The notes beneath the pieces were generated by a model. It did not search any database. It had not been told where the DNA came from and saw only the letters and a program-made list of their open reading frames with translations. The position numbers and the translations under genes were made by a program. Shown here piece after piece: positions 1 to 64,000 of a DNA stretch of 64,000 bases. The stretch is from Mycolicibacterium tusciae JS617. GTDB taxonomy: Bacteria > Actinomycetota > Actinomycetes > Mycobacteriales > Mycobacteriaceae. The stretch lies in the NCBI RefSeq assembly GCF_000243415.2, contig NZ_KI912270.1, positions 5,041,837 to 5,105,836 of the forward strand, given 5' to 3'. Numbering within the stretch: the first letter of the stretch is position 1; every line of letters starts with the position of its first letter.

Positions 1-101
1 GCCCATCCCACATCGGCGATCACCTCGATCGCGCAGTCCACGATCTGGGAGCGGCGTGCGGCCTGGGTAAAGGTCGGGGCTTTCGCACTTCCTGATCGCA
101 T
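1..101 (-). CDS. TetR/AcrR-family regulator, N-terminal fragment cut by window edge
   Basis: Reading leftward from the ATG at 101 gives about 33 residues, beginning MRSGSAKAPTFTQAARR and continuing QIVDCAIEVIADVGW. This is the typical first helix of a TetR-family DNA-binding domain. The rest of the gene lies outside the window. The assignment rests only on this N-terminal helix, so the ligand and target cannot be stated. Confidence 0.6.
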   Translation of the reverse strand, partial: MRSGSAKAPTFTQAARRSQIVDCAIEVIADVGW

Positions 102-179
102 AATCGAAGTTTAGATCATGTGATCTGTAGCCGCGAGGTGGGGCCGTGCTGGACCGGGCCGGTGCTGGAGAAGGGTGAT

Positions 180-329
180 TCATAGTAAGGGTGGTTCCTC
201 GCCGGTAGTCGACGGGTCGGGTGCGTGGACGAATTTGAGCATCCGCTGGTCCCGGATCCCGAGTCTGTTGCGCAGGACGACAGGAGCGTCCGGCCAGAAG
301 TAATCCTCCCAGCTGCGGTGGTCGTTCAC
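180..329 (-). pseudogene. Truncated Fic-family toxin gene
   Basis: From a GTG at 329 that overlaps the stop of the antitoxin gene, the frame reads VNDHRSWEDYFWPD, then VVLRNRLGIRD, then an unrelated tail and a TGA at 180. WEDYFWP and LRN-LGIRD are characteristic of the N-terminus of Fic AMPylating toxins. A full Fic protein is about 200 residues and carries an HPFxxGNGR motif. Here only 49 residues remain and the catalytic motif is absent, so the toxin is dead. The gene order (antitoxin then fic, with stop/start overlap) matches the VbhA/VbhT arrangement. Confidence 0.7.
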
Positions 330-520
330 CTACGCAGCTGCGAGCTGCCCGCGAAGTGGGCGATGATCGCCTCGGCGGCCTCGTCGCCGGTGAGTTCGCC
401 GCGGCCCATCGCGTCGGTGACTTCGCGGGTGAATGGGTCCAATTCGTGCCCGGCAAGCGCCAGCGCGGTCTCAGTGACCGTCGCAGCTTCCTGCGCCGCT
501 GCGCTCGTTGGATCCGTCAT
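326..520 (-). CDS. VbhA-like antitoxin of a Fic toxin
   Basis: A 64-residue protein beginning MTDPTSAAAQEAATVTETALALAG and ending in EAAEAIIAHF. The segment L-A-G-H-E plus a short C-terminal helix (GRGELTGDEAAEAII) resembles the VbhA antitoxin fold that blocks the ATP site of Fic toxins. Its stop codon overlaps the GTG of the truncated fic gene downstream, a normal arrangement for this module. Because the toxin partner is only a stub, the antitoxin is probably a solitary remnant. Confidence 0.65.
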   Translation of the reverse strand: MTDPTSAAAQEAATVTETALALAGHELDPFTREVTDAMGRGELTGDEAAEAIIAHFAGSSQLRR

Positions 521-841
521 CCACAGCAGTTTATCGGCCGGCCACCGGACGTCCGGGACATCACAATCGTCCGACTATGCCCCTGCACATTGCGCACGCG
601 CGCACTAATACCCGCCCCGACGGCGCGGTGTGTCAATTGCCGACCAGTGAGTGGAGCCCCGCACCCATAAAGACCGGCTAATGCGCACAGTGCGCCGCCC
701 GACCACCGTGGTTGGAGGACGTCGGGCTGTGGGCAGGATCAGCCTGGGTTGTGATCCAGTGCTAGCGACTGGCGTTAGTGTCCGCTTTTGAGAAACCGAA
801 ACAACGTCACCCACTACCCAAACGATTGGTTACATGTTGTC
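521..841. other. Intergenic stretch with no recognised gene
   Basis: About 320 bases between the divergently read vbhA-like and parD-like genes. It presumably holds both promoters, but I see no convincing -35/-10 pair, no RNA gene and no conserved reading frame. The frames present here lack recognisable domains. Confidence 0.4.
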
Positions 842-1093
842 GTGGGTAAGAACACCTCGTTCAGTCTCGATGAGCACTACAGCGCGTTCATCGAGCAAGA
901 AGTCACCTCGGGCCGCTATCGGTCGGCCAGCGACGTGGTACGCACCGCTCTGCGGCTGCTCGAAGATCGCGAAACGCGGTTGCGCGCACTGCGCCAGGCG
1001 CTTGTCGACGGTGAACGCGGTGGGGAGTCGACACCGTTCGATTTCGACGAGTTCGTTGCACGCAAGCGGCCGCCGGTACATCACTCACGGTGA
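842..1093 (+). CDS. parD: ParD-like antitoxin (ribbon-helix-helix)
   Basis: Starting at the GTG at 842 the protein begins GKNTSFSLDEHYSAFIEQ and continues with SGRYRSASDVVRTALRLLE. This is the classic ParD/CC2985 signature: a ribbon-helix-helix N-terminus followed by a toxin-binding helix (RALRQALVDGERGG). The longer frame starting at 788 adds 18 residues unlike the family, so I prefer 842. The TGA at 1091 overlaps the GTG of the parE remnant. It would repress its own operon and neutralise ParE, but the toxin gene is broken. Confidence 0.8.
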   Translation: MGKNTSFSLDEHYSAFIEQEVTSGRYRSASDVVRTALRLLEDRETRLRALRQALVDGERGGESTPFDFDEFVARKRPPVHHSR

Positions 1094-3778
1094 GCCGGTA
1101 GGTACTGTCGCCCGCGGCCCAGCTGGACCTGGAACAGATCTGGGACTACACGACCCACTGGATTCAGATGCGCCCTCGTTGGTCCTGCCTGGCATGACTG
1201 CGACTGCTGCCACCACCTGGCTTCCGAATGGAGTCAATTGCATAGGCCTTCCGGCGTTGGCTCGCACAAGGATTTGGCTCCCGAGATCCCTTTCAATCCG
1301 GTTCACCTGGTCGACCAAGGCAAACTGGTTCAGGCCCAGATCCTGGGCCGCGGCCTGCAGTGTTCGGTACCGGGAAGCTTCGGCGAACCGTTGCAGTCGT
1401 TCCCATCCGCCCACCCCGGAAAGCGCGGGGCGCAGTATCGATGGGATGCCGGTGTCGGCCGCAAGTTCGTGGGGGGTGTAGCGGCTGAGTCTGCGCACCG
1501 GGATGCAATGCGCTCTGGCCCACCGAGCCATGTTGGCCACGCTCATGCCGCACTCAGCGGCGAGGTCTTCGAGGGAACGGTGCTTGGTGACGTACTGCTC
1601 GTAGAGCCAGGTGGCGTCGATGTCGTAGATCGGCCGTCGGTGTGCCTCACGCACGGCGATGCCGTACTCGGTAGCCAGGCGGCCGATGGTTTGGCGGCTG
1701 ACACCGACGGTCGCGGCGATGTCACGCAGGCTCTGTCCCTCGCCCTCGTACAGCTGAATCAGTTTCTCGCGCGGCAACATGGTTTTTGCGGCGCCGTAGA
1801 CCAGGCGCGTTTGGGGTCGTCGCGGAGTTGCTACGTTCGCCGGTGCTGGATGGCATTCCAAAACATACCGGACGTCATCGAGTGCGGTGTCTAGCTGGCT
1901 GGCGGCGGCGCTGAGCGTTAAGCGGCGACGGCGAATCATGCTGTGTAGCACTGGGATGTCGAGTGCGGCTGGGTCGGGACTCGGCAGGGTGAACGGGTCC
2001 ATGAGCGTGGTCGGAGGGTGCCAGAAGGCGGGCTCGTCAGTGACGTCGTGCATTCTCAGGAAGTCGCTGGCATGGTCGCGCAGGGCCTTGTTCAGTTCCG
2101 GGGTGAGGTGACGTGGGAAGTCGGCGGCCCTCTTGAAGGCTTCGTCGTTGCCGGCGGTGCCGGGCGCTGCCACGGCGGCGGGCATGCCGCTGAGGCGCTC
2201 GAAGAGGTAGAACCTGACGTTCTTGGCGCGGGCGGCGGTGCCGCCGGCGGTGCCGGTGTCGCGGCAGATCCGCGCCCACTCTGCTGCTGAGAGTAGCTCC
2301 GTGTAGTCGAGCTGGCGGCGGCGCTGGTAGTCGATGGGGGTGTCGGTGGCGGCCAGATAGTCGGCTAGGCACGTCAGCGCCTGCCGGATGTGGTCCCAGT
2401 GTTGGGAGCGGGAGAGTTTGCGCAGCACGGCCAGCACGGACTGCTCATGAAGAGGGCAGGTTAGAAGCCCGGCGGCTTCGCGCAACCGGGCGCGCGTCTC
2501 GACGAACAGCAGCGCCGTGGACAATGCGGGCCGCAGCTGTTTCTGGTTGCACTCAGCTGTTGCCAGCCGCAGTGACCATGCTGGCCACAGCATCGTCGGG
2601 GTGCGTCGGGCGAGGCGGTCGAGTCTCGCGCGGTCGCGCGTCGGTCGGCGGGGCATTGGGGTTCCGATTCGGTAGCGCAGCTGATTACCCGGGGCCAGGA
2701 GCGGGGCAAGGGCGCTGAGTTGCACGGCACAAAGGTTGTCGGACTTTCCGCGGCCATGGCCAAGGGTGGTGGCATTGACCGACAATCCCTGCGTGCGGGC
2801 GCCGGTGACCAGCCAGCGCATCTTGTCACCCGCCGAGTCGATGTCACGGGCTCTCAGGATGCCCATGGTGGCGACGACACCGACGGCGGCCGTCTCGGCG
2901 CGTGCGGGTGCGGCCAGGCCGGGCTTGTCTTCCGCATATGGCCGGCCGGACCGCGGGCTGGGTTGGGCGGACACCGCGCGGTAGGCGCTCAACAGATCGG
3001 TGGGGACTGCTTGGGCGAGTTCCTCAGGTGCGGCGTAGGCCAGGATTCGTCCCGCGACGGCCCGGATGTCGGCCAGGACCGTGCGTTGTGGTTGCGGCGC
3101 TGTGCGGTAGACACCGAAATCACCGACACCACACTCGATTACGTCAAACACCGTGCGCTGCGCGGCCAGCAGCGGGTGATCATCGTCGAATCGGACTACC
3201 GAGGTGTCGGCGAGCTTCGTGCCGCACCGCGCGGGTGCGGATCCGGTCTGTCCGATGGCGGGGTTGGCGCAGTATCCGGGGCGCGGGATCGCGGTCGTTA
3301 TGTGGGTGCGGTGGCGTTGCGCGCTGTGGCATGTCGGGCAGACATCGGCTAGCAGACAGCGATGCTGGGTGCAGGCGAACGCCCAGCCGAGTCGCCAGGC
3401 CAGCTGCCAGCGCCCACCGGTGTCAGCCAGGCAGTGCGGGCAGTAGCGCGACCCGCGGGCTCGACCCCACGGAAAGGTGCGCAGGAACCGGCCGGTCGCC
3501 AGGTCGATTCCCACCGCCCTGTTCGCGTAGTGCGACAACGTCATCGCGTGTACGGCGGCGGGTGTAGCACCGGCCGCTGCGCCGAGGGCAGCTGCTTCGG
3601 CGTCGGCCAGCTGGACAATCCAGGTGTTGGATCTGTTGTCCGGTGAGGTGAGAGCCACCGCGGTCAGCAGGTCGCCCCACGCGGTGTCGGATCGGTGGGC
3701 GGTCGCTTCAAGCCAGGAGTCAATCGATTCCCCCGAAAGCGGCGCGACCCGGATCGGAAGCGTTCGAACGGTCTTCAT
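1085..3778 (-). CDS. tniQ: TniQ/TnsD-like target-selection protein with C-terminal HTH domains
   Basis: An 897-residue protein starting at MKTVRTLPIRVAPLSGES; its ATG overlaps the tnsC stop. A TniQ domain occupies the N-terminus, with zinc-ligand motifs CPHC and CPTC on either side of a WRLGWAFACTQH segment. Later parts contain HTH-like units (QSLRDIAATVGVSRQTI; SLEDLAAECGMSVANMARW). The last conserved part (TLQAAAQDLGLNQFALVDQV to QLTPFGSQVV) looks like a LysR-type winged helix. TnsD-type proteins bind a DNA attachment site and recruit the transposase through TnsC. About 37 residues at the extreme C-terminus are antisense to the parE remnant and are probably not native. Confidence 0.8.
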   Translation of the reverse strand: MKTVRTLPIRVAPLSGESIDSWLEATAHRSDTAWGDLLTAVALTSPDNRSNTWIVQLADAEAAALGAAAGATPAAVHAMTLSHYANRAVGIDLATGRFLRTFPWGRARGSRYCPHCLADTGGRWQLAWRLGWAFACTQHRCLLADVCPTCHSAQRHRTHITTAIPRPGYCANPAIGQTGSAPARCGTKLADTSVVRFDDDHPLLAAQRTVFDVIECGVGDFGVYRTAPQPQRTVLADIRAVAGRILAYAAPEELAQAVPTDLLSAYRAVSAQPSPRSGRPYAEDKPGLAAPARAETAAVGVVATMGILRARDIDSAGDKMRWLVTGARTQGLSVNATTLGHGRGKSDNLCAVQLSALAPLLAPGNQLRYRIGTPMPRRPTRDRARLDRLARRTPTMLWPAWSLRLATAECNQKQLRPALSTALLFVETRARLREAAGLLTCPLHEQSVLAVLRKLSRSQHWDHIRQALTCLADYLAATDTPIDYQRRRQLDYTELLSAAEWARICRDTGTAGGTAARAKNVRFYLFERLSGMPAAVAAPGTAGNDEAFKRAADFPRHLTPELNKALRDHASDFLRMHDVTDEPAFWHPPTTLMDPFTLPSPDPAALDIPVLHSMIRRRRLTLSAAASQLDTALDDVRYVLECHPAPANVATPRRPQTRLVYGAAKTMLPREKLIQLYEGEGQSLRDIAATVGVSRQTIGRLATEYGIAVREAHRRPIYDIDATWLYEQYVTKHRSLEDLAAECGMSVANMARWARAHCIPVRRLSRYTPHELAADTGIPSILRPALSGVGGWERLQRFAEASRYRTLQAAAQDLGLNQFALVDQVNRIERDLGSQILVRANAGRPMQLTPFGSQVVAAVAVMPGRTNEGASESSGSCSPRSVPGPAGPRATVPTGSP
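1090..1197 (+). pseudogene. parE: parE toxin remnant with early amber stop
   Basis: The frame opens at a GTG overlapping the parD stop and reads V-S-R-stop-VLSPAAQLDLEQIWDYTTHW, then loses similarity and ends at 1197. Functional ParE proteins begin with a run like SRYVLSPAAQ-DL--IWDY and are about 95 residues long. Here a TAG at 1099 replaces the expected tyrosine codon, and the gene is cut after about 25 ParE-like residues. The cut falls just where the antisense tniQ frame begins, so transposon insertion or a later deletion is the likely cause. Confidence 0.75.
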
Positions 3779-4899
3779 CCGGCCTTGCCGACCGCGGTGC
3801 TCAACCGTCGCGCATCGAATGCTGCCGCCAACTCCTGGCGGGCCTTCTCCGAGGCAGCGTCGTTCTTGACGCGGTCCAGTAGCTCGCTGTCGAGGCGTTC
3901 GGCGCCGGTGCGGATGGCGCGTTGGCAGCCGCGGTTGATCAACGTCATCAGCGAGCCGATATGCCCGGTACTTCGCACGAAGAGATAATCGGTCAGTTCG
4001 TTGGCCAGCATGCCGGGATGCTTGTCGGCCAACACAATACGTTTCTCCAGGGCCAGGAGCAGTTGGCGCCATTCGCGGCGGCCGTCGTCGGTGTCGACGG
4101 CGAACGGGCGCATGCCGAGTTGGGTGGTGCGCCGCCCGGTCTGGGCGATGACCGCGTCTTCATAGGTGCAGCCCTCGGAGAACAGCCCTCGCGCGGCCAG
4201 CCCGACGCCGACGAACAGCAACGTGACCGGGAACTCGTTGGCGATGTATTTGAAGTGGTTGCTGATCTCCACACCGCTGGTGTTGCGCCATCGCAGGAAG
4301 TGCAGATCATCGACGATCAGCAATCGGGTCTCACACGCCAGGACGCAGTCGAGTGCCCGGTGTGCGAACTGGGCGGCGTTGCCGCGCGAAACACCCGGAT
4401 GAGCGAAGAACGACAGCATCGCCCGGTTGAAGTCAAGCATCCCGGTGTTGCCGGTGAGGCCCACCCGACAGACCGGCCAACGCTCATGCCCCTCGCGGGT
4501 CTGAGATCCGTCGGCGGCGATCTCGCGGCGGTGATACTCCCGCGCGAACGCCAGCACCGAGGTGGTTTTGCCCAGCCCCGGAAACGCGTCGATCGCCACC
4601 GCGCCTTTGGCCTTATCGCCGTCCTGCAGGTTGCTGTCGACGATGTCCCACAGGTCCTCATGAAGCGCGGCCAATTGCGGGGTCTTGATGGTGCCCAGGT
4701 TGGCGTGCCACTCCCGGCGTTGCCGGTTGTAATCCTCGTAGGCACAGTCGCTAAGCGCCCCGAGTTCGGGGCGGGTCAACGGTTCCGGTGGAATTCGGGC
4801 CGGTGTGTTGACGAATTGCTGCCAGCCCTCCTTGCGGGCCAATGTCAGATTGTCCAACCGATGCGGTTTGTCCGCAGTATCTGGTTCTCGCCCGGTCAC
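3775..4899 (-). CDS. tnsC: TnsC/TniB-like AAA+ ATPase
   Basis: A 374-residue P-loop ATPase. Walker A is FPGLGKTT at residues 106-113 and Walker B is LLIVDDLHF with D197/D198. This is the transposition regulator family (TnsC, TniB) that couples the target-site protein to the transposase. Both ends overlap neighbours by four bases (4896-4899 with tnsB, 3775-3778 with tniQ), so translation is coupled. The sensor-like stretch GVGLAARGLF and the C-terminal helical region (TGHIGSLMTLINRGCQRAI) fit the family. Confidence 0.85.
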   Translation of the reverse strand: MTGREPDTADKPHRLDNLTLARKEGWQQFVNTPARIPPEPLTRPELGALSDCAYEDYNRQRREWHANLGTIKTPQLAALHEDLWDIVDSNLQDGDKAKGAVAIDAFPGLGKTTSVLAFAREYHRREIAADGSQTREGHERWPVCRVGLTGNTGMLDFNRAMLSFFAHPGVSRGNAAQFAHRALDCVLACETRLLIVDDLHFLRWRNTSGVEISNHFKYIANEFPVTLLFVGVGLAARGLFSEGCTYEDAVIAQTGRRTTQLGMRPFAVDTDDGRREWRQLLLALEKRIVLADKHPGMLANELTDYLFVRSTGHIGSLMTLINRGCQRAIRTGAERLDSELLDRVKNDAASEKARQELAAAFDARRLSTAVGKAG

Positions 4900-7052
4900 G
4901 CGTCCTCCAGGGCATCGGCGTAGAAGTCGTCCTCGTCGGATGCGTCGAGTTCGTCGTCCGTGTCGTCGTCGCCGACCTCGGGCTCGGCGACCTCGATGGG
5001 TGCGGTGGCGTCGACGGCCGGTGAAGCCGTCATTGCCAACACCCGTGCCACGGAAGGCAGGGCGGCTACCTCGTTTTCGGGTTCAGCGGCGTCGAGGAGC
5101 GACGCTTCCCGTGAGAGGCGCAGCGCGATCCGTCTTTCGGCCACTGAAGAACCCAGTCCCAGGTTCCAGCGCTCCAGCAGATCAGCGACCGCCAGACGGT
5201 CGTCAGGATAGGTGTACTTCGACGCCGCGAGCTTGCGGGCGAACTGGAGAGCGTCCTCGCTCAGCGGCATGTCCATCGACGCGGCGTGCTCCCACATCAA
5301 CGTGTGCCACGTGCGGCTCTCCGGATCGCGGAAGTAGATGCGGGTCACGTCGTCGGGGTCATGATGAATGGGCCAGCGGCCCTTGGCCTTCCCGGTATAC
5401 GGGCTCGTCATATTGCGGTACGGGTTCAACGCGGCCCCGTTGTAGCGGCGGCCTCCGAAATCAACCCCGTAGTGCTGGATCTTGCGCCACTCGGTCTTCA
5501 AGAACTCATACACCAGGTCGGGGTCACGCGGTGCCTCGATGAACCCAGCCCGGGCCATACCGTGCTCGAACATCAGCGCCGGCGACATCCGCAGACCGGG
5601 CACATGCGGATCCACCAAACCGTCGTGGGGCCGGTGGTGATAGACCACCGCCACCCACTCCCGAATGATCGCCTCCAGTTCGTCAAGGTAGAAGAACGCC
5701 TCCGACTCCGGGTCCACCCCTCGCGAATGCACGTCAGGGCCTTTGTAACCCGGCAGTGCCTGCAGCAAGTCCTCCCGAATGGTCCGGAAGAACCGCTCCA
5801 CCGGTCCCTTATCGCGGCCGGTGCGCAACCTAGCTGGCTGGATCGACACCCCCATCCGCTGACACACACTCGTCAGATGCTCGGAAACATAGATCTTGCC
5901 ATGATCGACCACTATCGTCTCCGGCACGATCGCCGGCCCAGAAGCACCCCCACCGGTAAGTGGGCCGTCGACCGCGTCGACGTCAACGAGGACCGAGCGT
6001 GGGATTCCATGCTCAGGCCACACCGCGTGCGTGGGCCAATCGCGTCCAGGCGGTCGCGGACGATACACCTGATACAACACTGCGGCAGCGTCCACCGATT
6101 TCGTCGACACGGGCGTCACACGGATCCCGGTGACACACCGCGTGTACCAATCCATTCCGACCGTCAACTCCGCTTGGACCCAGCGCAACGTCACGGGATC
6201 CAACGCGAACACATCCAACCGAGTGGTATCCATCAGCAGGTACTCACCGGGCCGAGTCGGGCGCAGCTTCCCATAGGCATCGCTTGGACGATCGGCGATA
6301 TCGCGGTTCCGCTTGGTACTCAACCGAAACGTCGGGTGGCGCTTCTCCAACTCGGCAAGTACCCGGTGTGCCGTTGCACGCGACGGCAGCTTCACGACAC
6401 CGTCGCCGAACCTCGCCACCACCCTTGCGTTCGTCCGGTCGATCACCATCGTCTGCGACGGCCGCGATTGATCCGTGTGCTCGACCATCACCTCAAGCCC
6501 GGTTTCAATCCACCTGTTATCCACAGTGCCGAGCGGCTTCTGTCGGCTCATCTGGCTTCGAGCCAGGCCGGCTTCGCCGTGCCGACGAAAATCCGAGACC
6601 CACTGCTTGACAGTGCGCACGCTCAGGCCAAGTTCAGATGCCTTCGCGGCGTACCGGCTAGTGAGCGGAAGGTGCGGGTCGTATTGCGGTCGCGGCTCGC
6701 CCGCCGTAGCCATCTCTGCGACACCAGATCGATAGCCAGTCAATGCCTCTCGTATGTGGGCGGCACGTTCAGTGAGGTCCTTCCTCTCTGACTCGGTCAT
6801 CGCCGATAGGACGACGCCGGCCAGTTCTTCCGCATCGTGGGCTCGCGGGCCGGAGTCGTCAACCACGACGCGCGCGCGGTCCCTGGCAAGAAGGTCGCGC
6901 AGCGCCACCCGCACTGCGCCGCCTTCCCCTGAACCAGCGCGAAGGACGACATCGGTGCCGGTGGCGGCTGAATGCATCTCCACCACCTGCATCAGTTCGC
7001 CGTCGTAGATGAACCGTGTTCCGATAGCGACGCGGACAAGACCACCACTCAC
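4896..7052 (-). CDS. tnsB: TnsB/TniA-like DDE transposase
   Basis: A 718-residue protein from the GTG at 7052, which overlaps the tnsA stop. The N-terminus contains HTH-like DNA-binding segments (residues about 130-230, including SVRTVKQWVSDFRRHGEAGL). The retroviral-integrase fold shows D275 (LLMDTTRLD), D383 (VVDHGKIY) and E419 (GRDKGPVERFFRTI). The last two are 35 residues apart, the classic DD35E spacing. A Mu-type C-terminal beta-barrel follows. The tail is unusually acidic (DDDTDDELDASDEDD) and probably disordered; in this family the tail contacts TnsC. It would join the 3' transposon ends to the target. Confidence 0.88.
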   Translation of the reverse strand: MSGGLVRVAIGTRFIYDGELMQVVEMHSAATGTDVVLRAGSGEGGAVRVALRDLLARDRARVVVDDSGPRAHDAEELAGVVLSAMTESERKDLTERAAHIREALTGYRSGVAEMATAGEPRPQYDPHLPLTSRYAAKASELGLSVRTVKQWVSDFRRHGEAGLARSQMSRQKPLGTVDNRWIETGLEVMVEHTDQSRPSQTMVIDRTNARVVARFGDGVVKLPSRATAHRVLAELEKRHPTFRLSTKRNRDIADRPSDAYGKLRPTRPGEYLLMDTTRLDVFALDPVTLRWVQAELTVGMDWYTRCVTGIRVTPVSTKSVDAAAVLYQVYRPRPPGRDWPTHAVWPEHGIPRSVLVDVDAVDGPLTGGGASGPAIVPETIVVDHGKIYVSEHLTSVCQRMGVSIQPARLRTGRDKGPVERFFRTIREDLLQALPGYKGPDVHSRGVDPESEAFFYLDELEAIIREWVAVVYHHRPHDGLVDPHVPGLRMSPALMFEHGMARAGFIEAPRDPDLVYEFLKTEWRKIQHYGVDFGGRRYNGAALNPYRNMTSPYTGKAKGRWPIHHDPDDVTRIYFRDPESRTWHTLMWEHAASMDMPLSEDALQFARKLAASKYTYPDDRLAVADLLERWNLGLGSSVAERRIALRLSREASLLDAAEPENEVAALPSVARVLAMTASPAVDATAPIEVAEPEVGDDDTDDELDASDEDDFYADALEDA

Positions 7053-7789
7053 GATCGGGACCCCTTTTTGAGGATGCTCGTCTGGCGCAGCGGCCGCGCC
7101 ATTTCGATGGCAAGGTAGTCGCTCCATACCAGATGCAGTATCGCCGACCGCACAACCGGCTTCGACCAACCGGCATAACTGGTACATGCCTCACCCAGCG
7201 TTCGCCCCGGCAGATCGTCTCGACGCCTCAACTCATCCAACAGAGTTGGGCTGAAACACCTTTCATTTCGGAAGCCAGCGAGAAAGCGGATGCTCGCGAG
7301 CTCCGGCTCAGGCGGCTCACTCCACAATTCGTAGCGCCAGCCCCGCTGCTCGACCAGTCGCCTTGTCCAATCGAGGGTGAAACTGATCTTGGGGTTGGCC
7401 AAGCGCGCGTGGGGCTTGACGTCGACGACTATCGGGCCGTCATCAGTCAGGAGCAGGTAGTCCGGCACGTGTTTGCGTGCCTGACGGTTCACCGTTGCGC
7501 GAAGAAGGAAAGGTTGTGCGACGATTCGGCGGACCTTGACATCGAAGTCAGCGAACAGTAGTCGGGTGAGCTCGAGGCGAGACTCGTAGATGACATGCCG
7601 CTGCTCGGTCGACGACCAGTAGGTGCCTGAGTAATGCTTCTGTCCGCGATACCACCGGAACGTGCGCCATGGAGCCGCACCGGCGAACGCATCGAGCGGG
7701 GCACGCCCCCACTCGGTGCTGTTCTCCTCGAACGAGTCTTGGGACCGGACCGAAACTGTCGCGCATCCAGGCTGCACCATCTCCGCCAT
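7049..7789 (-). CDS. tnsA: TnsA-like endonuclease
   Basis: A 246-residue protein from the ATG at 7789 (MAEMVQPGCATVSV); the longer frame to 7828 adds residues unlike the family. The TnsA nuclease signature is visible: E69 (VIYESRLEL), D110 (HVPDYLLL) and the V-V-D-V-K motif at 121-125. The C-terminal region would contact TnsC. TnsA cuts the 5' strands, so its presence with TnsB predicts cut-and-paste movement rather than cointegrate formation. First gene of the transposition operon, just inside the right-end repeats. Confidence 0.8.
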   Translation of the reverse strand: MAEMVQPGCATVSVRSQDSFEENSTEWGRAPLDAFAGAAPWRTFRWYRGQKHYSGTYWSSTEQRHVIYESRLELTRLLFADFDVKVRRIVAQPFLLRATVNRQARKHVPDYLLLTDDGPIVVDVKPHARLANPKISFTLDWTRRLVEQRGWRYELWSEPPEPELASIRFLAGFRNERCFSPTLLDELRRRDDLPGRTLGEACTSYAGWSKPVVRSAILHLVWSDYLAIEMARPLRQTSILKKGSRS

Positions 7790-7838
7790 GCCGACACTTT
7801 GACACCTATCGGCCCGACGGTCCCGCATCCGATGTGGT

Positions 7839-7916
7839 GTGTCTCAAGTTCGCTGCACAAGTGCAGCGGTGGTGCAGCCGGACTTGAGAAAGTGCAGTCA
7901 AACTTGAGAACCTACA
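7839..7916. repeat. Right-end TnsB-site-like repeats of the Tn7-like element
   Basis: Three 20-bp copies of GTGCAG-nnnn-ACTTGAGA. R2 (7872-7891) and R3 (7892-7911) are tandem and in the same orientation; R1 (7839-7858) is inverted. The outermost bases, read inward from 7916, are TGTAGG. Multiple roughly 20-bp TnsB sites with a TGT terminus are typical of Tn7-like ends. They also flank the tnsA promoter, so TnsB binding could repress the operon. Confidence 0.7.
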
Positions 7917-7941
7917 GTTCCGCCCCGCGGTTCGGCTGTCT

Positions 7942-8898
7942 TCAGCGGCGCCACACGTGAACGCGGTCGCTCTTGAGTGGGGCGCCTTCTGGACCCTTGA
8001 CGTACGGGGCGATCCACTTCGGGCGCCGATCGGCATGGTTGGGCCCACACGCCTGCTGACGCCAATGACCGCCCACCCACCATCGGTGTCGGTACTGACG
8101 GTCACCCGATGAACCATCGCGTTCCCCGGGCGGGCTCATGGGGCGTCGCAACTCGATGATGCTCACCCGGTTCGGGTCCGCAGCCGCACGAGAGCCTTCC
8201 TCGGTCTGCGTCGACTGTGCACTGCCGAGAACGCGCGTGGAGGCGACGGTGGGTTGGCCCATCAGGAGCCAGGCCGCCCCGACGACACTGACCAACGGTG
8301 ACGCCTCAGCCGATCGGGCCACCTCAGCGGTGCGCGGCACCAACGGCTGTAGCAGCAGCGTCGGGTTGGTCACCCATAGTGGCGAAGACACCCCGTAGGG
8401 GGCGAGCAGCTCGGGGTTCTTAGCCAACCGTGACAACGGCTGAATTTGCAGCACCCCGTCGGGGCGAGACCACCACCACACCCCGTCCCACGAAACCTCG
8501 GTGGGATCGTTGGGACTCAACGCATTCCATGGCACACTTCCGGCCGGCTTTGCCCAACACAACAGCCCAGTCGGAGCCGGCGCGGCGACAGCGGGCGTCC
8601 ACTCCGGAAGGGAGTCGGCGGCGTCGAGCGCGACGTCCACCATGTCGCGTGAAACCCAGTACAGCTCAGCACGTTTGATGATGTCGGCTTCGCCGCTCAT
8701 CTGACTCAGCGTCTCGGCCAGCTTCGCCTGCAGCCGCTTCAACCTTCGAAGGCTCTCCCCCGCAGCTCCCAGGGCCTCGGACGGTTCTGCGAGGGCGCTG
8801 GATTGGTGGTCGACAAGGCTGTCCAAAGCGTTGCACCACTGCCGGCGAATGTCGGGCAGGCCCGGTGCCGCCCACGGAGTAGCTTTGCGGCGGCTCAT
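7942..8898 (-). CDS. Conserved hypothetical protein, function unknown
   Basis: A 318-residue protein (MSRRKATPWAAPGLPD). The N-terminal third is helical (SLRRLKRLQAKLAETLSQM). The C-terminus is rich in W, H and R (HRWWVGGHWRQQACGP, then PYVKGPEGAPLKSDRVHVWRR), a pattern suggesting nucleic-acid binding. I do not recognise a named family. It follows the 151-residue gene by 14 bases in the same direction and lies immediately outside the transposon end. Confidence 0.6.
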   Translation of the reverse strand: MSRRKATPWAAPGLPDIRRQWCNALDSLVDHQSSALAEPSEALGAAGESLRRLKRLQAKLAETLSQMSGEADIIKRAELYWVSRDMVDVALDAADSLPEWTPAVAAPAPTGLLCWAKPAGSVPWNALSPNDPTEVSWDGVWWWSRPDGVLQIQPLSRLAKNPELLAPYGVSSPLWVTNPTLLLQPLVPRTAEVARSAEASPLVSVVGAAWLLMGQPTVASTRVLGSAQSTQTEEGSRAAADPNRVSIIELRRPMSPPGERDGSSGDRQYRHRWWVGGHWRQQACGPNHADRRPKWIAPYVKGPEGAPLKSDRVHVWRR

Positions 8899-8913
8899 CG
8901 CCGACCCGCCGTT

Positions 8914-9369
8914 CTAGCCGAGACCATCGGCGAACTCCATGACGGTTGCCGCCTGCTCCTCAATGAGAGAGACGAACTTCGGGACCGACTGCGTCGTCAT
9001 GCGTGAGGGCAACTCCTGCGCCACCGCCCTGAGGCGGGCGCCGGCGGCCCGTAGTTCGGCCTGTTGCACCTCGCGGCTCACCGGAGACGGCGTCACATAG
9101 GTCAACACCGCCCGCAATTCGGGAAACCGGATGGCCTCCCCGCCGAGCTTCTCGTTGAACAGCCGCGCATGCGTGCCATCGGTGTGAGCCCAGCTGCGCA
9201 TCTCCGATTCGAGGTAGGCGGCTATCACGTGCAGTGCCGTCGGTGTGGCGGCGGCGATGGTGGATGCCCCGGCGCGGCCGTACGTGCGGACGGTCTCGGC
9301 GAGGTCGCGAACCTCGGTGACCACCTTGGCCAGGTAATTGATATCAACTTGCACATCGAAGTCGGGCAT
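8914..9369 (-). CDS. Hypothetical protein, partner of the downstream gene
   Basis: A 151-residue, mostly helical protein beginning MPDFDVQVDINYLAKVVTEV. I chose the ATG at 9369 because the longer frame runs through the family A leader on the opposite strand. It lies 15 bases upstream of the 318-residue gene, which suggests an operon. No signal peptide, membrane segment or catalytic motif is visible, and I cannot name a function. Confidence 0.6.
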   Translation of the reverse strand: MPDFDVQVDINYLAKVVTEVRDLAETVRTYGRAGASTIAAATPTALHVIAAYLESEMRSWAHTDGTHARLFNEKLGGEAIRFPELRAVLTYVTPSPVSREVQQAELRAAGARLRAVAQELPSRMTTQSVPKFVSLIEEQAATVMEFADGLG

Positions 9370-9514
9370 ACCAGCGATCCTAAGGGCGCGGCACACCGCT
9401 GATCTGCAAAGATTTCCCCCACTCACACCAGCTGCACTCCAGTCGGGGAGATGGCACTGCCGTGCCCGGGGCTGGCCCGTACCCGACACACGCCCCGGGC
9501 CTTGCCTGTGGTTC

Positions 9515-9704
9515 TGCCTTTCTGGCCCTCCGATTGTGGCCGGCGATCCGCTCCGCGCAAGGCCACGGCCTCCGCTGCGCTGCGGGCCCACAGGCTCGGG
9601 GCAGCTCCCCCACAAACGTTCGCTGCGCTCACCCGGGACCTGCCCCGCCCGGACCTTTGCACTCCACGGCCCTCTACCGGCCCAAATCTCCAGTGCCAGA
9701 AGGC
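9515..9704 (+). repeat. Family A leader hairpin, copy A1
   Basis: An imperfect palindrome bounded by TGCCTTTCTGGC (9515-9526) and GCCAGAAGGCA (9694-9704). The inner arms also pair (GGCCGG with CCGGCC). It ends about 25 bases before the ATG at 9730 and is nearly identical to copy A2. Together with copies A2-A4 it defines a leader upstream of plasmid genes. The left part of this gap (9370-9510) is the shared upstream region of the divergent gene pair, where I see only GC-rich hairpins. Confidence 0.75.
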
Positions 9705-9729
9705 AAAAAGAACGGGCGGGAGACCCACG

Positions 9730-10941
9730 ATGAGCACCCAGGCACACCATGAACAGGCCAGCCTCTTCAGCGACGACACCAGCACACGCCGCCACCCCCG
9801 GCATGTGCTGTCGTATGGCCTCGGATTGGACAGCACGGCGGTCCTACTGCGCTGGCTCACCGACCCGTCCAGCCGCGACTTCGACCTATCCGACCTGGTG
9901 GTCATCACCGCCATGACCGGAGACGAGTTCAGTGCCACCGGGGCCGACGTCGAGCGCTACGTGCTCCCCGAGCTGCGTCGCCACCGGGTCCGGTTCGTCC
10001 AGGTCGGCCGCCACCAGCTGCTCACCACCGCCGCCGGCGAGGGCATCACCACCTTCAGCGACACCACCGAACCGGACCGACTCTTCGTCGAGGGGGCCTA
10101 CGCGCTGTCGACGGAGATGCTCACCGCCGGCACCCTGCCGCAGCGCGGCGGTGCCCGCAAATGCAGCGCCCGAGCCAAGGGCGCGGTCCTCGACCCGGTG
10201 ATCGCCCGACTGACCGGCGGTCAGCCCTATCAGCATTACGTCGGCTTCGAGGTCGACGAGACGGGCCGCGCCGAGCGCGACGCCGCCTACAACACAGCAG
10301 CCCGAACCGGCCGCTACCCCCTGATCCAATGGGGTTGGACGAGAGCTGACTGCGACACTTTTGTCTACAACCTCACGGGCCGCAGATGGCTCAAAAGTGC
10401 CTGCAGCTATTGTCCTTTCGCGCTGAGTTCGGCACGAGGCGTGCAGTCGACGCTGCAGCGTTACGCCGCTGATCCCGCAGCCGGAGCGCTGGCCCTGTTC
10501 ATCGAACACGTCGCGGTCTGTATCAACGACAAGCAAACCCTGCGCCCGACTGGCCGCCTCTACGACGATGTTGCTGCTGCTGGTCTGACCGATGTCCTTG
10601 ACCTGTTCCACCGCCGCCTCGACGACACCGAGCACGCGATCTACGAAGTGCGCCGGGTGGCCAAGGTTCGCGGGACCGGAACCAGGCCGGTCATCGCCCG
10701 GTCAGTGCGCCGGCTTGATCGTGGATCTCGCGCCGAGATGGCAGCCGCACTACTGGGCATGCCCGGGCAGCTGCACACCGGCAACGACGGCATCGCACGC
10801 AGCATCGCGGTGCGCCGCGGTGAGACGCCGCCATGGGCAGAGCGGTTCTATGTCGCCTGCCCGGCCGTCGTTGCGGACAAGGCCAGACCCCACTTCGAGC
10901 GCTGGTTCGCCGAGGTGGCCGGCGATGTCGCGCTGTTCTGA
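9730..10941 (+). CDS. PP-loop (PAPS reductase-like) ATPase family protein
   Basis: A 403-residue protein starting MSTQAHHEQASLFSDD; upstream in-frame codons read through the leader hairpin and were rejected. The nucleotide-binding PP-loop is SYGLGLDSTAVLLRW. Two short cysteine motifs (ARKCSARAKG; SACSYCPFA) resemble those of phage and plasmid PAPS-reductase-like enzymes, which act on sulfur or modify DNA/RNA precursors. No neighbouring dnd or ssp genes are present, so a DNA phosphorothioation role is not supported. It is preceded by leader A1 and followed by leader A2. Confidence 0.7.
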   Translation: MSTQAHHEQASLFSDDTSTRRHPRHVLSYGLGLDSTAVLLRWLTDPSSRDFDLSDLVVITAMTGDEFSATGADVERYVLPELRRHRVRFVQVGRHQLLTTAAGEGITTFSDTTEPDRLFVEGAYALSTEMLTAGTLPQRGGARKCSARAKGAVLDPVIARLTGGQPYQHYVGFEVDETGRAERDAAYNTAARTGRYPLIQWGWTRADCDTFVYNLTGRRWLKSACSYCPFALSSARGVQSTLQRYAADPAAGALALFIEHVAVCINDKQTLRPTGRLYDDVAAAGLTDVLDLFHRRLDDTEHAIYEVRRVAKVRGTGTRPVIARSVRRLDRGSRAEMAAALLGMPGQLHTGNDGIARSIAVRRGETPPWAERFYVACPAVVADKARPHFERWFAEVAGDVALF

Positions 10942-11231
10942 CACCCGCCGTCGGGCACGCCAGCTACAGCCCCAGCGGGTCCGACCAGGCCGGCTGCGCA
11001 AAGGCGGTGTCGAACGGCATCACCGGGCGCGGCCACACGCCGGTGACCACCCAGGTCAGCACCGGCGCCGACACCGGCCCCTGGACCGGCCGCGTCAACG
11101 CATCGACCAGCGCACTCTCACACGACGACATCAACCCAGGCTACCGGGGCGGTGCATATCCACAGCGGAAGCGCCTGGCGGCGCTGCAGTTGATTCGCCG
11201 GCCCCTGCGGGGCCGCCGACCCACCGAAGTT

Positions 11232-11422
11232 TGCCTTTCTGGCCCTCCGATTGTGGCCGGCGATCCGCTCCGCGCAAGGCCACGGCCTCCGCTGCGCTGC
11301 GGGCCCACAGGCTCGGGGCAGCTCCCCCACAAACGTTCGCTGCGCTCACCCGGGACCTGCCCCGCCCGGACCTTTGCACTCCACGGCCCTCTACCGGCCC
11401 AAATCTCCAGTGCCAGAAGGCA
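11232..11422 (+). repeat. Family A leader hairpin, copy A2
   Basis: Bounded by TGCCTTTCTGGC (11232-11243) and GCCAGAAGGCA (11412-11422); nearly identical to A1 over its whole length. A small hairpin with AGCGCC/GGCGCT arms lies just upstream (11170-11185) and is shared with A3 and A4. The rest of the 10942-11470 gap has no convincing gene. Leader A2 precedes the DUF932 gene. Confidence 0.75.
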
Positions 11423-11470
11423 AAAAGAACGGGCGGCCACCGCCCACTCACCTCCCGAAAGGAACCCACC

Positions 11471-12505
11471 ATGGCTCACGAACTCGATCAGACCGCAGGC
11501 AAAGTCAGCTTCGCCGACTCGCGTACCGACGCCTGGCACCAACTCGGCCAGCAGGTTGGCCACGCTATGACCGCTCGCGAGGCTCTGCACGCCGCCCACC
11601 TGGCCAACTGGAACGTCCGCAAAATGGCGCTGGTTGTCCCCCAGGAGCCGGTGATCAGCGAAACCGGTGTCACCACACCCGCGCCGCTGGCAGTGCCCGA
11701 CCAGTGGGCCACCGTGCGCACCAACCCCATCACCGGAGCCCTCGATGTGCTCGGCGTGGTCGGCAACAAGTACGAGCCGATGCAAAACGAAGCATCGTGT
11801 GACCTGCTCGACGCGCTCACCGGAGAAAGCGGTGCGGTCTACGAGACGGCCGGGGCGCTACGCGGCGGGCGCGAAACGTTCGTGACGATGAAGCTGCCCG
11901 AATCCATGGTGTTCGACGGGATCGACGGCACCAAGGACCGCACCGACTTCTACCTGGCCGCGCTGAACTCTCACGACGGGTCCAGCAAGTTCCGCTTCCT
12001 GGTGACGCCGGTGCGCATCGTATGCGCCAACACCCAAAGCGCGGCCATCGCACGCGCGGCGGCCAGCTTCGGCATCAGCCACACCGGCGGGGCCGCCGTC
12101 GCCTTGCAGGAGGCCCGACGAGCACTCAAGTTGAGCTGGCGCTACGTCGAAGCGTTCGAGCAGGAAGCAGCCGCCCTCTACGCCGCCCCCATGGACCTCG
12201 ACCAGATGCGCCGTTTCGCCGGCGACCTCGTCGACGTCGACGGCGCCGAGTCCAAGACCACGGCCCGCAACCGCCGCGACACCGCCAACGCAATCGTCAA
12301 ACTGTGGGTGTCCAGCCCCACCGTCGCCCCGATCGCCGGCACCCGGTGGGCGGCCTACAACGCGGTCACCGAGTACGTCGACCACTACAGCAAGGTCCGC
12401 GCCGCAGGAGATCCGAAGTCGGTGCGGGCCCTGCGCGCAGTCACCGGCGGCAGCACCGCTCAGAACCTGAAGACCAACGCCTTCCGGATGCTGCAAACCC
12501 TCTAA
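11471..12505 (+). CDS. DUF932 (phage/plasmid-like TIGR03299) protein
   Basis: A 344-residue protein starting MAHELDQTAGKVSF behind the RBS GAAAGGAACCCACC. The segments SRTDAWHQLGQQV, VVGNKYEPMQNEASCDLLD and VRIVCANTQSAA are diagnostic of the DUF932 family found on plasmids and phages. The biochemical role is unknown; plasmid association suggests a maintenance or DNA-related function. A perfect 16-bp hairpin follows the stop. The longer frame beginning at 10592 is an artefact that runs through the leader. Confidence 0.85.
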   Translation: MAHELDQTAGKVSFADSRTDAWHQLGQQVGHAMTAREALHAAHLANWNVRKMALVVPQEPVISETGVTTPAPLAVPDQWATVRTNPITGALDVLGVVGNKYEPMQNEASCDLLDALTGESGAVYETAGALRGGRETFVTMKLPESMVFDGIDGTKDRTDFYLAALNSHDGSSKFRFLVTPVRIVCANTQSAAIARAAASFGISHTGGAAVALQEARRALKLSWRYVEAFEQEAAALYAAPMDLDQMRRFAGDLVDVDGAESKTTARNRRDTANAIVKLWVSSPTVAPIAGTRWAAYNAVTEYVDHYSKVRAAGDPKSVRALRAVTGGSTAQNLKTNAFRMLQTL

Positions 12506-12510
12506 CCCCT

Positions 12511-12547
12511 GGGGTGGTCTGGCCCGTCCCGCGGGCCAGACCACCCC
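12511..12547 (+). terminator. 16-bp perfect hairpin after the DUF932 gene
   Basis: GGGGTGGTCTGGCCCG (12511-12526) pairs perfectly with 12532-12547 across a 5-base loop, five bases after the stop codon. There is no long U tract, so it may be an inefficient or factor-assisted terminator. Confidence 0.6.
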
Positions 12548-12705
12548 ATCACCCACGATCCCGAAAGGCACTGCCATGCAGGAACATCGGGCAAGACGGC
12601 CACGGCTTGACCGACCCGCACCGATGCCATCGGGGAACTGCACAGGCGGAAGCGCCTGCGGCGCTGCTGACACCGGGTCCCTGCGGGCCCCGGCGCTAGT
12701 TTATT

Positions 12706-12891
12706 TGCCTTCTGGCTTTCGATTATGGCCGGCGGCCCGCTGCGTGCAAGGCCACGGCCTCCGCTGCGCTCCGGGCCCAAGGGCTCGCAAATTTCTTTCG
12801 AGGCTCGCTGCGCTCGCGCGAAGAATTTTGCGCCCGGACCTTTGCACTCCACGGCCCTGATGCCGGCCCAAATCTTCAGTGCCAGAAGGCA
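12706..12891 (+). repeat. Family A leader hairpin, copy A3
   Basis: A perfect 11-bp outer stem, TGCCTTCTGGC (12706-12716) with GCCAGAAGGCA (12881-12891). GGCCGG/CCGGCC arms lie inside it, and the central part differs from A1/A2. An upstream AGCGCC-type hairpin sits near 12650. It precedes the parB-like gene and occupies most of the 12548-12946 gap. Confidence 0.75.
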
Positions 12892-12946
12892 AAAAGAACG
12901 GGCGGCCACCGCCCACTCACCCCATCGATGAAAGGGCACCATCACC

Positions 12947-14587
12947 ATGAGCGAGAACACCACCACCGTCACCGACAACGACACCAACGCACAGGTCGCG
13001 GCGGCAGGCACCCTCGAACACCTCGACCCGCACACGTTGGAGCTGGAAACCAACGTCCGCGACGACGCCGCACTCGACGGTGATTTCGTCGCCAGCATCA
13101 AAGAGCACGGCGTGCTCAACCCCATCGCAGCGGTGCGCGGACACGACGGCGTGGTGCGGGTGCGCGCCGGACAGCGACGCACCCTGGCCGCACGCGAGGC
13201 TGGTCTGACCAGCGTCCCGGTCTACGTGCGCCCAGCCGGTGCGACCGACGACAAGGCCCAGGTGGTCGAACGGGTCTCCGAGCAGATCGTGGAGAACGAC
13301 CGACGCCGCGAACTCACCGAGGCCCAGCGGGCACGCGGCATCCAGCAGATGCTCGACGCCGGAGCCTCCGTGACCAAGGTCGCCAAGAAGCTGTCCATCG
13401 GGCGCGACACGGTCAAATCCGTGGCAACCGCCGCCGGATCGCAGGCCGCGATGGAGGCACTCGACGCGGGGCAACTGTCGCTGTCAGAGGCCGCAGTGCT
13501 CAGCGAGTTCGATGACGACCCCGACGCCATCATGCGTCTGCTCGAAGTGGCCGGAACCAACCGATTCGAGCATCGGGTCGCCGAAATCCGCCAGGACCGC
13601 GCCGCCCAACAGGCCTACCAGGAAGCTGCCGCCAGCTACACCGAGCAGGGATACACCGTGGTCGAGGACTTCCCCGCCTACGGGGACACGACCTGCGTGG
13701 AACTGCGCTACCTGCGCACCCCCGAGGGCGAGGCTGCCACCGACGAGCATGTCACCGACCCTGCACACTGGGCGGTCTGCCTGACCGAAGTCGAAGGCTA
13801 CGTCGACACCGAGACCGGCGAACCGGTCGACGCCCACGACATCGACTGGCACGCTCGATTCAGTGCCACGGTTGCCGAGGGCAAGCGCGACCCCAGCTCG
13901 GTCACCGAAGTGGTTGTGTGGGAGGCAGATTGGTTGTGCACCGACTACGCCGCCGCCGGACTGGTCTTGTGCGAATCACTGGCTAAGCGCGTGGAAGCCC
14001 TCGCCCGCGAGGACAGCGACCACCACGCCGATGACTCCAGCGACCAGGACGCCGAAGCGCGGGAGGCCGCAGCAGCCGAAGCGGCGCGCCGCGAGCGGCG
14101 CAAGGTCATCGCGCTCAACAAGCTCGGCGAAGCCGCCCAGCAGGTGCGTCGCCAGTTCATCACCGACAAGATCCTCGCCCGCAAGACCGCCCCCAAGGGT
14201 GCGGCGATGTTCGTGGCGAGCTGCCTCACCCGCGACGTGCGCCTGATCGAGGAACACCACGGCGGGCAGATCAGCGCCGAGCTGCTCGGGGGCAGCGACT
14301 CGACAGCAGTGACGAAGATGGTGGCCGAGCTGCCCGCCACCGGCGACGGACGCGCCCAGGTGATCACGCTGGCGCTGGTGCTCGGTGCACTGGAAGCCCG
14401 TACCGGCAAGGACGCCTGGCGAGGCAGCGGCTGGGGCCACTACGTCGGAGCCGCCGAGCTGCTGCGCTTCCTGGCCGACAACGGCTACCCGCTGGCCGAC
14501 ATTGAGCGCGTCATCCTCGGCGAGCAAACCGCCGATGCACTCTATGACTCGTTGACCGAGCAGTCCGAGCCCGCCGAGGACGACTAG
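12947..14587 (+). CDS. parB: ParB/Spo0J-family protein
   Basis: A 546-residue protein. The N-terminal ParB nuclease/CTPase domain shows the box-like segments VASIKEHGVLNPIAAVR and RVRAGQRRTLAAREAGL. A central HTH (ASVTKVAKKLSIGRDTVKSV) would bind a centromere-like site, and a long C-terminal domain is unique. The size exceeds chromosomal ParB (about 330). No parA is seen in the window, so it could serve plasmid segregation with a distant ParA or act as a ParB-like regulator. RBS AAAGGGCACCATCACC precedes the ATG. Confidence 0.8.
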   Translation: MSENTTTVTDNDTNAQVAAAGTLEHLDPHTLELETNVRDDAALDGDFVASIKEHGVLNPIAAVRGHDGVVRVRAGQRRTLAAREAGLTSVPVYVRPAGATDDKAQVVERVSEQIVENDRRRELTEAQRARGIQQMLDAGASVTKVAKKLSIGRDTVKSVATAAGSQAAMEALDAGQLSLSEAAVLSEFDDDPDAIMRLLEVAGTNRFEHRVAEIRQDRAAQQAYQEAAASYTEQGYTVVEDFPAYGDTTCVELRYLRTPEGEAATDEHVTDPAHWAVCLTEVEGYVDTETGEPVDAHDIDWHARFSATVAEGKRDPSSVTEVVVWEADWLCTDYAAAGLVLCESLAKRVEALAREDSDHHADDSSDQDAEAREAAAAEAARRERRKVIALNKLGEAAQQVRRQFITDKILARKTAPKGAAMFVASCLTRDVRLIEEHHGGQISAELLGGSDSTAVTKMVAELPATGDGRAQVITLALVLGALEARTGKDAWRGSGWGHYVGAAELLRFLADNGYPLADIERVILGEQTADALYDSLTEQSEPAEDD

Positions 14588-14597
14588 CCCCCGCGTC

Positions 14598-14633
14598 GGG
14601 AGGTGGGGCCGGTCAGCGCCGGTCCCACCTCCC
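14598..14633 (+). terminator. Hairpin after parB
   Basis: GGGAGGTGGG-CCGG pairs with CCGG-CCCACCTCCC around a short loop, about ten bases after the stop. There is no U tract. Confidence 0.5.
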
Positions 14634-14746
14634 GCTCGGGACCGCCATCAGCAGGACCATGGTCGCGCATTTCATCCACGAAATCGACATCGCCGCGACC
14701 AGTGCAGCGGAAGCGCCTGACGGCGCTACTGAATTATTTTTCTGAC

Positions 14747-14930
14747 CGCTTTCTCTTTTATCAATTGTGGCCGGCGGCCCGCTCCGCGCAAGGCCACGGA
14801 TACGGCCTAACGGCCCGGAAACGTTTCCACGAATCCGCTCGCAAAAGACGCTCACGGGGAAAACTTTCCGTCCGGACCTGTGCACTGCGCTGGGCCCTAC
14901 GCCCGGCCATGACATTGATGCGAGAAAGCG
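14747..14930 (+). repeat. Family A leader hairpin, divergent copy A4
   Basis: The conserved core matches A1-A3 (GTGGCCGGCGGCCCGCTCCG; GGACCTGTGCACT). The arms differ in sequence but still pair: CGCTTTCTC (14747-14755) with GAGAAAGCG (14922-14930), and ATCAAT with ATTGAT further in. An AGCGCC/GGCGCT-type hairpin lies upstream at about 14711. The following 14931-15110 stretch is AT-richer and holds no gene that I can support. Confidence 0.7.
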
Positions 14931-15110
14931 CCAAAGAACAGGCAGCACCAAGGCTGAACAGGAGTGTGCGAAGGCATGTTACGACCGATTCGAGGGTTCG
15001 ATACCGGCCAGAGCCATACCGGCGGAACGGGTTGCCTTCAGCGTAATTACGCGCTGGTTTGCGCCCGGTCAAAAAAGGTCACAGCTTACCCACAAATAGC
15101 CCGATAAATG

Positions 15111-15140
15111 TTGCCTGACACGCCGAAATGCCGATATAAT
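15111..15140 (+). promoter_or_regulatory. Probable sigma-A promoter of nrdH
   Basis: TTGCCT (15111-15116), an 18-base spacer, and a perfect TATAAT (15135-15140) about 45 bases before the nrdH start. It lies in an unusually AT-rich stretch. Confidence 0.6.
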
Positions 15141-15185
15141 CGAAATAGATAACAGCAATTCGTGACAACCGTTAAGGAGTGAGAA

Positions 15186-15431
15186 ATGACCGCCATCACC
15201 GTCTACACAAAGCCCGCCTGTGTGCAATGCAACGCGACCTTCCGGGCATTGGACAAAGCAGGTGTGGATTACGCGAAAGTCGACATCACCGTCGACAGCG
15301 ACGCCCGCGACTACGTGATGGGACTGGGCTACCTGCAGGCCCCCGTCGTGGTGGCCGGCGGACAGCACTGGTCCGGTTTCCGGCCCGACCGCATAGCTGA
15401 GGTCAGCAAAGCCCACCCGCTGAGCGCCTGA
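15186..15431 (+). CDS. nrdH: NrdH-like glutaredoxin
   Basis: An 81-residue thioredoxin-fold redoxin: MTAITVYTKPACVQCNATF with the redox-active CVQC pair, then QAPVVVAGGQHWSGFRPDRI, typical of NrdH. NrdH supplies electrons to class Ib ribonucleotide reductase. No nrdE or nrdF is nearby, so the plasmid copy probably supplements the host enzyme. A good RBS (AAGGAGTGAGA) and a strong-looking promoter precede it. Confidence 0.9.
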   Translation: MTAITVYTKPACVQCNATFRALDKAGVDYAKVDITVDSDARDYVMGLGYLQAPVVVAGGQHWSGFRPDRIAEVSKAHPLSA

Positions 15432-15460
15432 TCACCTTTGACCACGACAGGAGACCCACG

Positions 15461-16099
15461 ATGTACCAGCTATCCATCGACCACCATGGCCGGTCGGTCA
15501 CCACCACCGACCACCCCGACCGCGACGACGCTCACCGCAGCCTCATCAACTACGTCATCGGCGCCGACTACTACCTGCGGCCGCTGCCCACGCACCCCGA
15601 CACCACCCGCTACGAGCTGCTCGCCCTGGCCGAACCCGACAGCCGCGCCACCAGGCCGCATCACACGGGACACGCCACCATCGCCCCTGCCGGTCACGAA
15701 GCCAGCGAGACCGCCACCTACCACGCCGCCGTCGCCGCGCAGCGATGGATCACCGACCACCACGACACCTGGCACCACGGGTCCGACACCGACCCCGGAG
15801 CGCGCTACCCGCTGGCGGTCCTCACCGCCGCCCGCGCCGAAGGGCACTGCTGGTTCACCGCTGGCACACTCTGGCGCGAAGCCGCACAGCTGGCCGGAGT
15901 CGAGCTGCCCACCGCACCCGATCAGCATGTTCTGGAGACACTGCGCCATCACGCCCTGAGCCAGGCCGGTACCCACCCCAGCCCCGCCGAGCTGGCCGCC
16001 GCCGTGCACGCCGCTTTGCCCACCGCCACCACCACCGACCAAGCCAGCGCCCTGACCTGGTGGTATGCCCTGCTGATCTGGGGGGCCACCGCATCATGA
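15461..16099 (+). CDS. Hypothetical plasmid protein
   Basis: A 212-residue protein beginning MYQLSIDHHGRSVTTTDHPD, rich in H, T and A. I recognise no family or catalytic motif. Its TGA overlaps the ATG of the next gene by four bases, so the two are translationally coupled. A role in replication or maintenance is possible only from that coupling. Confidence 0.7.
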   Translation: MYQLSIDHHGRSVTTTDHPDRDDAHRSLINYVIGADYYLRPLPTHPDTTRYELLALAEPDSRATRPHHTGHATIAPAGHEASETATYHAAVAAQRWITDHHDTWHHGSDTDPGARYPLAVLTAARAEGHCWFTAGTLWREAAQLAGVELPTAPDQHVLETLRHHALSQAGTHPSPAELAAAVHAALPTATTTDQASALTWWYALLIWGATAS

Positions 16100-16716
16100 C
16101 CGCCGCGCACCGCGCCCCACTGCACGTCGTCCCCGACAACGACACCGACCGGGCGGCCACCGAAGACTTCGAGCTCAGCGCTGAGCCGAGCGGCGAAACC
16201 ATCGCCGCACGCTGGGAGCCGGAAAATCAGCTCCTCGGAGCCCTGCTGTGGATGCCCTACACCCGAGCGCGCACGTTCTGCGACCTCATCCCCGACACCG
16301 CCATCTGGCGGCCCATGAACCGCTGGGTCTACGAGATCATCCGCCGCGTCACCGACGCCCGCCGCGACCCCGATCCGGTCACCGTATTGGCCTACGGTCG
16401 CCAACACGCCGCCACCCAGTCGCTGGACCCCACTCGCCCCCCGACCGCCGGCCAACACCACCGACTGGCCCTGCATCTGGCCGACCTTTACACCCACACC
16501 GTCAGCGCCGCCGCAGCAGCCAACCACGCGCGCGACGTGCTCGACGAGGCGTACCGCCGTGCGGTGCGCGAACACGGAATCCGCATGCAGCAGATGGCCG
16601 ACAGTGGCGCCGACCGTGCCGACCTCACCACCCACATCAGCACCGCCCGCGACGACCTCGCCGAACTGTGGCGACGCGCCGAAGCGGCCGCCCAGCCCGG
16701 ATGGGACCAGCCGTGA
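16096..16716 (+). CDS. DnaB-helicase N-terminal-domain-like protein
   Basis: A 206-residue protein from the ATG at 16096. The stretch WEPENQLLGALLWMPYTRAR, followed by RPMNRWVYEIIRRVTDARRD and DPVTVLAYGRQH, resembles the N-terminal primase-interaction domain of replicative DnaB helicases. No RecA-like ATPase core is present. A freestanding DnaB-N domain could act as an adaptor or inhibitor of the replisome. It lies about 240 bases before DnaA-box-like sites. Confidence 0.55.
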   Translation: MTAAHRAPLHVVPDNDTDRAATEDFELSAEPSGETIAARWEPENQLLGALLWMPYTRARTFCDLIPDTAIWRPMNRWVYEIIRRVTDARRDPDPVTVLAYGRQHAATQSLDPTRPPTAGQHHRLALHLADLYTHTVSAAAAANHARDVLDEAYRRAVREHGIRMQQMADSGADRADLTTHISTARDDLAELWRRAEAAAQPGWDQP

Positions 16717-16907
16717 TGAGCCCCGGCCGTACCTCCACCCCGGTCAGCGTCGATCTGCGCATCGCCGCCCGCGCTGGCCAAGCGGTCCAATCCTGCGCCG
16801 CCCAGGACCACGGCCAATCCGCCCGCACCGCGCACGCCTGGATCGACACCCTGCACAACCGCGCCCGCCGCGCTGCCGAGCGGCAACGCACGCGGTCGCA
16901 GCGCTGA
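16716..16907 (+). CDS. Small basic hypothetical protein
   Basis: A 63-residue protein, MSPGRTSTPVSVDLRIAARA, ending in a strongly basic tail (NRARRAAERQRTRSQR). Its ATG overlaps the last base of the preceding stop, so it belongs to the same operon. Possibly nucleic-acid binding, judged only by charge. Confidence 0.5.
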   Translation: MSPGRTSTPVSVDLRIAARAGQAVQSCAAQDHGQSARTAHAWIDTLHNRARRAAERQRTRSQR

Positions 16908-16956
16908 AGACCAACACCGCTTCGATCCCACCGACGCCAGCTACCGCCCGACCCGG

Positions 16957-17001
16957 TGATCCACAGGGGCCGCACTTATCCACAACCGGGAGTGCGGCCC
17001 C
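16957..17001. promoter_or_regulatory. DnaA-box-like sites within and beside a perfect hairpin
   Basis: TTATCCACA, an exact consensus DnaA box, lies at 16976-16984. TGATCCACA, one mismatch, lies at 16957-16965. The exact box overlaps the left arm and fills the loop of a perfect 11-bp inverted repeat: GGGGCCGCACT at 16966-16976 with AGTGCGGCCCC at 16991-17001. A second small hairpin (CCGCCA/TGGCGG) follows. This could be part of a replication origin or a regulated terminator. Confidence 0.4.
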
Positions 17002-17036
17002 TCCCGCCACCGCCTCCTGGCGGCGATCATCAGAAC

Positions 17037-17324
17037 ATGACCATCACCTGGGCAGTGACCAGCAGCGGCCACCGCAGCGAGCAGACCATCATCGGTCTCG
17101 GCGACAACCCCGCCCACGCACGCATCCGGCTCACGGCCGCCACCGCGGCCCTGATCGCCCGCGCCGGCGATGACGAATGGCCGCGCTACACACTGCACCT
17201 CGGAGCCGACATCGCCGCCATCATCCAGACCGGCCATGCCGTCGACGGCAGCCCCGACCACACCGGCACCGCCGAGCTCCTCGCCTGCCTGCACCACGAC
17301 AGCCCCCACCCCTTTACGCCGTAA
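17037..17324 (+). CDS. Small hypothetical protein
   Basis: A 95-residue protein beginning MTITWAVTSSGHRSEQTIIG. No recognised domain. It is the first of the small orphan genes, and it lies behind the DnaA-box hairpin rather than behind a family B leader. Confidence 0.55.
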   Translation: MTITWAVTSSGHRSEQTIIGLGDNPAHARIRLTAATAALIARAGDDEWPRYTLHLGADIAAIIQTGHAVDGSPDHTGTAELLACLHHDSPHPFTP

Positions 17325-17401
17325 CCCCCGCACACCACACCGGCGCGGTGCGGTGTCTTCGCCGTGCGCGGTCGCCGGGGCACTAGGCGCGACCGGCGGA
17401 G

Positions 17402-17682
17402 GCCCGCCTGCGGCGGGCGTGGTCCGTAGCCCCTCACCTTTAACCGTTCAGCTGGGTCGCCCAGTGTGACCGACGAGGCCCCGTCACGCGCAACCCACAC
17501 CCGCGCCGAACTGCGCAGGCCGAGTGACCTTTTCGGCCCTATCAAGCTCGCTGCCGCTCGCGGGCCGAAAACCCTGCTCCGCTCGTCACGGCCTCTTCGA
17601 GGTTGCGCGCGCCACCCCGCCGGTCCCCCGCAACCCCAGCGCTAACCGGCGCACCCAACCCGTACACGAACGGAGAACAACC
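17402..17682 (+). repeat. Family B leader hairpin, copy B1 (type 1)
   Basis: It runs from a GCCCGCC/GGCGGGC hairpin to the RBS GGAGAACAACC directly before the ATG at 17683. It holds GCGCAACC (17488-17495) opposite GGTTGCGC (17601-17608) and the invariant TTTTCGGCCC/GGGCCGAAAA apical stem. It is almost identical to B7 and B8, although the downstream genes are unrelated. Confidence 0.8.
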
Positions 17683-18246
17683 ATGACCACCCACACCGAC
17701 CTCCTCGCCGGCGGCCGCCACACCTACTGGCTGGGCGAACGCCTCGCCGCCATCGCCACCGACCTGCTCTACTTCGTCGAACCCGGCCACGAGGAACTGC
17801 ACCCCGACGGGCTGACCATCACCGCGCACCGCCGCAACCACACCTGGGGCTCCACCGCCCAGGTCTGGGCCCGAGACCCCCAGGGAGTCCTGCAGGCCAG
17901 CGCCGAATCCAGCGCCGCACACCCCGACCTCGGCCGTTCCATCTCCGCACGCACCCGCCACTTCCGCGGCGGCGGCCTGCTCTGGACCCACACCGCACCC
18001 GTCGTCACCGATGAACCGATCAACCCGCTGGACCCCTGGAGCTACGCCGCTGTTGGCCGCCACCTCTACCAGCTGCGCCCCGAATACCGCCTCGACGGCG
18101 CACCCCTATGGCAGCTCCGCACCGACGACCTCGACACCGAGCACCCCCGCTTCGCCGGCATCGACTCCGCCACCACCCACATCGCCGAGTTCCTCGAACC
18201 CGCACCCGCACCGTCCCGGCGGCGCCGCGGCACCCGTAGCGCCTAA
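17683..18246 (+). CDS. Small orphan plasmid protein behind leader B1
   Basis: A 187-residue protein, MTTHTDLLAGGRHTYWLGER. It has no recognised domain; W- and H-rich segments (LTITAHRRNHTWGSTAQVW) suggest a folded globular protein. The start is fixed by the RBS GGAGAACAACC at the end of the leader. Confidence 0.65.
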   Translation: MTTHTDLLAGGRHTYWLGERLAAIATDLLYFVEPGHEELHPDGLTITAHRRNHTWGSTAQVWARDPQGVLQASAESSAAHPDLGRSISARTRHFRGGGLLWTHTAPVVTDEPINPLDPWSYAAVGRHLYQLRPEYRLDGAPLWQLRTDDLDTEHPRFAGIDSATTHIAEFLEPAPAPSRRRRGTRSA

Positions 18247-18325
18247 CACCCACACCACGCCGGCCGCCGCCAACCCACCGCGGCCGCCGGCACCTCCCCT
18301 CCCGCACCACCGAAAGGACCCGACA

Positions 18326-18811
18326 ATGAGCGAGCACGCCACCACCCCCGCAGGCGAGACGACACCCCTGCGACGCGACGGAAACGCCCACTACTACAAC
18401 CAGATTGACCCTCCAGCAACACATTTCATCGAACAGACCGTGGCAGTGCACCTACGGCTCTCCGACGACGGCACCCGCTGGATCGTCGACGGCCCCAGCG
18501 TCGACGGCCACCCGCTCGACAGCACCTACCGCGATCTAAGCGCCACCAACTCCGAATGCGCCTGCAGCCAGCCCAAGGAATGCGCCCGGCTCCGCGACCA
18601 CGCCGACAATCTGCCGCTCCCCACCGGCGCCGAACTGCTCACGATGCTCGCCGACGCCCTCGACGCACCCGCCGAGCTCATCACCGCCGAACAAGCCAGC
18701 AGCTGGGCCGGGCGCGCCCTCACCGCCGACGAGCTCGACCGCCTCTCCGAAGCGATCCCGCACTCCTCGATCCCCGACGCCATCGACACCATCGCCGCCA
18801 GCTGGGACTAA
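18326..18811 (+). CDS. Small orphan plasmid protein
   Basis: A 161-residue protein, MSEHATTPAGETTPLRRDGN, behind RBS GAAAGGACCCGACA. It contains a CACSQPKECARL segment with three cysteines that could bind metal. The rest is helical. It lies 79 bases after the preceding gene with no leader between them, so it is probably cotranscribed. Confidence 0.65.
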   Translation: MSEHATTPAGETTPLRRDGNAHYYNQIDPPATHFIEQTVAVHLRLSDDGTRWIVDGPSVDGHPLDSTYRDLSATNSECACSQPKECARLRDHADNLPLPTGAELLTMLADALDAPAELITAEQASSWAGRALTADELDRLSEAIPHSSIPDAIDTIAASWD

Positions 18812-18824
18812 AACTCAGCACCGC

Positions 18825-18866
18825 GGGCCCGGTCACCCACCGCAGGGTGACCGGGCCCCCCTTTTC
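18825..18866 (+). terminator. Intrinsic terminator
   Basis: GGGCCCGGTCACCC pairs with GGGTGACCGGGCCC across a six-base loop and is followed by a CCCCTTTTCC tract, 14 bases after the stop at 18811. Confidence 0.75.
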
Positions 18867-18928
18867 CTCCGGTCCTAGCCGCCCGCCGCAGCACCCCTCC
18901 GGGGCGCTTGGCGAACGTCCGATATCCG

Positions 18929-19200
18929 TAACCCGTCACCTATCTACCTGTCAGCAGCCGCCCAGCCTGACCGCAGGACCCCGAGCCGGCTCAACCCACA
19001 CCCGCGCCGAACTGCACAGGCCGAGTGACCTTTTCGGCGCTGCCAACTCGCCGAAGGCGCTGTCGCGCCCGGCTCGCGCACGCCGAAAACCCTGCTCCGT
19101 CCCGGTGCGGCCTCTGCGGGGTTGACCCGCCCCACCCCACGGTCCATGACGCGCCCGCACTGACCGGCGCACCGCCGGTCACCAACAGTGAGGACCCACC
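18929..19200 (+). repeat. Family B leader hairpin, divergent copy B2 (type 3)
   Basis: It keeps the invariant core (CAGGCCGAGTGACCTTTTCG and GCCGAAAACCCTGCTCCG). The arms are changed and the apical loop is longer; the apical stem shrinks to TTTTCGGC/GCCGAAAA. CTCAACCC on the left still faces GGGGTTGA on the right. It ends at RBS GAGGACCCACC before the ATG at 19201. Confidence 0.7.
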
Positions 19201-19860
19201 ATGTTTGACCCGTTCGACAAGATCGCCGTACCCACCACCGCCGGCACCTACGTCATCGCCCTGTACTACGACATCGACGCCGCCGCACCCGATTACAGCG
19301 ACGACGGCGGATTCGTCTATCTCGGCACCGCCCGCACCATCAGCGCTCAACTGGGCGACGCCGCCCATGACGTCGCCGCCCTGCTGCGCCAGCACACCGC
19401 CGCCAATGACTCCCTCAACGACCATGAGTACCGGTCCGCGGCCGCCCTCTGCCGCTACCTGTGGCTGACCCGCGGACTCACCGGCATCCTGGAAGTCACC
19501 CGCAGCGGCGACCGCTACGGCACCGCCGAGCCCAGCGCCGACCGCTACCGCAGCATCGACGGTCTGGCCTGGGCGCCCGCCGACGCGACAGCACCCCTGG
19601 ACTACACACGTGGCACCGTGGCCGCCTACGACGCCTGGGCCAACGGCGAGGTCTACGGCTACACCGTCGTCGCCCCCGACGGCCGATACGTCGCCTCCTG
19701 CTGGGACTTTTACGCCGACCCCGACGAGCCGATCACCGCTGACGCTCCCCCCGGCCTGGCCATCATGGTCGCCGAGGCGCGCGAGGAGATCGACCAGGAC
19801 GTCGAAGCACGGACGGCCCAGGCCAACACCATCGGGTCCGGATTCATCGGGCTCATCTAA
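19201..19860 (+). CDS. Orphan plasmid protein behind leader B2
   Basis: A 219-residue acidic protein, MFDPFDKIAVPTTAGTYVIA. It has two aromatic-rich halves (EVTRSGDRYGTAE; EVYGYTVVAPDGRYVASCWDFYAD). I recognise no family. The second half looks like a small beta-rich domain. Confidence 0.65.
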   Translation: MFDPFDKIAVPTTAGTYVIALYYDIDAAAPDYSDDGGFVYLGTARTISAQLGDAAHDVAALLRQHTAANDSLNDHEYRSAAALCRYLWLTRGLTGILEVTRSGDRYGTAEPSADRYRSIDGLAWAPADATAPLDYTRGTVAAYDAWANGEVYGYTVVAPDGRYVASCWDFYADPDEPITADAPPGLAIMVAEAREEIDQDVEARTAQANTIGSGFIGLI

Positions 19861-19961
19861 AAACACTGTCCCGGCGAGCCGGCCACCGCGACATCCACCG
19901 GTGGCCGGCCGCCCTACAGCGACCCACCGCGTGCTGGCGGCCGCCCTGGCGGGCGCCGGAT

Positions 19962-20242
19962 GCCCGCCTGCGGCGGGCGTGGGTTGGGTAGCTACTCACC
20001 TTTAACCGTCAGCAGGGGTCGCAGCCTAATCGGCCGGGGGCCCGACCGGTCAACCCACACCGACGCCGAACTACGCAGGCCGAGTGACCTTTTCGGCCCT
20101 ATCAAGCTCGCTGCCGCTCGCGGGCCGAAAACCCTGCTCCGTCCGGCGTCGGCTCTTCGGGGTTGACCGCCCACCCTCACCCGATTGACCGCTCCCCAGC
20201 GCTGACCGGCGCACCACTCACCACGAGAAACGGAGAACAACA
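19962..20242 (+). repeat. Family B leader hairpin, copy B3 (type 2)
   Basis: The best-paired copy. GGTCAACCC faces GGGTTGACC, CCGACGCCG faces CGGCGTCGG, and the apical TTTTCGGCCC/GGGCCGAAAA stem is intact. The element ends with RBS GGAGAACAACA at the ATG at 20243. Nearly identical to B5. Confidence 0.8.
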
Positions 20243-20701
20243 ATGGACCACGCATTCGAACTCGCCTTCGACCTTCTCGCCGAAGCCGCCGACCGCATCC
20301 AGCACCAGCAGTACGGCATCACCCGGAACCTGCACCACAACCACGGACCGATCCAGCTGACCACCGTCCACGAGTACAGCCCCGAACAGGGACACCACCT
20401 CGTCCTGCTCGCCAACGACGACTACGGACTCCTGGCCGCCATCGAAGCCACCTCACCCGACCTCGACACCACCCCCGACACCCGCATCCAGAAAGTCCGG
20501 GACGGCGACCTGACCTTCCACGCCGTGCCCGGCACCTGGTCCTACCGCGCCACTGGCGCCCACACCTACACCCTGACCGCCGGAATCGGCGACGAACCGA
20601 TGTGGACCCTCACCATCGACCACGCACCCCTGGCCCTGGCCTACGACGACCTCCACCAGGCCATCGACGACGTGCTCACCACCGAACCCGTCGCCGCATA
20701 A
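20243..20701 (+). CDS. Small orphan plasmid protein behind leader B3
   Basis: A 152-residue protein, MDHAFELAFDLLAEAADRIQ. A helical N-terminus is followed by a beta-rich part (SYRATGAHTYTLTAGIGDEP). No family recognised. Confidence 0.65.
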   Translation: MDHAFELAFDLLAEAADRIQHQQYGITRNLHHNHGPIQLTTVHEYSPEQGHHLVLLANDDYGLLAAIEATSPDLDTTPDTRIQKVRDGDLTFHAVPGTWSYRATGAHTYTLTAGIGDEPMWTLTIDHAPLALAYDDLHQAIDDVLTTEPVAA

Positions 20702-20714
20702 CCGATCTGCGGCC

Positions 20715-20739
20715 GGGCCCGCCACCACCAGGCGGGCCC
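20715..20739 (+). terminator. GC-rich hairpin after the 152-residue gene
   Basis: GGGCCCGCC (20715-20723) pairs with GGCGGGCCC (20731-20739), 13 bases after the stop. No U tract. Confidence 0.5.
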
Positions 20740-20778
20740 GGCCCCATCCACCCACTGAAAGGACTCTCAATGAAGAAG

Positions 20779-21987
20779 TCAAGCCGCGGCGGTGACCGGG
20801 GGTGAATCAGGTTGCCAGGTCCGGTTGTCACGGATGAGGGCGTAGAGAACGTTGGTGCGCCGTCGCGCCAGGCAGATGGTGGCGGGGATCGGCCGCTTTC
20901 CTTCGTCTCGTTTGCGCTGGTAATAGGCCTTGGAATCTGGGTCGCAGCGGATCGCGGTCAACGCCGACATGTACATGACTCGGCGCAGTCGGCGACTGTA
21001 ACGCTTGGGGGTGTGCAGTCGTCCGGTGCGCTTTCCGGAGTCTCGAGACACTGGCGCCAGGCCGGCCCAGGCCGCGAGTTGGTCAGCCGATCCGATCAGC
21101 GCGGGATCACCAACGGCGGCGAGGAATTCGGCGCCCAGCCGAAATCCTATGCCGGGCATGCTGGTGATCACCTCGGCGAGTGGATGGCGGCGAAATCGGC
21201 CCTCGATGTCGGCGTCGGTGGTCTTGATGCGGTCATCGAGGGCGATCACCTCCCGCGCCAGATCAGCGATCAACCCGGCGGCCACCTCTTCGCCGGGCAG
21301 GCGCATCGTCTGGGTTTTCACTGCAGCCACCGCAGCCGCCGCGATCGAGGCGGCGTTGCGCACACCGGCATCGGTCAAGACTTTGGTCAGCCGCGAAACA
21401 CCGCTTTGTCGAATCGCTTTGGGACGCTGGTAGCGCGCCAGCAGTATCACCCAGCCACGGTCTTGGCTCGGTTGGGCGGCTCGTTCCAGGGCCGGGCAGA
21501 CCGCGACGAGTTGCTGGCGCAGCCGGTTGATCGTGCGGGTGCGGTCGGCCACCAGGTCGGCGCGATGGCCGGTGAGCATCCGCAACTCGCTGATCAAGTC
21601 ATCATCGGGATGCAGAACGGGCAAGTCCTGGCCGCGCATGCGCGCCTGGTCGGCGATCACCCGAGCGTCTTTGGCATCGGTTTTGGCCTCCCCACCGCGG
21701 TAGGTCGCCGAGGCCTGCCACACCGCCCGGCCGGCCAGATACCGGACCGTTTTGCCGGCGTCGGCCAGCACCGTCAACACCAGTGCGGCATACACCGTGG
21801 TCAGGTCCACCGTCCACGACACTCGCTCGGCCAGCTCGTCGATTTCAGCGACGAGCTCCCGGATCGGTTGCTCGTCGTTGACCAGCCGGCGCGACAACAC
21901 CACCTTCCCGCTGTCGTCGACCGCACAAACCCAGTGATGCTCTTTACCAACATCCACTCCAGCCCACACCTGGCCCGTCGTCATCAC
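20779..21987 (-). CDS. IS110-family recombinase (DEDD), copy 1
   Basis: A 402-residue protein. The N-terminal RuvC-like DEDD domain starts VWAGVDVGKEHHWVCAVDD and includes TDAKDARVIADQARM. The C-terminal Tnp20 domain includes ITSMPGIGFRLGAEFLAAVG and WAGLAPVSRDSGKRTGR, whose serine provides the second active site. IS110 enzymes insert element DNA using a bridge RNA transcribed from the noncoding end. The long plus-strand frame at 20812-22203 is an antisense shadow. Confidence 0.93.
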   Translation of the reverse strand: MMTTGQVWAGVDVGKEHHWVCAVDDSGKVVLSRRLVNDEQPIRELVAEIDELAERVSWTVDLTTVYAALVLTVLADAGKTVRYLAGRAVWQASATYRGGEAKTDAKDARVIADQARMRGQDLPVLHPDDDLISELRMLTGHRADLVADRTRTINRLRQQLVAVCPALERAAQPSQDRGWVILLARYQRPKAIRQSGVSRLTKVLTDAGVRNAASIAAAAVAAVKTQTMRLPGEEVAAGLIADLAREVIALDDRIKTTDADIEGRFRRHPLAEVITSMPGIGFRLGAEFLAAVGDPALIGSADQLAAWAGLAPVSRDSGKRTGRLHTPKRYSRRLRRVMYMSALTAIRCDPDSKAYYQRKRDEGKRPIPATICLARRRTNVLYALIRDNRTWQPDSPPVTAAA

Positions 21988-22009
21988 CCCTCTTTTCGCC
22001 TGTCTACCA

Positions 22010-22150
22010 ACATGATCCCCATGGACAACCCCGCCAGCATTTCCTTAAACAAGCGATCACATCGCAGATCTCAATCAGCGGCCAGAGGAGTCCAGGCAGG
22101 CCGGGCGGCCAGTCCTTTCAAGCCGCACCACCAGGGCCGGCTACGACCAT
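22010..22150 (-). ncRNA. Predicted IS110 bridge RNA, copy 1 (approximate limits)
   Basis: In the IS orientation the noncoding end upstream of the recombinase contains, 5' to 3': TGGTGGTG (complement of 22126-22133), TTGAAAGGAC (22112-22121), ATTGAGA (22069-22075) and TTTAAGGA (22042-22049). The first two match the left and right sides of the copy 2 target. The third equals the element's own recombinase-end terminus, and the fourth complements its noncoding-end terminus with one G-U. The order target-left, target-right, donor-left, donor-right is that known for the IS621 bridge RNA. Limits are inferred. Confidence 0.6.
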
Positions 22151-22230
22151 GCAGCCTCACCCGACCCACCCGGGTCACAGCCCAACGTAACAACACGAAG
22201 TAACTGCAACTACGAACTTAAGGACCCACC

Positions 22231-22506
22231 ATGACCAACAGCAACGACGCCGACTGGCAGGCCGACTGGGCAATCGAGATCGACCGAGGCCGCCTGGCCC
22301 TCGACGGCAGCCTGGTCGACGCCATCAACGCCCTCACCCGCGCACAGCAGGCGCTGGCCACCTTGACCAGCACACACGTCTACGACACCGAGTTCGCCGA
22401 GAACCCCCAAGGCGACGACATCGCTTCGTTCCTGTCCGACAGCCTGCGCAACACCCGAGCCGCCTACCACATCGCTCACCGCGTCATCGAGGACGAACGC
22501 ACCTGA
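22231..22506 (+). CDS. Small orphan plasmid protein whose RBS is supplied by IS110
   Basis: A 91-residue helical acidic protein, MTNSNDADWQADWAIEIDRG. No recognised family. The sequence immediately upstream is the IS110 right end, whose CTTAAGGAC gives an RBS at the original distance (ccacc then ATG). The native RBS half (CTGAAAGGAC) is now 1461 bases away. Confidence 0.65.
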   Translation: MTNSNDADWQADWAIEIDRGRLALDGSLVDAINALTRAQQALATLTSTHVYDTEFAENPQGDDIASFLSDSLRNTRAAYHIAHRVIEDERT

Positions 22507-22516
22507 GACGTCAGGG

Positions 22517-22547
22517 GCCGGGCCCACCGCCACCTGGTGGGCCCGGC
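22517..22547 (+). terminator. 12-bp perfect hairpin
   Basis: GCCGGGCCCACC (22517-22528) pairs with GGTGGGCCCGGC (22536-22547), shortly after the stop at 22506. No U tract. Confidence 0.5.
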
Positions 22548-22616
22548 TCCGCAGTCCAGACAACAGCTCTGCACCAACACATCTCGACCACGGAGGCCCG
22601 ACAATGCGAACCGCTC

Positions 22617-22671
22617 CACAACACCCACAATATGCGTTGCAAGGCGTATTCCCTCAGAGTAGTATCAACGT
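22617..22671 (+). promoter_or_regulatory. Promoter and palindromic operator of the higBA-like module
   Basis: TTGCAA, a 17-base spacer (GGCGTATTCCCTCAGAG) and TAGTAT form a good sigma-A promoter. Its -10 box ends about seven bases before the toxin ATG at 22672, so a leaderless mRNA is expected. The -35 lies inside the imperfect palindrome ATGCGTTGCAAGGCGTAT, a likely operator for the antitoxin. Confidence 0.5.
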
Positions 22672-23061
22672 ATGTTGATCGACTGGTCCGACGAGTTCAA
22701 CACCTGGCTCGATCGGCTTGAAGATCACGCCCACAACGACCCGATCAGCGCCCGCCGACTCGACTACATCACCGCACAACTGCAGCACCTCCAAGAACTC
22801 ACCGACGCACCCGAAGAAGACACCGCCCACCTGCGCCGCGTTCGTCAATCCAAGACCTATCCCGTCTGGCGACTGGCCCACCCCTACGACCCCGACATCG
22901 CCGTGCGGCTCATCGTGTGGTTCCCCGACGACGAACACGCCGTCATCGCCCTCTTCGCCGGCGACAAAGCCCGCATCGGAAACGCCTTCTACAACAGCGT
23001 CGGAACCCGAGCCGACGCCGCCATCGAGACCTGGAAACGCAGAAAGGACACCCAATCATGA
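22672..23061 (+). CDS. higB: HigB-like toxin (RelE superfamily)
   Basis: A 129-residue protein, MLIDWSDEFNTWLDRLED. The core segments HLRRVRQSKTYPVWRLAHP and VRLIVWFPDDEHAVIALFAGDKAR match the phage-derived Gp49/HigB-like toxins, which cleave mRNA on the ribosome. It precedes the antitoxin gene (toxin first, the usual order for higBA) with an ATGA overlap. No RBS is visible before the ATG, which fits a leaderless transcript. Confidence 0.8.
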   Translation: MLIDWSDEFNTWLDRLEDHAHNDPISARRLDYITAQLQHLQELTDAPEEDTAHLRRVRQSKTYPVWRLAHPYDPDIAVRLIVWFPDDEHAVIALFAGDKARIGNAFYNSVGTRADAAIETWKRRKDTQS

Positions 23062-23414
23062 CTGTTGAAGATCGCGGCGGGGCCCGCCTCAAGAAGCTGC
23101 TCGCCGACCCCGACCGCGCCGAGCGCGTCGCCCACATCCGCCAGCAGATGCGCGAGGACGACCGCGCCTACGCCATGAACCTGGCGCTGATCCGCCGCGC
23201 CGCCGACCTCACCCAAGTCGAACTCGCCCGACGCCTGGGAGTCGGACAAGCCGCGGTGTCCAAAGTCGAACGCCAACACGACCTTCTGCTGTCCACCCTG
23301 TCCAGCTACGTCGCCGCCGCCGGCGCCAACGCGCGCATCGTCGTCACCGTCGGAGACCGCGACCTGGAATTCGACCTCGCCACCCTGGCCGACGCAGCGC
23401 CACCGGAGCAGTAA
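23058..23414 (+). CDS. higA: HigA-like XRE antitoxin
   Basis: A 118-residue protein, MTVEDRGGARLKKLLADPDR. The HTH is clear: ALIRRAADLTQVELARRLGVGQAAVSKVER. The N-terminal helical part probably binds the toxin. The ATG overlaps the toxin stop, and RBS AGAAAGGACACCC lies within the toxin gene. It should repress the module through the palindrome upstream of the toxin. Confidence 0.85.
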   Translation: MTVEDRGGARLKKLLADPDRAERVAHIRQQMREDDRAYAMNLALIRRAADLTQVELARRLGVGQAAVSKVERQHDLLLSTLSSYVAAAGANARIVVTVGDRDLEFDLATLADAAPPEQ

Positions 23415-23529
23415 CCAGTCGCACCCGAGGGCACCCGTCAGCGAGCGACGCTGGCGTGGTGCCCTCGTTCATCGTCGAGCCCGGCGCTGCGGCCCCGATG
23501 CGCCGGCGCACTAGGTGCGACCGACGGAT

Positions 23530-23802
23530 GCCCGCCTGCGGCGGGCGTGGGTTGGGTAGCTACTCACCTTTAACCGTCAGCAGGGGTCGCAGCCTAATCG
23601 GCCGGGGGCCCGACCGGATCAACCCACACCGACGCCGAACTCCGCAGGCCGAGTGACCTTTTCGGCCCTATCAAGCTCGCTGCCGCTCGCGGGCCGAAAA
23701 CCCTGCTCCGTGCGCCGTCGGCTCTTCGGGGTTGACCGCCCACCCTCACCCGATTGACCGCTCCCCAGCGCTGACCGGCAGCGCACCGAAAGGGGAAACG
23801 TC
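23530..23802 (+). repeat. Family B leader hairpin, copy B4 (type 2)
   Basis: Pairing blocks: 23576-23580 with 23771-23775; 23583-23586 with 23763-23766; AATCGG 23596-23601 with CCGATT 23750-23755; TCAACCC 23619-23625 with GGGTTGA 23729-23735; GCAGG 23644-23648 with CCTGC 23702-23706; TTTTCGGCCC 23659-23668 with 23691-23700. The stretch GAGTGACC is a conserved bulge. RBS AAAGGGGAAACGTC precedes the ATG at 23803. Confidence 0.8.
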
Positions 23803-24054
23803 ATGTCCATCACCACCGCCATCATCACCACCGACTGCATCGCCACCATCGACCAGCCCGTCGATTGCCTCCTCGACGCCATGATCGAAGCCCAGAACCG
23901 CGTCGGACAGATCACCTGGGACGACATCGCCGCCGAGCGGGCCCAGGGCACCTACCGCAATCCCGCAGGAGCCACGGCCCCCATCACCGTCGTCGACACC
24001 AGCACCACCACCGACCTGCTCGACACCATCCGAACCTGGATGCAGCACGCCTAA
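23803..24054 (+). CDS. Small orphan plasmid protein behind leader B4
   Basis: An 83-residue protein, MSITTAIITTDCIATIDQPV. No domain recognised. It is short and thinly supported by composition alone, but the leader and RBS argue that it is translated. Confidence 0.55.
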   Translation: MSITTAIITTDCIATIDQPVDCLLDAMIEAQNRVGQITWDDIAAERAQGTYRNPAGATAPITVVDTSTTTDLLDTIRTWMQHA

Positions 24055-24160
24055 GCGCAGCGCCGCCGGCCCGGCCCCGCCTCGCGCGGGGACCGGGCTA
24101 CCGGCGTCTTCCGGGATCACACCTCACCAGCAGCAGCGGCCGCCCTGGCGGGCGCCGGAT

Positions 24161-24442
24161 GCCCGCCTGCGGCGGGCGTGGGTTGGGTAGCTACTCACCT
24201 TTAACCGTCAGCAGGGGTCGCAGCCTAATCGGCCGGGGGCCCGACCGGATCAACCCACACCGACGCCGAACTACGCAGGCCGAGTGACCTTTTCGGCCCT
24301 ATCAAGCTCGCTGCCGCTCGCGGGCCGAAAACCCTGCTCCGTGCGCCGCCGGCTCTTCGGGGTTGACCGCCCACCCTCACCCGATTGACCGCTCCCCAGC
24401 GCTGACCGGCGCACCACTCACCACGAGAAACGGGAGAACATC
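24161..24442 (+). repeat. Family B leader hairpin, copy B5 (type 2)
   Basis: Nearly identical to B3 up to RBS CGGGAGAACATC before the ATG at 24443. It is preceded, as in B3, by an extra GC-rich hairpin region (GGCCGCCCTGGCGGGCGCC). The 24055-24160 stretch also holds a terminator-like hairpin. Confidence 0.8.
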
Positions 24443-24808
24443 ATGACCACCACCACCGCCACACCCACCGTGCCCACCACCGTGTACCTCAACGAGGCCC
24501 CCGCAAGTTTCCTCGGCTTCAACCGCGCCGCACCCGCGCGGCTGCGCGCCGCCGCAACTTTCAACCTGCCCATCCCCACCGACACCCGACCACAGCAGAC
24601 CGCCATCAGCGCCGCACTCGAGCACATCTTCGACGAGCTCAACTGCGAACCCACCACCACCTGGGCCACCGGATGGCGCCACGCCGGACACCGCAGCCTG
24701 TCCGTCGGCGACGTCGTAGTCATCGGCGAAACCGCCTGGGCCGTCGCCTCGGTGGGTTGGAACCCCGTGTCCACCGACGAACTCACCGCAGCCATTGATC
24801 GGTCCTGA
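24443..24808 (+). CDS. Small orphan plasmid protein behind leader B5
   Basis: A 121-residue protein, MTTTTATPTVPTTVYLNEAP. The C-terminal part (RSLSVGDVVVIGETAWAVAS) looks like a small beta-barrel with a GDVV turn. No family named. Confidence 0.6.
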   Translation: MTTTTATPTVPTTVYLNEAPASFLGFNRAAPARLRAAATFNLPIPTDTRPQQTAISAALEHIFDELNCEPTTTWATGWRHAGHRSLSVGDVVVIGETAWAVASVGWNPVSTDELTAAIDRS

Positions 24809-24814
24809 CCACCC

Positions 24815-24846
24815 GATCGGGCCCCGCCCCGGCGCGGGGCCCGATC
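24815..24846 (+). terminator. 12-bp perfect hairpin
   Basis: GATCGGGCCCCG (24815-24826) pairs with CGGGGCCCGATC (24835-24846) just after the stop at 24808. No U tract. Confidence 0.5.
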
Positions 24847-24898
24847 ACCACCCCAGCTCATCCATCACCCATCCTTGAAAGGACTCTCAATGAAGAAG

Positions 24899-26107
24899 TC
24901 AAGCCGCGGCGGTGACCGGGGGTGAATCAGGTTGCCAGGTCCGGTTGTCACGGATGAGGGCGTAGAGAACGTTGGTGCGCCGTCGCGCCAGGCAGATGGT
25001 GGCGGGGATCGGCCGCTTTCCTTCGTCTCGTTTGCGCTGGTAATAGGCCTTGGAATCTGGGTCGCAGCGGATCGCGGTCAACGCCGACATGTACATGACT
25101 CGGCGCAGTCGGCGACTGTAACGCTTGGGGGTGTGCAGTCGTCCGGTGCGCTTTCCGGAGTCTCGAGACACTGGCGCCAGGCCGGCCCAGGCCGCGAGTT
25201 GGTCAGCCGATCCGATCAGCGCGGGATCACCAACGGCGGCGAGGAATTCGGCGCCCAGCCGAAATCCTATGCCGGGCATGCTGGTGATCACCTCGGCGAG
25301 TGGATGGCGGCGAAATCGGCCCTCGATGTCGGCGTCGGTGGTCTTGATGCGGTCATCGAGGGCGATCACCTCCCGCGCCAGATCAGCGATCAACCCGGCG
25401 GCCACCTCTTCGCCGGGCAGGCGCATCGTCTGGGTTTTCACTGCAGCCACCGCAGCCGCCGCGATCGAGGCGGCGTTGCGCACACCGGCATCGGTCAAGA
25501 CTTTGGTCAGCCGCGAAACACCGCTTTGTCGAATCGCTTTGGGACGCTGGTAGCGCGCCAGCAGTATCACCCAGCCACGGTCTTGGCTCGGTTGGGCGGC
25601 TCGTTCCAGGGCCGGGCAGACCGCGACGAGTTGCTGGCGCAGCCGGTTGATCGTGCGGGTGCGGTCGGCCACCAGGTCGGCGCGATGGCCGGTGAGCATC
25701 CGCAACTCGCTGATCAAGTCATCATCGGGATGCAGAACGGGCAAGTCCTGGCCGCGCATGCGCGCCTGGTCGGCGATCACCCGAGCGTCTTTGGCATCGG
25801 TTTTGGCCTCCCCACCGCGGTAGGTCGCCGAGGCCTGCCACACCGCCCGGCCGGCCAGATACCGGACCGTTTTGCCGGCGTCGGCCAGCACCGTCAACAC
25901 CAGTGCGGCATACACCGTGGTCAGGTCCACCGTCCACGACACTCGCTCGGCCAGCTCGTCGATTTCAGCGACGAGCTCCCGGATCGGTTGCTCGTCGTTG
26001 ACCAGCCGGCGCGACAACACCACCTTCCCGCTGTCGTCGACCGCACAAACCCAGTGATGCTCTTTACCAACATCCACTCCAGCCCACACCTGGCCCGTCG
26101 TCATCAC
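24899..26107 (-). CDS. IS110-family recombinase (DEDD), copy 2
   Basis: The 402-residue protein is identical in sequence to the copy 1 enzyme: N-terminal DEDD domain (VWAGVDVGKEHHW) and C-terminal serine-containing Tnp20 domain (ITSMPGIGFRLGAEF). The lack of any difference between the copies implies either very recent duplication or gene conversion. Confidence 0.93.
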   Translation of the reverse strand: MMTTGQVWAGVDVGKEHHWVCAVDDSGKVVLSRRLVNDEQPIRELVAEIDELAERVSWTVDLTTVYAALVLTVLADAGKTVRYLAGRAVWQASATYRGGEAKTDAKDARVIADQARMRGQDLPVLHPDDDLISELRMLTGHRADLVADRTRTINRLRQQLVAVCPALERAAQPSQDRGWVILLARYQRPKAIRQSGVSRLTKVLTDAGVRNAASIAAAAVAAVKTQTMRLPGEEVAAGLIADLAREVIALDDRIKTTDADIEGRFRRHPLAEVITSMPGIGFRLGAEFLAAVGDPALIGSADQLAAWAGLAPVSRDSGKRTGRLHTPKRYSRRLRRVMYMSALTAIRCDPDSKAYYQRKRDEGKRPIPATICLARRRTNVLYALIRDNRTWQPDSPPVTAAA

Positions 26108-26129
26108 CCCTCTTTTCGCCTGTCTACCA

Positions 26130-26270
26130 ACATGATCCCCATGGACAACCCCGCCAGCATTTCCTTAAACAAGCGATCACATCGCAGATCTCAATCAGCG
26201 GCCAGAGGAGTCCAGGCAGGCCGGGCGGCCAGTCCTTTCAAGCCGCACCACCAGGGCCGGCTACGACCAT
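26130..26270 (-). ncRNA. Predicted IS110 bridge RNA, copy 2 (approximate limits)
   Basis: Same sequence as copy 1, shifted by 4120 bases. The guide-like segments lie at 26246-26253, 26232-26241, 26189-26195 and 26162-26169. The target guides TGGTGGTG and TTGAAAGGAC match this copy's own insertion site exactly, on both sides of the GGAC junction. Confidence 0.6.
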
Positions 26271-26351
26271 GCAGCCTCACCCGACCCACCCGGGTCACAG
26301 CCCAACGTAACAACACGAAGTAACTGCAACTACGAACTTAAGGACACCACC

Positions 26352-26894
26352 ATGGGCCAATACTTCAACCCCGTCATCGTCGACCCCACGGGCCGACCCC
26401 TGGCCGCCCTCAACCCCGCCACCTACGGCGCCGGACCCAAACTGTCCACCCACACCCGCGCCGACTCCCCGCTCATGACCGCCGTGGAAATACTGCTCAC
26501 CCTCGACGGCGGCGCCCGCCTGGTCTGGGCCGGCGACTACGAGGACCCCGACGACGACCAGGATGCGCTGTATTGGCTCGTCGAACCCCAGCATTTCGTG
26601 TGCTTCGCCGGTCTCATCGACCCCGACGAGCCAGTCACCCCCAACGCTGAAGCGCCCGCAGCACTGCCGGCCCACAGGTACATCTGCAACCCCGACAAGC
26701 GCCAGTACCTCGACAAAGACCGCTTCGGTGTCGACGACTACGGCATCCGGCGCTCCCCCCTGCCCTGGCTCACCGCCGAAGGCGGCCTCGCCACACAGAG
26801 ACGCCACACCACCTGGGCCCGCGACCGCATCTACCTCGCAGCCCAGCACCCAGGCCCCGGATGGACCGAAGTGCCCGCCCTGCTCTGGGTCTGA
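26352..26894 (+). CDS. Orphan plasmid protein behind IS110 copy 2
   Basis: A 180-residue protein, MGQYFNPVIVDPTGRPLAAL. It contains AGDYEDPDDDQDALYWLVEP and a region with HRYICNPDKRQYLDKDRFGV. Its look (MGQYF start, short basic and aromatic motifs) is like phage- or plasmid-encoded small proteins of unknown function. The RBS now comes from the IS end. Confidence 0.65.
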   Translation: MGQYFNPVIVDPTGRPLAALNPATYGAGPKLSTHTRADSPLMTAVEILLTLDGGARLVWAGDYEDPDDDQDALYWLVEPQHFVCFAGLIDPDEPVTPNAEAPAALPAHRYICNPDKRQYLDKDRFGVDDYGIRRSPLPWLTAEGGLATQRRHTTWARDRIYLAAQHPGPGWTEVPALLWV

Positions 26895-27000
26895 CCAACC
26901 ACCAGCCCGCCCGGGTCCGCGCAGCCGCGCGGGACCGGCGGGCCTGCGGTGTCTTCCGGTCCGCCGCCCCCTGTCGGCCGGCGCGCCCGGAGGCGCGGAG

Positions 27001-27300
27001 GCCCGCCTGCGGCGGGCGTGGGTTTGGGTAGCTGCTCACCTTTAACCGTTCAGCTGGGTCGCCCAGTGTGACCGACGAGGCCCCGTCACGCGCAACCCAC
27101 ACCCGCGCCGAACTGCGCAGGCCGAGTGACCTTTTCGGCCCAATGCCAGCTCGCCAGGGCGCTGCGCGCCGGCTCGCGCGGGCCGAAAACCCTGCTCCGC
27201 TCGTCACGGCCTCTTCGAGGTTGCGCGCGCCACCCCGCCGGTCCCCTGCACCCCAGCGCTAACCGGCGCAGCAAATACCGCAGACGAACGGAGAACAACC
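27001..27300 (+). repeat. Family B leader hairpin, copy B6 (type 1b)
   Basis: Type 1 arms (GCGCAACCC facing GAGGTTGCGC) with a longer apical loop (AATGCCAGCTCGCCAGGGCG and so on). The TTTTCGGCCC/GGGCCGAAAA stem is intact. Near-identical to B9. Ends at RBS GGAGAACAACC before the ATG at 27301. Confidence 0.8.
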
Positions 27301-27612
27301 ATGACCTACCCCCTCGACGACTTCTGGGCCAACGTCGACGCCGCCCTGACCCGCTGCGCAGAGGCCACCACCGTCGAAGACGTCATCACCATCCTCAACG
27401 AACACTTCAACCCCTCCAGCGGCGCCGCCTTCTTCGGCGGCTCCGGGGGCGACACCCAGCTCCTCGACAAGCTCTACTGGGACCGAGCCGACAACACCTG
27501 GCGGGTCGTCCGCTACGACGCCCCCTACTACTGGTGCCTGGCCGACACCAACGGCGACCTGCTCACCTACATCGAAGGCGACGTCTACCGCGGCAACACC
27601 ATGACCGACTAA
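27301..27612 (+). CDS. Small orphan plasmid protein behind leader B6
   Basis: A 103-residue acidic protein, MTYPLDDFWANVDAALTRCA, with an aromatic-rich C-terminal half (VVRYDAPYYWCLADTNGD). No family recognised. Confidence 0.65.
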   Translation: MTYPLDDFWANVDAALTRCAEATTVEDVITILNEHFNPSSGAAFFGGSGGDTQLLDKLYWDRADNTWRVVRYDAPYYWCLADTNGDLLTYIEGDVYRGNTMTD

Positions 27613-27712
27613 CCCGCCGCCCCCGGCCGGTGTCCGCGCAGGGGTGCGGGCATCGGCTGGTGTGGTGTCTTCCGGTGCGCGGGCGCCGGCGCACCAGGTG
27701 CGACCGGCGGAG

Positions 27713-27993
27713 GCCCGCCTGCGGCGGGCGTGGTCCGTAGCCCCTCACCTTTAACCGTTCAGCTGGGTCGCCCAGTGTGACCGACGAGGCCCCGTCACGC
27801 GCAACCCACACCCGCGCCGAACTGCGCAGGCCGAGTGACCTTTTCGGCCCTATCAAGCTCGCTGCCGCTCGCGGGCCGAAAACCCTGCTCCGCTCGTCAC
27901 GGCCTCTTCGAGGTTGCGCGCGCCACCCCGCCGGTCCCCCGCAACCCCAGCGCTAACCGGCGCACCCAACCCGTACACGAACGGAGAACAACC
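27713..27993 (+). repeat. Family B leader hairpin, copy B7 (type 1)
   Basis: Essentially identical to B1 and B8 from the GCCCGCC hairpin to the start codon. The similarity with B8 and B9 begins further upstream, at about 27625 (GGCCGGTGTCCGCGCAGG), so nearly the whole intergenic region is duplicated. Confidence 0.82.
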
Positions 27994-28287
27994 ATGGAGA
28001 TCGACTACGGCCTGGCCTGGGACTTCCTCGACGACCACGACAGCCGGCCCTACCAACTGCGCTTCCGCCGCAACGGGTGGTTCGACGACACCGGCCAACT
28101 CATCGCCGTCGTCGCCAAGTTCGACCACCCCGACAACGGACACACCCTGCCCATCAGCCGAGCCGACGTCGACTTCAACGACGTCGAGCAGGCCATCGAC
28201 GGCTGGCAGAACTGGGCCCGAATTACCGACTCCACCGTCAGTCTCGCCGCCATTCGCCGCCGCCTCACCGCCGCCGGGCTCGTCTAA
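27994..28287 (+). CDS. Small orphan plasmid protein behind leader B7
   Basis: A 97-residue protein, MEIDYGLAWDFLDDHDSRPY. Beta-rich middle, helical end (SLAAIRRRLTAAGLV). No family recognised. Followed after 25 bases by the 149-residue gene. Confidence 0.65.
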   Translation: MEIDYGLAWDFLDDHDSRPYQLRFRRNGWFDDTGQLIAVVAKFDHPDNGHTLPISRADVDFNDVEQAIDGWQNWARITDSTVSLAAIRRRLTAAGLV

Positions 28288-28312
28288 CCCCACCCCCAGA
28301 AAGGAACCCACC

Positions 28313-28762
28313 ATGAGCGCATTCATCGTCGACCCCGAACACATCCACGTCCTGCTCTGGGCCGCCAGCCGGCCCACCAGCCCCTACGGACCCCTGGTCT
28401 GGTACTACGACAACCCCAGCCGAGAAGGCCGGCTCACCGACGACGCAATCGACACCGTCGGACAGATGCTTGTCGACGAGAACGCCGCCTCCGTCAACTA
28501 CCGCTACGACGAAGACGACGCCTATATCTACGCCTACCAGCAGCCCCGCCACACCACCTGGAGTGGTGTCGAGCTGATCAAAGCTCTGCACTGCTACGAA
28601 TACCAGTCCTGCGAGCACCCCGGCTGGCGCACCAGCCAAGCCCACTCCTTCTGCCGCGCCCTCGAACGCCGCCTCATCGGCGAACTGCCCGGCTACGACG
28701 ACGCGCCCTGGGCCATCAGCAGCCTCGACACCCCCGCCGCCGAACGACGGGCCGACACCTAA
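28313..28762 (+). CDS. Small orphan plasmid protein
   Basis: A 149-residue protein, MSAFIVDPEHIHVLLWAASR, behind RBS AGAAAGGAACCCACC. It has several Tyr-rich segments (NYRYDEDDAYIYAYQQP; KALHCYEYQSCEHPGW). Probably cotranscribed with the preceding gene. The opening IVD-EHIHVLLW is seen in other actinobacterial plasmid and phage proteins of unknown role. Confidence 0.65.
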   Translation: MSAFIVDPEHIHVLLWAASRPTSPYGPLVWYYDNPSREGRLTDDAIDTVGQMLVDENAASVNYRYDEDDAYIYAYQQPRHTTWSGVELIKALHCYEYQSCEHPGWRTSQAHSFCRALERRLIGELPGYDDAPWAISSLDTPAAERRADT

Positions 28763-28861
28763 CCGGCACCCACCGGCCGGTGTCCGCGCAGGGTGCGGGC
28801 ATCGGCTGGTGTGGTGTCTTCCGGTGCGCGGGCGCCGGCGCACCAGGTGCGACCGGCGGAG

Positions 28862-29142
28862 GCCCGCCTGCGGCGGGCGTGGTCCGTAGCCCCTCACCTT
28901 TAACCGTTCAGCTGGGTCGCCCAGTGTGACCGACGAGGCCCCGTCACGCGCAACCCACACCCGCGCCGAACTGCGCAGGCCGAGTGACCTTTTCGGCCCT
29001 ATCAAGCTCGCTGCCGCTCGCGGGCCGAAAACCCTGCTCCGCTCGTCACGGCCTCTTCGAGGTTGCGCGCGCCACCCCGCCGGTCCCCCGCAACCCCAGC
29101 GCTAACCGGCGCACCCAACCCGTACACGAACGGAGAACAACC
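28862..29142 (+). repeat. Family B leader hairpin, copy B8 (type 1)
   Basis: Essentially identical to B1 and B7 through the RBS GGAGAACAACC. Similarity with B7 extends upstream to about 28770. It precedes the DUF4192 gene, an unrelated downstream gene. Confidence 0.82.
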
Positions 29143-30093
29143 ATGACCATCAAACTCGGAGCCCCCGCCGACGTCATCGCCGCTGCCCCCGCCCTGCTGG
29201 GCTTCACCCCCACCAACAGCGTCGTGGTCTACCTGCTGGGCACCGAGCCCGACGGCACCCCCATCATCAAAGTCACCATCCGCTGCGACATCACCATCAG
29301 CGCCAGCCAAGCTGCCAGCTTCGCCCGCACCTGCCACCTCAACGCCGCCAAATACGACGGCGCCCTGCTCCTGGCCGTCTGCAGCGCCGAGCTCGACGAC
29401 CACGCCGCAGTGGTCCTCGACGGCATCCGCGACTCCCTCACCGAGGCCGGCATCACCGTCCGCCGCCGCCTCACCACCCGCGACGTCACCGCCGCCGGTA
29501 CCTGGATCGACCCCGACACCGGAGCCACCGGAACCACCTACCCCTACACCGACTCGCTGCTGACCGCGCAGCGCATCCACGACGGCGCGATCCTCACCGC
29601 CCGCCGCGAGGACCTCGTGCGCGAGTTCGACCCCATCACCCCCGCCCCCGCCGTCGCCGTCGGAGACCACGCCGTCCTGGTCTCCACCACCATGGAGGAC
29701 ATCACCGACGCTCTCACCGGAGCCAGCCGCTACATCAGCGCCACCCTGTCCACCCGCGCCGGCATCCTCATCACCAGCCACCCCGCCCTCCGCGACGCGA
29801 TGCTGCACCTCGCCCTCGACCACGAGCGTGCCGCCACCAACGTGTGGACCCACATCGCCCGCCAACTGCGCGGGCGGCCCCGCACCGAAGCGCTCACCAT
29901 CGCCGCAGTCTGCTACTGCCTGATCAACGACACCGTCCGCGCCGGAATCGCCGCCGACATCGCCATCACCGAGGCCACCGACGCCGGCGACGAACCGCCC
30001 ACCCTGGCCGCCATGCTCCTGGCCGCCCTCGAATCGGGCATCGAGCCCGCCCTGATCCGCCGCGTCCTGACCGACACCCACCCCGGCACTTAA
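29143..30093 (+). CDS. DUF4192 family protein
   Basis: A 316-residue protein, MTIKLGAPADVIAAAPALLGFTPTNSVV, with the PALLGF-P--S-V start typical of the actinobacterial DUF4192 family. Later parts include AAICYCL-like helical segments with a GD-ARA style repeat region. Function unknown; common on actinobacterial chromosomes and plasmids. The largest protein in the leader array. The long minus-strand frame opposite it is a shadow. Confidence 0.8.
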   Translation: MTIKLGAPADVIAAAPALLGFTPTNSVVVYLLGTEPDGTPIIKVTIRCDITISASQAASFARTCHLNAAKYDGALLLAVCSAELDDHAAVVLDGIRDSLTEAGITVRRRLTTRDVTAAGTWIDPDTGATGTTYPYTDSLLTAQRIHDGAILTARREDLVREFDPITPAPAVAVGDHAVLVSTTMEDITDALTGASRYISATLSTRAGILITSHPALRDAMLHLALDHERAATNVWTHIARQLRGRPRTEALTIAAVCYCLINDTVRAGIAADIAITEATDAGDEPPTLAAMLLAALESGIEPALIRRVLTDTHPGT

Positions 30094-30192
30094 CCCACCG
30101 CGCCCGGCCGGTGTCCGCGCAGGGTGCGGGCATCGGCTGGTGTGGTGTCTTCCGGTGCGCGGTCGCCGGCGCACTAGGTGCGACCGGCGGAT

Positions 30193-30489
30193 GCCCGCCT
30201 GCGGCGGGCGTGGTCCGTAGCCCCTCACCTTTAACCGTTCAGCTGGGTCGCCCAGTGTGACCGACGAGGCCCCGTCACGCGCAACCCACACCCGCGCCGA
30301 ACTGCGCAGGCCGAGTGACCTTTTCGGCCCAATGCCAGCTCGCCAGGGCGCTGCGCGCCGGCTCGCGCGGGCCGAAAACCCTGCTCCGCCCGTCGCGGCC
30401 TCTTCGAGGTTGCGCGCGCCACCCCGCCGGTCCCCTGCACCCCAGCGCTAACCGGCGCAGCAAATACCGCAGACGAACGGAGAACAACC
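30193..30489 (+). repeat. Family B leader hairpin, copy B9 (type 1b)
   Basis: Near-identical to B6, with similarity upstream to about 30103 shared with B7 and B8. Ends at RBS GGAGAACAACC before the ATG at 30490. Last copy of the array. Confidence 0.8.
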
Positions 30490-30777
30490 ATGACCCTCGC
30501 CGCCAACCCCTGGTCCGTCACCGACCACGACCCCACCAGCAACCTCAACGCCGGTCCCAGCACCACGGCGGTGCTGGCCTACGCCCGCGCCGACATCCAC
30601 TCCGCCGTGGCCGCAGCCGACGACCCACACCGCCGCCGCCAATACGCCCTGTCGGCCCGCGACAACGCCGTCACCGTCCTGCTCGCCGGCGACGCCAGCC
30701 CCGACGAGCTCCGCCACGCCGAGTACTACCTGGCCGACGCCGAAGCCTTCATCGCCGCCACCGCCCCGACCCACTAG
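30490..30777 (+). CDS. Small orphan plasmid protein behind leader B9
   Basis: A 95-residue, mainly helical protein, MTLAANPWSVTDHDPTSNLN. The middle (YARADIHSAVAAADD and ALSARDNAVTVLLAG) looks like a small helical bundle. No family recognised. Confidence 0.6.
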   Translation: MTLAANPWSVTDHDPTSNLNAGPSTTAVLAYARADIHSAVAAADDPHRRRQYALSARDNAVTVLLAGDASPDELRHAEYYLADAEAFIAATAPTH

Positions 30778-30834
30778 GGCGCCACCGACCGCACATCACC
30801 CTCAGCGCGCACCGCGCCCCGTGAAAGGACTGCC

Positions 30835-31221
30835 ATGACGCACACCGACACCCTCAACACCTTGAGCGCACTGCGCACCGCGCTCATCGAGCGCACCGAG
30901 CCAACCGCCGACCTCGCCGAGCGCACCGCCGTCGTGCTCACCGGCGCGCACGCGCGCCACCTCGCCGGCGTCGCCGACCGCCACGAAGCCCGCGCCGCGG
31001 CGCTTTACGAGCGCATCGCCACGCACCTGGGCCCGCGGCCGATCGCCGCAGCGGCCTACGTGCTCGCCGCCCAATGCGCCTTCCTGGCCGCCGACTACCG
31101 CCGCACCGCGGCCCTGCTCGCCGCCGCCGAAACTCATGCCGCCCGCCACGGCGGCGACGTGCCGCCACTGGCCCGACTGCTCAAACTCGACCACCGCGTC
31201 AGCGTCCACACCGCACCCTGA
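30835..31221 (+). CDS. Small helical orphan plasmid protein
   Basis: A 128-residue helical protein, MTHTDTLNTLSALRTALIER, behind RBS GTGAAAGGACTGCC. Its two long helices resemble a TPR-like or four-helix arrangement. It ends the array and is followed by a strong terminator. Confidence 0.6.
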   Translation: MTHTDTLNTLSALRTALIERTEPTADLAERTAVVLTGAHARHLAGVADRHEARAAALYERIATHLGPRPIAAAAYVLAAQCAFLAADYRRTAALLAAAETHAARHGGDVPPLARLLKLDHRVSVHTAP

Positions 31222-31234
31222 CCCCAGACACCAA

Positions 31235-31286
31235 GAGAGCCGGCACGCCCTGTCCTCGTGACAGACAGCGTGCCGGCTCTCTTTTT
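31235..31286. terminator. Strong (bidirectional) intrinsic terminator
   Basis: GAGAGCCGGCACGC (31235-31248) pairs perfectly with GCGTGCCGGCTCTC (31268-31281), followed by TTTTT. It lies between convergent genes and could stop transcription from both sides. Confidence 0.85.
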
Positions 31287-31306
31287 CCTCCGGTCCAGCG
31301 CCGGCC

Positions 31307-31429
31307 TCAATAGCTGATGCCGGCGCTGAGCCCCGCGCTCATCCAGTCCCACAGCTGGCCGCCCACCAGCCACGCCAACACCGCGCCTTCTGCAGCCACC
31401 GCCACCAGCGCCGCCCAAATCTTGCCCAT
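31307..31429 (-). CDS. 40-residue membrane micropeptide
   Basis: The peptide begins MGKIWAALVAVAAEGAVLAW, continues LVGGQLWDWMSAG and ends LSAGISY. One hydrophobic span at residues 4-22 is followed by an amphipathic tail. The ATG lies two bases after the stop of the upstream 66-residue frame, with an AAGGGGGTGAGG RBS. Too short for many gene finders. It could be a small conjugation or membrane-stress peptide. Confidence 0.5.
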   Translation of the reverse strand: MGKIWAALVAVAAEGAVLAWLVGGQLWDWMSAGLSAGISY

Positions 31430-31431
31430 CC

Positions 31432-31632
31432 TCACCCCCTTTGCTCCGTAGCTGCTGACTGCTCACACAGCTGCGCCAGCCACGCCCTGCGGTCCGCCCC
31501 GACCCGCTGCCACGCCCGCATCGACCGCCAGGTCGCCGGGATCGGCGCCCACGGCGGCCACGCCGCTCGCGCGGCGCCGCCGGCCTGCCCTTCACCTCTC
31601 ACAAGCCCACTCACCTCCACTTCGTCCCCCAC
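31432..31632 (-). CDS. Small hypothetical protein upstream of the micropeptide
   Basis: A frame of up to 66 residues beginning MGDEVEVSGLVRGEGQAGGA. A better start may be the GTG eleven codons in, which has a GGAGG upstream. W- and R-rich (PIPATWRSMRAWQRVGADRR). It overlaps the RBS of the micropeptide gene, suggesting an operon. No function can be assigned. Confidence 0.4.
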   Translation of the reverse strand: MGDEVEVSGLVRGEGQAGGAARAAWPPWAPIPATWRSMRAWQRVGADRRAWLAQLCEQSAATEQRG

Positions 31633-31766
31633 ACCCCAACTCTTTCCATCCCCCTCACCCTAAGCCCGCCCCTCACCACACACTGGCACCAATTCCTCAC
31701 CACCACCCCCTTGCAGCACACCCACTCCGCCTCCGCTCCGCTCCCACCCAACAGACTTCCGGCACA

Positions 31767-31784
31767 TTGGCACAAGTTGTGCAA
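31767..31784. promoter_or_regulatory. Inverted repeat upstream of the relaxase, operator or oriT candidate
   Basis: TTGGCACAAGTTGTGCAA is an almost perfect palindrome. It is followed by two GC hairpins (GGGCGCTGGCGCGCCC and GGCCGCCTGGCGGCGGCC) before the relaxase start. The cluster lies in the space between divergent genes, where MobF plasmids often carry oriT. Confidence 0.4.
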
Positions 31785-31874
31785 TACTCGGCTTCGGGCG
31801 CTGGCGCGCCCGAACCCCGGCCGCCTGGCGGCGGCCTGTCCGGCTTGGTGAGGTGGTCTAGTGGCGGTGCGACC

Positions 31875-34715
31875 GTGCTGACGATCTCGCGGCTGAGTCG
31901 CTGGAGCATCGGCTACTACAACGACACCGCCAATCAGGCCCGGCAAGCCTCGATGGACCGTCAGGCCGCCGGCGGCGGCCTGGGCGAGTACTACTCCGAA
32001 GGCGACACCCGGGTCCCGACCTGGGTCGTGGTCGGCGACAAGGCCACCGTCGGTGAGGCCACCGGACTCGACGGCGCCGCGCTCGACGGAGGCTTTGCTG
32101 ACACCGAGGTAGCGGCACGGTGGCTCGACGACGGCGTGACGCCCAACGGGGAGGCCGGACGGGCGTTCGGGACCAACGGGGTGCACGGGTTTGACCTGAT
32201 GTTCGCCGCGCCCAAGAGTGTGTCGCTGCTGCGGTCGCTGACCGACGACGTGGCCGAAAAGGTCATGCAGAACGCCCACGTCAAAGCAGTCGAAGCCGCG
32301 ATGACCTACCTGCATGAACATGCCGGGTACACGCGGGTGCACAACCCGCTGACCAGCAACAAAGACCTCCAGCGGCTGCCCGGGCTGGTCGCGATCGCCT
32401 ACCAGCACGAGACGAGCCGCTGCGGGGACCCGCACCTGCACACGCACGTCATCGTGCCGAATCGCCAGGTCAGAGCTGATGGGCGGCTGGTGTCGATCGA
32501 CTCCAAGTCGCTGTATCACGAAGCCAAAGCCGCCGGGATCATCTACCAAGCCACGCTGCGCCACGAGTTGCACGCCGAGCGGGGCTTCGAATGGCAGCCC
32601 GTCGACGAGCATTCCGGCATGGCCGAGATCGCCGGCGTCACCACGGCGAGCATCAAGGCGTGGTCGCAGCGTTCGACGCGGCTGCGGGAATGGGCCAAAG
32701 ACAACCTGGTCGTCGTCGACGGTGAGCCGACCGCCGCGCAGTTGGCGACCGCGCAGAAAGCCACCCGGCCCACCAAACCCGAGCAGCTCGCCTGGGACGA
32801 ACTCAAAACGATGTGGCGCGCCGACGCGCGCGGTCTGGATCTGGACCGCGACGCGCATTTCGCCGCGCGCGAGGCGCGGCGCGCACAGGCGCGCACTCCC
32901 CTGGACCGAGCGCGCATCGCGCACATGGCAGCGCGCATCGACAAGGCCGCGTTCACGCGCGCGGACATGGTGGAGATCGTCGGCGCGCAGCTGCCCGTCG
33001 GCGCGGTCGGGGAACCGCGCGCGCTCATCGAAGCGTTCGTCGACGACGTCGGTGTGCGCATCAGCGCGCCGCGCGAAGCGCACCACCGCGAGGGGCACGA
33101 GAAGTACACCGTCGACGCGATCATGCTCGAGGAGTCCCGCATCCTCGACATGGTCGATACCTCCGACAACCGCAGTCGTCTCGATGTGCGCGCTGCCGAT
33201 CTCGGGGACCTCTCCGCCGACCAAGAGCGCGCCATCCGCAACATCGCCGTCTCCCCATTTCTGGTGCAGCCCTTGCAGGCTCCGGCCGGTGCTGGCAAAA
33301 CTCACTCACTGAAAGCGTTGCGCGCCGCCGCGCACCGGGCGAACAAAGAAGTGCTCGTGCTCGCGCCCACCGGCAAAGCCGTCGACGAGGCGATGCAGGA
33401 GGAAGCCGGCGACCGCGGCCTGACCGTGGCCAAGGCGCTCAAACTCATCGAGGACAACAATCTGGCCATCGACCGGCGCACCGTGGTCGTCGTCGACGAA
33501 GCCTCCATGGTCGGCACCCCCGAGCTGAAAAAACTGCTGTCGGCCGCGGTGGCCGGGCGCGCGAAGATGGTGCTCGTCGGGGACCCCTACCAGCTGGCGC
33601 CGGTGAAAGCCCGCGGCGGCATGTTCGAGCATCTCTGCGGGGACCTGCCCTGGTCGCAGCGCCTGGGCGAAGTGTGGCGGATGCGCAGCGCCGAGGAGCG
33701 CGACGCCTCCCTGGCGTTGCGGTCCGGGCACGGCAATCGCCTGCGCAAGGCGGTCGGCTGGTATCGCAGTCACGGCCGCCTGCACACCGGCGACCCGATC
33801 GCGATGGCCAAAGACGCCGGCGATGCCTACCTGGCTGACCGGGCCGCCGGGAAAGACTCACTGATGGTCTGCGACTCCTGGGAGATGGCCGACGCGCTCA
33901 ACCAGCGCGTTCACAACGCCCTCGTCGGCGACGGGCCGTCCGTGCGGGCCGCCCGCGACCAGCGCATCGCTGTCGGCGACATCATCATCAGCCGCGAAAA
34001 CGACATCAGCATCCCCGTGCACCCCGGGGCCGAGCACCCCGTCGGCCAGGCCGTCGACCAAGTACGTAACGGCAACCGGTGGCGCGTCGCCGGCATCGAC
34101 GAGAAGACCAATCGGGTGGCCGCCGAACGGCTCACCGACAAAGCGCGCGTCGTCTTCGACGGCGACTACCTGCGCCAGAACGTCACCCTCGGCTACGCGG
34201 TGACCGTGCACTCCGCCCAGGGAGTCACCGTGGGCAACAAAACCACTCCCGGTGTGTGCCACTCCATCCTGGCCGACACCTCCAGCCGAGCCATGGCCTA
34301 TGTCGGCATGACCCGCGCCAAAGACGAAAACCATGCCTACGTCTACCAACGGATCAGCGGCGAAGCCGACCACGAACACTCACGCCTGGTCGCCGGGGCT
34401 GACATTCACGTCCTGCGGCGCGGCAACAAATGGGCTGCCGCCCACCACTTCCGCACCATCCTGGCCAACGACGACCGGCCCCGCACCATGCACGCCGAAG
34501 CTGAACGCACCGAACGTGACCTACTCCCCCAACCCGTCAGCGACCTGCTGATCGCCCAAGAGCAGCGCCGCAGCGCCCGCAGCGCGGTATGGCGCGAACA
34601 CAGCGCCGCCGGCAGGGCCGCGGCCGCGGCCTACCAGCGGATGGCCACCGTCGCCGAGACCGTCGCCGAACGCGACCGTGACCGGGGGCGCGACATCGAC
34701 GGCCTCGAACTCTGA
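31875..34715 (+). CDS. traA: MobF/TrwC-type conjugative relaxase-helicase
   Basis: A 946-residue protein from the GTG at 31875 (LTISRLSRWSIGYYNDTANQ). The early tyrosines (GYY) are the expected nicking residues. The metal-binding motif GDPHLHTHVIVPN is at about 32424-32462. The helicase part has Walker A PAGAGKT (about 33280-33300) and Walker B VVVVDEASM. A UvrD-like C-terminal box, LGYAVTVHSAQGVTV, and YVGMTRAKDE complete the TraI/TrwC layout. It nicks oriT, stays attached to the transferred strand and unwinds the plasmid. The start is uncertain because no clear RBS is seen. Confidence 0.92.
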   Translation: MLTISRLSRWSIGYYNDTANQARQASMDRQAAGGGLGEYYSEGDTRVPTWVVVGDKATVGEATGLDGAALDGGFADTEVAARWLDDGVTPNGEAGRAFGTNGVHGFDLMFAAPKSVSLLRSLTDDVAEKVMQNAHVKAVEAAMTYLHEHAGYTRVHNPLTSNKDLQRLPGLVAIAYQHETSRCGDPHLHTHVIVPNRQVRADGRLVSIDSKSLYHEAKAAGIIYQATLRHELHAERGFEWQPVDEHSGMAEIAGVTTASIKAWSQRSTRLREWAKDNLVVVDGEPTAAQLATAQKATRPTKPEQLAWDELKTMWRADARGLDLDRDAHFAAREARRAQARTPLDRARIAHMAARIDKAAFTRADMVEIVGAQLPVGAVGEPRALIEAFVDDVGVRISAPREAHHREGHEKYTVDAIMLEESRILDMVDTSDNRSRLDVRAADLGDLSADQERAIRNIAVSPFLVQPLQAPAGAGKTHSLKALRAAAHRANKEVLVLAPTGKAVDEAMQEEAGDRGLTVAKALKLIEDNNLAIDRRTVVVVDEASMVGTPELKKLLSAAVAGRAKMVLVGDPYQLAPVKARGGMFEHLCGDLPWSQRLGEVWRMRSAEERDASLALRSGHGNRLRKAVGWYRSHGRLHTGDPIAMAKDAGDAYLADRAAGKDSLMVCDSWEMADALNQRVHNALVGDGPSVRAARDQRIAVGDIIISRENDISIPVHPGAEHPVGQAVDQVRNGNRWRVAGIDEKTNRVAAERLTDKARVVFDGDYLRQNVTLGYAVTVHSAQGVTVGNKTTPGVCHSILADTSSRAMAYVGMTRAKDENHAYVYQRISGEADHEHSRLVAGADIHVLRRGNKWAAAHHFRTILANDDRPRTMHAEAERTERDLLPQPVSDLLIAQEQRRSARSAVWREHSAAGRAAAAAYQRMATVAETVAERDRDRGRDIDGLEL

Positions 34716-34810
34716 TCTGCTGACGCACAGTGCCACCAACGCGCGATAGCGTCAGAACCTGACCGGTTGCTGCGGGGAGCCAGCGGCCAACGACGCAAGG
34801 AGTGCACCAG

Positions 34811-35746
34811 GTGAAGATCACGACCGTGTTGGCGACAACCGCAGCGGCCGCCGGGATCGGTGTCATGAGCGCACCAATCGCGCTGGCCGACAACCCCACT
34901 CCGAACCTGGTGACGTTGGGGCAGCCAGCCGAACTGATCAACGGGCCGGTGGTGCAGGCCTGGACAATCAGCGGGCTCAAGCCCAGCAGCGACGTCATCC
35001 CCTGGCATGTTCGCGGAGCGCTGTGGGAAGCCACCGCCACCAACACAGCGGTCGCGGGCACCGTTCAGCCCATCGTGTCCGACCTCAACGCGCGGGCCCG
35101 CAACGGCGACACCTACCGAACGTTGTTCCTGGTCGCCACCCCCCAGGGAGTCAACCCGGCCGCGCTCGCCCAAGGGCAGCAGACCTCAGGAAAAATCTAC
35201 TTCGACGTGACCGGCGCCCAGCCCGACAGCGTCGTCTACAACGACGGTGCCCGCGACCTCGCGGTCTGGCTGACCCCGCCGCCCGCACCGCCAGCCCCCG
35301 CGGCCGGCGGCTCGGCCCCCTACCGGGGAACCCCCAGTGCCAGCTCGCCAGCGCAAGATACCGAAGCCGCCCCGGCAGCGGTCCCGCCGGCAGCCGAAAC
35401 GCCTATGACGCCCGCACCCGCCAGCGTGGGCACACCACTGACCCCCGGCAGTGTCGGTACGCCCCTGCCCACCGGCAGCGCGGGAACTCCCCTGCCGACC
35501 GGCGACGCCGTCGCGCCCGGCAGCACCCCAGCCCCAGCGGGTAGCCCATCGGTCACGACAACCCCCGACATCAGCACAGGAACCCCGCTGCCGGCCGAGA
35601 CCCCCGCCACCGCCGCCGCTCCCGCGCCGACCGCGACGCCCGCGGGTAGCGCCGGCACCCCCCTGCCCGCGCCCGAGGTAGCCCCGGCCGCCGGTGCGGG
35701 AACGCCGGCGGCGCCCGTCACCACCACGCCGGTACCGATGCCCTGA
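34811..35746 (+). CDS. Secreted MPT63/DUF1942-like protein with Pro/Thr-rich repeat tail
   Basis: A 311-residue protein from the GTG at 34811, spaced eight bases from AAGGAG. The signal peptide (KITTVLATTAAAAGIGVMSAPIALA) ends at ALA-DNP. Residues to about 155 match the MPT63 immunoglobulin-like fold (NLVTLGQPAELINGPVVQAW; SGKIYFDVTGAQPDSVVYND). The C-terminal half is low complexity, with a repeated GTPLPTGSAGTPLP-type unit. MPT63 proteins are mycobacterial culture-filtrate antigens of unknown role; one on a conjugative plasmid could act at the recipient surface or cell wall. Confidence 0.85.
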   Translation: MKITTVLATTAAAAGIGVMSAPIALADNPTPNLVTLGQPAELINGPVVQAWTISGLKPSSDVIPWHVRGALWEATATNTAVAGTVQPIVSDLNARARNGDTYRTLFLVATPQGVNPAALAQGQQTSGKIYFDVTGAQPDSVVYNDGARDLAVWLTPPPAPPAPAAGGSAPYRGTPSASSPAQDTEAAPAAVPPAAETPMTPAPASVGTPLTPGSVGTPLPTGSAGTPLPTGDAVAPGSTPAPAGSPSVTTTPDISTGTPLPAETPATAAAPAPTATPAGSAGTPLPAPEVAPAAGAGTPAAPVTTTPVPMP

Positions 35747-35750
35747 TCGG

Positions 35751-37334
35751 TCAGAAGACGCGGTGGCGCATCTGTTCGGTGTATTCGGTGACGCGCTGCA
35801 GGGCGGCCGACAGGCGGTGTATTGACCCGCCGAACAAGCCCGCCTGCAGCGGCGGCCAGTCGTCACCGGCGGCGTTCACCTCAGCCAGCACCGCGCCGTA
35901 GCGGCTGTCCTCCAGGCGGGCGGTGTGGCTGGCGTCGGTGACGAACAAACCCAGCCACGGCTCGGTGAATACGCGGTCCTGCGCCATCTGGTCGGCCACG
36001 ACGAGGGAAAACATGATCTCGGTCTCGTCGAACAGCTCGCCGTAGCGCGGCAGGCCGTAGAGGCCGGCGAAGTGCGGTTGCAGCGCGTCGAACAGATACG
36101 ACGAGGCGACAAACGGCGGCTTACGCCGTCGATGCTGGGCGATGTCGCCCAGCAGGTGCTCCAATTCCGCGTCGTCGCTGGCGACTTGGGCCGCCCGCAG
36201 CGTCAACGCCAAGCTGTCCTCGCGCGACAGCGCCTCCCACGGGCCCACCCTCTCGATCACCGTCACCCGCAAATTGGGGTGCGTGATCGACCACGGCACG
36301 GTGGCGTCGGTGGTCAGCGCCCGCAGGGCACCGAAGTTTCGTCCCTGGACCGCAGAGATCGAGCCCGCGTAGAGCGCCAGTGTGGCCGGTAGCAACGCCA
36401 ACGCCTGAAGACGGTCGTCACGGCCTTCCACGATCAACGCTTGGGTGGCGCCGACCCGCATCTGTCCGGTCACCGTGTCGCTCAACGGTGCCGGTTGGGC
36501 CAGCGCAGCCATCGTGTCCGCCCAGATGCGCTCGTGATCGGCGTTGGGCCATGCGCATGCGGTGATGAGCTGATCCAGCAGCGGGGCGGTGAGCTCCTCG
36601 TAGCTCTGCGCCATCGCCAGATACTGGCGCAACTGCTCTACCGGTTGGCGGCTGGCGAACGTGTTCGGGAACACCTGCGGGTCAGCACGGGCCGCCTGCA
36701 GCTGCTGGACCGTGGCGCGCATCAGCCGGGCAACCACCAGCGGGTTGCCCTGCTCCACCGCGTCACGGAACTGCTCGCCCAGCGGGCGGGGCGGATCTTT
36801 GAGCAGCCGATCCTGCAGCATGATCAGCTCACGGTGCGTGGCCGGGGGTGAGCTGGCCACGCCACGGTGAAACACCGTGCCCGACCGGTTGTTCTCATAG
36901 GTGGTGACCAGCGAGTGGATTCGGTCGCCGGGGCGCGGCGCGGCGACGGTGAACACCGCGACGTCATGGCCCTCGACCTTGAAATAGTCCACCGACCACT
37001 GCGGACCATCCACGTAGGGCCGCAGCTTGTCGTGCAGCGCGGCAGCATCAAGGACCTCGGTGACGCCGACGAGTTGCCCCGGCGCGACGCCGACCACAAG
37101 ATAGGCTTCCCCACCGCAGTCACGGCCCGCGCTGACCGGATCGCGGTTGGCGAACGCGATGATGGCGCGCGCCGCGGCGAACCGATCAGCCTTGGACCCG
37201 AAATCCAGCGTGCTCTTGCACTCCAGCCAATGGGTTTCCTGGCTTCCCGGGTCGGCGCGATGAATCGCCTCCACCAAAGCGGTCACGCTCTGCGGTGACC
37301 GCAGCGGAGCCGACGTATCGAAGTCCAGAGCCAT
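35751..37334 (-). CDS. AlbA_2/Schlafen-type DNA-binding domain protein
   Basis: A 527-residue protein from MALDFDTSAPLRSPQ. The N-terminal domain ETHWLECKSTLDFGSKADRF, with IIAFANRDP and GGEAYLVVGVAPGQLVGV, is the AlbA_2/Schlafen-AAA_4 type fold (E--EFK-like core, ANT-GG-like loop). The remaining 350 residues are helical and unrecognised. Such proteins occur as regulators and in defence islands. The longer frame extending to 37655 lacks support. Confidence 0.7.
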   Translation of the reverse strand: MALDFDTSAPLRSPQSVTALVEAIHRADPGSQETHWLECKSTLDFGSKADRFAAARAIIAFANRDPVSAGRDCGGEAYLVVGVAPGQLVGVTEVLDAAALHDKLRPYVDGPQWSVDYFKVEGHDVAVFTVAAPRPGDRIHSLVTTYENNRSGTVFHRGVASSPPATHRELIMLQDRLLKDPPRPLGEQFRDAVEQGNPLVVARLMRATVQQLQAARADPQVFPNTFASRQPVEQLRQYLAMAQSYEELTAPLLDQLITACAWPNADHERIWADTMAALAQPAPLSDTVTGQMRVGATQALIVEGRDDRLQALALLPATLALYAGSISAVQGRNFGALRALTTDATVPWSITHPNLRVTVIERVGPWEALSREDSLALTLRAAQVASDDAELEHLLGDIAQHRRRKPPFVASSYLFDALQPHFAGLYGLPRYGELFDETEIMFSLVVADQMAQDRVFTEPWLGLFVTDASHTARLEDSRYGAVLAEVNAAGDDWPPLQAGLFGGSIHRLSAALQRVTEYTEQMRHRVF

Positions 37335-37457
37335 AGTTGCCAGCCTATGGGCGCGCCGCGACAGCCCCCGGACACAACAGGCCCTTCGCGGGGCAACAGC
37401 GGCGCGCTGGCGGCAAGCGCCACAGAGTCCCGCACGGTGGCGCGCCAGTATGGACCC

Positions 37458-37943
37458 ATGATCACCGAGCCGATCGACCTCAGTGGCTTCACGGGCTGGG
37501 TGCCGTTCGCAGAGCTGCCCAACACCGACGTGCCGACCTCCCCCGGCGTGTATGTGGTCATGCGACCCACCGACGACCCGCCCACGTTCCTGGACACCTC
37601 CCCGGCCGGCCACTTCAAAGGCAAAGACCCCACCGTGCCGGTCGACGAGCTCCACGCGCTCTGGGTGCCGGGAACCCGCATCATCTACATCGGGAAAGCC
37701 AACGCCGGGCGCACCGGTCGCCGTGGTCTACGCAAACGGCTCGATGAATTCCGCCGCTCGGGTGCCGGCCAACCCGTGGGCCACAGCGGCGGGCGGCGGA
37801 TCTGGCAACTCAGCGACCACGCCCAACTGCGCGTCGGCTGGCGCGTCACCGACGACACCGCCGCGGCCGCCACCGAAACAGCGTTAATCGCACAGTTTCA
37901 CGCCCACCACGGGCGGCGGCCCTTCGCCAACATGCGGAACTAA
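37458..37943 (+). CDS. GIY-YIG nuclease-like protein
   Basis: A 161-residue protein, MITEPIDLSGFTGWVPFAEL. The two half-motifs of the GIY-YIG fold are visible: PGVYVVMR and RIIYIGKANAGRTGRRGLRKRL; an ETALIAQFHAHHG segment supplies the catalytic glutamate. It lies divergent from the AlbA_2 gene with 123 bases between them. Stand-alone GIY-YIG enzymes on plasmids can be homing or restriction nucleases, or repair enzymes. Confidence 0.7.
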   Translation: MITEPIDLSGFTGWVPFAELPNTDVPTSPGVYVVMRPTDDPPTFLDTSPAGHFKGKDPTVPVDELHALWVPGTRIIYIGKANAGRTGRRGLRKRLDEFRRSGAGQPVGHSGGRRIWQLSDHAQLRVGWRVTDDTAAAATETALIAQFHAHHGRRPFANMRN

Positions 37944-38002
37944 TGGACGCTTCTCCGCGAGTGGGGCCTGCCACTGTCGGGCCCTGAGTCCACACTGGGC
38001 GC

Positions 38003-38311
38003 GTGAGCGAACCCGGCGATGCCCCCGCCCAGCATGTCGTGCAGAAGCCGCGCAGAAGAACCGACCAGGTGACGGTGGCGGACTTCACGATGCTGGTGCG
38101 CGTCGACGTTAAGCCTGCGGCGGTGCGGGTGTTCACCGACGCCGAAGCTGACGATGCCGCGACCTACGCGGCCGAGATCGGTGGCGAGATCGTGCAGTTG
38201 CCGCTGGACCCGCCCGCCGGCTACACCACCGATTCTCGTGGCCACCTTGTGCCGGTGTCCCCGTCTGAGGCCGCCAGCACCGACGACGGACCCGCCTCCG
38301 ACACCGACTGA
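38003..38311 (+). CDS. Small hypothetical protein
   Basis: A 102-residue protein from a GTG (SEPGDAPAQHVVQKPRRRTD). The middle (FTMLVRVDVKPAAVRVFTDA) is beta-like and the tail acidic (TDDGPASDTD). No family recognised. It precedes the interrupted helicase gene. Confidence 0.5.
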   Translation: MSEPGDAPAQHVVQKPRRRTDQVTVADFTMLVRVDVKPAAVRVFTDAEADDAATYAAEIGGEIVQLPLDPPAGYTTDSRGHLVPVSPSEAASTDDGPASDTD

Positions 38312-38438
38312 CACGGAAAACCGCCCCGCGGACAGGCGGTTCCCCCAGCGTAGGTGCGCAATTTGGTGGCAACCGGGACCGGGCAGGCCGGATACGCTCG
38401 TCACAGACGTCCCACCCCACCCCGATCCGGCAGGTCCC

Positions 38439-38885
38439 ATGCTGACCCTTCGCGACTATCAGCGCGCCGCCGTCGACGCCGTCACCCCCGACGAGCACCG
38501 GGCGCTGCTGGTATCTGGCTGCGGTACCGGCAAGACGCTCATGGCGGTGCACGCCGTGGCCAAGCTGCTCGCCGGCGCACCCGGCACGGTCCTGCTGACC
38601 TTTCCCACCCTCGGCCTACTGGAGCAGACCTATCAGGTGTGGCGCGGCGAGGCACCGATGCCGTTCTCCGCGCTGGCGGTGTGCTCTCAACAGATCAGCG
38701 ACCCCGAAGACATCGCCGACGACGAGCTCTCAATACCCAGCACCACCTCCGCTGAGCAACTGGCTCACTGGCTGGCCGACACCGCAGGTGTGCGCGTAGT
38801 TTTCGCCACCTACCAATCGGCGGCGGTCCTGGTCGAGGCCCACCGTGCGTTCAGTGCAGCGGCTTGGACAGTCATGGTGTGCGAC
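38439..38885 (+). pseudogene. Helicase gene, 5' part, interrupted at the DEAH motif
   Basis: It encodes MLTLRDYQRAAVDAVTPDEH, Walker A (SGCGTGKTLMAVHA), motif Ia (LLTFPTLGLLEQTYQVW) and the approach to Walker B (WTVMVCD). The normal sequence would continue E-A-H. The element begins right after the D codon and the frame drifts on to 39137. The other half resumes in frame at 50209. The upstream part could still be translated as a truncated ATPase domain. Confidence 0.85.
38880..38885 (+). repeat. Left 6-bp flank TGCGAC of the Tn554-like element
   Basis: TGCGAC occurs here and again at 50209-50214, at the two junctions of the split helicase gene. In Tn554 relatives a six-base core flanks the element. 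Confidence 0.7.
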
Positions 38886-39016
38886 TTTTCCTCTCGCGCT
38901 AACGCTGTGCGACACGTACGCCAACACGGGGAAATGAGGCTGTGTCACACACCTCGAAGGTACTGTTCACGACACCCGATGAGGGTGACTGAATCTGGAC
39001 GTGTCAAGGGGGGTGG

Positions 39017-40189
39017 ATGCACTCGGGAACGCTGGAGTACTTCGTCCAGGCCGCGAACCACAAGGACCATTCGCAGAGCTTCTCGATATTCGACGCCGGC
39101 ACCGCCAAGATCCATGCTCGCAGCGACCGCTGGCTGAGGACCTTTTCCGAAGGGACCCAGCGCACGTACGCCTACCACCTGGTTGATCACCTGCGGTGGC
39201 TCAAGGCCGTCAACGCGTCTGAGGAAACAGTGAGCCTCGAGGACCTCCGTCGATATATGGCATTGTGCGGTGCCGAGCAGGCCGGCCCATTGGGATCTCC
39301 GTGGCTGGACGGGCCACTCAGCGCGTCGGCGCTGCAAATCCGCGCGGCGGTCCTGAAGGGCTACTACCTCGATGTCACGTCGCGTGAGCCGATCAATGGG
39401 GGGTTGAAAAGCCAACTCACTGAGAGCCGGTTGCCAACCCGTTCCTTGAAGGACAAGCAGTTCCTCGCCCACGTCTCTGGACAGGACGTGCAAGCCAATC
39501 CGCTTGCGCCGGCGGCACCTTCGCGACGTCACCCTCGGCTCATGCCCGACGGTGTGACGACTGCACTGATGGACTGCGTCAACACGGCCCGCGATCGGAT
39601 GATCGTGACATGGTTGAACGACTCCGGCATACGAGTTGGCGAACTGTGCGGATTACACCATTCAGATCTGCACTTGCGGGCCAACCATGAGTGCGGTGAA
39701 GAGCGGCTCGCTCATTTCCACATCGTCAAGCGTTCAAACCCCAATCGGGCACGGGCCAAACGTGTTCAGCCAGCCCGGCTAGAAGATGGCGTTATCCGCG
39801 GCGGCAGCGTCCGCTACGCCAGCCCGGCCATGGTCGAAACCTACTTGGAGTATCTGACCGAAGAATACTTTCAGCTTCGTGGATTAGCGACGAGCAATCT
39901 CGTACTGGTGCAGTTGCAGAACGACATTGGCATGCCGCTTTCAACCCACGGGGTGAGGCAGATGTTGGCGAGGGCCGGAAAACGGGCAGGGGCGGGAAAG
40001 GTACGCCCGCACTCTTTCCGTCACACGTGGGCGACTTCGTTAACCGAGGCGAGCGGCATGCCCGCGCTGACCGCGAAGGCCGGCGGTTGGGCGAGCGCAA
40101 AGACCGTTGAGGAAACCTATCTCCACCTCGCGGCCAGTGATCTCGTCAGCGACTCCTTGGAACGTGTGTGGGGCAGGAACGGCGCATGA
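39017..40189 (+). CDS. tnpA: Tn554 TnpA-like tyrosine recombinase
   Basis: A 390-residue phage-integrase-family protein. Catalytic residues: R206 (NDSGIRVGELCGL), H332-R335 (PHSFRHTWATSL), W358 in the place of the second H, and nucleophile Y368 (EETYLHLA). The N-terminal SAM-like core-binding domain is at 35-125. Its TGA overlaps the ATG of tnpB. In Tn554, TnpA and TnpB together are required for movement. Confidence 0.88.
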   Translation: MHSGTLEYFVQAANHKDHSQSFSIFDAGTAKIHARSDRWLRTFSEGTQRTYAYHLVDHLRWLKAVNASEETVSLEDLRRYMALCGAEQAGPLGSPWLDGPLSASALQIRAAVLKGYYLDVTSREPINGGLKSQLTESRLPTRSLKDKQFLAHVSGQDVQANPLAPAAPSRRHPRLMPDGVTTALMDCVNTARDRMIVTWLNDSGIRVGELCGLHHSDLHLRANHECGEERLAHFHIVKRSNPNRARAKRVQPARLEDGVIRGGSVRYASPAMVETYLEYLTEEYFQLRGLATSNLVLVQLQNDIGMPLSTHGVRQMLARAGKRAGAGKVRPHSFRHTWATSLTEASGMPALTAKAGGWASAKTVEETYLHLAASDLVSDSLERVWGRNGA

Positions 40190-42513
40190 GTGCAATCAGC
40201 AACCTCGCATACGACGACACGGCACTTATGGCGCCTGCTGCCGAGCGTCTACCGCTCGTCTCTAGTATCGATGCATTCATGAAGCTGTCCCCACTACAGC
40301 GATTCGAAGAGCTCACTGCGGCAACGAATTTCCCTAAGTACCTTCGCGCCGAACCAATCAGGTTTGACGGCCGCGATCAGAACTACGGATATCTATGCGA
40401 CATCCCGGACTGCCAACTCACAGCAGCAAGCAAGGTGTACTGCGACAGACACCGGAGCGAGCAGATCACAGCGGAACAGAACGAGATACCAGAACCGCAA
40501 TGGCGCCAACAAGCCAGCCCTCTCAATGCCCCTGGACACCTAGACACTTCGGGTAGTGGCATTGTTTCTCTTGCAGGCCTGCCGCTTCTGGCCGCCGCTG
40601 AAATCCGGTACGCACTCTTCGCCAACGCGTCGTCACCACGACCAACAAAATGGCCCCCGAGAGTACTCCGGGCGCTGATTGAAGGCCTTGAAGAAAAATG
40701 CGTCGCGTCGATCATGGAAATCGACACCACGAGGCGTGCACCGGGAACAGGCAGGAAGAAGAATCTGAAGCGCTGGCCGAAGTACGGCCAAGTTTGCGAT
40801 TTGATTATCGCGGTCATGCAGGGCCACTGCTCGCCGGTGCATGTCACCCGCGCGGAGAGCCGTGAGTTGGGCTACATCGACGCGCTGCATTGGGGCTTTC
40901 GCCTTAAGGACCGCCGGTCACCGTTCGACCTCAGGTCAATAACCCAGGATTGGTTGCGCACTCTCACTTGGGATCTCATTGCGGCAATCTTCGACTCCCC
41001 GGATCGCCCCCGAACCCAATCGTCACTAGAGCAGCTCAGGCGCTGCTCGGTGACACTCAGCGCCTACTTGGAGTGGTCGGTCCCAGATGGTGGGGCGGAC
41101 GCCACGCAGCTCACCGAGGATGTCGGCCGAGCCTTTGTGGCTGATTTGACTCGCCGTGCACATAACGGCGAGCCGCAACTCGGCCTCTATTTGGTAGATG
41201 GTCAGCCGAGCACTGCGACGGAACTCAGCAAGTCATTGACGTTCAACGGGCTCAGGCGACTCATGCGCTACGCGCTGGATAGCGGTGTCGCGGAGGCCGT
41301 CGGATTGCGTAGGGACTTCATGCTCGCCTTCCCGGAAGGGAAAATGCGGCACTCAAAACGGCCCAGGCCGTTGAGCGATGACGTGTTCGAACACCTTATC
41401 TCCCCGGCGAACATGCAGCTGCTCGCCGCTAGGGACCCCAATGACCTTGGCATTGAGGACATCTGGTTCATTCAGATCCGAGTAGGGCGCCGGATCGGTG
41501 AAGTTGTCAATCTCCGCTACGACTGTATCAGCGAGCACTTGGGCCGCAAATACGCCTGGTTCGACATGACGAAGGTCAACCAGCTCGACTACGGCGTCCT
41601 GATACCAGACGACGTGTTCTGGGTCATCCGCGAACGTCAGAAGAAGACTGCCGAAAGATATCGCCTCAAGCACGGTGTTGCGCCCACTGGGAAGACAGCG
41701 CAAAAGATCGCGCTGTTTCCCAGCACCACGCAGAACTCACACTTCCGAAACGCAATAGCCATCGCCACCTTCCAGGACCGCTTCAAGAAATGGCTGGAAG
41801 ACATCGAGCTGCCCGGACACGTCAGCCACCAGGCGCGGCACACCCTCGCAACGCGGCTCGTCGATGCCGGCGCACCGATGGTCGTTGTGAAGCAGATTCT
41901 TGGCCATGTATCTGAACGAATGTCGGAGCATTACACGCTCATCTCGTCAGCCAGGATCGAACCCTACTTGCAGCAAGTGTGGGTGAAAGGTCCCGGCAGC
42001 AGTGCACCGGGCGAACTCGTCCGGACTCCGGATCCTTCGGCCAATTCCGCCATCCAACTCAACCTGATCGACATCGCTGTGCTACCGACCGAAGGAGGGC
42101 TGTGCACCTTCAAGCCTGTCGTCGGCGGTGCCGAATGCCCAAAGGGGCGGCGCTGCAACGATTGCGAAGACTTCGTCCTGACCGGTGCCGACTACTCCTA
42201 CTGGAAAAGACAGGAGGAACGGTGGGCAGCCTACGCGGAAAACGCCCCCGACGACTCCTCACGCGCCTACGTCTACCAACTCTTCCAAAGCTCCTCGATG
42301 GCGATCGCCGGGCTGGAGAAAGCGCTGTCGACCCTCGGGCTCCTAGAGCAGGCGCGGCACATCGATCTGCGCAACCCTTACCAGGACTTCTTCGAGCCGA
42401 TCTGGAACCGCGGCTGGCGGGCATCGGACCTCATCGACCTCACCGAACGGGACACAACCGATGACCCTTCCAAGATCCTTCAGATCGAATCAGAAGACGA
42501 AGGGGCGGCATGA
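40186..42513 (+). CDS. tnpB: Tn554 TnpB-like tyrosine recombinase
   Basis: A 775-residue second recombinase starting at MSAISNLAYDD. Catalytic motifs: RVGRRIGEVVNLRYD (R), SHQARHTLATRLVDAG (H-x-x-R), LGHVSERMSEHYTLIS (H and Y). The N-terminal part has a CDIPDCQ and CDRHRSE cysteine/histidine pair. The C-terminal region carries a second cysteine cluster (CPKGRRCNDCEDF). Large size and cysteine clusters match TnpB of Tn554. It overlaps tnpA and tnpC by four bases. Confidence 0.88.
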   Translation: MSAISNLAYDDTALMAPAAERLPLVSSIDAFMKLSPLQRFEELTAATNFPKYLRAEPIRFDGRDQNYGYLCDIPDCQLTAASKVYCDRHRSEQITAEQNEIPEPQWRQQASPLNAPGHLDTSGSGIVSLAGLPLLAAAEIRYALFANASSPRPTKWPPRVLRALIEGLEEKCVASIMEIDTTRRAPGTGRKKNLKRWPKYGQVCDLIIAVMQGHCSPVHVTRAESRELGYIDALHWGFRLKDRRSPFDLRSITQDWLRTLTWDLIAAIFDSPDRPRTQSSLEQLRRCSVTLSAYLEWSVPDGGADATQLTEDVGRAFVADLTRRAHNGEPQLGLYLVDGQPSTATELSKSLTFNGLRRLMRYALDSGVAEAVGLRRDFMLAFPEGKMRHSKRPRPLSDDVFEHLISPANMQLLAARDPNDLGIEDIWFIQIRVGRRIGEVVNLRYDCISEHLGRKYAWFDMTKVNQLDYGVLIPDDVFWVIRERQKKTAERYRLKHGVAPTGKTAQKIALFPSTTQNSHFRNAIAIATFQDRFKKWLEDIELPGHVSHQARHTLATRLVDAGAPMVVVKQILGHVSERMSEHYTLISSARIEPYLQQVWVKGPGSSAPGELVRTPDPSANSAIQLNLIDIAVLPTEGGLCTFKPVVGGAECPKGRRCNDCEDFVLTGADYSYWKRQEERWAAYAENAPDDSSRAYVYQLFQSSSMAIAGLEKALSTLGLLEQARHIDLRNPYQDFFEPIWNRGWRASDLIDLTERDTTDDPSKILQIESEDEGAA

Positions 42514-43076
42514 CGCGAAACTCGGGGCCACCGCAAGCGGCGATAGCTGTTCGCAAGAAGGACTCTCTGACGAAGTTGGAAAGCGTCGAACAGGCGTTGA
42601 AGCGGCTGCTCAAACAGAAGGTGACTGAGATCGACAAGTCTCATCTCGCCGCACTGGCGGGTTGTTCACGGACCTTCCTCTATCAGAACCAGGACGCCCG
42701 GAAACTCATCGCGCAGGCCGAGACTCGCATGAAAGCGTCTGCGCTGAAGGGCGTTTGCGACTCCGATGCGGTCGAGGAAGCCAATTGGCGCGAGCGGGCG
42801 ATCTTCGCCGAGCAGCAGTTGCGGGAGACCCGCGCGAAGAACCACTCGTTGTCGCGAACCGTGGCCGATCTGCTGGGTCAGCTCCGCGACCCCGATGGGA
42901 CATGGGTCGAAGATGACAGGGAACAACTGCGACAGCAGAACGAGACGTTGCGTGCCGCCCTGGCCGCAGAGCGCCTCGCTCGCTCCGAAGCTGAGCGACG
43001 ACTCGAAGCGTCCCGATCAAACGTCCGCCACCTGCGGCAGAAGGAAGCCGACAAGCTCGTCAATGGAATCAACTAG
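42510..43076 (+). CDS. tnpC: Tn554 TnpC-like accessory protein (DUF6262-like)
   Basis: A 188-residue protein with an N-terminal HTH-like region (LESVEQALKRLLKQ; SHLAALAGCSRTFLYQNQDA) and a long coiled coil at the C-terminus (LRQQNETLRAALAAERLARS). In Tn554, TnpC improves the efficiency and orientation of insertion. It ends the recombinase operon; cargo begins 60 bases later. Confidence 0.8.
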   Translation: MTRNSGPPQAAIAVRKKDSLTKLESVEQALKRLLKQKVTEIDKSHLAALAGCSRTFLYQNQDARKLIAQAETRMKASALKGVCDSDAVEEANWRERAIFAEQQLRETRAKNHSLSRTVADLLGQLRDPDGTWVEDDREQLRQQNETLRAALAAERLARSEAERRLEASRSNVRHLRQKEADKLVNGIN

Positions 43077-43135
43077 CACTAGCCGATGGGATGGGATTTG
43101 ACCTGCGCCTTTGTAGACTCGGCCACTAGGGGGTG

Positions 43136-43840
43136 ATGCACGTGCAGGAGACCAGCCAGGCTGACGGCTCGGTGCTGTTTCAGCTCGACGCAGACGGCCA
43201 GATCAAGCACCGCGACCGGGTCCGTGATCTCGCCGAGGTCTACACCCACCAGCGTGAGGTCACCGCGATGCTCGACTTGGTGCTCGACATGTTCCCCAGC
43301 GAGGACGAACCCGACAACCTCGACAAATCATTCCTCGAGCCGGCAATTGGGCATGGCAACTTCGCTATCGAAATTCTGCGCCGCAAGCTGGCCACCGTCA
43401 CCCCCGGCCGCTGTGGCAGCGGTGAGGAGTTCGAGCACCGGATCCTGCGCTGTCTGGCCTCGATCTACGGCATCGACATCGACCCGGAGAACGTGACCGA
43501 CTCCCGCCGGCGCATGCACGCCGTCATCACCGCTCACGTCGGTGACCCTTCCGAGCGGACAGAAGGGTTTTGGTCGGCCGTCGAGGCCATCCTCACCACC
43601 AACATCGTCCGCGCCGACACCCTGGCCGACGCCCAGGTGATCGAGCTCGTCGCCTACCAACCCCGGCCGGCCGGAACCTTCGTGCGGGAGTGGTCCACCC
43701 TGGAAGAGTTGGAATCCGACTCCCAGCTGGACCTGTTCGCCACCCTGCCCGACGAGCCGCAGCGTGACGCGGTGCCGGTGCACTACACCCAGCTGGCCGC
43801 CAACCCGAAGCCGACCGCCGCCAAGGGGAGGAAACGATGA
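43136..43840 (+). CDS. Methyltransferase-like subunit without catalytic motif IV
   Basis: A 234-residue protein. Its SAM-binding motif I is FLEPAIGHGNFAIEILRRKL and motif II is IYGIDIDPENV. No NPPY-type catalytic motif follows, so it may be a partner or half-enzyme. I start it at the ATG at 43136, preceded by AGGGGGTG. The stop overlaps the ATG of the next gene, so it works in one operon with a full N6-adenine-type methylase and a helicase. Confidence 0.7.
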   Translation: MHVQETSQADGSVLFQLDADGQIKHRDRVRDLAEVYTHQREVTAMLDLVLDMFPSEDEPDNLDKSFLEPAIGHGNFAIEILRRKLATVTPGRCGSGEEFEHRILRCLASIYGIDIDPENVTDSRRRMHAVITAHVGDPSERTEGFWSAVEAILTTNIVRADTLADAQVIELVAYQPRPAGTFVREWSTLEELESDSQLDLFATLPDEPQRDAVPVHYTQLAANPKPTAAKGRKR

Positions 43841-45450
43841 CGGGGGCTCTGCACCGGCGGTTCGGCAACCACGTCCCCGACATCCTCGACTGCCTGGCGC
43901 AGCTGTCCAACGACGAGGTTCCCACCCCTCCGAAGGTGGCGCGGGCGATGCTCGACATCCTGCCAGCCCACGTCTGGAGCGAGCCCAACTACCGCTGGCT
44001 CGACCCCTGCTGCAAGTCCGGCGTCTTCCTCCGTGAGATCGTCTCCCGCCTGCTCACCGGTCTCGAGGGGTGGGAACCCGACTTCGACAAACGCCGCGAG
44101 CACGTCTACCGCAACATGCTGTTCGGCACCTCGATCACCCAGATGACCGGGATGATCTCGCGGCGCAGCCTGTACTGCGCCCGGGACGCCTCCAGCGAGC
44201 TGTCAGTGGTCCGTTTCGACGACCCTGCCGGGAATCTTCCGTTTGTGCCTGCTAAGCATCGCTTCGTCAGAGGCCGCTGCGTTGCGTGCGGGGGTCCGGA
44301 AAGCCTTGAGCGTGAAGGCCGCGAGAACTACGCCTACTCATTCATCCACGATGCTGAGATGCCAAAGAGGTTGCAGGATATGAAGTTTGACGTGATCGTC
44401 ACGAACCCGCCCTATCAACTTTCCACCGAAGGTTTCGGTGCGACAGCCTCCACGATTTACCACCGGTTCGTCGAGAAGGCGGTCTCGATGAACCCCCGCT
44501 ACCTGTTGATGATCACGCCGTCGCGCTGGTTCGCCGGCGGCAAGGGGCTGGACGATTTCCGCGACAAGATGATCGCCGACCGCCACCTCGCCAAGTTGAT
44601 AGACAACCCCAAGTTGTTCGACTGCTTCCCCGGCGTGGAGATCAAGGGCGGTGTCTCGTACTTCCTCTGGGAGCGCGAGCACGACGGCGACTGCGAATTC
44701 TCCACGCGGATAGACGGAGTGGTGCTGTCTACTGCACTCCGAGATTTGCGTGCCGGCGACGGCGTGGTGATCCGAGACAACCGCGCAGTCAGCATCGTCG
44801 AGAAGGTCCGTGCGAAGGAGAAGACTTCAGTTGAATCGGGCTGCACCGTGACTAAGCCATTCGGGCTAACCATGCGTTCGAACTACCCCGGCAGTGTGCC
44901 GGAGCCGTTCGAGGGCGCCATCCCGCTCATCTACTCGAACCGTATCGGATACAGCCGCCCAGACCAGATTCAACGCAATCATCAGTGGATCGACCGGTGG
45001 AAAGTTCTCTTGCCAATGGCCGGTGACGGTCACGGCAGAGAAGTGTCCTACGTACTCGGAGAGCCAATTGCCGTCGCACCAGGCTCGGCGTGCACCCAGA
45101 CTTACTTCATCCCCGGAATGTTTGATACGCGCGAGGAAACCGAGAACTTCGCGCATTACCTAGCGTCGAAATTCGTCCGATTCCTAGTACTACAGCGCAA
45201 AGTCACGCAGCACGTCACTCCCGATCGTTTCAGATTCGTCCCCATGCTGGACATGAAGCGGCGGTGGACCGACGAGGAGCTCTACGACAAGTTCGGCCTC
45301 ACTGACGACGAGCGCGACTACATCGACCGGACCATCCACCCGCGGGAGCCGATTCTCAGTCTAGACTCACCGATCCCCCCCTCCCACCTCCCCGGCGGCG
45401 TGAAGTTCCGGGTGGCCGACGAATCGACCTCCGAGGACGAGGAGGAATGA
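43837..45450 (+). CDS. N6-adenine DNA methyltransferase-like protein (Eco57I-like)
   Basis: A 537-residue protein. Motif I is WLDPCCKSGVFLREIVSRLL; the catalytic motif IV is DVIVTNPPYQLS. A cysteine pair (RCVACGGPE) lies between them and may bind zinc. The C-terminal part (YVLGEPIAVAPGSACTQTYF) looks like a target-recognition region. Overlaps its neighbours on both sides by four bases. It probably modifies host DNA for a restriction-like system. Confidence 0.82.
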   Translation: MTGALHRRFGNHVPDILDCLAQLSNDEVPTPPKVARAMLDILPAHVWSEPNYRWLDPCCKSGVFLREIVSRLLTGLEGWEPDFDKRREHVYRNMLFGTSITQMTGMISRRSLYCARDASSELSVVRFDDPAGNLPFVPAKHRFVRGRCVACGGPESLEREGRENYAYSFIHDAEMPKRLQDMKFDVIVTNPPYQLSTEGFGATASTIYHRFVEKAVSMNPRYLLMITPSRWFAGGKGLDDFRDKMIADRHLAKLIDNPKLFDCFPGVEIKGGVSYFLWEREHDGDCEFSTRIDGVVLSTALRDLRAGDGVVIRDNRAVSIVEKVRAKEKTSVESGCTVTKPFGLTMRSNYPGSVPEPFEGAIPLIYSNRIGYSRPDQIQRNHQWIDRWKVLLPMAGDGHGREVSYVLGEPIAVAPGSACTQTYFIPGMFDTREETENFAHYLASKFVRFLVLQRKVTQHVTPDRFRFVPMLDMKRRWTDEELYDKFGLTDDERDYIDRTIHPREPILSLDSPIPPSHLPGGVKFRVADESTSEDEEE

Positions 45451-48053
45451 CCACCTCCACTGAGACGGAGCTGCCGCCGGAGGAGGTCGAGACGGTCGGC
45501 TCGGCCGTGGTGTCGCGCCGCATCTACGCCTACACCCTGCCCGGCAAGGATGCCCAGCCGTGGGAACGCACAGTCGGCGGCACGCATAGCAGTGGGACGG
45601 GCCTGATCAAGGTCGGTGACACCACCAAAGCCGAAGTGCTGCAGCGGATCAAGCAGCAGCTGGGCACCGCCTACCCGCACCTCGAGGGCGTCACGCTGCT
45701 GTTGGACACCGAGGCCCAGCGCAACGACGGTACTGCATTCCGCGACCACGACGTCCACCGCGCCCTGGTCGCCAAGGGCATCCGCAAGGACGCCGAGTGG
45801 TTCGAGGCCACCGTCGACGAAGTACAGGCCGCCATCGTCGCGGTCCGCAACGGCCAGTCCTACGACGGCACCCGCACCGCCGACTTCGGGATGCGCCCGG
45901 AGCAGGAGGAGGCGGTCGCCCAAACCGCCGGCTACTACCGCTCCCACGCCGAGGATGGGCACGCCCCGCGGTTCCTGTGGAACGCCAAGATGCGGTTCGG
46001 CAAGACGTTCACCACCTACCAACTCGCGCGCGAGATGGGCTGGAAGCGCGTCCTGGTGCTCACCTACAAGCCGGTCGTCCAGACCGCATGGAAAGAGGAC
46101 CTGCTCACCCACGTCGACTTCGAGGGCTGGCGGTTCGTGGACCGGGAGTCCTCCCCGGAGGACCGCGACGCGGCCGCCGACTCTGCGGATCCGGTGGTGT
46201 GGTTCGCCTCGTTCCAGGACATGCGCGGCAAGACCGCCGAAGGAAACATCAAGGAGCACAACGAAGTCATCCACCTCATCGACTGGGACGCGATCGTCCT
46301 CGACGAGTACCACTTCGGGGCGTGGCGCGACTCGGCCCGCGAACTCTATGACCCCACCGACGCCGAGATCGCCGAGGCAGAGGAGCCCGACGAGTCGGTC
46401 ACCGAGGACGACCTCGGCTTGACCAGCCGTCACTACCTGTACCTGTCGGGGACGCCGTTCCGAGCGATCACCAACGGTGAGTTCACCGAGGATCAAATCT
46501 TCAACTGGACCTACGTCGACGAGCAGCGGGAGAAGGAGCACTGGGACGCCGCCGCCGGTTCCAACCCCTACATCGATCTACCGGGCATGCAGATCTTCAG
46601 CTACGACATCGGCGGAGACGCCGAAAAGTGGGCTGCTGATGGAGAGTTCGACGGCTTCTCGCTCAATGAATACTTTAAGGCTAAGAAACTCAACCCCAAG
46701 AGCAACTCCACCGCGGCCGGCGCCTACGAGTTCGAGGACCCCGACCGGGTGCACGAGTTTCTGGAGATGCTGCGCGGCACGCTGCCCGAGCAGATGAAGC
46801 TGCAGATCGTCGGCGGCCAGAAGCCCCCGTTTCCTTATCAGGCGCCGGTGTTCGCCCAAGCCATCACGCACTCGGTCTGGTACCTCAACGACGTCGCCGG
46901 CTGTTTCGCGATGCGCGACGCCCTGCTGAAGCACCCCTACTTCAAGACCTTCGAGATCGTCGTTGCCGCCGGCAGCGGCGTCGGGATGGGTAAGAAGGCC
47001 AAGCCGCCGGTGATGGACGCCATCAACCGCGCGACGAAGGCCGGCACCGGGTCGATCACCCTCACTTGCGGGAAGCTGATGACCGGGGTGACCGTCCGCG
47101 AGTGGGGCGCGATCCTCATGCTGCGGTCGCTGAAGTCCCCGGAAACCTATTTCCAGGCCGCGTTCCGGGTGCAGTCGCCCTGGTCCAAACGGCTCCCGGA
47201 CGGCACCGTGGAGGTGCTCAAAGACCCGGTGTACGTCTTCGAGTTCGACCCGAACCGGGCACTGACCCTGGTCGGTGAGTACGGTATGCGCCTGGGCGCA
47301 CTCGGCGACACCACCCCACAGGAAGCCATCGGCCAGCTGCTGAACTACCTGCCGATCTTCGCCTTCGCGGGCGGCATGATGACCAAGCTCGACGCCGCCG
47401 ATGTGCTTAACTGGGCCACCACCGGCGTCGGCGCAACCGCCCTGGCGCAGCGGTGGAACTCCCCACTTCTGGTCAACATCAACGAGCAGACCCTTACCAA
47501 GCTGCTTGACCACCCGGAGCTGTTGGAGGCTCTGGGCAAGATTGAGGACTTCCGCAACCTGGCGCAGACCGCGGAGCAGATCGTCACGTCCTCGAAGCTG
47601 CTCAAGAAGGCCAAACGGGAAAGCGACGACGGCAAGCTCAACCGTGAACAGAAACGGGAGCAGTCCGAGGCCGCCAAGCGCCGCAAGGAGATCCGCGAGA
47701 AGCTTCAGAAACTGCTCGCCAAGATCCCGGTGTTCATGTACGTCACCCAGATCCGGGAGCAGGCACTCAAGGACATCATCCTCGGCGTGGACGGCCTGTT
47801 GTTCGAGCGGGTGACCGGCCTGAGTGTCGAGGACTTCAAGCTGCTCAACCAGATCGGGGTGTTCAATCCGATTCACATGAACGCCGCCATCTACCAGTTC
47901 AAAGCCTTCGAGGACTCCAGCCTCGAATACGCCGACAATCCCAACGTTCCGCACGAAAAGCGCCCGATAGGGCTCTGGGACACCGTTATGCAGCCGCACG
48001 AGACGATCGAGGACGTCCTGGAGCGCATCGTCGAAGACGATGCTGATGGATGA
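45447..48053 (+). CDS. GIY-YIG-like domain fused to superfamily 2 helicase/restriction subunit
   Basis: An 868-residue protein. The N-terminal 140 residues look like a T5orf172/GIY-YIG nuclease (RRIYAYTLPG; GTGLIKVGDTTKAEVLQRI). The SF2 helicase follows: Walker A-like NAKMRFGKTFTTYQLARE, DEAH variant VLDEYHFG, motif III YLSGTPFRA, and the second RecA lobe (GAILMLRSLKSPETYFQAAF). A coiled coil is at about 700-760. As the third gene of the methylase operon it is the likely DNA-translocating and cutting subunit. Confidence 0.8.
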   Translation: MTTSTETELPPEEVETVGSAVVSRRIYAYTLPGKDAQPWERTVGGTHSSGTGLIKVGDTTKAEVLQRIKQQLGTAYPHLEGVTLLLDTEAQRNDGTAFRDHDVHRALVAKGIRKDAEWFEATVDEVQAAIVAVRNGQSYDGTRTADFGMRPEQEEAVAQTAGYYRSHAEDGHAPRFLWNAKMRFGKTFTTYQLAREMGWKRVLVLTYKPVVQTAWKEDLLTHVDFEGWRFVDRESSPEDRDAAADSADPVVWFASFQDMRGKTAEGNIKEHNEVIHLIDWDAIVLDEYHFGAWRDSARELYDPTDAEIAEAEEPDESVTEDDLGLTSRHYLYLSGTPFRAITNGEFTEDQIFNWTYVDEQREKEHWDAAAGSNPYIDLPGMQIFSYDIGGDAEKWAADGEFDGFSLNEYFKAKKLNPKSNSTAAGAYEFEDPDRVHEFLEMLRGTLPEQMKLQIVGGQKPPFPYQAPVFAQAITHSVWYLNDVAGCFAMRDALLKHPYFKTFEIVVAAGSGVGMGKKAKPPVMDAINRATKAGTGSITLTCGKLMTGVTVREWGAILMLRSLKSPETYFQAAFRVQSPWSKRLPDGTVEVLKDPVYVFEFDPNRALTLVGEYGMRLGALGDTTPQEAIGQLLNYLPIFAFAGGMMTKLDAADVLNWATTGVGATALAQRWNSPLLVNINEQTLTKLLDHPELLEALGKIEDFRNLAQTAEQIVTSSKLLKKAKRESDDGKLNREQKREQSEAAKRRKEIREKLQKLLAKIPVFMYVTQIREQALKDIILGVDGLLFERVTGLSVEDFKLLNQIGVFNPIHMNAAIYQFKAFEDSSLEYADNPNVPHEKRPIGLWDTVMQPHETIEDVLERIVEDDADG

Positions 48054-48281
48054 CGCGGTGCCCGGCTAGCGAACTCTCCGCGATCAGATTGACGATGCTC
48101 CGCTCGTCGATAATTGTCGTAACCAACTGCCCAGCAATACATTTAGCAACTACGGAAATTTTCGTCACGTGACCGGCTAAAGGTCCGTGAACCGGAAGCG
48201 TTCTCGCTGTACGTAGCTGGAATCCGCGGCTTCAATTCGTCGATGCTATACCTGGCCCATGAAAGGCAAGATCGGCGATTC

Positions 48282-49304
48282 TCAAGGCGGCGGCAACTTC
48301 GGTTGAGCGGGTGCAGGTGCGGGCGACGCCGGCACTGGGCTCACCACGGTCGTGGTCATCGTGGGTCCGTGCGGTAGAGGGCTCGCAGCCTTATCGGTAG
48401 TGAACGCTGCGGTGACGGCCACTCCGACACCAAGTAGCAGCATTGCGCTGTAAAAAGGGGCGATCGACCACGACGTCCACACCTCCCGAGGGGGGAGGTA
48501 CTTGTCGCGCAACACCTTCCATTTCGCTGTGGCAGGCGCATCGCCGCATTGCGGCTCGTGGGCGTCCGTTGGGTCGAGCGTGAATCGCGGAACCATGCGT
48601 TCGGAGCGGCTCACCGCGTTATAAAGAGCGCGGTAGGCCTTCTCGCTGCGGAGGTAATTCGCGTCAATATACGCGAACACGGCAATCAAGAACATCCCCA
48701 GCAGGGCGAGCAGCCACACGTGCTGGGTGAGTGCGAACCCGAAAAGTGCGGTGACAACAGGAAGTAGCCAACCCTTCGCGGACGCTGAGGCCGCCGACTG
48801 TCGAGTCACCACAGCTTGGATGTAGTCGAGGTGCTTGCGTCGATCCTCCGGTGACACCTCCGGCTCTACGGGTTTGAGGGAAGACACCGCCGACTTCACC
48901 CGGTTGAGCACATCGTCCTTGCGGTCCTCGGAATAGTCCGTCTCTTGCGGCCAGATAGGCCCCATCGCGTCCCCTTCGTTCCTAGGGACGAGATGGACGT
49001 GCAGGTGGGAAACCGTCTGTGTAGCGGCCGCTCCGTTGGACTGGATGACGTTGAAGCCCTCGGGGACGACCGCCGCCCGAATCGCATCAGCGAGTCGTAG
49101 CACGGCCGCGGAGAGTTGCGCGGCCTCCTCGGTGCGCAAGCTCCAGATATCCGGAACGTGGCGACGCGGGATCACCAGTGTGTGGCCTAGTACTGCGGGG
49201 GCGGTCGGGAAGAAGGCGACCACATTCGCGTCGCGGTATACCTCCCGCACGTCAGGATCGTCGCGGTCGACGATTTCGCAGAACGGGCATTCCGCTGGAG
49301 GCAC
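48282..49304 (-). CDS. HIT-domain protein with transmembrane segments, putative effector
   Basis: A 340-residue protein from a GTG that shares its G with the TAG stop of the TIR gene. The HIT domain (1-130) begins PPAECPFCEIVDRDD and has the histidine triad H100-x-H102-x-H104 (SHLHVHLVPR). Two hydrophobic spans at about 178-195 and 197-212 precede AYIDANYLRSEKAYRALYNA, a motif I associate with membrane effectors next to TIR genes. A third span is at about 282-304, then a Pro-rich tail. HIT enzymes hydrolyse or transfer nucleotides. Here it could sense or destroy the TIR product, or damage membranes when triggered. Confidence 0.82.
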   Translation of the reverse strand: MPPAECPFCEIVDRDDPDVREVYRDANVVAFFPTAPAVLGHTLVIPRRHVPDIWSLRTEEAAQLSAAVLRLADAIRAAVVPEGFNVIQSNGAAATQTVSHLHVHLVPRNEGDAMGPIWPQETDYSEDRKDDVLNRVKSAVSSLKPVEPEVSPEDRRKHLDYIQAVVTRQSAASASAKGWLLPVVTALFGFALTQHVWLLALLGMFLIAVFAYIDANYLRSEKAYRALYNAVSRSERMVPRFTLDPTDAHEPQCGDAPATAKWKVLRDKYLPPREVWTSWSIAPFYSAMLLLGVGVAVTAAFTTDKAASPLPHGPTMTTTVVSPVPASPAPAPAQPKLPPP

Positions 49305-49789
49305 TACGCGCGTGCCCTCGCCTGGTCCACCCAGCTGGGTAAGTTGGCAGCGAGGTAGGCGTAGGTGGCCTTGGTATCGATCCGGCCCAGATAGTCATGC
49401 TTGGTGGGGTCGAAGACCGGCACGCCCGTGACACCAGCGACTGCGTCGAACGGGTTAGCCCCCTTGGTGTCGGCGAGCCCCATAGATGACAGCCCGTGGA
49501 TGTGAACGCCGACGAGGGGCTTTTTGCTGTTCCATGCCTTCTCGATCTCGTACTTGACCCAGGGGCGGTTCGCAGTCTGCTGGCCGATAAGGACGACCAC
49601 AGCTCGCTTGTACGCCATCTGCTTGTCGATCCATTTGACTACCGCCTGCTGGCTGTTGCGCCGGACGGTTTCCCACTCTTGCGATCCGAGAGCGGGGCTT
49701 CCGTCTACGGCGCCGATATTCCTCACCAGCTGGACGCGGTGAACGTCACGGTCGTAGTGGAACGAATAGAAGACCGTCCGTGTACCCAA
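49304..49789 (-). CDS. thsB: ThsB-like TIR-fold protein (MTH538/DUF1863 type)
   Basis: A 161-residue protein read from a TTG at 49789, seven bases after GCAGGAG; a TTG at 49795 is the alternative. It has the ThsB pattern: RTVFYSFHYDRDVHRVQLVRN, then KRAVVVLIGQQTANRPWVKY followed by E81 (YEIEKAW), the equivalent of the catalytic glutamate, then VGVHIHGL. In Thoeris, such TIR proteins sense phage and make an ADP-ribose-derived signal. The partner gene follows without a gap. The long upstream extension of the frame is noncoding. Confidence 0.8.
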   Translation of the reverse strand: MGTRTVFYSFHYDRDVHRVQLVRNIGAVDGSPALGSQEWETVRRNSQQAVVKWIDKQMAYKRAVVVLIGQQTANRPWVKYEIEKAWNSKKPLVGVHIHGLSSMGLADTKGANPFDAVAGVTGVPVFDPTKHDYLGRIDTKATYAYLAANLPSWVDQARARA

Positions 49790-49849
49790 TGCCAAACTCC
49801 TGCCGTGATGCGGGCCGTTTCGTGCCGCGGTTGAGGGTACCGACCAGCT

Positions 49850-50082
49850 CCGACATTTACTTGGTGTCATATCGAAGATCAACTTTTCGGATGCGCAGGC
49901 GAGCGCGACCAGCCCCTTGCGGCCACCGGCACGCACACTCCAGTCATCACCAGCAAGCACGGCGCTTCCTGCTCCAGGCGAACCTTGACGTGAATGCCGT
50001 TGACCCACAAGTAGACGAAGTCGCGCCGGGCCAGGTCGCCGGAGCCGGTGGGAGATTGGCTCGACTGGCCCATGTCGGTCAT
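49850..50082 (-). pseudogene. IS256-family transposase fragment, frameshifted
   Basis: The frame RDFVYLWVNGIHVKVRLEQE then APCLLVMTGV is a clear piece of an IS256/Mutator transposase. Similarity continues in a shifted frame as SVRAGGRKGLVALACASE. Only about 75 residues remain of roughly 400. It marks an older insertion or recombination event near the right end of the Tn554-like element. Confidence 0.75.
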
Positions 50083-50208
50083 TGCCCCTAACAAGCCAGC
50101 GGTCCGATCTAATCGGGTAGTTACGCCGTACCCGCGTCCTGTGGCGTACATGTGCGCGACGCATTCCCGCACGATCCGCGGCCCGAATCTGTGCGCCCGA
50201 TCAGTAAA

Positions 50209-50214
50209 TGCGAC
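50209..50214 (+). repeat. Right 6-bp flank TGCGAC of the Tn554-like element
   Basis: The second TGCGAC; the helicase frame resumes through it as C-D-E-A-H-R. The preceding codons (PISK) belong to the element. Confidence 0.7.
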
Positions 50215-52740
50215 GAGGCGCACCGCACCGCCGGGCGACGCGGCAAGGCGTTCGCCGTCGTGCTCGACGACCGCAAAATGCCGGCCAAGCATCGACTCTT
50301 TTTCACCGCCACCCCCAAAGTGCACGCCCGAGGTTCGGCTGTCGGCCGCGGCGCCAGGACGCGGCGCAACGCCGTGGCCTCCATGGACAACCACGACCTT
50401 TACGGGCGGCGGGTCTTCTCGCTGCCCACCCGAGACGCCATCAATCGCGGCATCCTGAGCCCGTTCAAGGTGGCTGTCATCGCCGTCACCGATTCGGCGG
50501 TGGCCTCCGCACTCAAAGATGTCCGCCTGATCAGCCTCGCTGCGGGAGAGGATGGCAGCGCCCGCGCCGACCATGTGGCCGCCGCGATCGCCTTGACCCA
50601 AGCTGCCAGCGACTACCAGCTCTCCAGCGTCCTGGCCTTTCACAACACGATCGCCGCCAGCCGCGACTTCGCGGCCACCTTCGCCCGCACCCACGCGCTG
50701 CTGCGCGCCCGCGGCCTGGTCGCCGACCAGCGCCGCGCGCACATCACCCACATCGACGGAACCTCCCCCTTGCGGGAGCGCAAAGCCGCGGCCGAAGACA
50801 CCCTCGGCCGCCACCGGCCCGATCAGTGGAACATCGTCACCAACGCGCGCTGCATCACCGAGGGAATCGACATCCCCGCCCTGGACGCGGTGTTCTTCGC
50901 CGAACCGCGGTCTTCTGACATCGACGTCGCCCAAGCCGTAGGGCGCGCCATCCGCAAGAATCCCCACCACGACCGGCCCGCGCTGATTGTGTTGGCACTG
51001 ACCGTTGACGACAGCCTCGACGCCGAATCCGTCATCGACGTCAGCCAATTCAAGAAGGCGCGGCAAGTGCTGCTGGCGCTGCAAAGCCACGACCCCAGCA
51101 TCGGCGCCGATCTCACCCGCGTCTGGGACACCCTCGGCGAGACCGGACCTGGTGACGGCGACTCGGTGCACACCGACCTCATCGACATCCGTGTGCCCAC
51201 CGACCTGCCCTCGGAGCTGGCCGAGCAGTTTCTGCGTGCCTTCAGCGTGCACACCGTCGACACCTTGACCCAGCAGTGGGAGGACAACTTCGCCGCGCTG
51301 GCCGCCTACGCCGCCGACCACGGTCACGCCAGCCCTGCGCAGCAGTACATCTCGGGTGACGGGCGGCCGCTGGGCCAATGGGTGTCCGGTCAGCGGCGCG
51401 CCCACGGCCACGGCCGGATGCTTCCCCAACGCATCGAACGCCTCGAAGGCTTGCCGGGCTGGGCATGGAACGTCGTCGACGCGCGCTGGGAGGAGAACTT
51501 CGCCGCGCTGGCCGCCTACGCCGAAACCCACGCGCACTCCTATCCGCCGCGCACCACCCACCTTCGCCTCAACCAGTGGGTGATCGGGCTTCGACGCCCA
51601 GGGCATCGGCAACGGCTTCGCGAGGACCAACGCAAGCGGCTGGAAGACCTGCCGGGATGGAGCTGGGAGCACCGTCAAACCCGCCTGTGGGAAACCTACT
51701 TCGACGATCTCACCGCTTACGCCGCCGACCACGGCCACGCCAGCCCGTCTCCCGGCTACGTCACCGCGGCGGGAGTGGACCTCGGCGCGTGGGTGCATGA
51801 ATTGCGGCGCCCGTCCCGGCGGGCCAAGCTCTCCCACGCCCGGCAGCGGCGGCTGGAATCATTGCCGGGCTGGTCCTGGGAGTACCACGCCCGACCCACG
51901 TGGGACGCCGCGTTCGCCGCGCTGGCCACCTACGCTGCGGCGCACGGCCACACCAATCCGCCGCGCAGCCAGGCCACTGACGACGGCCGGTCATTGTCGG
52001 CGTGGGCAACCGCGCAGCGTCAGGCCCGCAGCAAGGGCAAGCTCAGCGCTGAGCGCCGCCGGCGGCTGGAATCGCTGCCGGGATGGTCCTGGAATCTCGC
52101 CGACGCCCGATGGGAAGAGAACTACGCCGCCCTGGCGGCCTTCGCTGCCGACCACGGCACCTGCGATCCCCCGCCGGGCTACGTGTCATCGAGCGGCGCC
52201 AGCGTCGCCGACTGGCTACGGGGGGTGCGCCGCGCCGCGCGATCCGGGGACCTCTCTGCTGACCGCCTTCAACGGCTGCAAGTGCTGCCCGGTTGGTCGG
52301 CGCAACCTCGGCGCAGCGACGCCGCCTGGGACGAGAACTACGGCCAGCTCGTCGCCTACGCCGATGAGCATGGCCACGCCGCCCCGTCCCAGCACTACCG
52401 CACCCGGGCGGGGATGGCGCTGGGTCATTGGGTTTCCAACCAGCGGGCGGCGTTCCGGACTGGGAGGATGGCCCGCGATTTCCCCGACCGTATCGACCGC
52501 CTGGAAAGCCTGCCCGGGTGGGCGTGGAACACCTTTGATGCGCAGTGGGACACCGGGTTTCGCGAACTGCAGGCGTACTGCGCCGAACACGGAGCGGCCA
52601 CCCCGGGAACCAAATTGGTGACCGCCTCGGGCCACGGTCTCGGTCAGTGGGTCAGCGACCAACGCAAAAAGCACCGCGGCGGTCAGCTCAGCGAGGATCG
52701 GTGCCGCCGACTGGAATCGCTGCCGGGCTGGAGTTGGTAA
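50209..52740 (+). pseudogene. Helicase gene, 3' part, with helicase-associated repeats
   Basis: It resumes at CDEAHRTAG (motif II), then motif III FFTATPK, motif V/VI (TNARCITEGIDIPALDAVFF; AQAVGRAIRKNP). Residues after about 51270 form eight helicase-associated (HA) repeats of about 60-70 residues, each of the type W-E-N-F-AALAAYAADHGHA then LPGWSW. HA repeats are thought to bind DNA. Joined to the 5' part the intact protein would be about 990 residues. An in-frame start exists at 50152, so a product lacking Walker A may still be made. Confidence 0.85.
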
Positions 52741-52750
52741 CCGCGTCGCC

Positions 52751-53038
52751 TCACTCGGTGGCGTCGGGTAGAAAGTAGCGGGGCGAGACGCCAAACACCT
52801 TTGCCACGCAATACATTTCGTCGACACGCGGCGCCCGCTCGCCGTGGTCCTAGCGGTACCACTGGGTGGTGGAGGTCTTGAACTCCGGGCCCCGGATCAG
52901 CTTGTAGACCGTGAGCGGTTTCGTCGTGCGGGTGCGGCCGGTATTGAGCATCTGGACCCGATGGTTGTCCTTGATGAGCGCGGCCTACTGCTGGGCGAAG
53001 TAGGTCGCCGCCGCATGGCGCTCCGCACCGCCGAGCAC
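52751..53038 (-). pseudogene. XRE-type HTH regulator broken by two amber stops
   Basis: The frame from a GTG at 53038 reads VLGGAERHAAATYFAQQ-stop, then LTVYKLIRGPEFKTSTTQWYR-stop, then DHGERAPRVDEMYCVAKVFGVSPRYFLPD. The last part is a standard XRE/EspR-like end, where a residue replaced by TAG (probably W) is expected before DHGERAP. Two TAG codons make it nonfunctional unless suppressed. Confidence 0.6.
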
Positions 53039-53051
53039 GGGTGAGTCTTAC

Positions 53052-54845
53052 TCATGGCGTCGTCGTCGTCGGAGCCGCGGTGGTCTCGCCGGTGTTCAAC
53101 GAGGAGGCCAGCGCTCGGCGCATGTCGTCGGTGTTGACCACCAGCACTGAGGGGTCCGCGGCGGCCAGGGCGGCCAGCTCCTCGGGGGTGTTGCTGCTGA
53201 GTCGCCGGGCGCGCTCACGCTTGCAGGCAATGACCACCTTGCGGGCGTAGCGACCGTTTCCGGCGATATCGAGTGCCGTGCCGGCGTCGGTCGGTGTGGC
53301 GCGCAACCGGGTGGCCTCGGCGTGCAGCATGGGCCAGGCGTCCTCGGCGATCGCGATCTTTTCTTTGCCCGCGATGTGGCGGCCGATGGCCACGATTTCG
53401 TCGGAGGTGTAGCTGGTGAAGGTCAGGGTGAAGTTGAAGCGGCTTGCCAGGCCGGGGTTGGCGGCCAGGAAGCGTCGCATCTCTTTGGGATAGCCGGCGA
53501 CGATGACGACCAGCCGGTCGCGGAAGTCTTCCATGTACTTCAGCAGCGTGTTGATGGCGTCTTTGCCGAAGCTGTGGCCCTCGGTCTCGGGGACCAGCCG
53601 GTAGGCCTCGTCGATGAACAGCACCCCGCCCAACGCCTCTTCGCAGACCTCTTTCATGCGCTGCGAGGTCTGGGAGACGTAGCCGACGACGAGGTCCTCC
53701 TCGGTAACCTCCATGACCTCGGGGCGCTGAATCTTGCCCAACCCGAACAGGATCTCGGCGACGATGCGGGCGAACGTGGTTTTCGCCGTCCCGGGCGGAC
53801 CTTCCAGGACCATGTGGTTTTCGCTGGTCGAGGAGGTCTCCTGGTTCTGGGCCGCCATCAGCTGATCGATCTGAATTTCGGTGCGCCACACCGCGATCTG
53901 CTCTTTGGGGCCCTCCAGTCCGATCAATTCGTCGAGGCGGCGCTTAGCGTGGGCCAGGACGTCCTTCTGTTCGTCGGCCAACGCAGCCGCGTCGCGCTGC
54001 GCGCGGCTGGTTTCGGTGGCCGGATCCCACTTGTCGGTGCGGGTGGCGATCGTTTCGGGATCGGTGACCACGAGGCGGTAGCTGGGGTCATCGATGGCTT
54101 GTTGGGCTGCGGGTAGCAGCTGCCCGTCGACGGCGGCGGCGCGAAACGCCGCCACCGCGGCGTCGGGGTCGCCGAGCTCGCGCAAGCACCAGCCGCGGGT
54201 CAGCGCCACATCGGCGTTGACGTAGGGGTTATCGGTGTTGATCTTGTCGGCGGTTTTCAATGCGGCTTGGAACTGTCCCAAGCTGGCCGCGGCCGCCGCG
54301 GACAGCGCCGCGACCGCCTCGGTGACGGGATCAAGGACATAGGTCGATTCCGGCGGCGGGGACACCGCCGTCGCGGCCAGCAGATCTGGCCAGCGTCGGG
54401 TGCGGTAATACAGTGTGGCGGTGATGAATTGGCGCCACTGGGCAGCCTGGGTGTCCTCGGTGATGGCCGGGTCGTCGAGCAGTGACGCGGCCTGGGCGTA
54501 CTGCTCAGCGCGGATGAGCGCCGAGGCGTAGGCCAAAGCGAGGGTGGCGCGCGACCATACCGGCAGCGTCACGTACAGCGGTGCCAGGATCACCGCGTGC
54601 AGCTCGCCGGCCTTGAGTCCGATGCGACGGGTTTCGCGGTAGAGCGCCCGGGAGTTCTGATGGGCGCCGGCCAGGGTGGTCAGGTCCTGGTCGCCGCACG
54701 CCAGGCGGCCCAGCCAGGCGTCGGACATTCCGGGGTTGTCCGCGGTGATGCGGGTGAAGATGCTCAGTGCGGCGGCGCGGTCCCCGGAACGGTAGCTGTC
54801 CATCGCGGCGTCGAACGCGCGGCGCTGTTCGGTCGGCGAGGTCAT
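53052..54845 (-). CDS. eccA: EccA-like type VII secretion AAA+ ATPase
   Basis: A 597-residue protein starting MTSPTEQRRAFDAAMDSYR; the ATG at 54845 has GGAGAA nine bases upstream. The N-terminal half is a TPR-like helical domain. The C-terminal CbbX/EccA AAA domain has Walker A LEGPPGTAKTTFARIVAE, Walker B GGVLFIDEAYRLVPE, and DAINTLLKYMEDFRDRLVVI with sensor 1. EccA proteins work with ESX secretion systems. No other esx/ecc gene is in the window, so the rest lies elsewhere. It ends the leftward type IV secretion operon, as on mycobacterial T4SS/T7SS conjugative plasmids. Confidence 0.9.
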   Translation of the reverse strand: MTSPTEQRRAFDAAMDSYRSGDRAAALSIFTRITADNPGMSDAWLGRLACGDQDLTTLAGAHQNSRALYRETRRIGLKAGELHAVILAPLYVTLPVWSRATLALAYASALIRAEQYAQAASLLDDPAITEDTQAAQWRQFITATLYYRTRRWPDLLAATAVSPPPESTYVLDPVTEAVAALSAAAAASLGQFQAALKTADKINTDNPYVNADVALTRGWCLRELGDPDAAVAAFRAAAVDGQLLPAAQQAIDDPSYRLVVTDPETIATRTDKWDPATETSRAQRDAAALADEQKDVLAHAKRRLDELIGLEGPKEQIAVWRTEIQIDQLMAAQNQETSSTSENHMVLEGPPGTAKTTFARIVAEILFGLGKIQRPEVMEVTEEDLVVGYVSQTSQRMKEVCEEALGGVLFIDEAYRLVPETEGHSFGKDAINTLLKYMEDFRDRLVVIVAGYPKEMRRFLAANPGLASRFNFTLTFTSYTSDEIVAIGRHIAGKEKIAIAEDAWPMLHAEATRLRATPTDAGTALDIAGNGRYARKVVIACKRERARRLSSNTPEELAALAAADPSVLVVNTDDMRRALASSLNTGETTAAPTTTTP

Positions 54846-54869
54846 GGCTGGCACTTCTCCCCTGCTTGG

Positions 54870-56894
54870 CTACGTGTTGGTGATGGGATTGACGGTAGTC
54901 GGTGCACCGCCGAGAGGTCCTGGGTCGTTGTCCGGCGGCGGCGGAAACTCCTCGTCGGGCGGCTCCGGTGGTGGGGGCACCTCGTCGCGATACCGGGCAT
55001 CGGGCAGATCAGCCATCGGCGGCAGCGACGTCGCAGGTCCGTCGAACCCGCCGAAGCTGTCCCCGGGGAACTCGAAGCCCGATGGTTGAGCACTGGTGGC
55101 CGCGGGTGCGGAGCCCCGGGGGGCGGGCGCGGCCGCGCGAGCGCTGTCGAAGCCGCTGAGCATGCCCTGGATACCGCCGCCGGCGGGCTGCGGCGCTGAC
55201 AGTGCGGGCTCGCCACCACCGCTGGGGGCGGGGTGTGCTGCGCCGCCGGGGTCGATGCCGCCGGAGGAGGCGTGCTGCGCGGCGGACCCACCCTCACCCG
55301 GGGTCGATGCACCCGCCCCCGGGCGGTCGGAGGGAACCGGCTCAAATCCTGGCTGCGGCCCGCCGTGAACTTGGCGGGCATCGGCGGACTGGGCGTCGAG
55401 CTGCTCCCAGGGCGTGGTGCCCCCGCCGCGGCCCAAGCGCGACCCCAGCCCCTTCGCCCCGGCGACGGCGGCGCCACCGGCCCCGCCGATCGCGGCGTGC
55501 ATGCCCATACCGACGGCCACACTGCTGGCCTGGCGGAACAGGCCGGGCCCGGGCCGTTCGGCCGACAGGTCGGCGCGGATGTAGCGCAGCAGCATCATTG
55601 CCGCCACCGACACCGCGCCCATCATCAGCACATGCGCGAACGGGTTCGTGCCGCCCAACTGCGCAGGTAGCCGGCCCGACACGATGGACTCCACCGCTAG
55701 ACCCATGACGCTGACGAACACGATGTAGACCAGGACCTCGATGGCGTGGCGGAAGAACTGCCACACCACGGCGGTGGCGCGGCGCTGCGGAGCACCGGGG
55801 ATCGCTCCCAGCCACAGCGTCGGCAGCAGGATCACCGTCGTGTAGATCGCCTTCACCGACACCTTGAGCACCGCCCAGCCCGACAGCACCATGAACGCGC
55901 CCAGCAGCAGCGCGACAACGACGAACACCAGCCCGACCCAAATGTTGGTGCCGTCGAGGTGCTGGGCGTAGGACACCGCGGCGGTGTTGCCGCAGGACTG
56001 CATCGCGCGGATCGGGCCATCGGGGGCGCCGCGGTTGACCGCCGCCGACCAGGCCGCACCGCAGCCCCCGACGCGATCGACAACCTGCCCGAAGTTCCAC
56101 AGCTGCAACGGTTCTCGCACGGTATGAGTGATCAGGCTGGAGGTCAGGGCGTCGACCTGCCCGCCGGAGCCGACACCGTCGAAGGCGCCGTTGTGGCCCG
56201 GGGTGGCGGCTTGGGCGACGCTGAACCCGACCCGGCGGGCGAACTCGAGGAGCCCGCCTTCGCCGTACATCAGACCGGCGGGGTTGGCGAAGATGGCGAG
56301 CGACAGCGCCGGCATGGTCAACGCAATCAGGATCATCGTCCAGCCGCGCCCGGCTTCGCCGCGGTGAATGGTCACCACCCCGGCGAATACCCCGATCGGG
56401 ATGGCGATCGCCAGCAGACCGAGCTGCGTGGTCACAGTGATCACCGCGTTGGTGACCGCGCGGGCGATCTCGCCGATGACGGTCAGCCAGTAGGTGCTCA
56501 CGGTCATCTTCATCAGCCACAGCGCCAAGGCGATGATGCCGATGAACAACCCGGCCTCAGCGGTGAGGATGCTGGCCGAGGTGACGTTGAACGCCATCGT
56601 CTCCATGGCGTGCAGCGTCCAGGCCATCCAACTGTCGGGTGTCCAGCCGATGTCGGGGCCGGCCTGGGTGATCTGTTCACGGATGGTGGGCAAGCTCAGG
56701 TAGTAGTTGCCCAGCGGCACCCCGTAGGTGTCTTTGAGGCCGGTCCAGTTGAGCACCATCGCGTTGGTCGAGGCGCTGGCTGCCGGGGCGGCTACGGTCG
56801 CGGTGACCGCCAGGAGGTGCAGGACAGCCAGCACCAGCAGCGGGCGGCCCCACCGCGGATGGGTGAGATACCAGTAGTGCAGGCGGGCGGTCAT
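54870..56894 (-). CDS. VirB6/TrbL-like conjugation membrane protein
   Basis: A 674-residue protein with a signal-like N-terminus (PLLVLAVLHLLAVTATVAAP) and about eight transmembrane spans (for example FIGIIALALWLMKMTVSTYW; IWVGLVFVVVALLLGAFMVL). The C-terminal 200 residues are hydrophilic, Pro/Gly/Ser-rich and cytoplasmic. This is the layout of VirB6/TrbL-type channel proteins. Its ATG overlaps the stop of the VirB4-like gene by four bases. Confidence 0.78.
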   Translation of the reverse strand: MTARLHYWYLTHPRWGRPLLVLAVLHLLAVTATVAAPAASASTNAMVLNWTGLKDTYGVPLGNYYLSLPTIREQITQAGPDIGWTPDSWMAWTLHAMETMAFNVTSASILTAEAGLFIGIIALALWLMKMTVSTYWLTVIGEIARAVTNAVITVTTQLGLLAIAIPIGVFAGVVTIHRGEAGRGWTMILIALTMPALSLAIFANPAGLMYGEGGLLEFARRVGFSVAQAATPGHNGAFDGVGSGGQVDALTSSLITHTVREPLQLWNFGQVVDRVGGCGAAWSAAVNRGAPDGPIRAMQSCGNTAAVSYAQHLDGTNIWVGLVFVVVALLLGAFMVLSGWAVLKVSVKAIYTTVILLPTLWLGAIPGAPQRRATAVVWQFFRHAIEVLVYIVFVSVMGLAVESIVSGRLPAQLGGTNPFAHVLMMGAVSVAAMMLLRYIRADLSAERPGPGLFRQASSVAVGMGMHAAIGGAGGAAVAGAKGLGSRLGRGGGTTPWEQLDAQSADARQVHGGPQPGFEPVPSDRPGAGASTPGEGGSAAQHASSGGIDPGGAAHPAPSGGGEPALSAPQPAGGGIQGMLSGFDSARAAAPAPRGSAPAATSAQPSGFEFPGDSFGGFDGPATSLPPMADLPDARYRDEVPPPPEPPDEEFPPPPDNDPGPLGGAPTTVNPITNT

Positions 56895-59479
56895 GATCGC
56901 TGCGCCGCTTGGCTGCGCTGTTTGGCGCGGTGGGGGTTGGTGTCAAAGCGTGCGGCCAGCGCGTCGGTCGGCGCGGCGAACAGCGCCACCTTGCCGAACC
57001 CGCCGAACTCGTCAAGGAACCACGCTTCGCCTTCACGGCCGGGAATCACCTTGCCGTAGCGGTCGTCGATCGCGTCATCACCGTGGTCGACCAGCTGCAC
57101 GGGGCTGGTGTTGTTGACGTAGTTGGCCAGCAGTTCGGGGTGGCGATCCAGGTCGCGGTCACACCACTGCAGGGTCGCCTTGGCGATGTCGGATCGCTTG
57201 AAGCCCAGGCACAGTCGTTGGTCAATGAATTCGTCTTCGAGCACGGCGAAGTCCTTGATCGGCTGCTGGCTGATACCGCAGAACCCTGTCCAGGCCTTGC
57301 GGCCCTGGCGGATGATCGTGTTCGCGCACTTCTGTCCGCCCGGCGAATTGGTCCAGGCCGCGCACTCCTCGACGACCAGCATGTCGGGCTGATTGGGGCG
57401 GCCGAAAAAGATCGACTGGGCCACTTCGGCGCCCAGCCCGTAGAGCGCCTGGGCGGCGCGCTGGCCTGGGGTGGTCTGCTGATGCAGGTGGGCCTGGTAT
57501 TCCTCGGTGACGGTGGGCAGCTTGAGGCCGGCGAAGTTCCAGATCACGCACTGGGTGGTGGCGATGTCGGGCACCGGCAGCGACTCGTCGAACAGCGGCC
57601 GCAGCAGGCGTTGGGCGGCCAGCCCTTCCAGGCCGATCAGCAGGTCCTCGTCGGCGTCGGTGCGCGCCGCGGTGGGCATCTCGCGCAGGTAGCGGATCAG
57701 CTGTGCGGTACTGCCGATGCCATGTGTCTCGCGCGACTCGGGCGCGAGCAGACCCCACAGCCGCTGCGCACCGCGACTCAGCGGCGACAAACCCAATTGC
57801 GGTAGCAAATGATCAATAGTGCGTTCCGCGGCCTCTTTATAGGGAAATACCCGCAGCCCGTCCAAACTGAAATTCATGCGGCTGACATCAATAACCACTT
57901 TGTCGTCAAAATCGGCCAATGCTGTTTCGTGTTCCCGGGCGTCGGTGGGGTCGAACAAATGCAGACCGGCGCCAATTTTGAGCCACGAGCGGCACAAATT
58001 CTTCGTCACATGCGATTTGCCGCGGCCCGGCGAACCGCAGATCACCAGATTCGCCGGATTCTCGCGGGCCGGCGCGTTGAGGACGTCGAGCAGCACCACA
58101 TCGCGCAGTCCTGGGCTGGTCAGGTTCATCCCCAACGGCACACCGGTGTTGTTGCCCAACTTGCTGGCCAGCAGCGGCACAAACGGCGCGAATCGCTTGG
58201 TCGTGGTCGGGTTACGGAACTCGTCGAGGGCGGCGCGGCGCTCCCCCCCTGGGGCGAACGCCCGCCACAGCGTGGGCTGGCTGCCGCGCCACCGCTTGGA
58301 GCCGATGTTCTGGCCGCGGTAGGTGCGGGCGACGTCGGCAACGGCGCGGTTGACCGTCTCCGGGTCGCCGGCGGCCGCGGCGATGACGATGGCGGCGTTG
58401 ACACCACGCTCGGCGCTGCCGCGCTTGAGCTCTGAGGCCAGCTCCCGGCCAGAGGCCAGCTTGCGCAAAAGCTCATCGGAACTCGACGCATGGCGACCGC
58501 GCTGACGGTACTGATCGCGAATATTGACAATGACGTTCTCCGCGGTCGACACGGCCACATCAGCGCTGGTGAAGGTGATGTTGATCGTCCAGTCCAAGAC
58601 CGTGGCCGGGGTCGTAAGGTCATCGAGGACCTTGAACAGGGTCGAGCGCGGCCAGGCAATCCCGTTGTCGGGGAAGCTATCCAGCGGCAGCAGCGCCTGA
58701 TAGGAGTCGGGAATCCCGTCGGTGCGTTCACGGAACGTGCGCACGAAGACATCAGCGTCGGTGCGGGCCGCCCGCCAGCGCCGGTCGCGCAGCTGGGCCG
58801 CCCCTGGGTCCAGATGGACCGGGGTGAACGCCGATCCCGGCAGCGTGGCCTCGGCATTGAACGGTTGCATCGGCAGCGGAGCATTCCACGCGCCGCGGCT
58901 GGCAATGTAGTTCCAGTGCCACCAAATCTGTTCCACTGAGGCCGGTTTGGGGAAAAAGACCGATGGCAGGGCGGCGACCATTTGGGCGGCCAGATCCCGG
59001 TAGTAGGCAATCGAGGAATCGGTGTCCTTATCGCGGCCGACAGCAGCGTCGACCATGCGCCGCCACATGCCGCTGGGGGTGCGCCCGGCCAGGCCGTAGT
59101 CCAGCGGGAGGCTCAGCCAGTAGATGCGCCGGCGGGCGCGGTGATCGGCGATGGTGGGCTCCCAGCTGCGGCAGTGCTGCACCCAGGGCCGCGCCGACTC
59201 GGACACACCGTCGGGTGTGGTTGTCCCCGGGCGCAGGTCGGGATGGCTGTAAAGCATCTTGCGGACGGTGGCCCGCGACGCCACCGGCACCGTCAGGCCA
59301 CTGATCGAGGACCCCGAGGGCAGCGCACGCCACAGCTCGGCGTGCTCGGCGGCCACCCGGTCCTGCCACTCCTCGGACAAGAAGATGAACGGCTGCCCCG
59401 ACAGGAGGTAGTCGGCGTAGACCCCCTGCGGGGTCAGCCGCAGGTTGCCGATCGCGCGCAGCGGGGCAGGCACAGACAT
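56891..59479 (-). CDS. virB4: VirB4-like conjugation ATPase
   Basis: An 862-residue protein. Walker A is LVICGSPGRGKSHVTKNLCR and Walker B is DMLVVEECAAWTN, followed by GQKCANTIIRQGRKAWTGF and QQPIKDFAV, typical of VirB4/TraC-like ATPases. The N-terminal 400 residues lack membrane spans. It powers assembly of the transfer channel. The preceding small membrane proteins (VirB3-like and a two-span protein) complete the module. Confidence 0.88.
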   Translation of the reverse strand: MSVPAPLRAIGNLRLTPQGVYADYLLSGQPFIFLSEEWQDRVAAEHAELWRALPSGSSISGLTVPVASRATVRKMLYSHPDLRPGTTTPDGVSESARPWVQHCRSWEPTIADHRARRRIYWLSLPLDYGLAGRTPSGMWRRMVDAAVGRDKDTDSSIAYYRDLAAQMVAALPSVFFPKPASVEQIWWHWNYIASRGAWNAPLPMQPFNAEATLPGSAFTPVHLDPGAAQLRDRRWRAARTDADVFVRTFRERTDGIPDSYQALLPLDSFPDNGIAWPRSTLFKVLDDLTTPATVLDWTINITFTSADVAVSTAENVIVNIRDQYRQRGRHASSSDELLRKLASGRELASELKRGSAERGVNAAIVIAAAAGDPETVNRAVADVARTYRGQNIGSKRWRGSQPTLWRAFAPGGERRAALDEFRNPTTTKRFAPFVPLLASKLGNNTGVPLGMNLTSPGLRDVVLLDVLNAPARENPANLVICGSPGRGKSHVTKNLCRSWLKIGAGLHLFDPTDAREHETALADFDDKVVIDVSRMNFSLDGLRVFPYKEAAERTIDHLLPQLGLSPLSRGAQRLWGLLAPESRETHGIGSTAQLIRYLREMPTAARTDADEDLLIGLEGLAAQRLLRPLFDESLPVPDIATTQCVIWNFAGLKLPTVTEEYQAHLHQQTTPGQRAAQALYGLGAEVAQSIFFGRPNQPDMLVVEECAAWTNSPGGQKCANTIIRQGRKAWTGFCGISQQPIKDFAVLEDEFIDQRLCLGFKRSDIAKATLQWCDRDLDRHPELLANYVNNTSPVQLVDHGDDAIDDRYGKVIPGREGEAWFLDEFGGFGKVALFAAPTDALAARFDTNPHRAKQRSQAAQRS

Positions 59480-59494
59480 GGAGGGAGACCCTTC

Positions 59495-59842
59495 TTAGCG
59501 GGGAGGTCGATGTGACGAGATGACCTGCGGGCGCAGGTTTTCCCACCACCAGCGGGCGCGGGTGCGCAGCGATGGCCGGGTGGCGGGCAGCTTCGAGAGC
59601 AGCAGCACCGCGACCACCGTGATCACCACGCCGGCGACCAGGATGCGCACTGCGCTGCCCCCGTTGCTGATGTTGGCCGTGACCAACGAGCCGGTCACCA
59701 CAAAGCCCAGCACGGCGGCGATGGCGTCGGGGGCGCGCCATTTCTCCTTGAACGGCAAGGTGAACCCGTCCCCGGAGTCGCCGAGGTGAATGGGCAGTGA
59801 GCGCTGGTCGGAGTAGATCTTGGCGGAGACGTCCTGGCCCAT
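59495..59842 (-). CDS. PrgI/VirB3-like small membrane protein
   Basis: A 115-residue protein with two transmembrane spans at about 38-57 and 65-83 (AIAAVLGFVVTGSLVTANIS; AVRILVAGVVITVVAVLLLS) and a basic C-terminus. It immediately precedes virB4, as PrgI and VirB3 proteins do. Gap to virB4 15 bases. Confidence 0.7.
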   Translation of the reverse strand: MGQDVSAKIYSDQRSLPIHLGDSGDGFTLPFKEKWRAPDAIAAVLGFVVTGSLVTANISNGGSAVRILVAGVVITVVAVLLLSKLPATRPSLRTRARWWWENLRPQVISSHRPPR

Positions 59843-59847
59843 GGGTG

Positions 59848-60138
59848 TCAGCGATCCCAGACGCTGTCCACGCGGACCGGGTTGCGGATGCCGGAGTCCT
59901 CGGCTTCCTGGGTCAGCGCGGAGGCGATGCCGACCGAGAGCCCAATGAGGACCGCGAAGACGATGGCACCGATTTCGGCGGTGATCGCCGAACCCGAGCC
60001 TTCCTTGAGCTTCTTGATGGCCGAGCCCGCGCCGATGACCAGGGCCACCAACGCCAAGAAGCCCAGCACCGTCAGACCCAGTTTGTTACCGGCCTCAAAA
60101 AGGCCTGACGCCGCCAGCAATTCGGTATTTCCTGTCAT
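59848..60138 (-). CDS. Two-span membrane protein of the conjugation operon (VirB2/TcpE-like position)
   Basis: A 96-residue protein with hydrophobic spans KLGLTVLGFLALVALVIGAG and ITAEIGAIVFAVLIGLSVGI, separated by a short basic loop (KKLKEG). In Gram-positive T4SS such a small protein lies upstream of the VirB3/PrgI protein. It could be the pilin-like subunit. Confidence 0.65.
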   Translation of the reverse strand: MTGNTELLAASGLFEAGNKLGLTVLGFLALVALVIGAGSAIKKLKEGSGSAITAEIGAIVFAVLIGLSVGIASALTQEAEDSGIRNPVRVDSVWDR

Positions 60139-60164
60139 GGTGGTCAGCCTTTCTTTGAGTGCGC

Positions 60165-61091
60165 TTAGTTATGCGGTTTGGCGACAGGATCAGCTTCGGA
60201 GTTGCCGCCGACCTGTGGAACTAAGTCTATGGCCGACACCATCCAGGTTCCGCCGCTATTTTCCAGCGTCAGCGGGTACACAAGATTCACTGTGGCAAAT
60301 TGCGATGTTTGGGCGATGACCGTGGCGCGCACGTGCAACTGCTCCCCCGGTGCCGGGGTCTCGGGCACGCTGCGGTTGGTGGCGGCCGCGGAGACGACGG
60401 CACTTTGGTAGCCGCCGATCGGGCGCAGCGGAGCGCCGGCCACCACGTAGCGATCCAGCCCGTTGGTCGCTGTCAGATAGGTGCGGATGAATCCGGCCAC
60501 CACGGCGAACACCGGGCTCTCCGGGCCCAGAGCGTTGCGGTAGTCGAGTGTGAAGTCTGCACCCGGTCCGGGATCGTTGATTTGGGCCGGGAAGTCGAGG
60601 GCTCGGGGCTGACGATTCCACAGCGACACCGGCACCTGGTAGAAGGTGCGGGTGGGTTGGGCCGAGGCGTAGGGGCGTTCGTTGACCGAGATCACGGCGG
60701 TGTAGAGCTCGGTGTCATCGAGGGTGCCCATCCGCAGCACTGGACCCACCTGCGGTGCGGTGATCACCGCTGCCGGTGTCGAGGGCAGCGCCAAGCCCTG
60801 CTCAGGCAAGGTGATGAAGCGCGCCAAGCTGTCTCGCTGATTGACCGTCGCGGTGCGCCACGCCACCACGAAGTCCGATGCGAATGCCCCCACGACGCTT
60901 TGTTGGTTGCGTTCGCGCTGAGCGATCCCGATGAAGTCGGGGCGGTCGGGGGCGAAGAACACCTTGCAGCCCGCGGCGGCGCCGAATAACGCGGCGGCGG
61001 TCACGGCGATCACGCCGGCCCGATGGGCGCCACCGCGCCAGCGGTGCAGACGTCCTTGCCAGGTTTTTGACAGTGCCACAGGGGATCTCAT
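60165..61091 (-). CDS. TcpC/VirB8-like conjugation protein
   Basis: A 308-residue protein with one N-terminal membrane span (AGVIAVTAAALFGAAAGCKV) and two extracytoplasmic NTF2-like domains (SDFVVAWRTATVNQRDSLAR; FIRTYLTATNGLDRYVVAGA; NLVYPLTLENSGGTWMVSAI). This matches TcpC of Gram-positive conjugation systems, which links the inner-membrane complex to the cell wall space. Confidence 0.85.
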   Translation of the reverse strand: MRSPVALSKTWQGRLHRWRGGAHRAGVIAVTAAALFGAAAGCKVFFAPDRPDFIGIAQRERNQQSVVGAFASDFVVAWRTATVNQRDSLARFITLPEQGLALPSTPAAVITAPQVGPVLRMGTLDDTELYTAVISVNERPYASAQPTRTFYQVPVSLWNRQPRALDFPAQINDPGPGADFTLDYRNALGPESPVFAVVAGFIRTYLTATNGLDRYVVAGAPLRPIGGYQSAVVSAAATNRSVPETPAPGEQLHVRATVIAQTSQFATVNLVYPLTLENSGGTWMVSAIDLVPQVGGNSEADPVAKPHN

Positions 61092-61094
61092 TTC

Positions 61095-62234
61095 TTAGGG
61101 CTGGTAACCGAGGAACTTCAGTGCACTCATCGCGAACGTGTTGTCCACGGGGTCGCTGCCGTTGTCGGGCGCGGTCAGGTCCGGGTACGGCTCGGGGTCC
61201 TGCGGGGATTCCGACAGCGGGCCGCCACCTTCGCCGAGCAGCGATTCCACCAAGCCCGGCTGAGCCTCGGGCAGGGCGGCGGGATCGGTGGCCGGCAGCG
61301 GCGAGGCGGGCGGACGCGAGGTCTGCAGGATCATCACGTTGACCCGAGAGGCCAGCACCCGTCGCGGCAGGGCCGCGGTGACCGGCCCGTGGGCGTTTCC
61401 GGTGTCCTGAGTGAAGATGTCGGAGACGACGTTGCCGTTGAGGAAGATGTATTGCAGCCGGGTCACCACCCGATGCTGAAGCCAGCGGTCCTGTCCCCCA
61501 GGTGTTTTCGCCACCCATCCCGGCGTGACCTCGACACCGGAAACCATGTAGCTCTTGCCAAAGTCGACAGTGAGGATCTTGCCTTCGAGGGCCTCATCGC
61601 GTGAGCCCCGCGCGCACACCCACGCCGAATCGGTGGCCGTGTCGGTCAGCGACTGCGCCGAGGTCGACCCGGCGGCGCACGGGGCACTGGCGGTGTACGG
61701 GATGGACTGGTCCTGGGGGACTGTCGGCGGCGCGGAGGTGGGAACCGGCTGAGGCTGAGCCACCGGCGCGGCCACAGCGGGACTGTCCTGACGGGGCGCT
61801 GCCGGGGTATCGGTGTCGCTGAACGTCACCAGCGCCGCCACGATGGCCGTCACCGCCACGACCAGTCCCGCTCCCAGCATCACGGCGGTGCGTTTGGCGC
61901 CGGCATCAGCGCGCGCCGCCCCGGATTCGTCGCGATCGGCGGCCAAAGCCGTCGCGGCGTCGAGCTGCACCGGCGGCACGTCGGGTGCGATCGCGGCGGC
62001 CGAATGCAGATGCGGGTCGGTCAGCGCGTCGTCCTCGTCCTCGGCGTCCGGTTCGGCGACGTCAGGTTCAGCGGCGTCGGATTCGGGGATGGGGGCGGAG
62101 GTGTCGACGTCGGCGAAGTCGATGCCGGCGGCGTCGGAGTGCACCGTCCCGACCGGCGGCGCGGCCGACGAGTCGGGGCCGCCCAGCAGGTCATCGACCC
62201 AGCACTCATCGGTAATCGGCGAGCTCTCAGCCAC
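61095..62234 (-). CDS. Single-span protein with discoidin/NADase-type glycan-binding-like domain
   Basis: A 379-residue protein from the GTG at 62234 with GAGG nine bases upstream; the longer TTG start at 62249 would overlap more of the previous gene. Acidic cytoplasmic part (1-130), one membrane span (VMLGAGLVVAVTAIVAALVT), Pro-rich linker, then an outer domain with GKILTVDFGKSYMVSGVEVT and PGWVAKT. That outer pattern resembles F5/8-type C (discoidin) folds, known to bind glycans. It may anchor the transfer complex to the wall or recognise recipients. Confidence 0.65.
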   Translation of the reverse strand: MAESSPITDECWVDDLLGGPDSSAAPPVGTVHSDAAGIDFADVDTSAPIPESDAAEPDVAEPDAEDEDDALTDPHLHSAAAIAPDVPPVQLDAATALAADRDESGAARADAGAKRTAVMLGAGLVVAVTAIVAALVTFSDTDTPAAPRQDSPAVAAPVAQPQPVPTSAPPTVPQDQSIPYTASAPCAAGSTSAQSLTDTATDSAWVCARGSRDEALEGKILTVDFGKSYMVSGVEVTPGWVAKTPGGQDRWLQHRVVTRLQYIFLNGNVVSDIFTQDTGNAHGPVTAALPRRVLASRVNVMILQTSRPPASPLPATDPAALPEAQPGLVESLLGEGGGPLSESPQDPEPYPDLTAPDNGSDPVDNTFAMSALKFLGYQP

Positions 62235-62583
62235 GGCGGTCGTCCTCAATCACCTCGGCGTCGACCACCGTCGGCCTCGGCTGCCACGCCACCGGCGGGG
62301 GTCCCATCCACACCGGCAACAGCACCCAGCCACCCGGGGCCTGCGGCGCCCAGCCCACCGGCCGCGCCGGCGGTGCCGTGCGGGCGGGGGTCACCGCGCG
62401 TGCGGTCGGCAGCGCCGGCAGCTGTCGGTGCGGGCGCCGGGCCTGCATCGCTTTGGCCACCACGACCACGACGGCGATCAACAGCAGAAGCGGAGCGAGC
62501 TTGATGACGATGTGCACCACCGCCAGCGCGAGAACCGCCGTCAGGGCGGCCATGATGGCAAATAGAGCCAGAAGTATCCTCAT
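62227..62583 (-). CDS. Small membrane protein, first gene of the conjugation operon
   Basis: A 118-residue protein. Two hydrophobic spans at the N-terminus (MRILLALFAIMAALTAVLAL and IKLAPLLLLIAVVVVVAKAM) are followed by a Pro-rich cytoplasmic part. It overlaps the next gene by eight bases. Role unknown; an accessory of the transfer system by position. Confidence 0.65.
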   Translation of the reverse strand: MRILLALFAIMAALTAVLALAVVHIVIKLAPLLLLIAVVVVVAKAMQARRPHRQLPALPTARAVTPARTAPPARPVGWAPQAPGGWVLLPVWMGPPPVAWQPRPTVVDAEVIEDDRRG

Positions 62584-62672
62584 GCGGGCAACCTAACGTC
62601 GGTGTATGACATAAATCGGCGGTCACAATTTGCTGGCCGACTTCGTGAATCTGGTGCGGTAAGTTGGGGATT
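62584..62672. promoter_or_regulatory. Divergent promoter region of the transfer operon and regulator
   Basis: 89 bases between the leftward transfer operon and the rightward regulator. AT-rich for this region (TATGACATAAATC). A TTGCTG and a GTAAGTT could be the regulator's -35 and -10; neither is strong. The natural place for the regulator to act. Confidence 0.4.
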
Positions 62673-63179
62673 ATGACGGTCCCAGCCGACGGCGTTCCCC
62701 GACTCATGCACTTCGTCGACGCCCGGCTGTCCCAGCTGCGGATGAGCAAGGAAGAGGCCAACCGCCGCGGCTTCCCCCACCCCAGCACGTTGGCCGCCGT
62801 GCGCGACCGCGACTCTCAGCGCACGCCCACCGTGCGCACGCTGCTGCGCATCGACCGCACCCTGGGCTGGCAACCCGGCTCCGCCGCGGTGGTCCTGCTG
62901 GGAGGCGCGCCGTTGAGCGTGACCGCGCGCACCACCCGCGGCGTGCGCGCCCACGAACAGACCGCGAAGCCGATGACCGCTAATGACGTCGCCGACCGGC
63001 TCCTGGGCCAACTGCACGATGAGATCGAGCGGGCCCGCAGCGACGTGCGCGCCTTCGACGAACGACTCCAGCGCCTCTACACGGTGCACAAGCGGCTGGC
63101 CCAGGAGTTGCGCGTCGATCACAGCCTGGTCGAGGAGTTCGACGACCAGGATGCCGTCACCGAATCCGTGCAGCACTGA
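62673..63179 (+). CDS. XRE-like transcriptional regulator
   Basis: A 168-residue protein from the ATG at 62673 (MTVPADGVPRLMHFVDARLS). The HTH-like part is LRMSKEEANRRGFPHPSTLA then TPTVRTLLRIDRTLGWQPGS, typical of actinobacterial XRE proteins that regulate mobile elements. The C-terminal half is a coiled coil (RSDVRAFDERLQRLYTVHKR). Divergent from the transfer operon, so it probably controls conjugation. Confidence 0.7.
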   Translation: MTVPADGVPRLMHFVDARLSQLRMSKEEANRRGFPHPSTLAAVRDRDSQRTPTVRTLLRIDRTLGWQPGSAAVVLLGGAPLSVTARTTRGVRAHEQTAKPMTANDVADRLLGQLHDEIERARSDVRAFDERLQRLYTVHKRLAQELRVDHSLVEEFDDQDAVTESVQH

Positions 63180-63193
63180 GGTACGGCCCGCCC

Positions 63194-63850
63194 TCACCAT
63201 CGCGGCATCCGCTCGCCGTGGTCGGGCAGCGGGCGGGGTTCCACCACCGGCGGGCCGGTGATCTCGTAGGGCCCCAGAATCTCGGCGGCATCCTCAGGAC
63301 TCAGCGTGGGCTCGGGCGGAGTCAGCGGCCACCACGAATCCGAGCCCGGAATCGCCAACCAGCCTTCGGCCAGGCCGTACACGCCGGCCACCACCGGGGC
63401 GGCCGCCACCTGAGCGCACAACCACGGCACGACCACCATCTGACCGAACGTCTGCGCAGGGTCATACAGCGCGACGATCGGCAGCCCCAGCGCCACTCCC
63501 GACCACAGCAAGGCCGCAATAGGAAATGAGCGCAGCGTCGCCGGAATCAGGTTCACCAACACCGATTTGAGCGCGACGCCGGCCAGCCAACCCAGCGGAA
63601 TGCACACCGCCAGAATCGTTATCAGCACCAGCTCCACCTGAGAGGTCGGCGACTTCGCCGCCCGCAGAATCAGTGGCGGCAGTGACGTGTCGTCGTGCGG
63701 GTCGGGCACCGCGGCCACGGTGCTGCGCTGGCGGGCGCGGACGCGGCGGCCGAGCTGCTCGGCGCGGCGGCGTTGAATCAGCGACCACCCTTGGTGTCGG
63801 GCAATCCAGGCCCTGCGCACCTCATCAAACTTGTCGCTGGGATCAGCCAT
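63194..63850 (-). CDS. Membrane protein near the transfer operon
   Basis: A 218-residue protein. A basic N-terminus (SLIQRRRAEQLGRRVRARQR) is followed by three hydrophobic spans (VELVLITILAVCIPLGWLAG; FPIAALLWSGVALGLPIVAL; VVVPWLCAQVAAAPVVAGVY). The C-terminus is Pro-rich and acidic. No named family. It is transcribed toward the regulator gene and separated from it by 14 bases; probably another accessory of the T4SS. Confidence 0.65.
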   Translation of the reverse strand: MADPSDKFDEVRRAWIARHQGWSLIQRRRAEQLGRRVRARQRSTVAAVPDPHDDTSLPPLILRAAKSPTSQVELVLITILAVCIPLGWLAGVALKSVLVNLIPATLRSFPIAALLWSGVALGLPIVALYDPAQTFGQMVVVPWLCAQVAAAPVVAGVYGLAEGWLAIPGSDSWWPLTPPEPTLSPEDAAEILGPYEITGPPVVEPRPLPDHGERMPRW

Positions 63851-64000
63851 ACTCCGACCCTAAATCGCGCCAAAGGGTTGCTCGTGCACTATTTTTGCGG
63901 CCCCATCGTGCTGCCGCGCAGACCGGCCGCGCATCGCTTGCTAGCGGGCGCGTCATCACCGGGTGACCGGCCACCGTCAGGTGACAGCCGCTCGCGCTGC
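63851..64000. other. Noncoding end of the window
   Basis: 150 bases upstream of the membrane-protein gene. It should contain its promoter; I see no clear promoter or other feature. Confidence 0.4.

Follow-up and report, generated by a model that had tools for sequence, protein, structure and literature searches.

Candidate single-stranded-DNA promoters: repeated hairpin leaders beside a MobF relaxase gene in Mycolicibacterium tusciae

Leader Families and Downstream Genes

The DNA analyzed is a window of 64,000 nt from Mycolicibacterium tusciae JS617 (NCBI RefSeq assembly GCF_000243415.2, contig NZ_KI912270.1, forward-strand positions 5,041,837 to 5,105,836), and all coordinates count from its first letter. 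Nine hairpin leaders of one family, termed family B, lie on the plus strand. Copies 1 (type 1, 17402–17682), 2 (18925–19200), and 3 (type 2, 19962–20242) precede the open reading frames (ORFs) 17683–18246, 19201–19860, and 20243–20701, respectively. Two further type 2 leaders, copies 4 (23530–23802) and 5 (24161–24442), stand before ORF 23803–24054 (DUF7280) and ORF 24443–24808. The remaining four are of type 1: copy 6 (27001–27300) leads into ORF 27301–27612, copy 7 (27713–27993) into ORF 27994–28287, copy 8 (28862–29142) into the DUF4192 ORF 29143–30093, and copy 9 (30193–30489) into ORF 30490–30777. A profile of the nine copies matched these nine places in the window, with E-values of 7.5e-50 to 3.1e-83, and no others at E 1e-3. 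A repeat finder yielded the identical nine copies (its family D3). These searches bear out the initial annotation, which had described nine copies in one orientation, each ending at the ribosome-binding site of a gene; the start codon follows a few bases on.

The apical core TTTTCGGCCC / GGGCCGAAAA with its bulge GAGTGACC, named as invariant in the initial annotation, is closely kept in the window copies but varies across relatives. Across other genera, the conserved part of family B is the TTGAC / GTCAA block plus the sequence after it. The maximum number of family-B copies per plasmid stretch is 13 (plasmid loci L011 and L013). Rfam families, applied at gathering thresholds to the whole window, gave no match. 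Searching a phage collection of 50,697 records with one window copy (28862–29142) also returned no match, which leaves an origin of the leaders in a phage element unsupported.

A second leader family, A, is represented by four plus-strand copies. Copy 1 spans 9495–9734. Copy 2 (11223–11451) precedes the probable start of a DUF932 gene, the open frame of which runs from 10592 and the domain of which begins near 11747; in the plasmid loci L001 and L005, the annotated DUF932 gene begins directly after a matching family A leader. Copy 3 (12686–12920) precedes the gene of a ParB_N protein (12947–14587), and the diverged copy 4 (14750–14946) lies upstream of a glutaredoxin (nrdH) gene at 15186.

Of the 105 plus-strand copies in the window and 14 plasmid loci, 102 have an open frame of 45 aa or more behind them; its first ATG/GTG is found −10 to +13 nt from the end of the model, with a median distance of 7 nt. 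The leaders of this set precede 100 distinct proteins, which fits the earlier statement that the array is not simple gene duplication. A protein search for the 187-aa gene behind family-B copy 1 retrieved nine proteins including the query, none informative on function. The PADLOC input consisted of six large window proteins encoded outside the array. For most of the downstream proteins no known domain was found, so the company they keep does no more than hint at an anti-defence role. The proteins behind the leaders were somewhat more acidic than 67 hand-picked plasmid proteins (median pI of 5.44 vs. 6.03), a difference that is suggestive only.

Conserved Hairpin and Promoter-like Arm

The folding energies of single copies were modestly unusual (z values of −0.67 to −2.39 in six folds); thus, the hairpin claim is carried by comparative evidence. 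Alignment A1 comprised 40 of 50 size-selected cores, taken from the 64 non-redundant family-B copies. Two-sided changes were present in 19 of its 24 consensus pairs. In an arm-swap test, pairing with the copy's own arm gave a mean of −45.4 kcal/mol, as compared with −30.8 kcal/mol for the arms of other copies, and the own arm was better in 54 of 58 copies. Both results substantiate the compensatory change that the initial annotation had noticed in the arms. RNAalifold with DNA parameters found almost no structure in the full alignment; with RNA parameters, the minus strand (−104.5) scored better than the plus strand (−87.7). A long single-strand stem, as expected of promoters of the Frpo/ssi type, is under selection.

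Read from loop to base, the minus-strand arm displays TTGAC, usually 16–20 nt, and then nAnnnT. In copy 3, a −35-like hexamer TTGACC (20048–20053, minus strand), read off and backed by motif counts, is located 19 nt from a −10-like hexamer TAGGCT (20023–20028, minus strand) in the 3′ arm of the folded minus strand. The counterparts read off in copy 8 are TTGCGC (28948–28953) and CACACT (28923–28928), both on the minus strand and likewise 19 nt apart; the −10-like hexamers are conserved across copies. The A and the T of this hexamer are invariant in all 40 copies of alignment A1, and both are kept in 56 of 64 wider family-B matches. The eight exceptions are four partial matches, two members of a poorly aligned subfamily, and two short versions. 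TTGA occurs in the minus-strand arm of 46 of the 64 non-redundant copies, followed by TAnnnT at 15–20 nt in 28 and by nAnnnT at 16–20 nt in 43. The plus-strand arm contains TTGA in 51/64 copies, and at the same spacings these yielded TAnnnT in none and nAnnnT in four. The −35 and −10 boxes are reconstituted in the stem, though the spacing is often 19 nt (the commonest value, 27/64; 16–20 nt in 52/64) rather than 17 nt. A consensus scan of the plus strand from the first to the last family-B leader found no sigma-70-like site at a threshold of 9 of 12 consensus bases, which weaker mycobacterial promoters would escape.

Pairing profiles were calculated for copies having the hexamer A and T, those lacking either being left out. 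For 50 family-B copies, the mean predicted pairing was 0.90 at hexamer position 1 and 0.32 at the A, which corresponds to the −11 base. Downstream of this A, the predicted pairing persists at 0.47–0.74; therefore, the family-B bubble would be one base and not a full one.

Family A replicates the promoter-arm signature of family B. The minus-strand arm of its copy 3 reads TTGCAC-16 nt-CATAAT. The hexamer A and T are kept in 54 of 56 copies, near-duplicates included; the two exceptions are L008:12276-12455, with the hexamer CAACGC, and a copy truncated at a contig end. TTG-15 to 19 nt-nAnnnT was found in 29 of 38 non-redundant minus-strand arms vs. 1 of 38 plus-strand arms (1.8 and 4.0 in shuffles). 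Three quarters of the family have C as the first base of the hexamer. The predicted pairing for 36 copies was 0.80 at position 1 and 0.21 at the A. Alignment A3 consists of 36 of 37 selected rows, the omitted one being L008:12276-12455, which breaks the A/T rule.

Wobble pairs favor the minus strand in both families. For family B, the ratio of G·T to A·C cells on the minus strand was 57:13, against a permuted mean ratio of 1.97 and a maximum of 2.96 in 500 permutations; for family A, it was 40:14, against a maximum permuted ratio of 1.81, in tests that ignore the relatedness of the copies. A simpler test on 1x1 mismatches failed to separate real from shuffled sequences (82:11 vs. 108:20 and 57:20 vs. 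72:35).

Relaxase, Candidate oriT, and Array Polarity

The family-B array sits directly upstream of a gene for a MobF (TrwC) relaxase with a helicase domain (31875–34715, plus strand; open frame from 31767, probable start via the annotation of L003) and reads toward it. Among the 14 plasmid stretches fetched, all 12 with an annotated mobF have the leaders upstream of the relaxase and on the same strand. The polarity is identical in 13 of 13 contig clusters that carry family-B copies and TrwC on one contig, judged by the nearest relaxase, and at least two of these clusters overlap the plasmid stretches. Copies from other genera of the family agree in this respect with those of mycobacterial plasmids. 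One cluster is separated from its relaxase by about 130 kb; contig G304:C36 carries a second, more distant relaxase on the opposite strand. TrwC was not found in 11 of the 29 genomes with family B, and it was on another contig in seven more.

A candidate oriT is located at 31761–31782 on the minus strand, where the hairpin GCACAACTTGTGC is followed by CAATGTGCC, the putative nic region. Among 13 regions upstream of short relaxases, seven share the pattern, in one case with an imperfect arm; a variant occurs in another, and the remaining five gave no match. The candidate nic follows a conserved hairpin on the minus strand, as in F and R388, so the transferred strand would be the template of the downstream genes. 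In R388, the nic region is described as a hairpin followed by GTATTGTCT/ATAGCC (PMC4176350). The available text of PMC8190616 reports no known oriT sequence for its Mycolicibacterium plasmids, and that of PMC7105574 states of pRAW that its oriT region has been used, and no more. The array thus appears to occupy the leading region beside oriT and the relaxase, with its genes reading toward oriT; the assignment of the leading side rests on the candidate nic.

Proposed Mechanism and Alternative Explanations

The sequence analysis demonstrates hairpin potential, covariation, the promoter motif, the predicted unpaired base, and the array polarity. We consider it very probable that the family-B leaders are Frpo-like single-stranded-DNA promoters in the leading region of a conjugative element. 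During conjugation, the relaxase would nick the minus strand immediately upstream of the gene encoding it. The nicked strand would enter the recipient with its 5′ end first, making the region from 31 to 10 kb the leading region, and each leader would fold into a long hairpin on the entering single strand. In the loop-to-base direction, the 3′ arm would provide sigma-70-type −35 and −10 elements as the non-template strand, and the 5′ arm would serve as the template, which continues into the gene. The helix would stop at position 1 of the −10 hexamer, so that the A at position 2 would already be unpaired, resembling an open complex. While the second strand is still absent, RNA polymerase may then initiate a few bases on and transcribe the genes of establishment proteins into mRNAs whose 5′ ends are short. 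Second-strand synthesis would dissolve the hairpins and end expression; in the duplex, the −35 and −10 point away from the gene, and the switch should therefore turn off. The nicked strand, the single-strand transcription, its timing, and the roles of the proteins are what we infer in this scheme.

The initial annotation had left the choice between a structured mRNA leader and a hairpin DNA site. In the former case, the hairpin would be transcribed from a start farther upstream, and the plus-strand RNA, once folded, would control termination or translation, as a riboswitch, an attenuator, or an EGeRS-like element. The plus strand folds too, the leader end is close to the start codon, and EGeRS1 of pLS20 shows, in the available text of PMC8708921, that establishment genes can have structured leaders. 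Such a leader, however, gives no reason for a sigma-70-like −35/−10 in the minus arm with a predicted unpaired −11 A, and it does not predict the polarity toward the relaxase that is seen wherever the two are found together. The minus-strand wobble bias in both families, the plus-strand consensus scan, and the Rfam result for the window also speak against it. Though an mRNA leader was the first reading, it was rejected on the strand-specific wobbles, the minus-arm promoter, and the polarity, and we regard it as unlikely; the DNA-site half of the earlier proposal is the one that these data favor.

It is less likely still that the hairpins are priming signals only, starting second-strand synthesis through RNA polymerase or a primase, with the proximity of genes being secondary. 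Placement in the leading region fits this idea, and Frpo reportedly serves primer RNA synthesis as well, going by the title of Masai and Arai from 1997. A single primer site would suffice, yet a stretch holds up to 13 copies, every one of them near a start codon (by the median of 7 nt). Priming and promoter functions are mutually compatible. We give the same very low probability to a duplex operator bound by a ParB-like protein, or to a conventional promoter silenced in the donor and freed on entry (zygotic induction). Inverted repeats are frequent protein-binding sites, and the element encodes the ParB_N protein, but a duplex site would predict neither strand-asymmetric wobbles, nor compensatory change across long arms, nor a conserved mismatch at the hexamer A. 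A plus-strand duplex promoter was rejected on the absence of TAnnnT from all 51 plus-strand arms with TTGA.

Beyond the window, the promoter reading extends to a broader proposal. Conjugative elements of Mycobacterium and related genera probably have a widespread zygotic induction of their own, in which families A and B act as single-stranded-DNA promoters with no detectable sequence relation to Frpo, with the −11 base unpaired, and drive up to a dozen or more uncharacterized establishment genes. If this is true, the hairpins serve as markers for the leading region, for the strand that is transferred, and for the probable site of oriT in conjugative elements of mycobacteria. They would also open a way to roughly a hundred distinct small proteins, mostly uncharacterized, that might act against host defences. 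The unpaired −11 base, being conserved, would show by a natural example how RNA polymerase can be led into opening a folded single strand. In the available parts of the literature found, experiments on single-strand promoters concern F and ColIb-P9, both enterobacterial plasmids; surveys for relatives rely mainly on BLAST with sequences already known or newly proposed and would miss the mycobacterial leaders. Our literature search, which covered titles and abstract openings outside subscription papers, found nothing on single-strand promoters or on these repeats in mycobacteria or actinobacteria. Single-strand hairpin promoters have apparently not been described in mycobacteria before.

Comparison with Known Systems

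The start-associated sequences of mycobacteriophages, named initially as the nearest parallel, are also short repeats before unrelated genes. They are far shorter and are not known to be hairpins with a promoter in one arm, and they do not look like the closest parallel. EGeRS1 of the pLS20 family in Bacillus is similar in that repeated structured leaders precede establishment genes of conjugative plasmids. According to the available text of PMC8708921, EGeRS1 is about 600 bp long, no constitutive promoter was found in it, and pLS20 transfers the non-template strand, a finding that speaks against single-strand promoters in that plasmid. In contrast to EGeRS1, the mycobacterial leaders carry a promoter motif, and the candidate nic gives the opposite polarity.

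The layout matches Frpo1/Frpo2 of F and ssi of ColIb-P9, as far as their published descriptions are available. In both cases, long imperfect hairpins that are near-identical among themselves lie in a MOBF element's leading region, stop directly ahead of unrelated genes, occupy the transferred strand (a candidate assignment in our case), and read toward oriT; −35 and −10 elements are reported in the Frpo and ssi stems (PMC9849209, PMC11541004). The F stretch likewise holds DUF932, ParB-like, and DNA-methylase genes. In this control, about 20 nt separate each of the two Frpo copies from its gene, and the nic motif and the leading genes share their relative polarity with the mycobacterial array. 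The initial view that no named element is like the leaders is not quite right in light of this layout, although a search of the F stretch (L049) with model R1, run with default filters and E up to 10, gave no match. The leaders are therefore said to work like Frpo and not to be descended from it. Frpo activity in F was shown by experiment (PMC9849209); that of the mycobacterial leaders is predicted. They further differ from Frpo and ssi in being G+C-rich, in forming two structural families in mycobacterial and related hosts, and in reaching 13 copies per stretch as compared with the two of F.

Leaders and downstream genes

When the window was searched with a profile of the nine family-B copies (17402-30489), it returned nine matches, every one of them on the plus strand, and the repeat finder gave the same nine, as the initial annotation had described. 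Across the window plus 14 plasmid loci, 105 plus-strand copies were detected at E 1e-4; relaxing the threshold to E 1e-3 added one match in reverse orientation, a hairpin echo within an existing copy. The leader ends were sharp relative to the downstream start codons: 102 of the 105 copies were followed by an open frame of 45 aa or more, the median distance between the model end and its first ATG/GTG being 7 nt. These frames encoded 100 distinct proteins, which fits the earlier view that this is not simple gene duplication.

Many family-B hairpins have a conserved GTAGCnnCTCACC block immediately beyond their base (window 19988-20000 and equivalents). Short versions of 84-95 nt occur in fetched stretches from other genera (L027:5413-5496, L029:7616-7700, L030:6518-6602, and L036:9063-9157) and are perhaps the minimal element; the first three hold little beyond the -35 helix plus the arms on either side of the -10. 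Two IS110-family insertions of equal length, apparently an exact repeat, lie within the array (window 20779-21987 and 24899-26107), and pMSPYR101 (L005) carries three IS110 genes with one shared protein accession among its leaders.

Hairpin structure and folding strand

For the alignment of 40 non-redundant minus-strand cores (A1), RNAalifold predicted 24 pairs, 19 of them with two-sided changes. The arms paired better within their own copy than with those of other copies in 54 of 58 cases (mean duplex energy of -45.4 vs -30.8 kcal/mol). Both results uphold the compensatory change noted initially, and the family-B hairpin structure is, judged by these comparisons, under selection. The fold z-scores of single copies were modest (-0.67 to -2.39), G+C-rich shuffles also folding well, and the window gave no Rfam match at gathering thresholds. 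On the minus strand, G.T and A.C cells stood at 57:13, compared with a mean ratio of 1.97 and a maximum of 2.96 in 500 partner permutations; the paired columns were picked without the use of wobbles. Under slightly altered settings, the counts were 70:13 in family B, where permutation reached at most 3.75, and 40:14 in family A, where it reached at most 1.81. In both families, the wobbles favour folding of the minus strand. The relatedness of the sequences softens all of these figures, and a cruder wobble test on mismatches did not discriminate.

Promoter signature in the minus-strand arm

On the minus strand, going from the loop towards the base, the family-B 3' arm carries TTGAC, a spacer, and then nAnnnT. 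TTGA was present in this arm in 46 of 64 non-redundant copies, followed by TAnnnT at 15-20 nt in 28 and by nAnnnT at 16-20 nt in 43 of them. The right arm of the plus strand contained TTGA in 51/64 copies, with the same hexamers at the same distances in 0 and 4, respectively. Spacers of 19 nt prevailed (27 of the 64 copies), followed by 20 (11), 16 (7), 18 (5), and 17 nt (2). The A and T of the hexamer were invariant in all 40 rows of A1, and both were kept in 56 of 64 non-redundant wider matches; of the other eight, four were partial matches and two came from a subfamily that aligned poorly, which leaves two short versions as real exceptions.

In the single minus strand, the base-pair probability fell from 0.90 at hexamer position 1 to 0.32 at position 2, the -11 A (50 non-redundant copies, only those having the hexamer A and T), and the bases after it were partly paired again. 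In duplex DNA, the -35/-10 of the minus arm would face away from the gene; in a folded single strand, the opposite arm would act as the template, running on into the gene. A consensus promoter scan of window 14.5-31.8 kb yielded two sites vs 1.0 expected from shuffles. The sole plus-strand site, a near-consensus TTGCCT-18-TATAAT before the glutaredoxin gene (15111-15140), is of the conventional type.

Family-A leaders

Family A (window 9495-14946) precedes the DUF932 and ParB genes and, at a greater distance, nrdH. Its minus-strand arm reads TTGCAC-16-CATAAT, with variants; 54 of 56 copies, a count that includes near-duplicates, retained the hexamer A and T. Among 38 non-redundant copies, TTG with nAnnnT at 15-19 nt occurred in 29 minus arms vs one plus arm (1.8 and 4.0 in shuffles). 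Pairing dropped from 0.80 to 0.21 at the A (36 copies), and 27 of 30 pairs showed two-sided changes. Judged from the arms, family A is an independent replication of the minus-strand promoter signature. Its occurrence exceeded that of family B in both genomes and genera (40/201 genomes, 12/31 genera of the bacterial family); in the class-wide sample, it occurred in 3/296 genomes, all inside that family. In all 25 contigs with at least two listed matches, the listed matches lay on one strand. The two leader families look related, since R2, the family-A model, matched family-B positions in other genera through its inner part.

Genomic setting and distribution

The gene directly after the family-B array encodes a TrwC/MobF relaxase with a helicase domain (window 31875-34715, E 7e-60). 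Upstream on the same strand are DUF932, ParB, and glutaredoxin genes; further on are EccA1 (type VII secretion), an AAA_10 ATPase, which we read as VirB4-like, and, on the minus strand, TcpC. In PMC8190616, the markers used for mycobacterial conjugative plasmids are the relaxase, VirB4, TcpC, and a type VII system. Past the relaxase, at 38154-50164, are a Thoeris ThsB-like TIR gene and genes resembling type IIG restriction-modification genes. TniQ-like and TnsB-like genes at 1085-7187 suggest that a Tn7-like element lies close to the start of the window.

The host contig measures 6.9 Mb, and the genome has 18 matches: nine in the window, eight in another cluster ~0.49 Mb away, and one on a small contig. 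PLSDB contained 39 matching records, all from Mycobacterium, Mycolicibacterium, or Mycobacteroides. We compared annotated stretches from fourteen of these records, including pRAW, pMK12478, pMAH135, and pMSPYR101. NrdH or another glutaredoxin was encoded upstream of the leaders in 13/14 and ParB in 10/14, the pRAW stretch starting too late to show either gene; wherever mobF was annotated (12 stretches), it lay downstream of the leaders in the same orientation.

Under Infernal's stricter filter settings, at which weak matches are lost, R1 (the family-B covariance model) found copies in 29/401 genomes and 6/31 genera of the bacterial family, and in 4/296 genomes of the class-wide sample, none of them outside that family. 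On contigs having both R1 matches and TrwC, the leaders preceded the nearest relaxase and shared its strand in 13/13 clusters, two of which are, by coordinates, apparently plasmids already counted. The distance ranged from ~2 kb to ~130 kb (G181:C5), and contig G304:C36 had a second relaxase ~100 kb away on the opposite strand. Among the 29 R1-positive genomes searched, TrwC was on another contig in seven and was not found in 11.

Candidate nic and transferred strand

Among 13 regions preceding short relaxases, six (the window, L003, L005, L013, L050, and L056; the window and L005 are nearly identical) had a minus-strand hairpin around GCACA..TGTGC, followed by AATGTGCC. L051 shares the flank with an imperfect distal hairpin arm, L010 has the hairpin with a variant flank, and the pattern was unmatched in L052-L055 and L057. 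The R388 nick is located 3' of a comparable hairpin, according to PMC4176350. Upstream of long relaxases, GTGCAAGAGGT was common to the minus strand of nine of 12 regions (L002, L004, L006, L007, L009, L012, L014, L058, and L059), and L008 had a variant. GTGCAAGAGGT resembles the nic region of F; in the F record, this region is on the minus strand and the leading genes are on the plus strand. The placement of both patterns on the minus strand and their likeness to R388 and F point, by comparison, to a candidate nic and to the minus strand as the putative transferred strand. At L002:24449-25541, L004:5407-6509, and similar places, a pair of small minus-strand genes immediately precedes the long-type mobF and possibly encodes relaxosome accessory proteins.

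Comparison with known systems

The leaders most likely form a new set, widespread and probably independent, of putative single-stranded-DNA promoters, which would drive the leading-region genes of conjugative elements in mycobacteria and their relatives from single strands. We regard the EGeRS1 leaders of the Bacillus plasmid pLS20 as the best argument for caution: their layout is similar to that of family B, but they lie on the opposite strand and, according to PMC8708921, are thought not to be single-strand promoters. For the single-strand promoter reading, the closer comparison is Frpo of plasmid F. PMC11541004 and PMC12826799 describe Frpo relatives as widespread; most were located by BLAST, and a structure-guided search covered a few islands. 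Neither text contains words beginning actinobact- or mycobacteri-. Since R1 had no match in F, the leaders look like Frpo in layout rather than by demonstrated descent. The two Frpo copies of F are 90% identical, fold on the transferred strand, and end ~20 nt ahead of their genes; PMC9849209 describes Frpo-dependent early expression in recipients.
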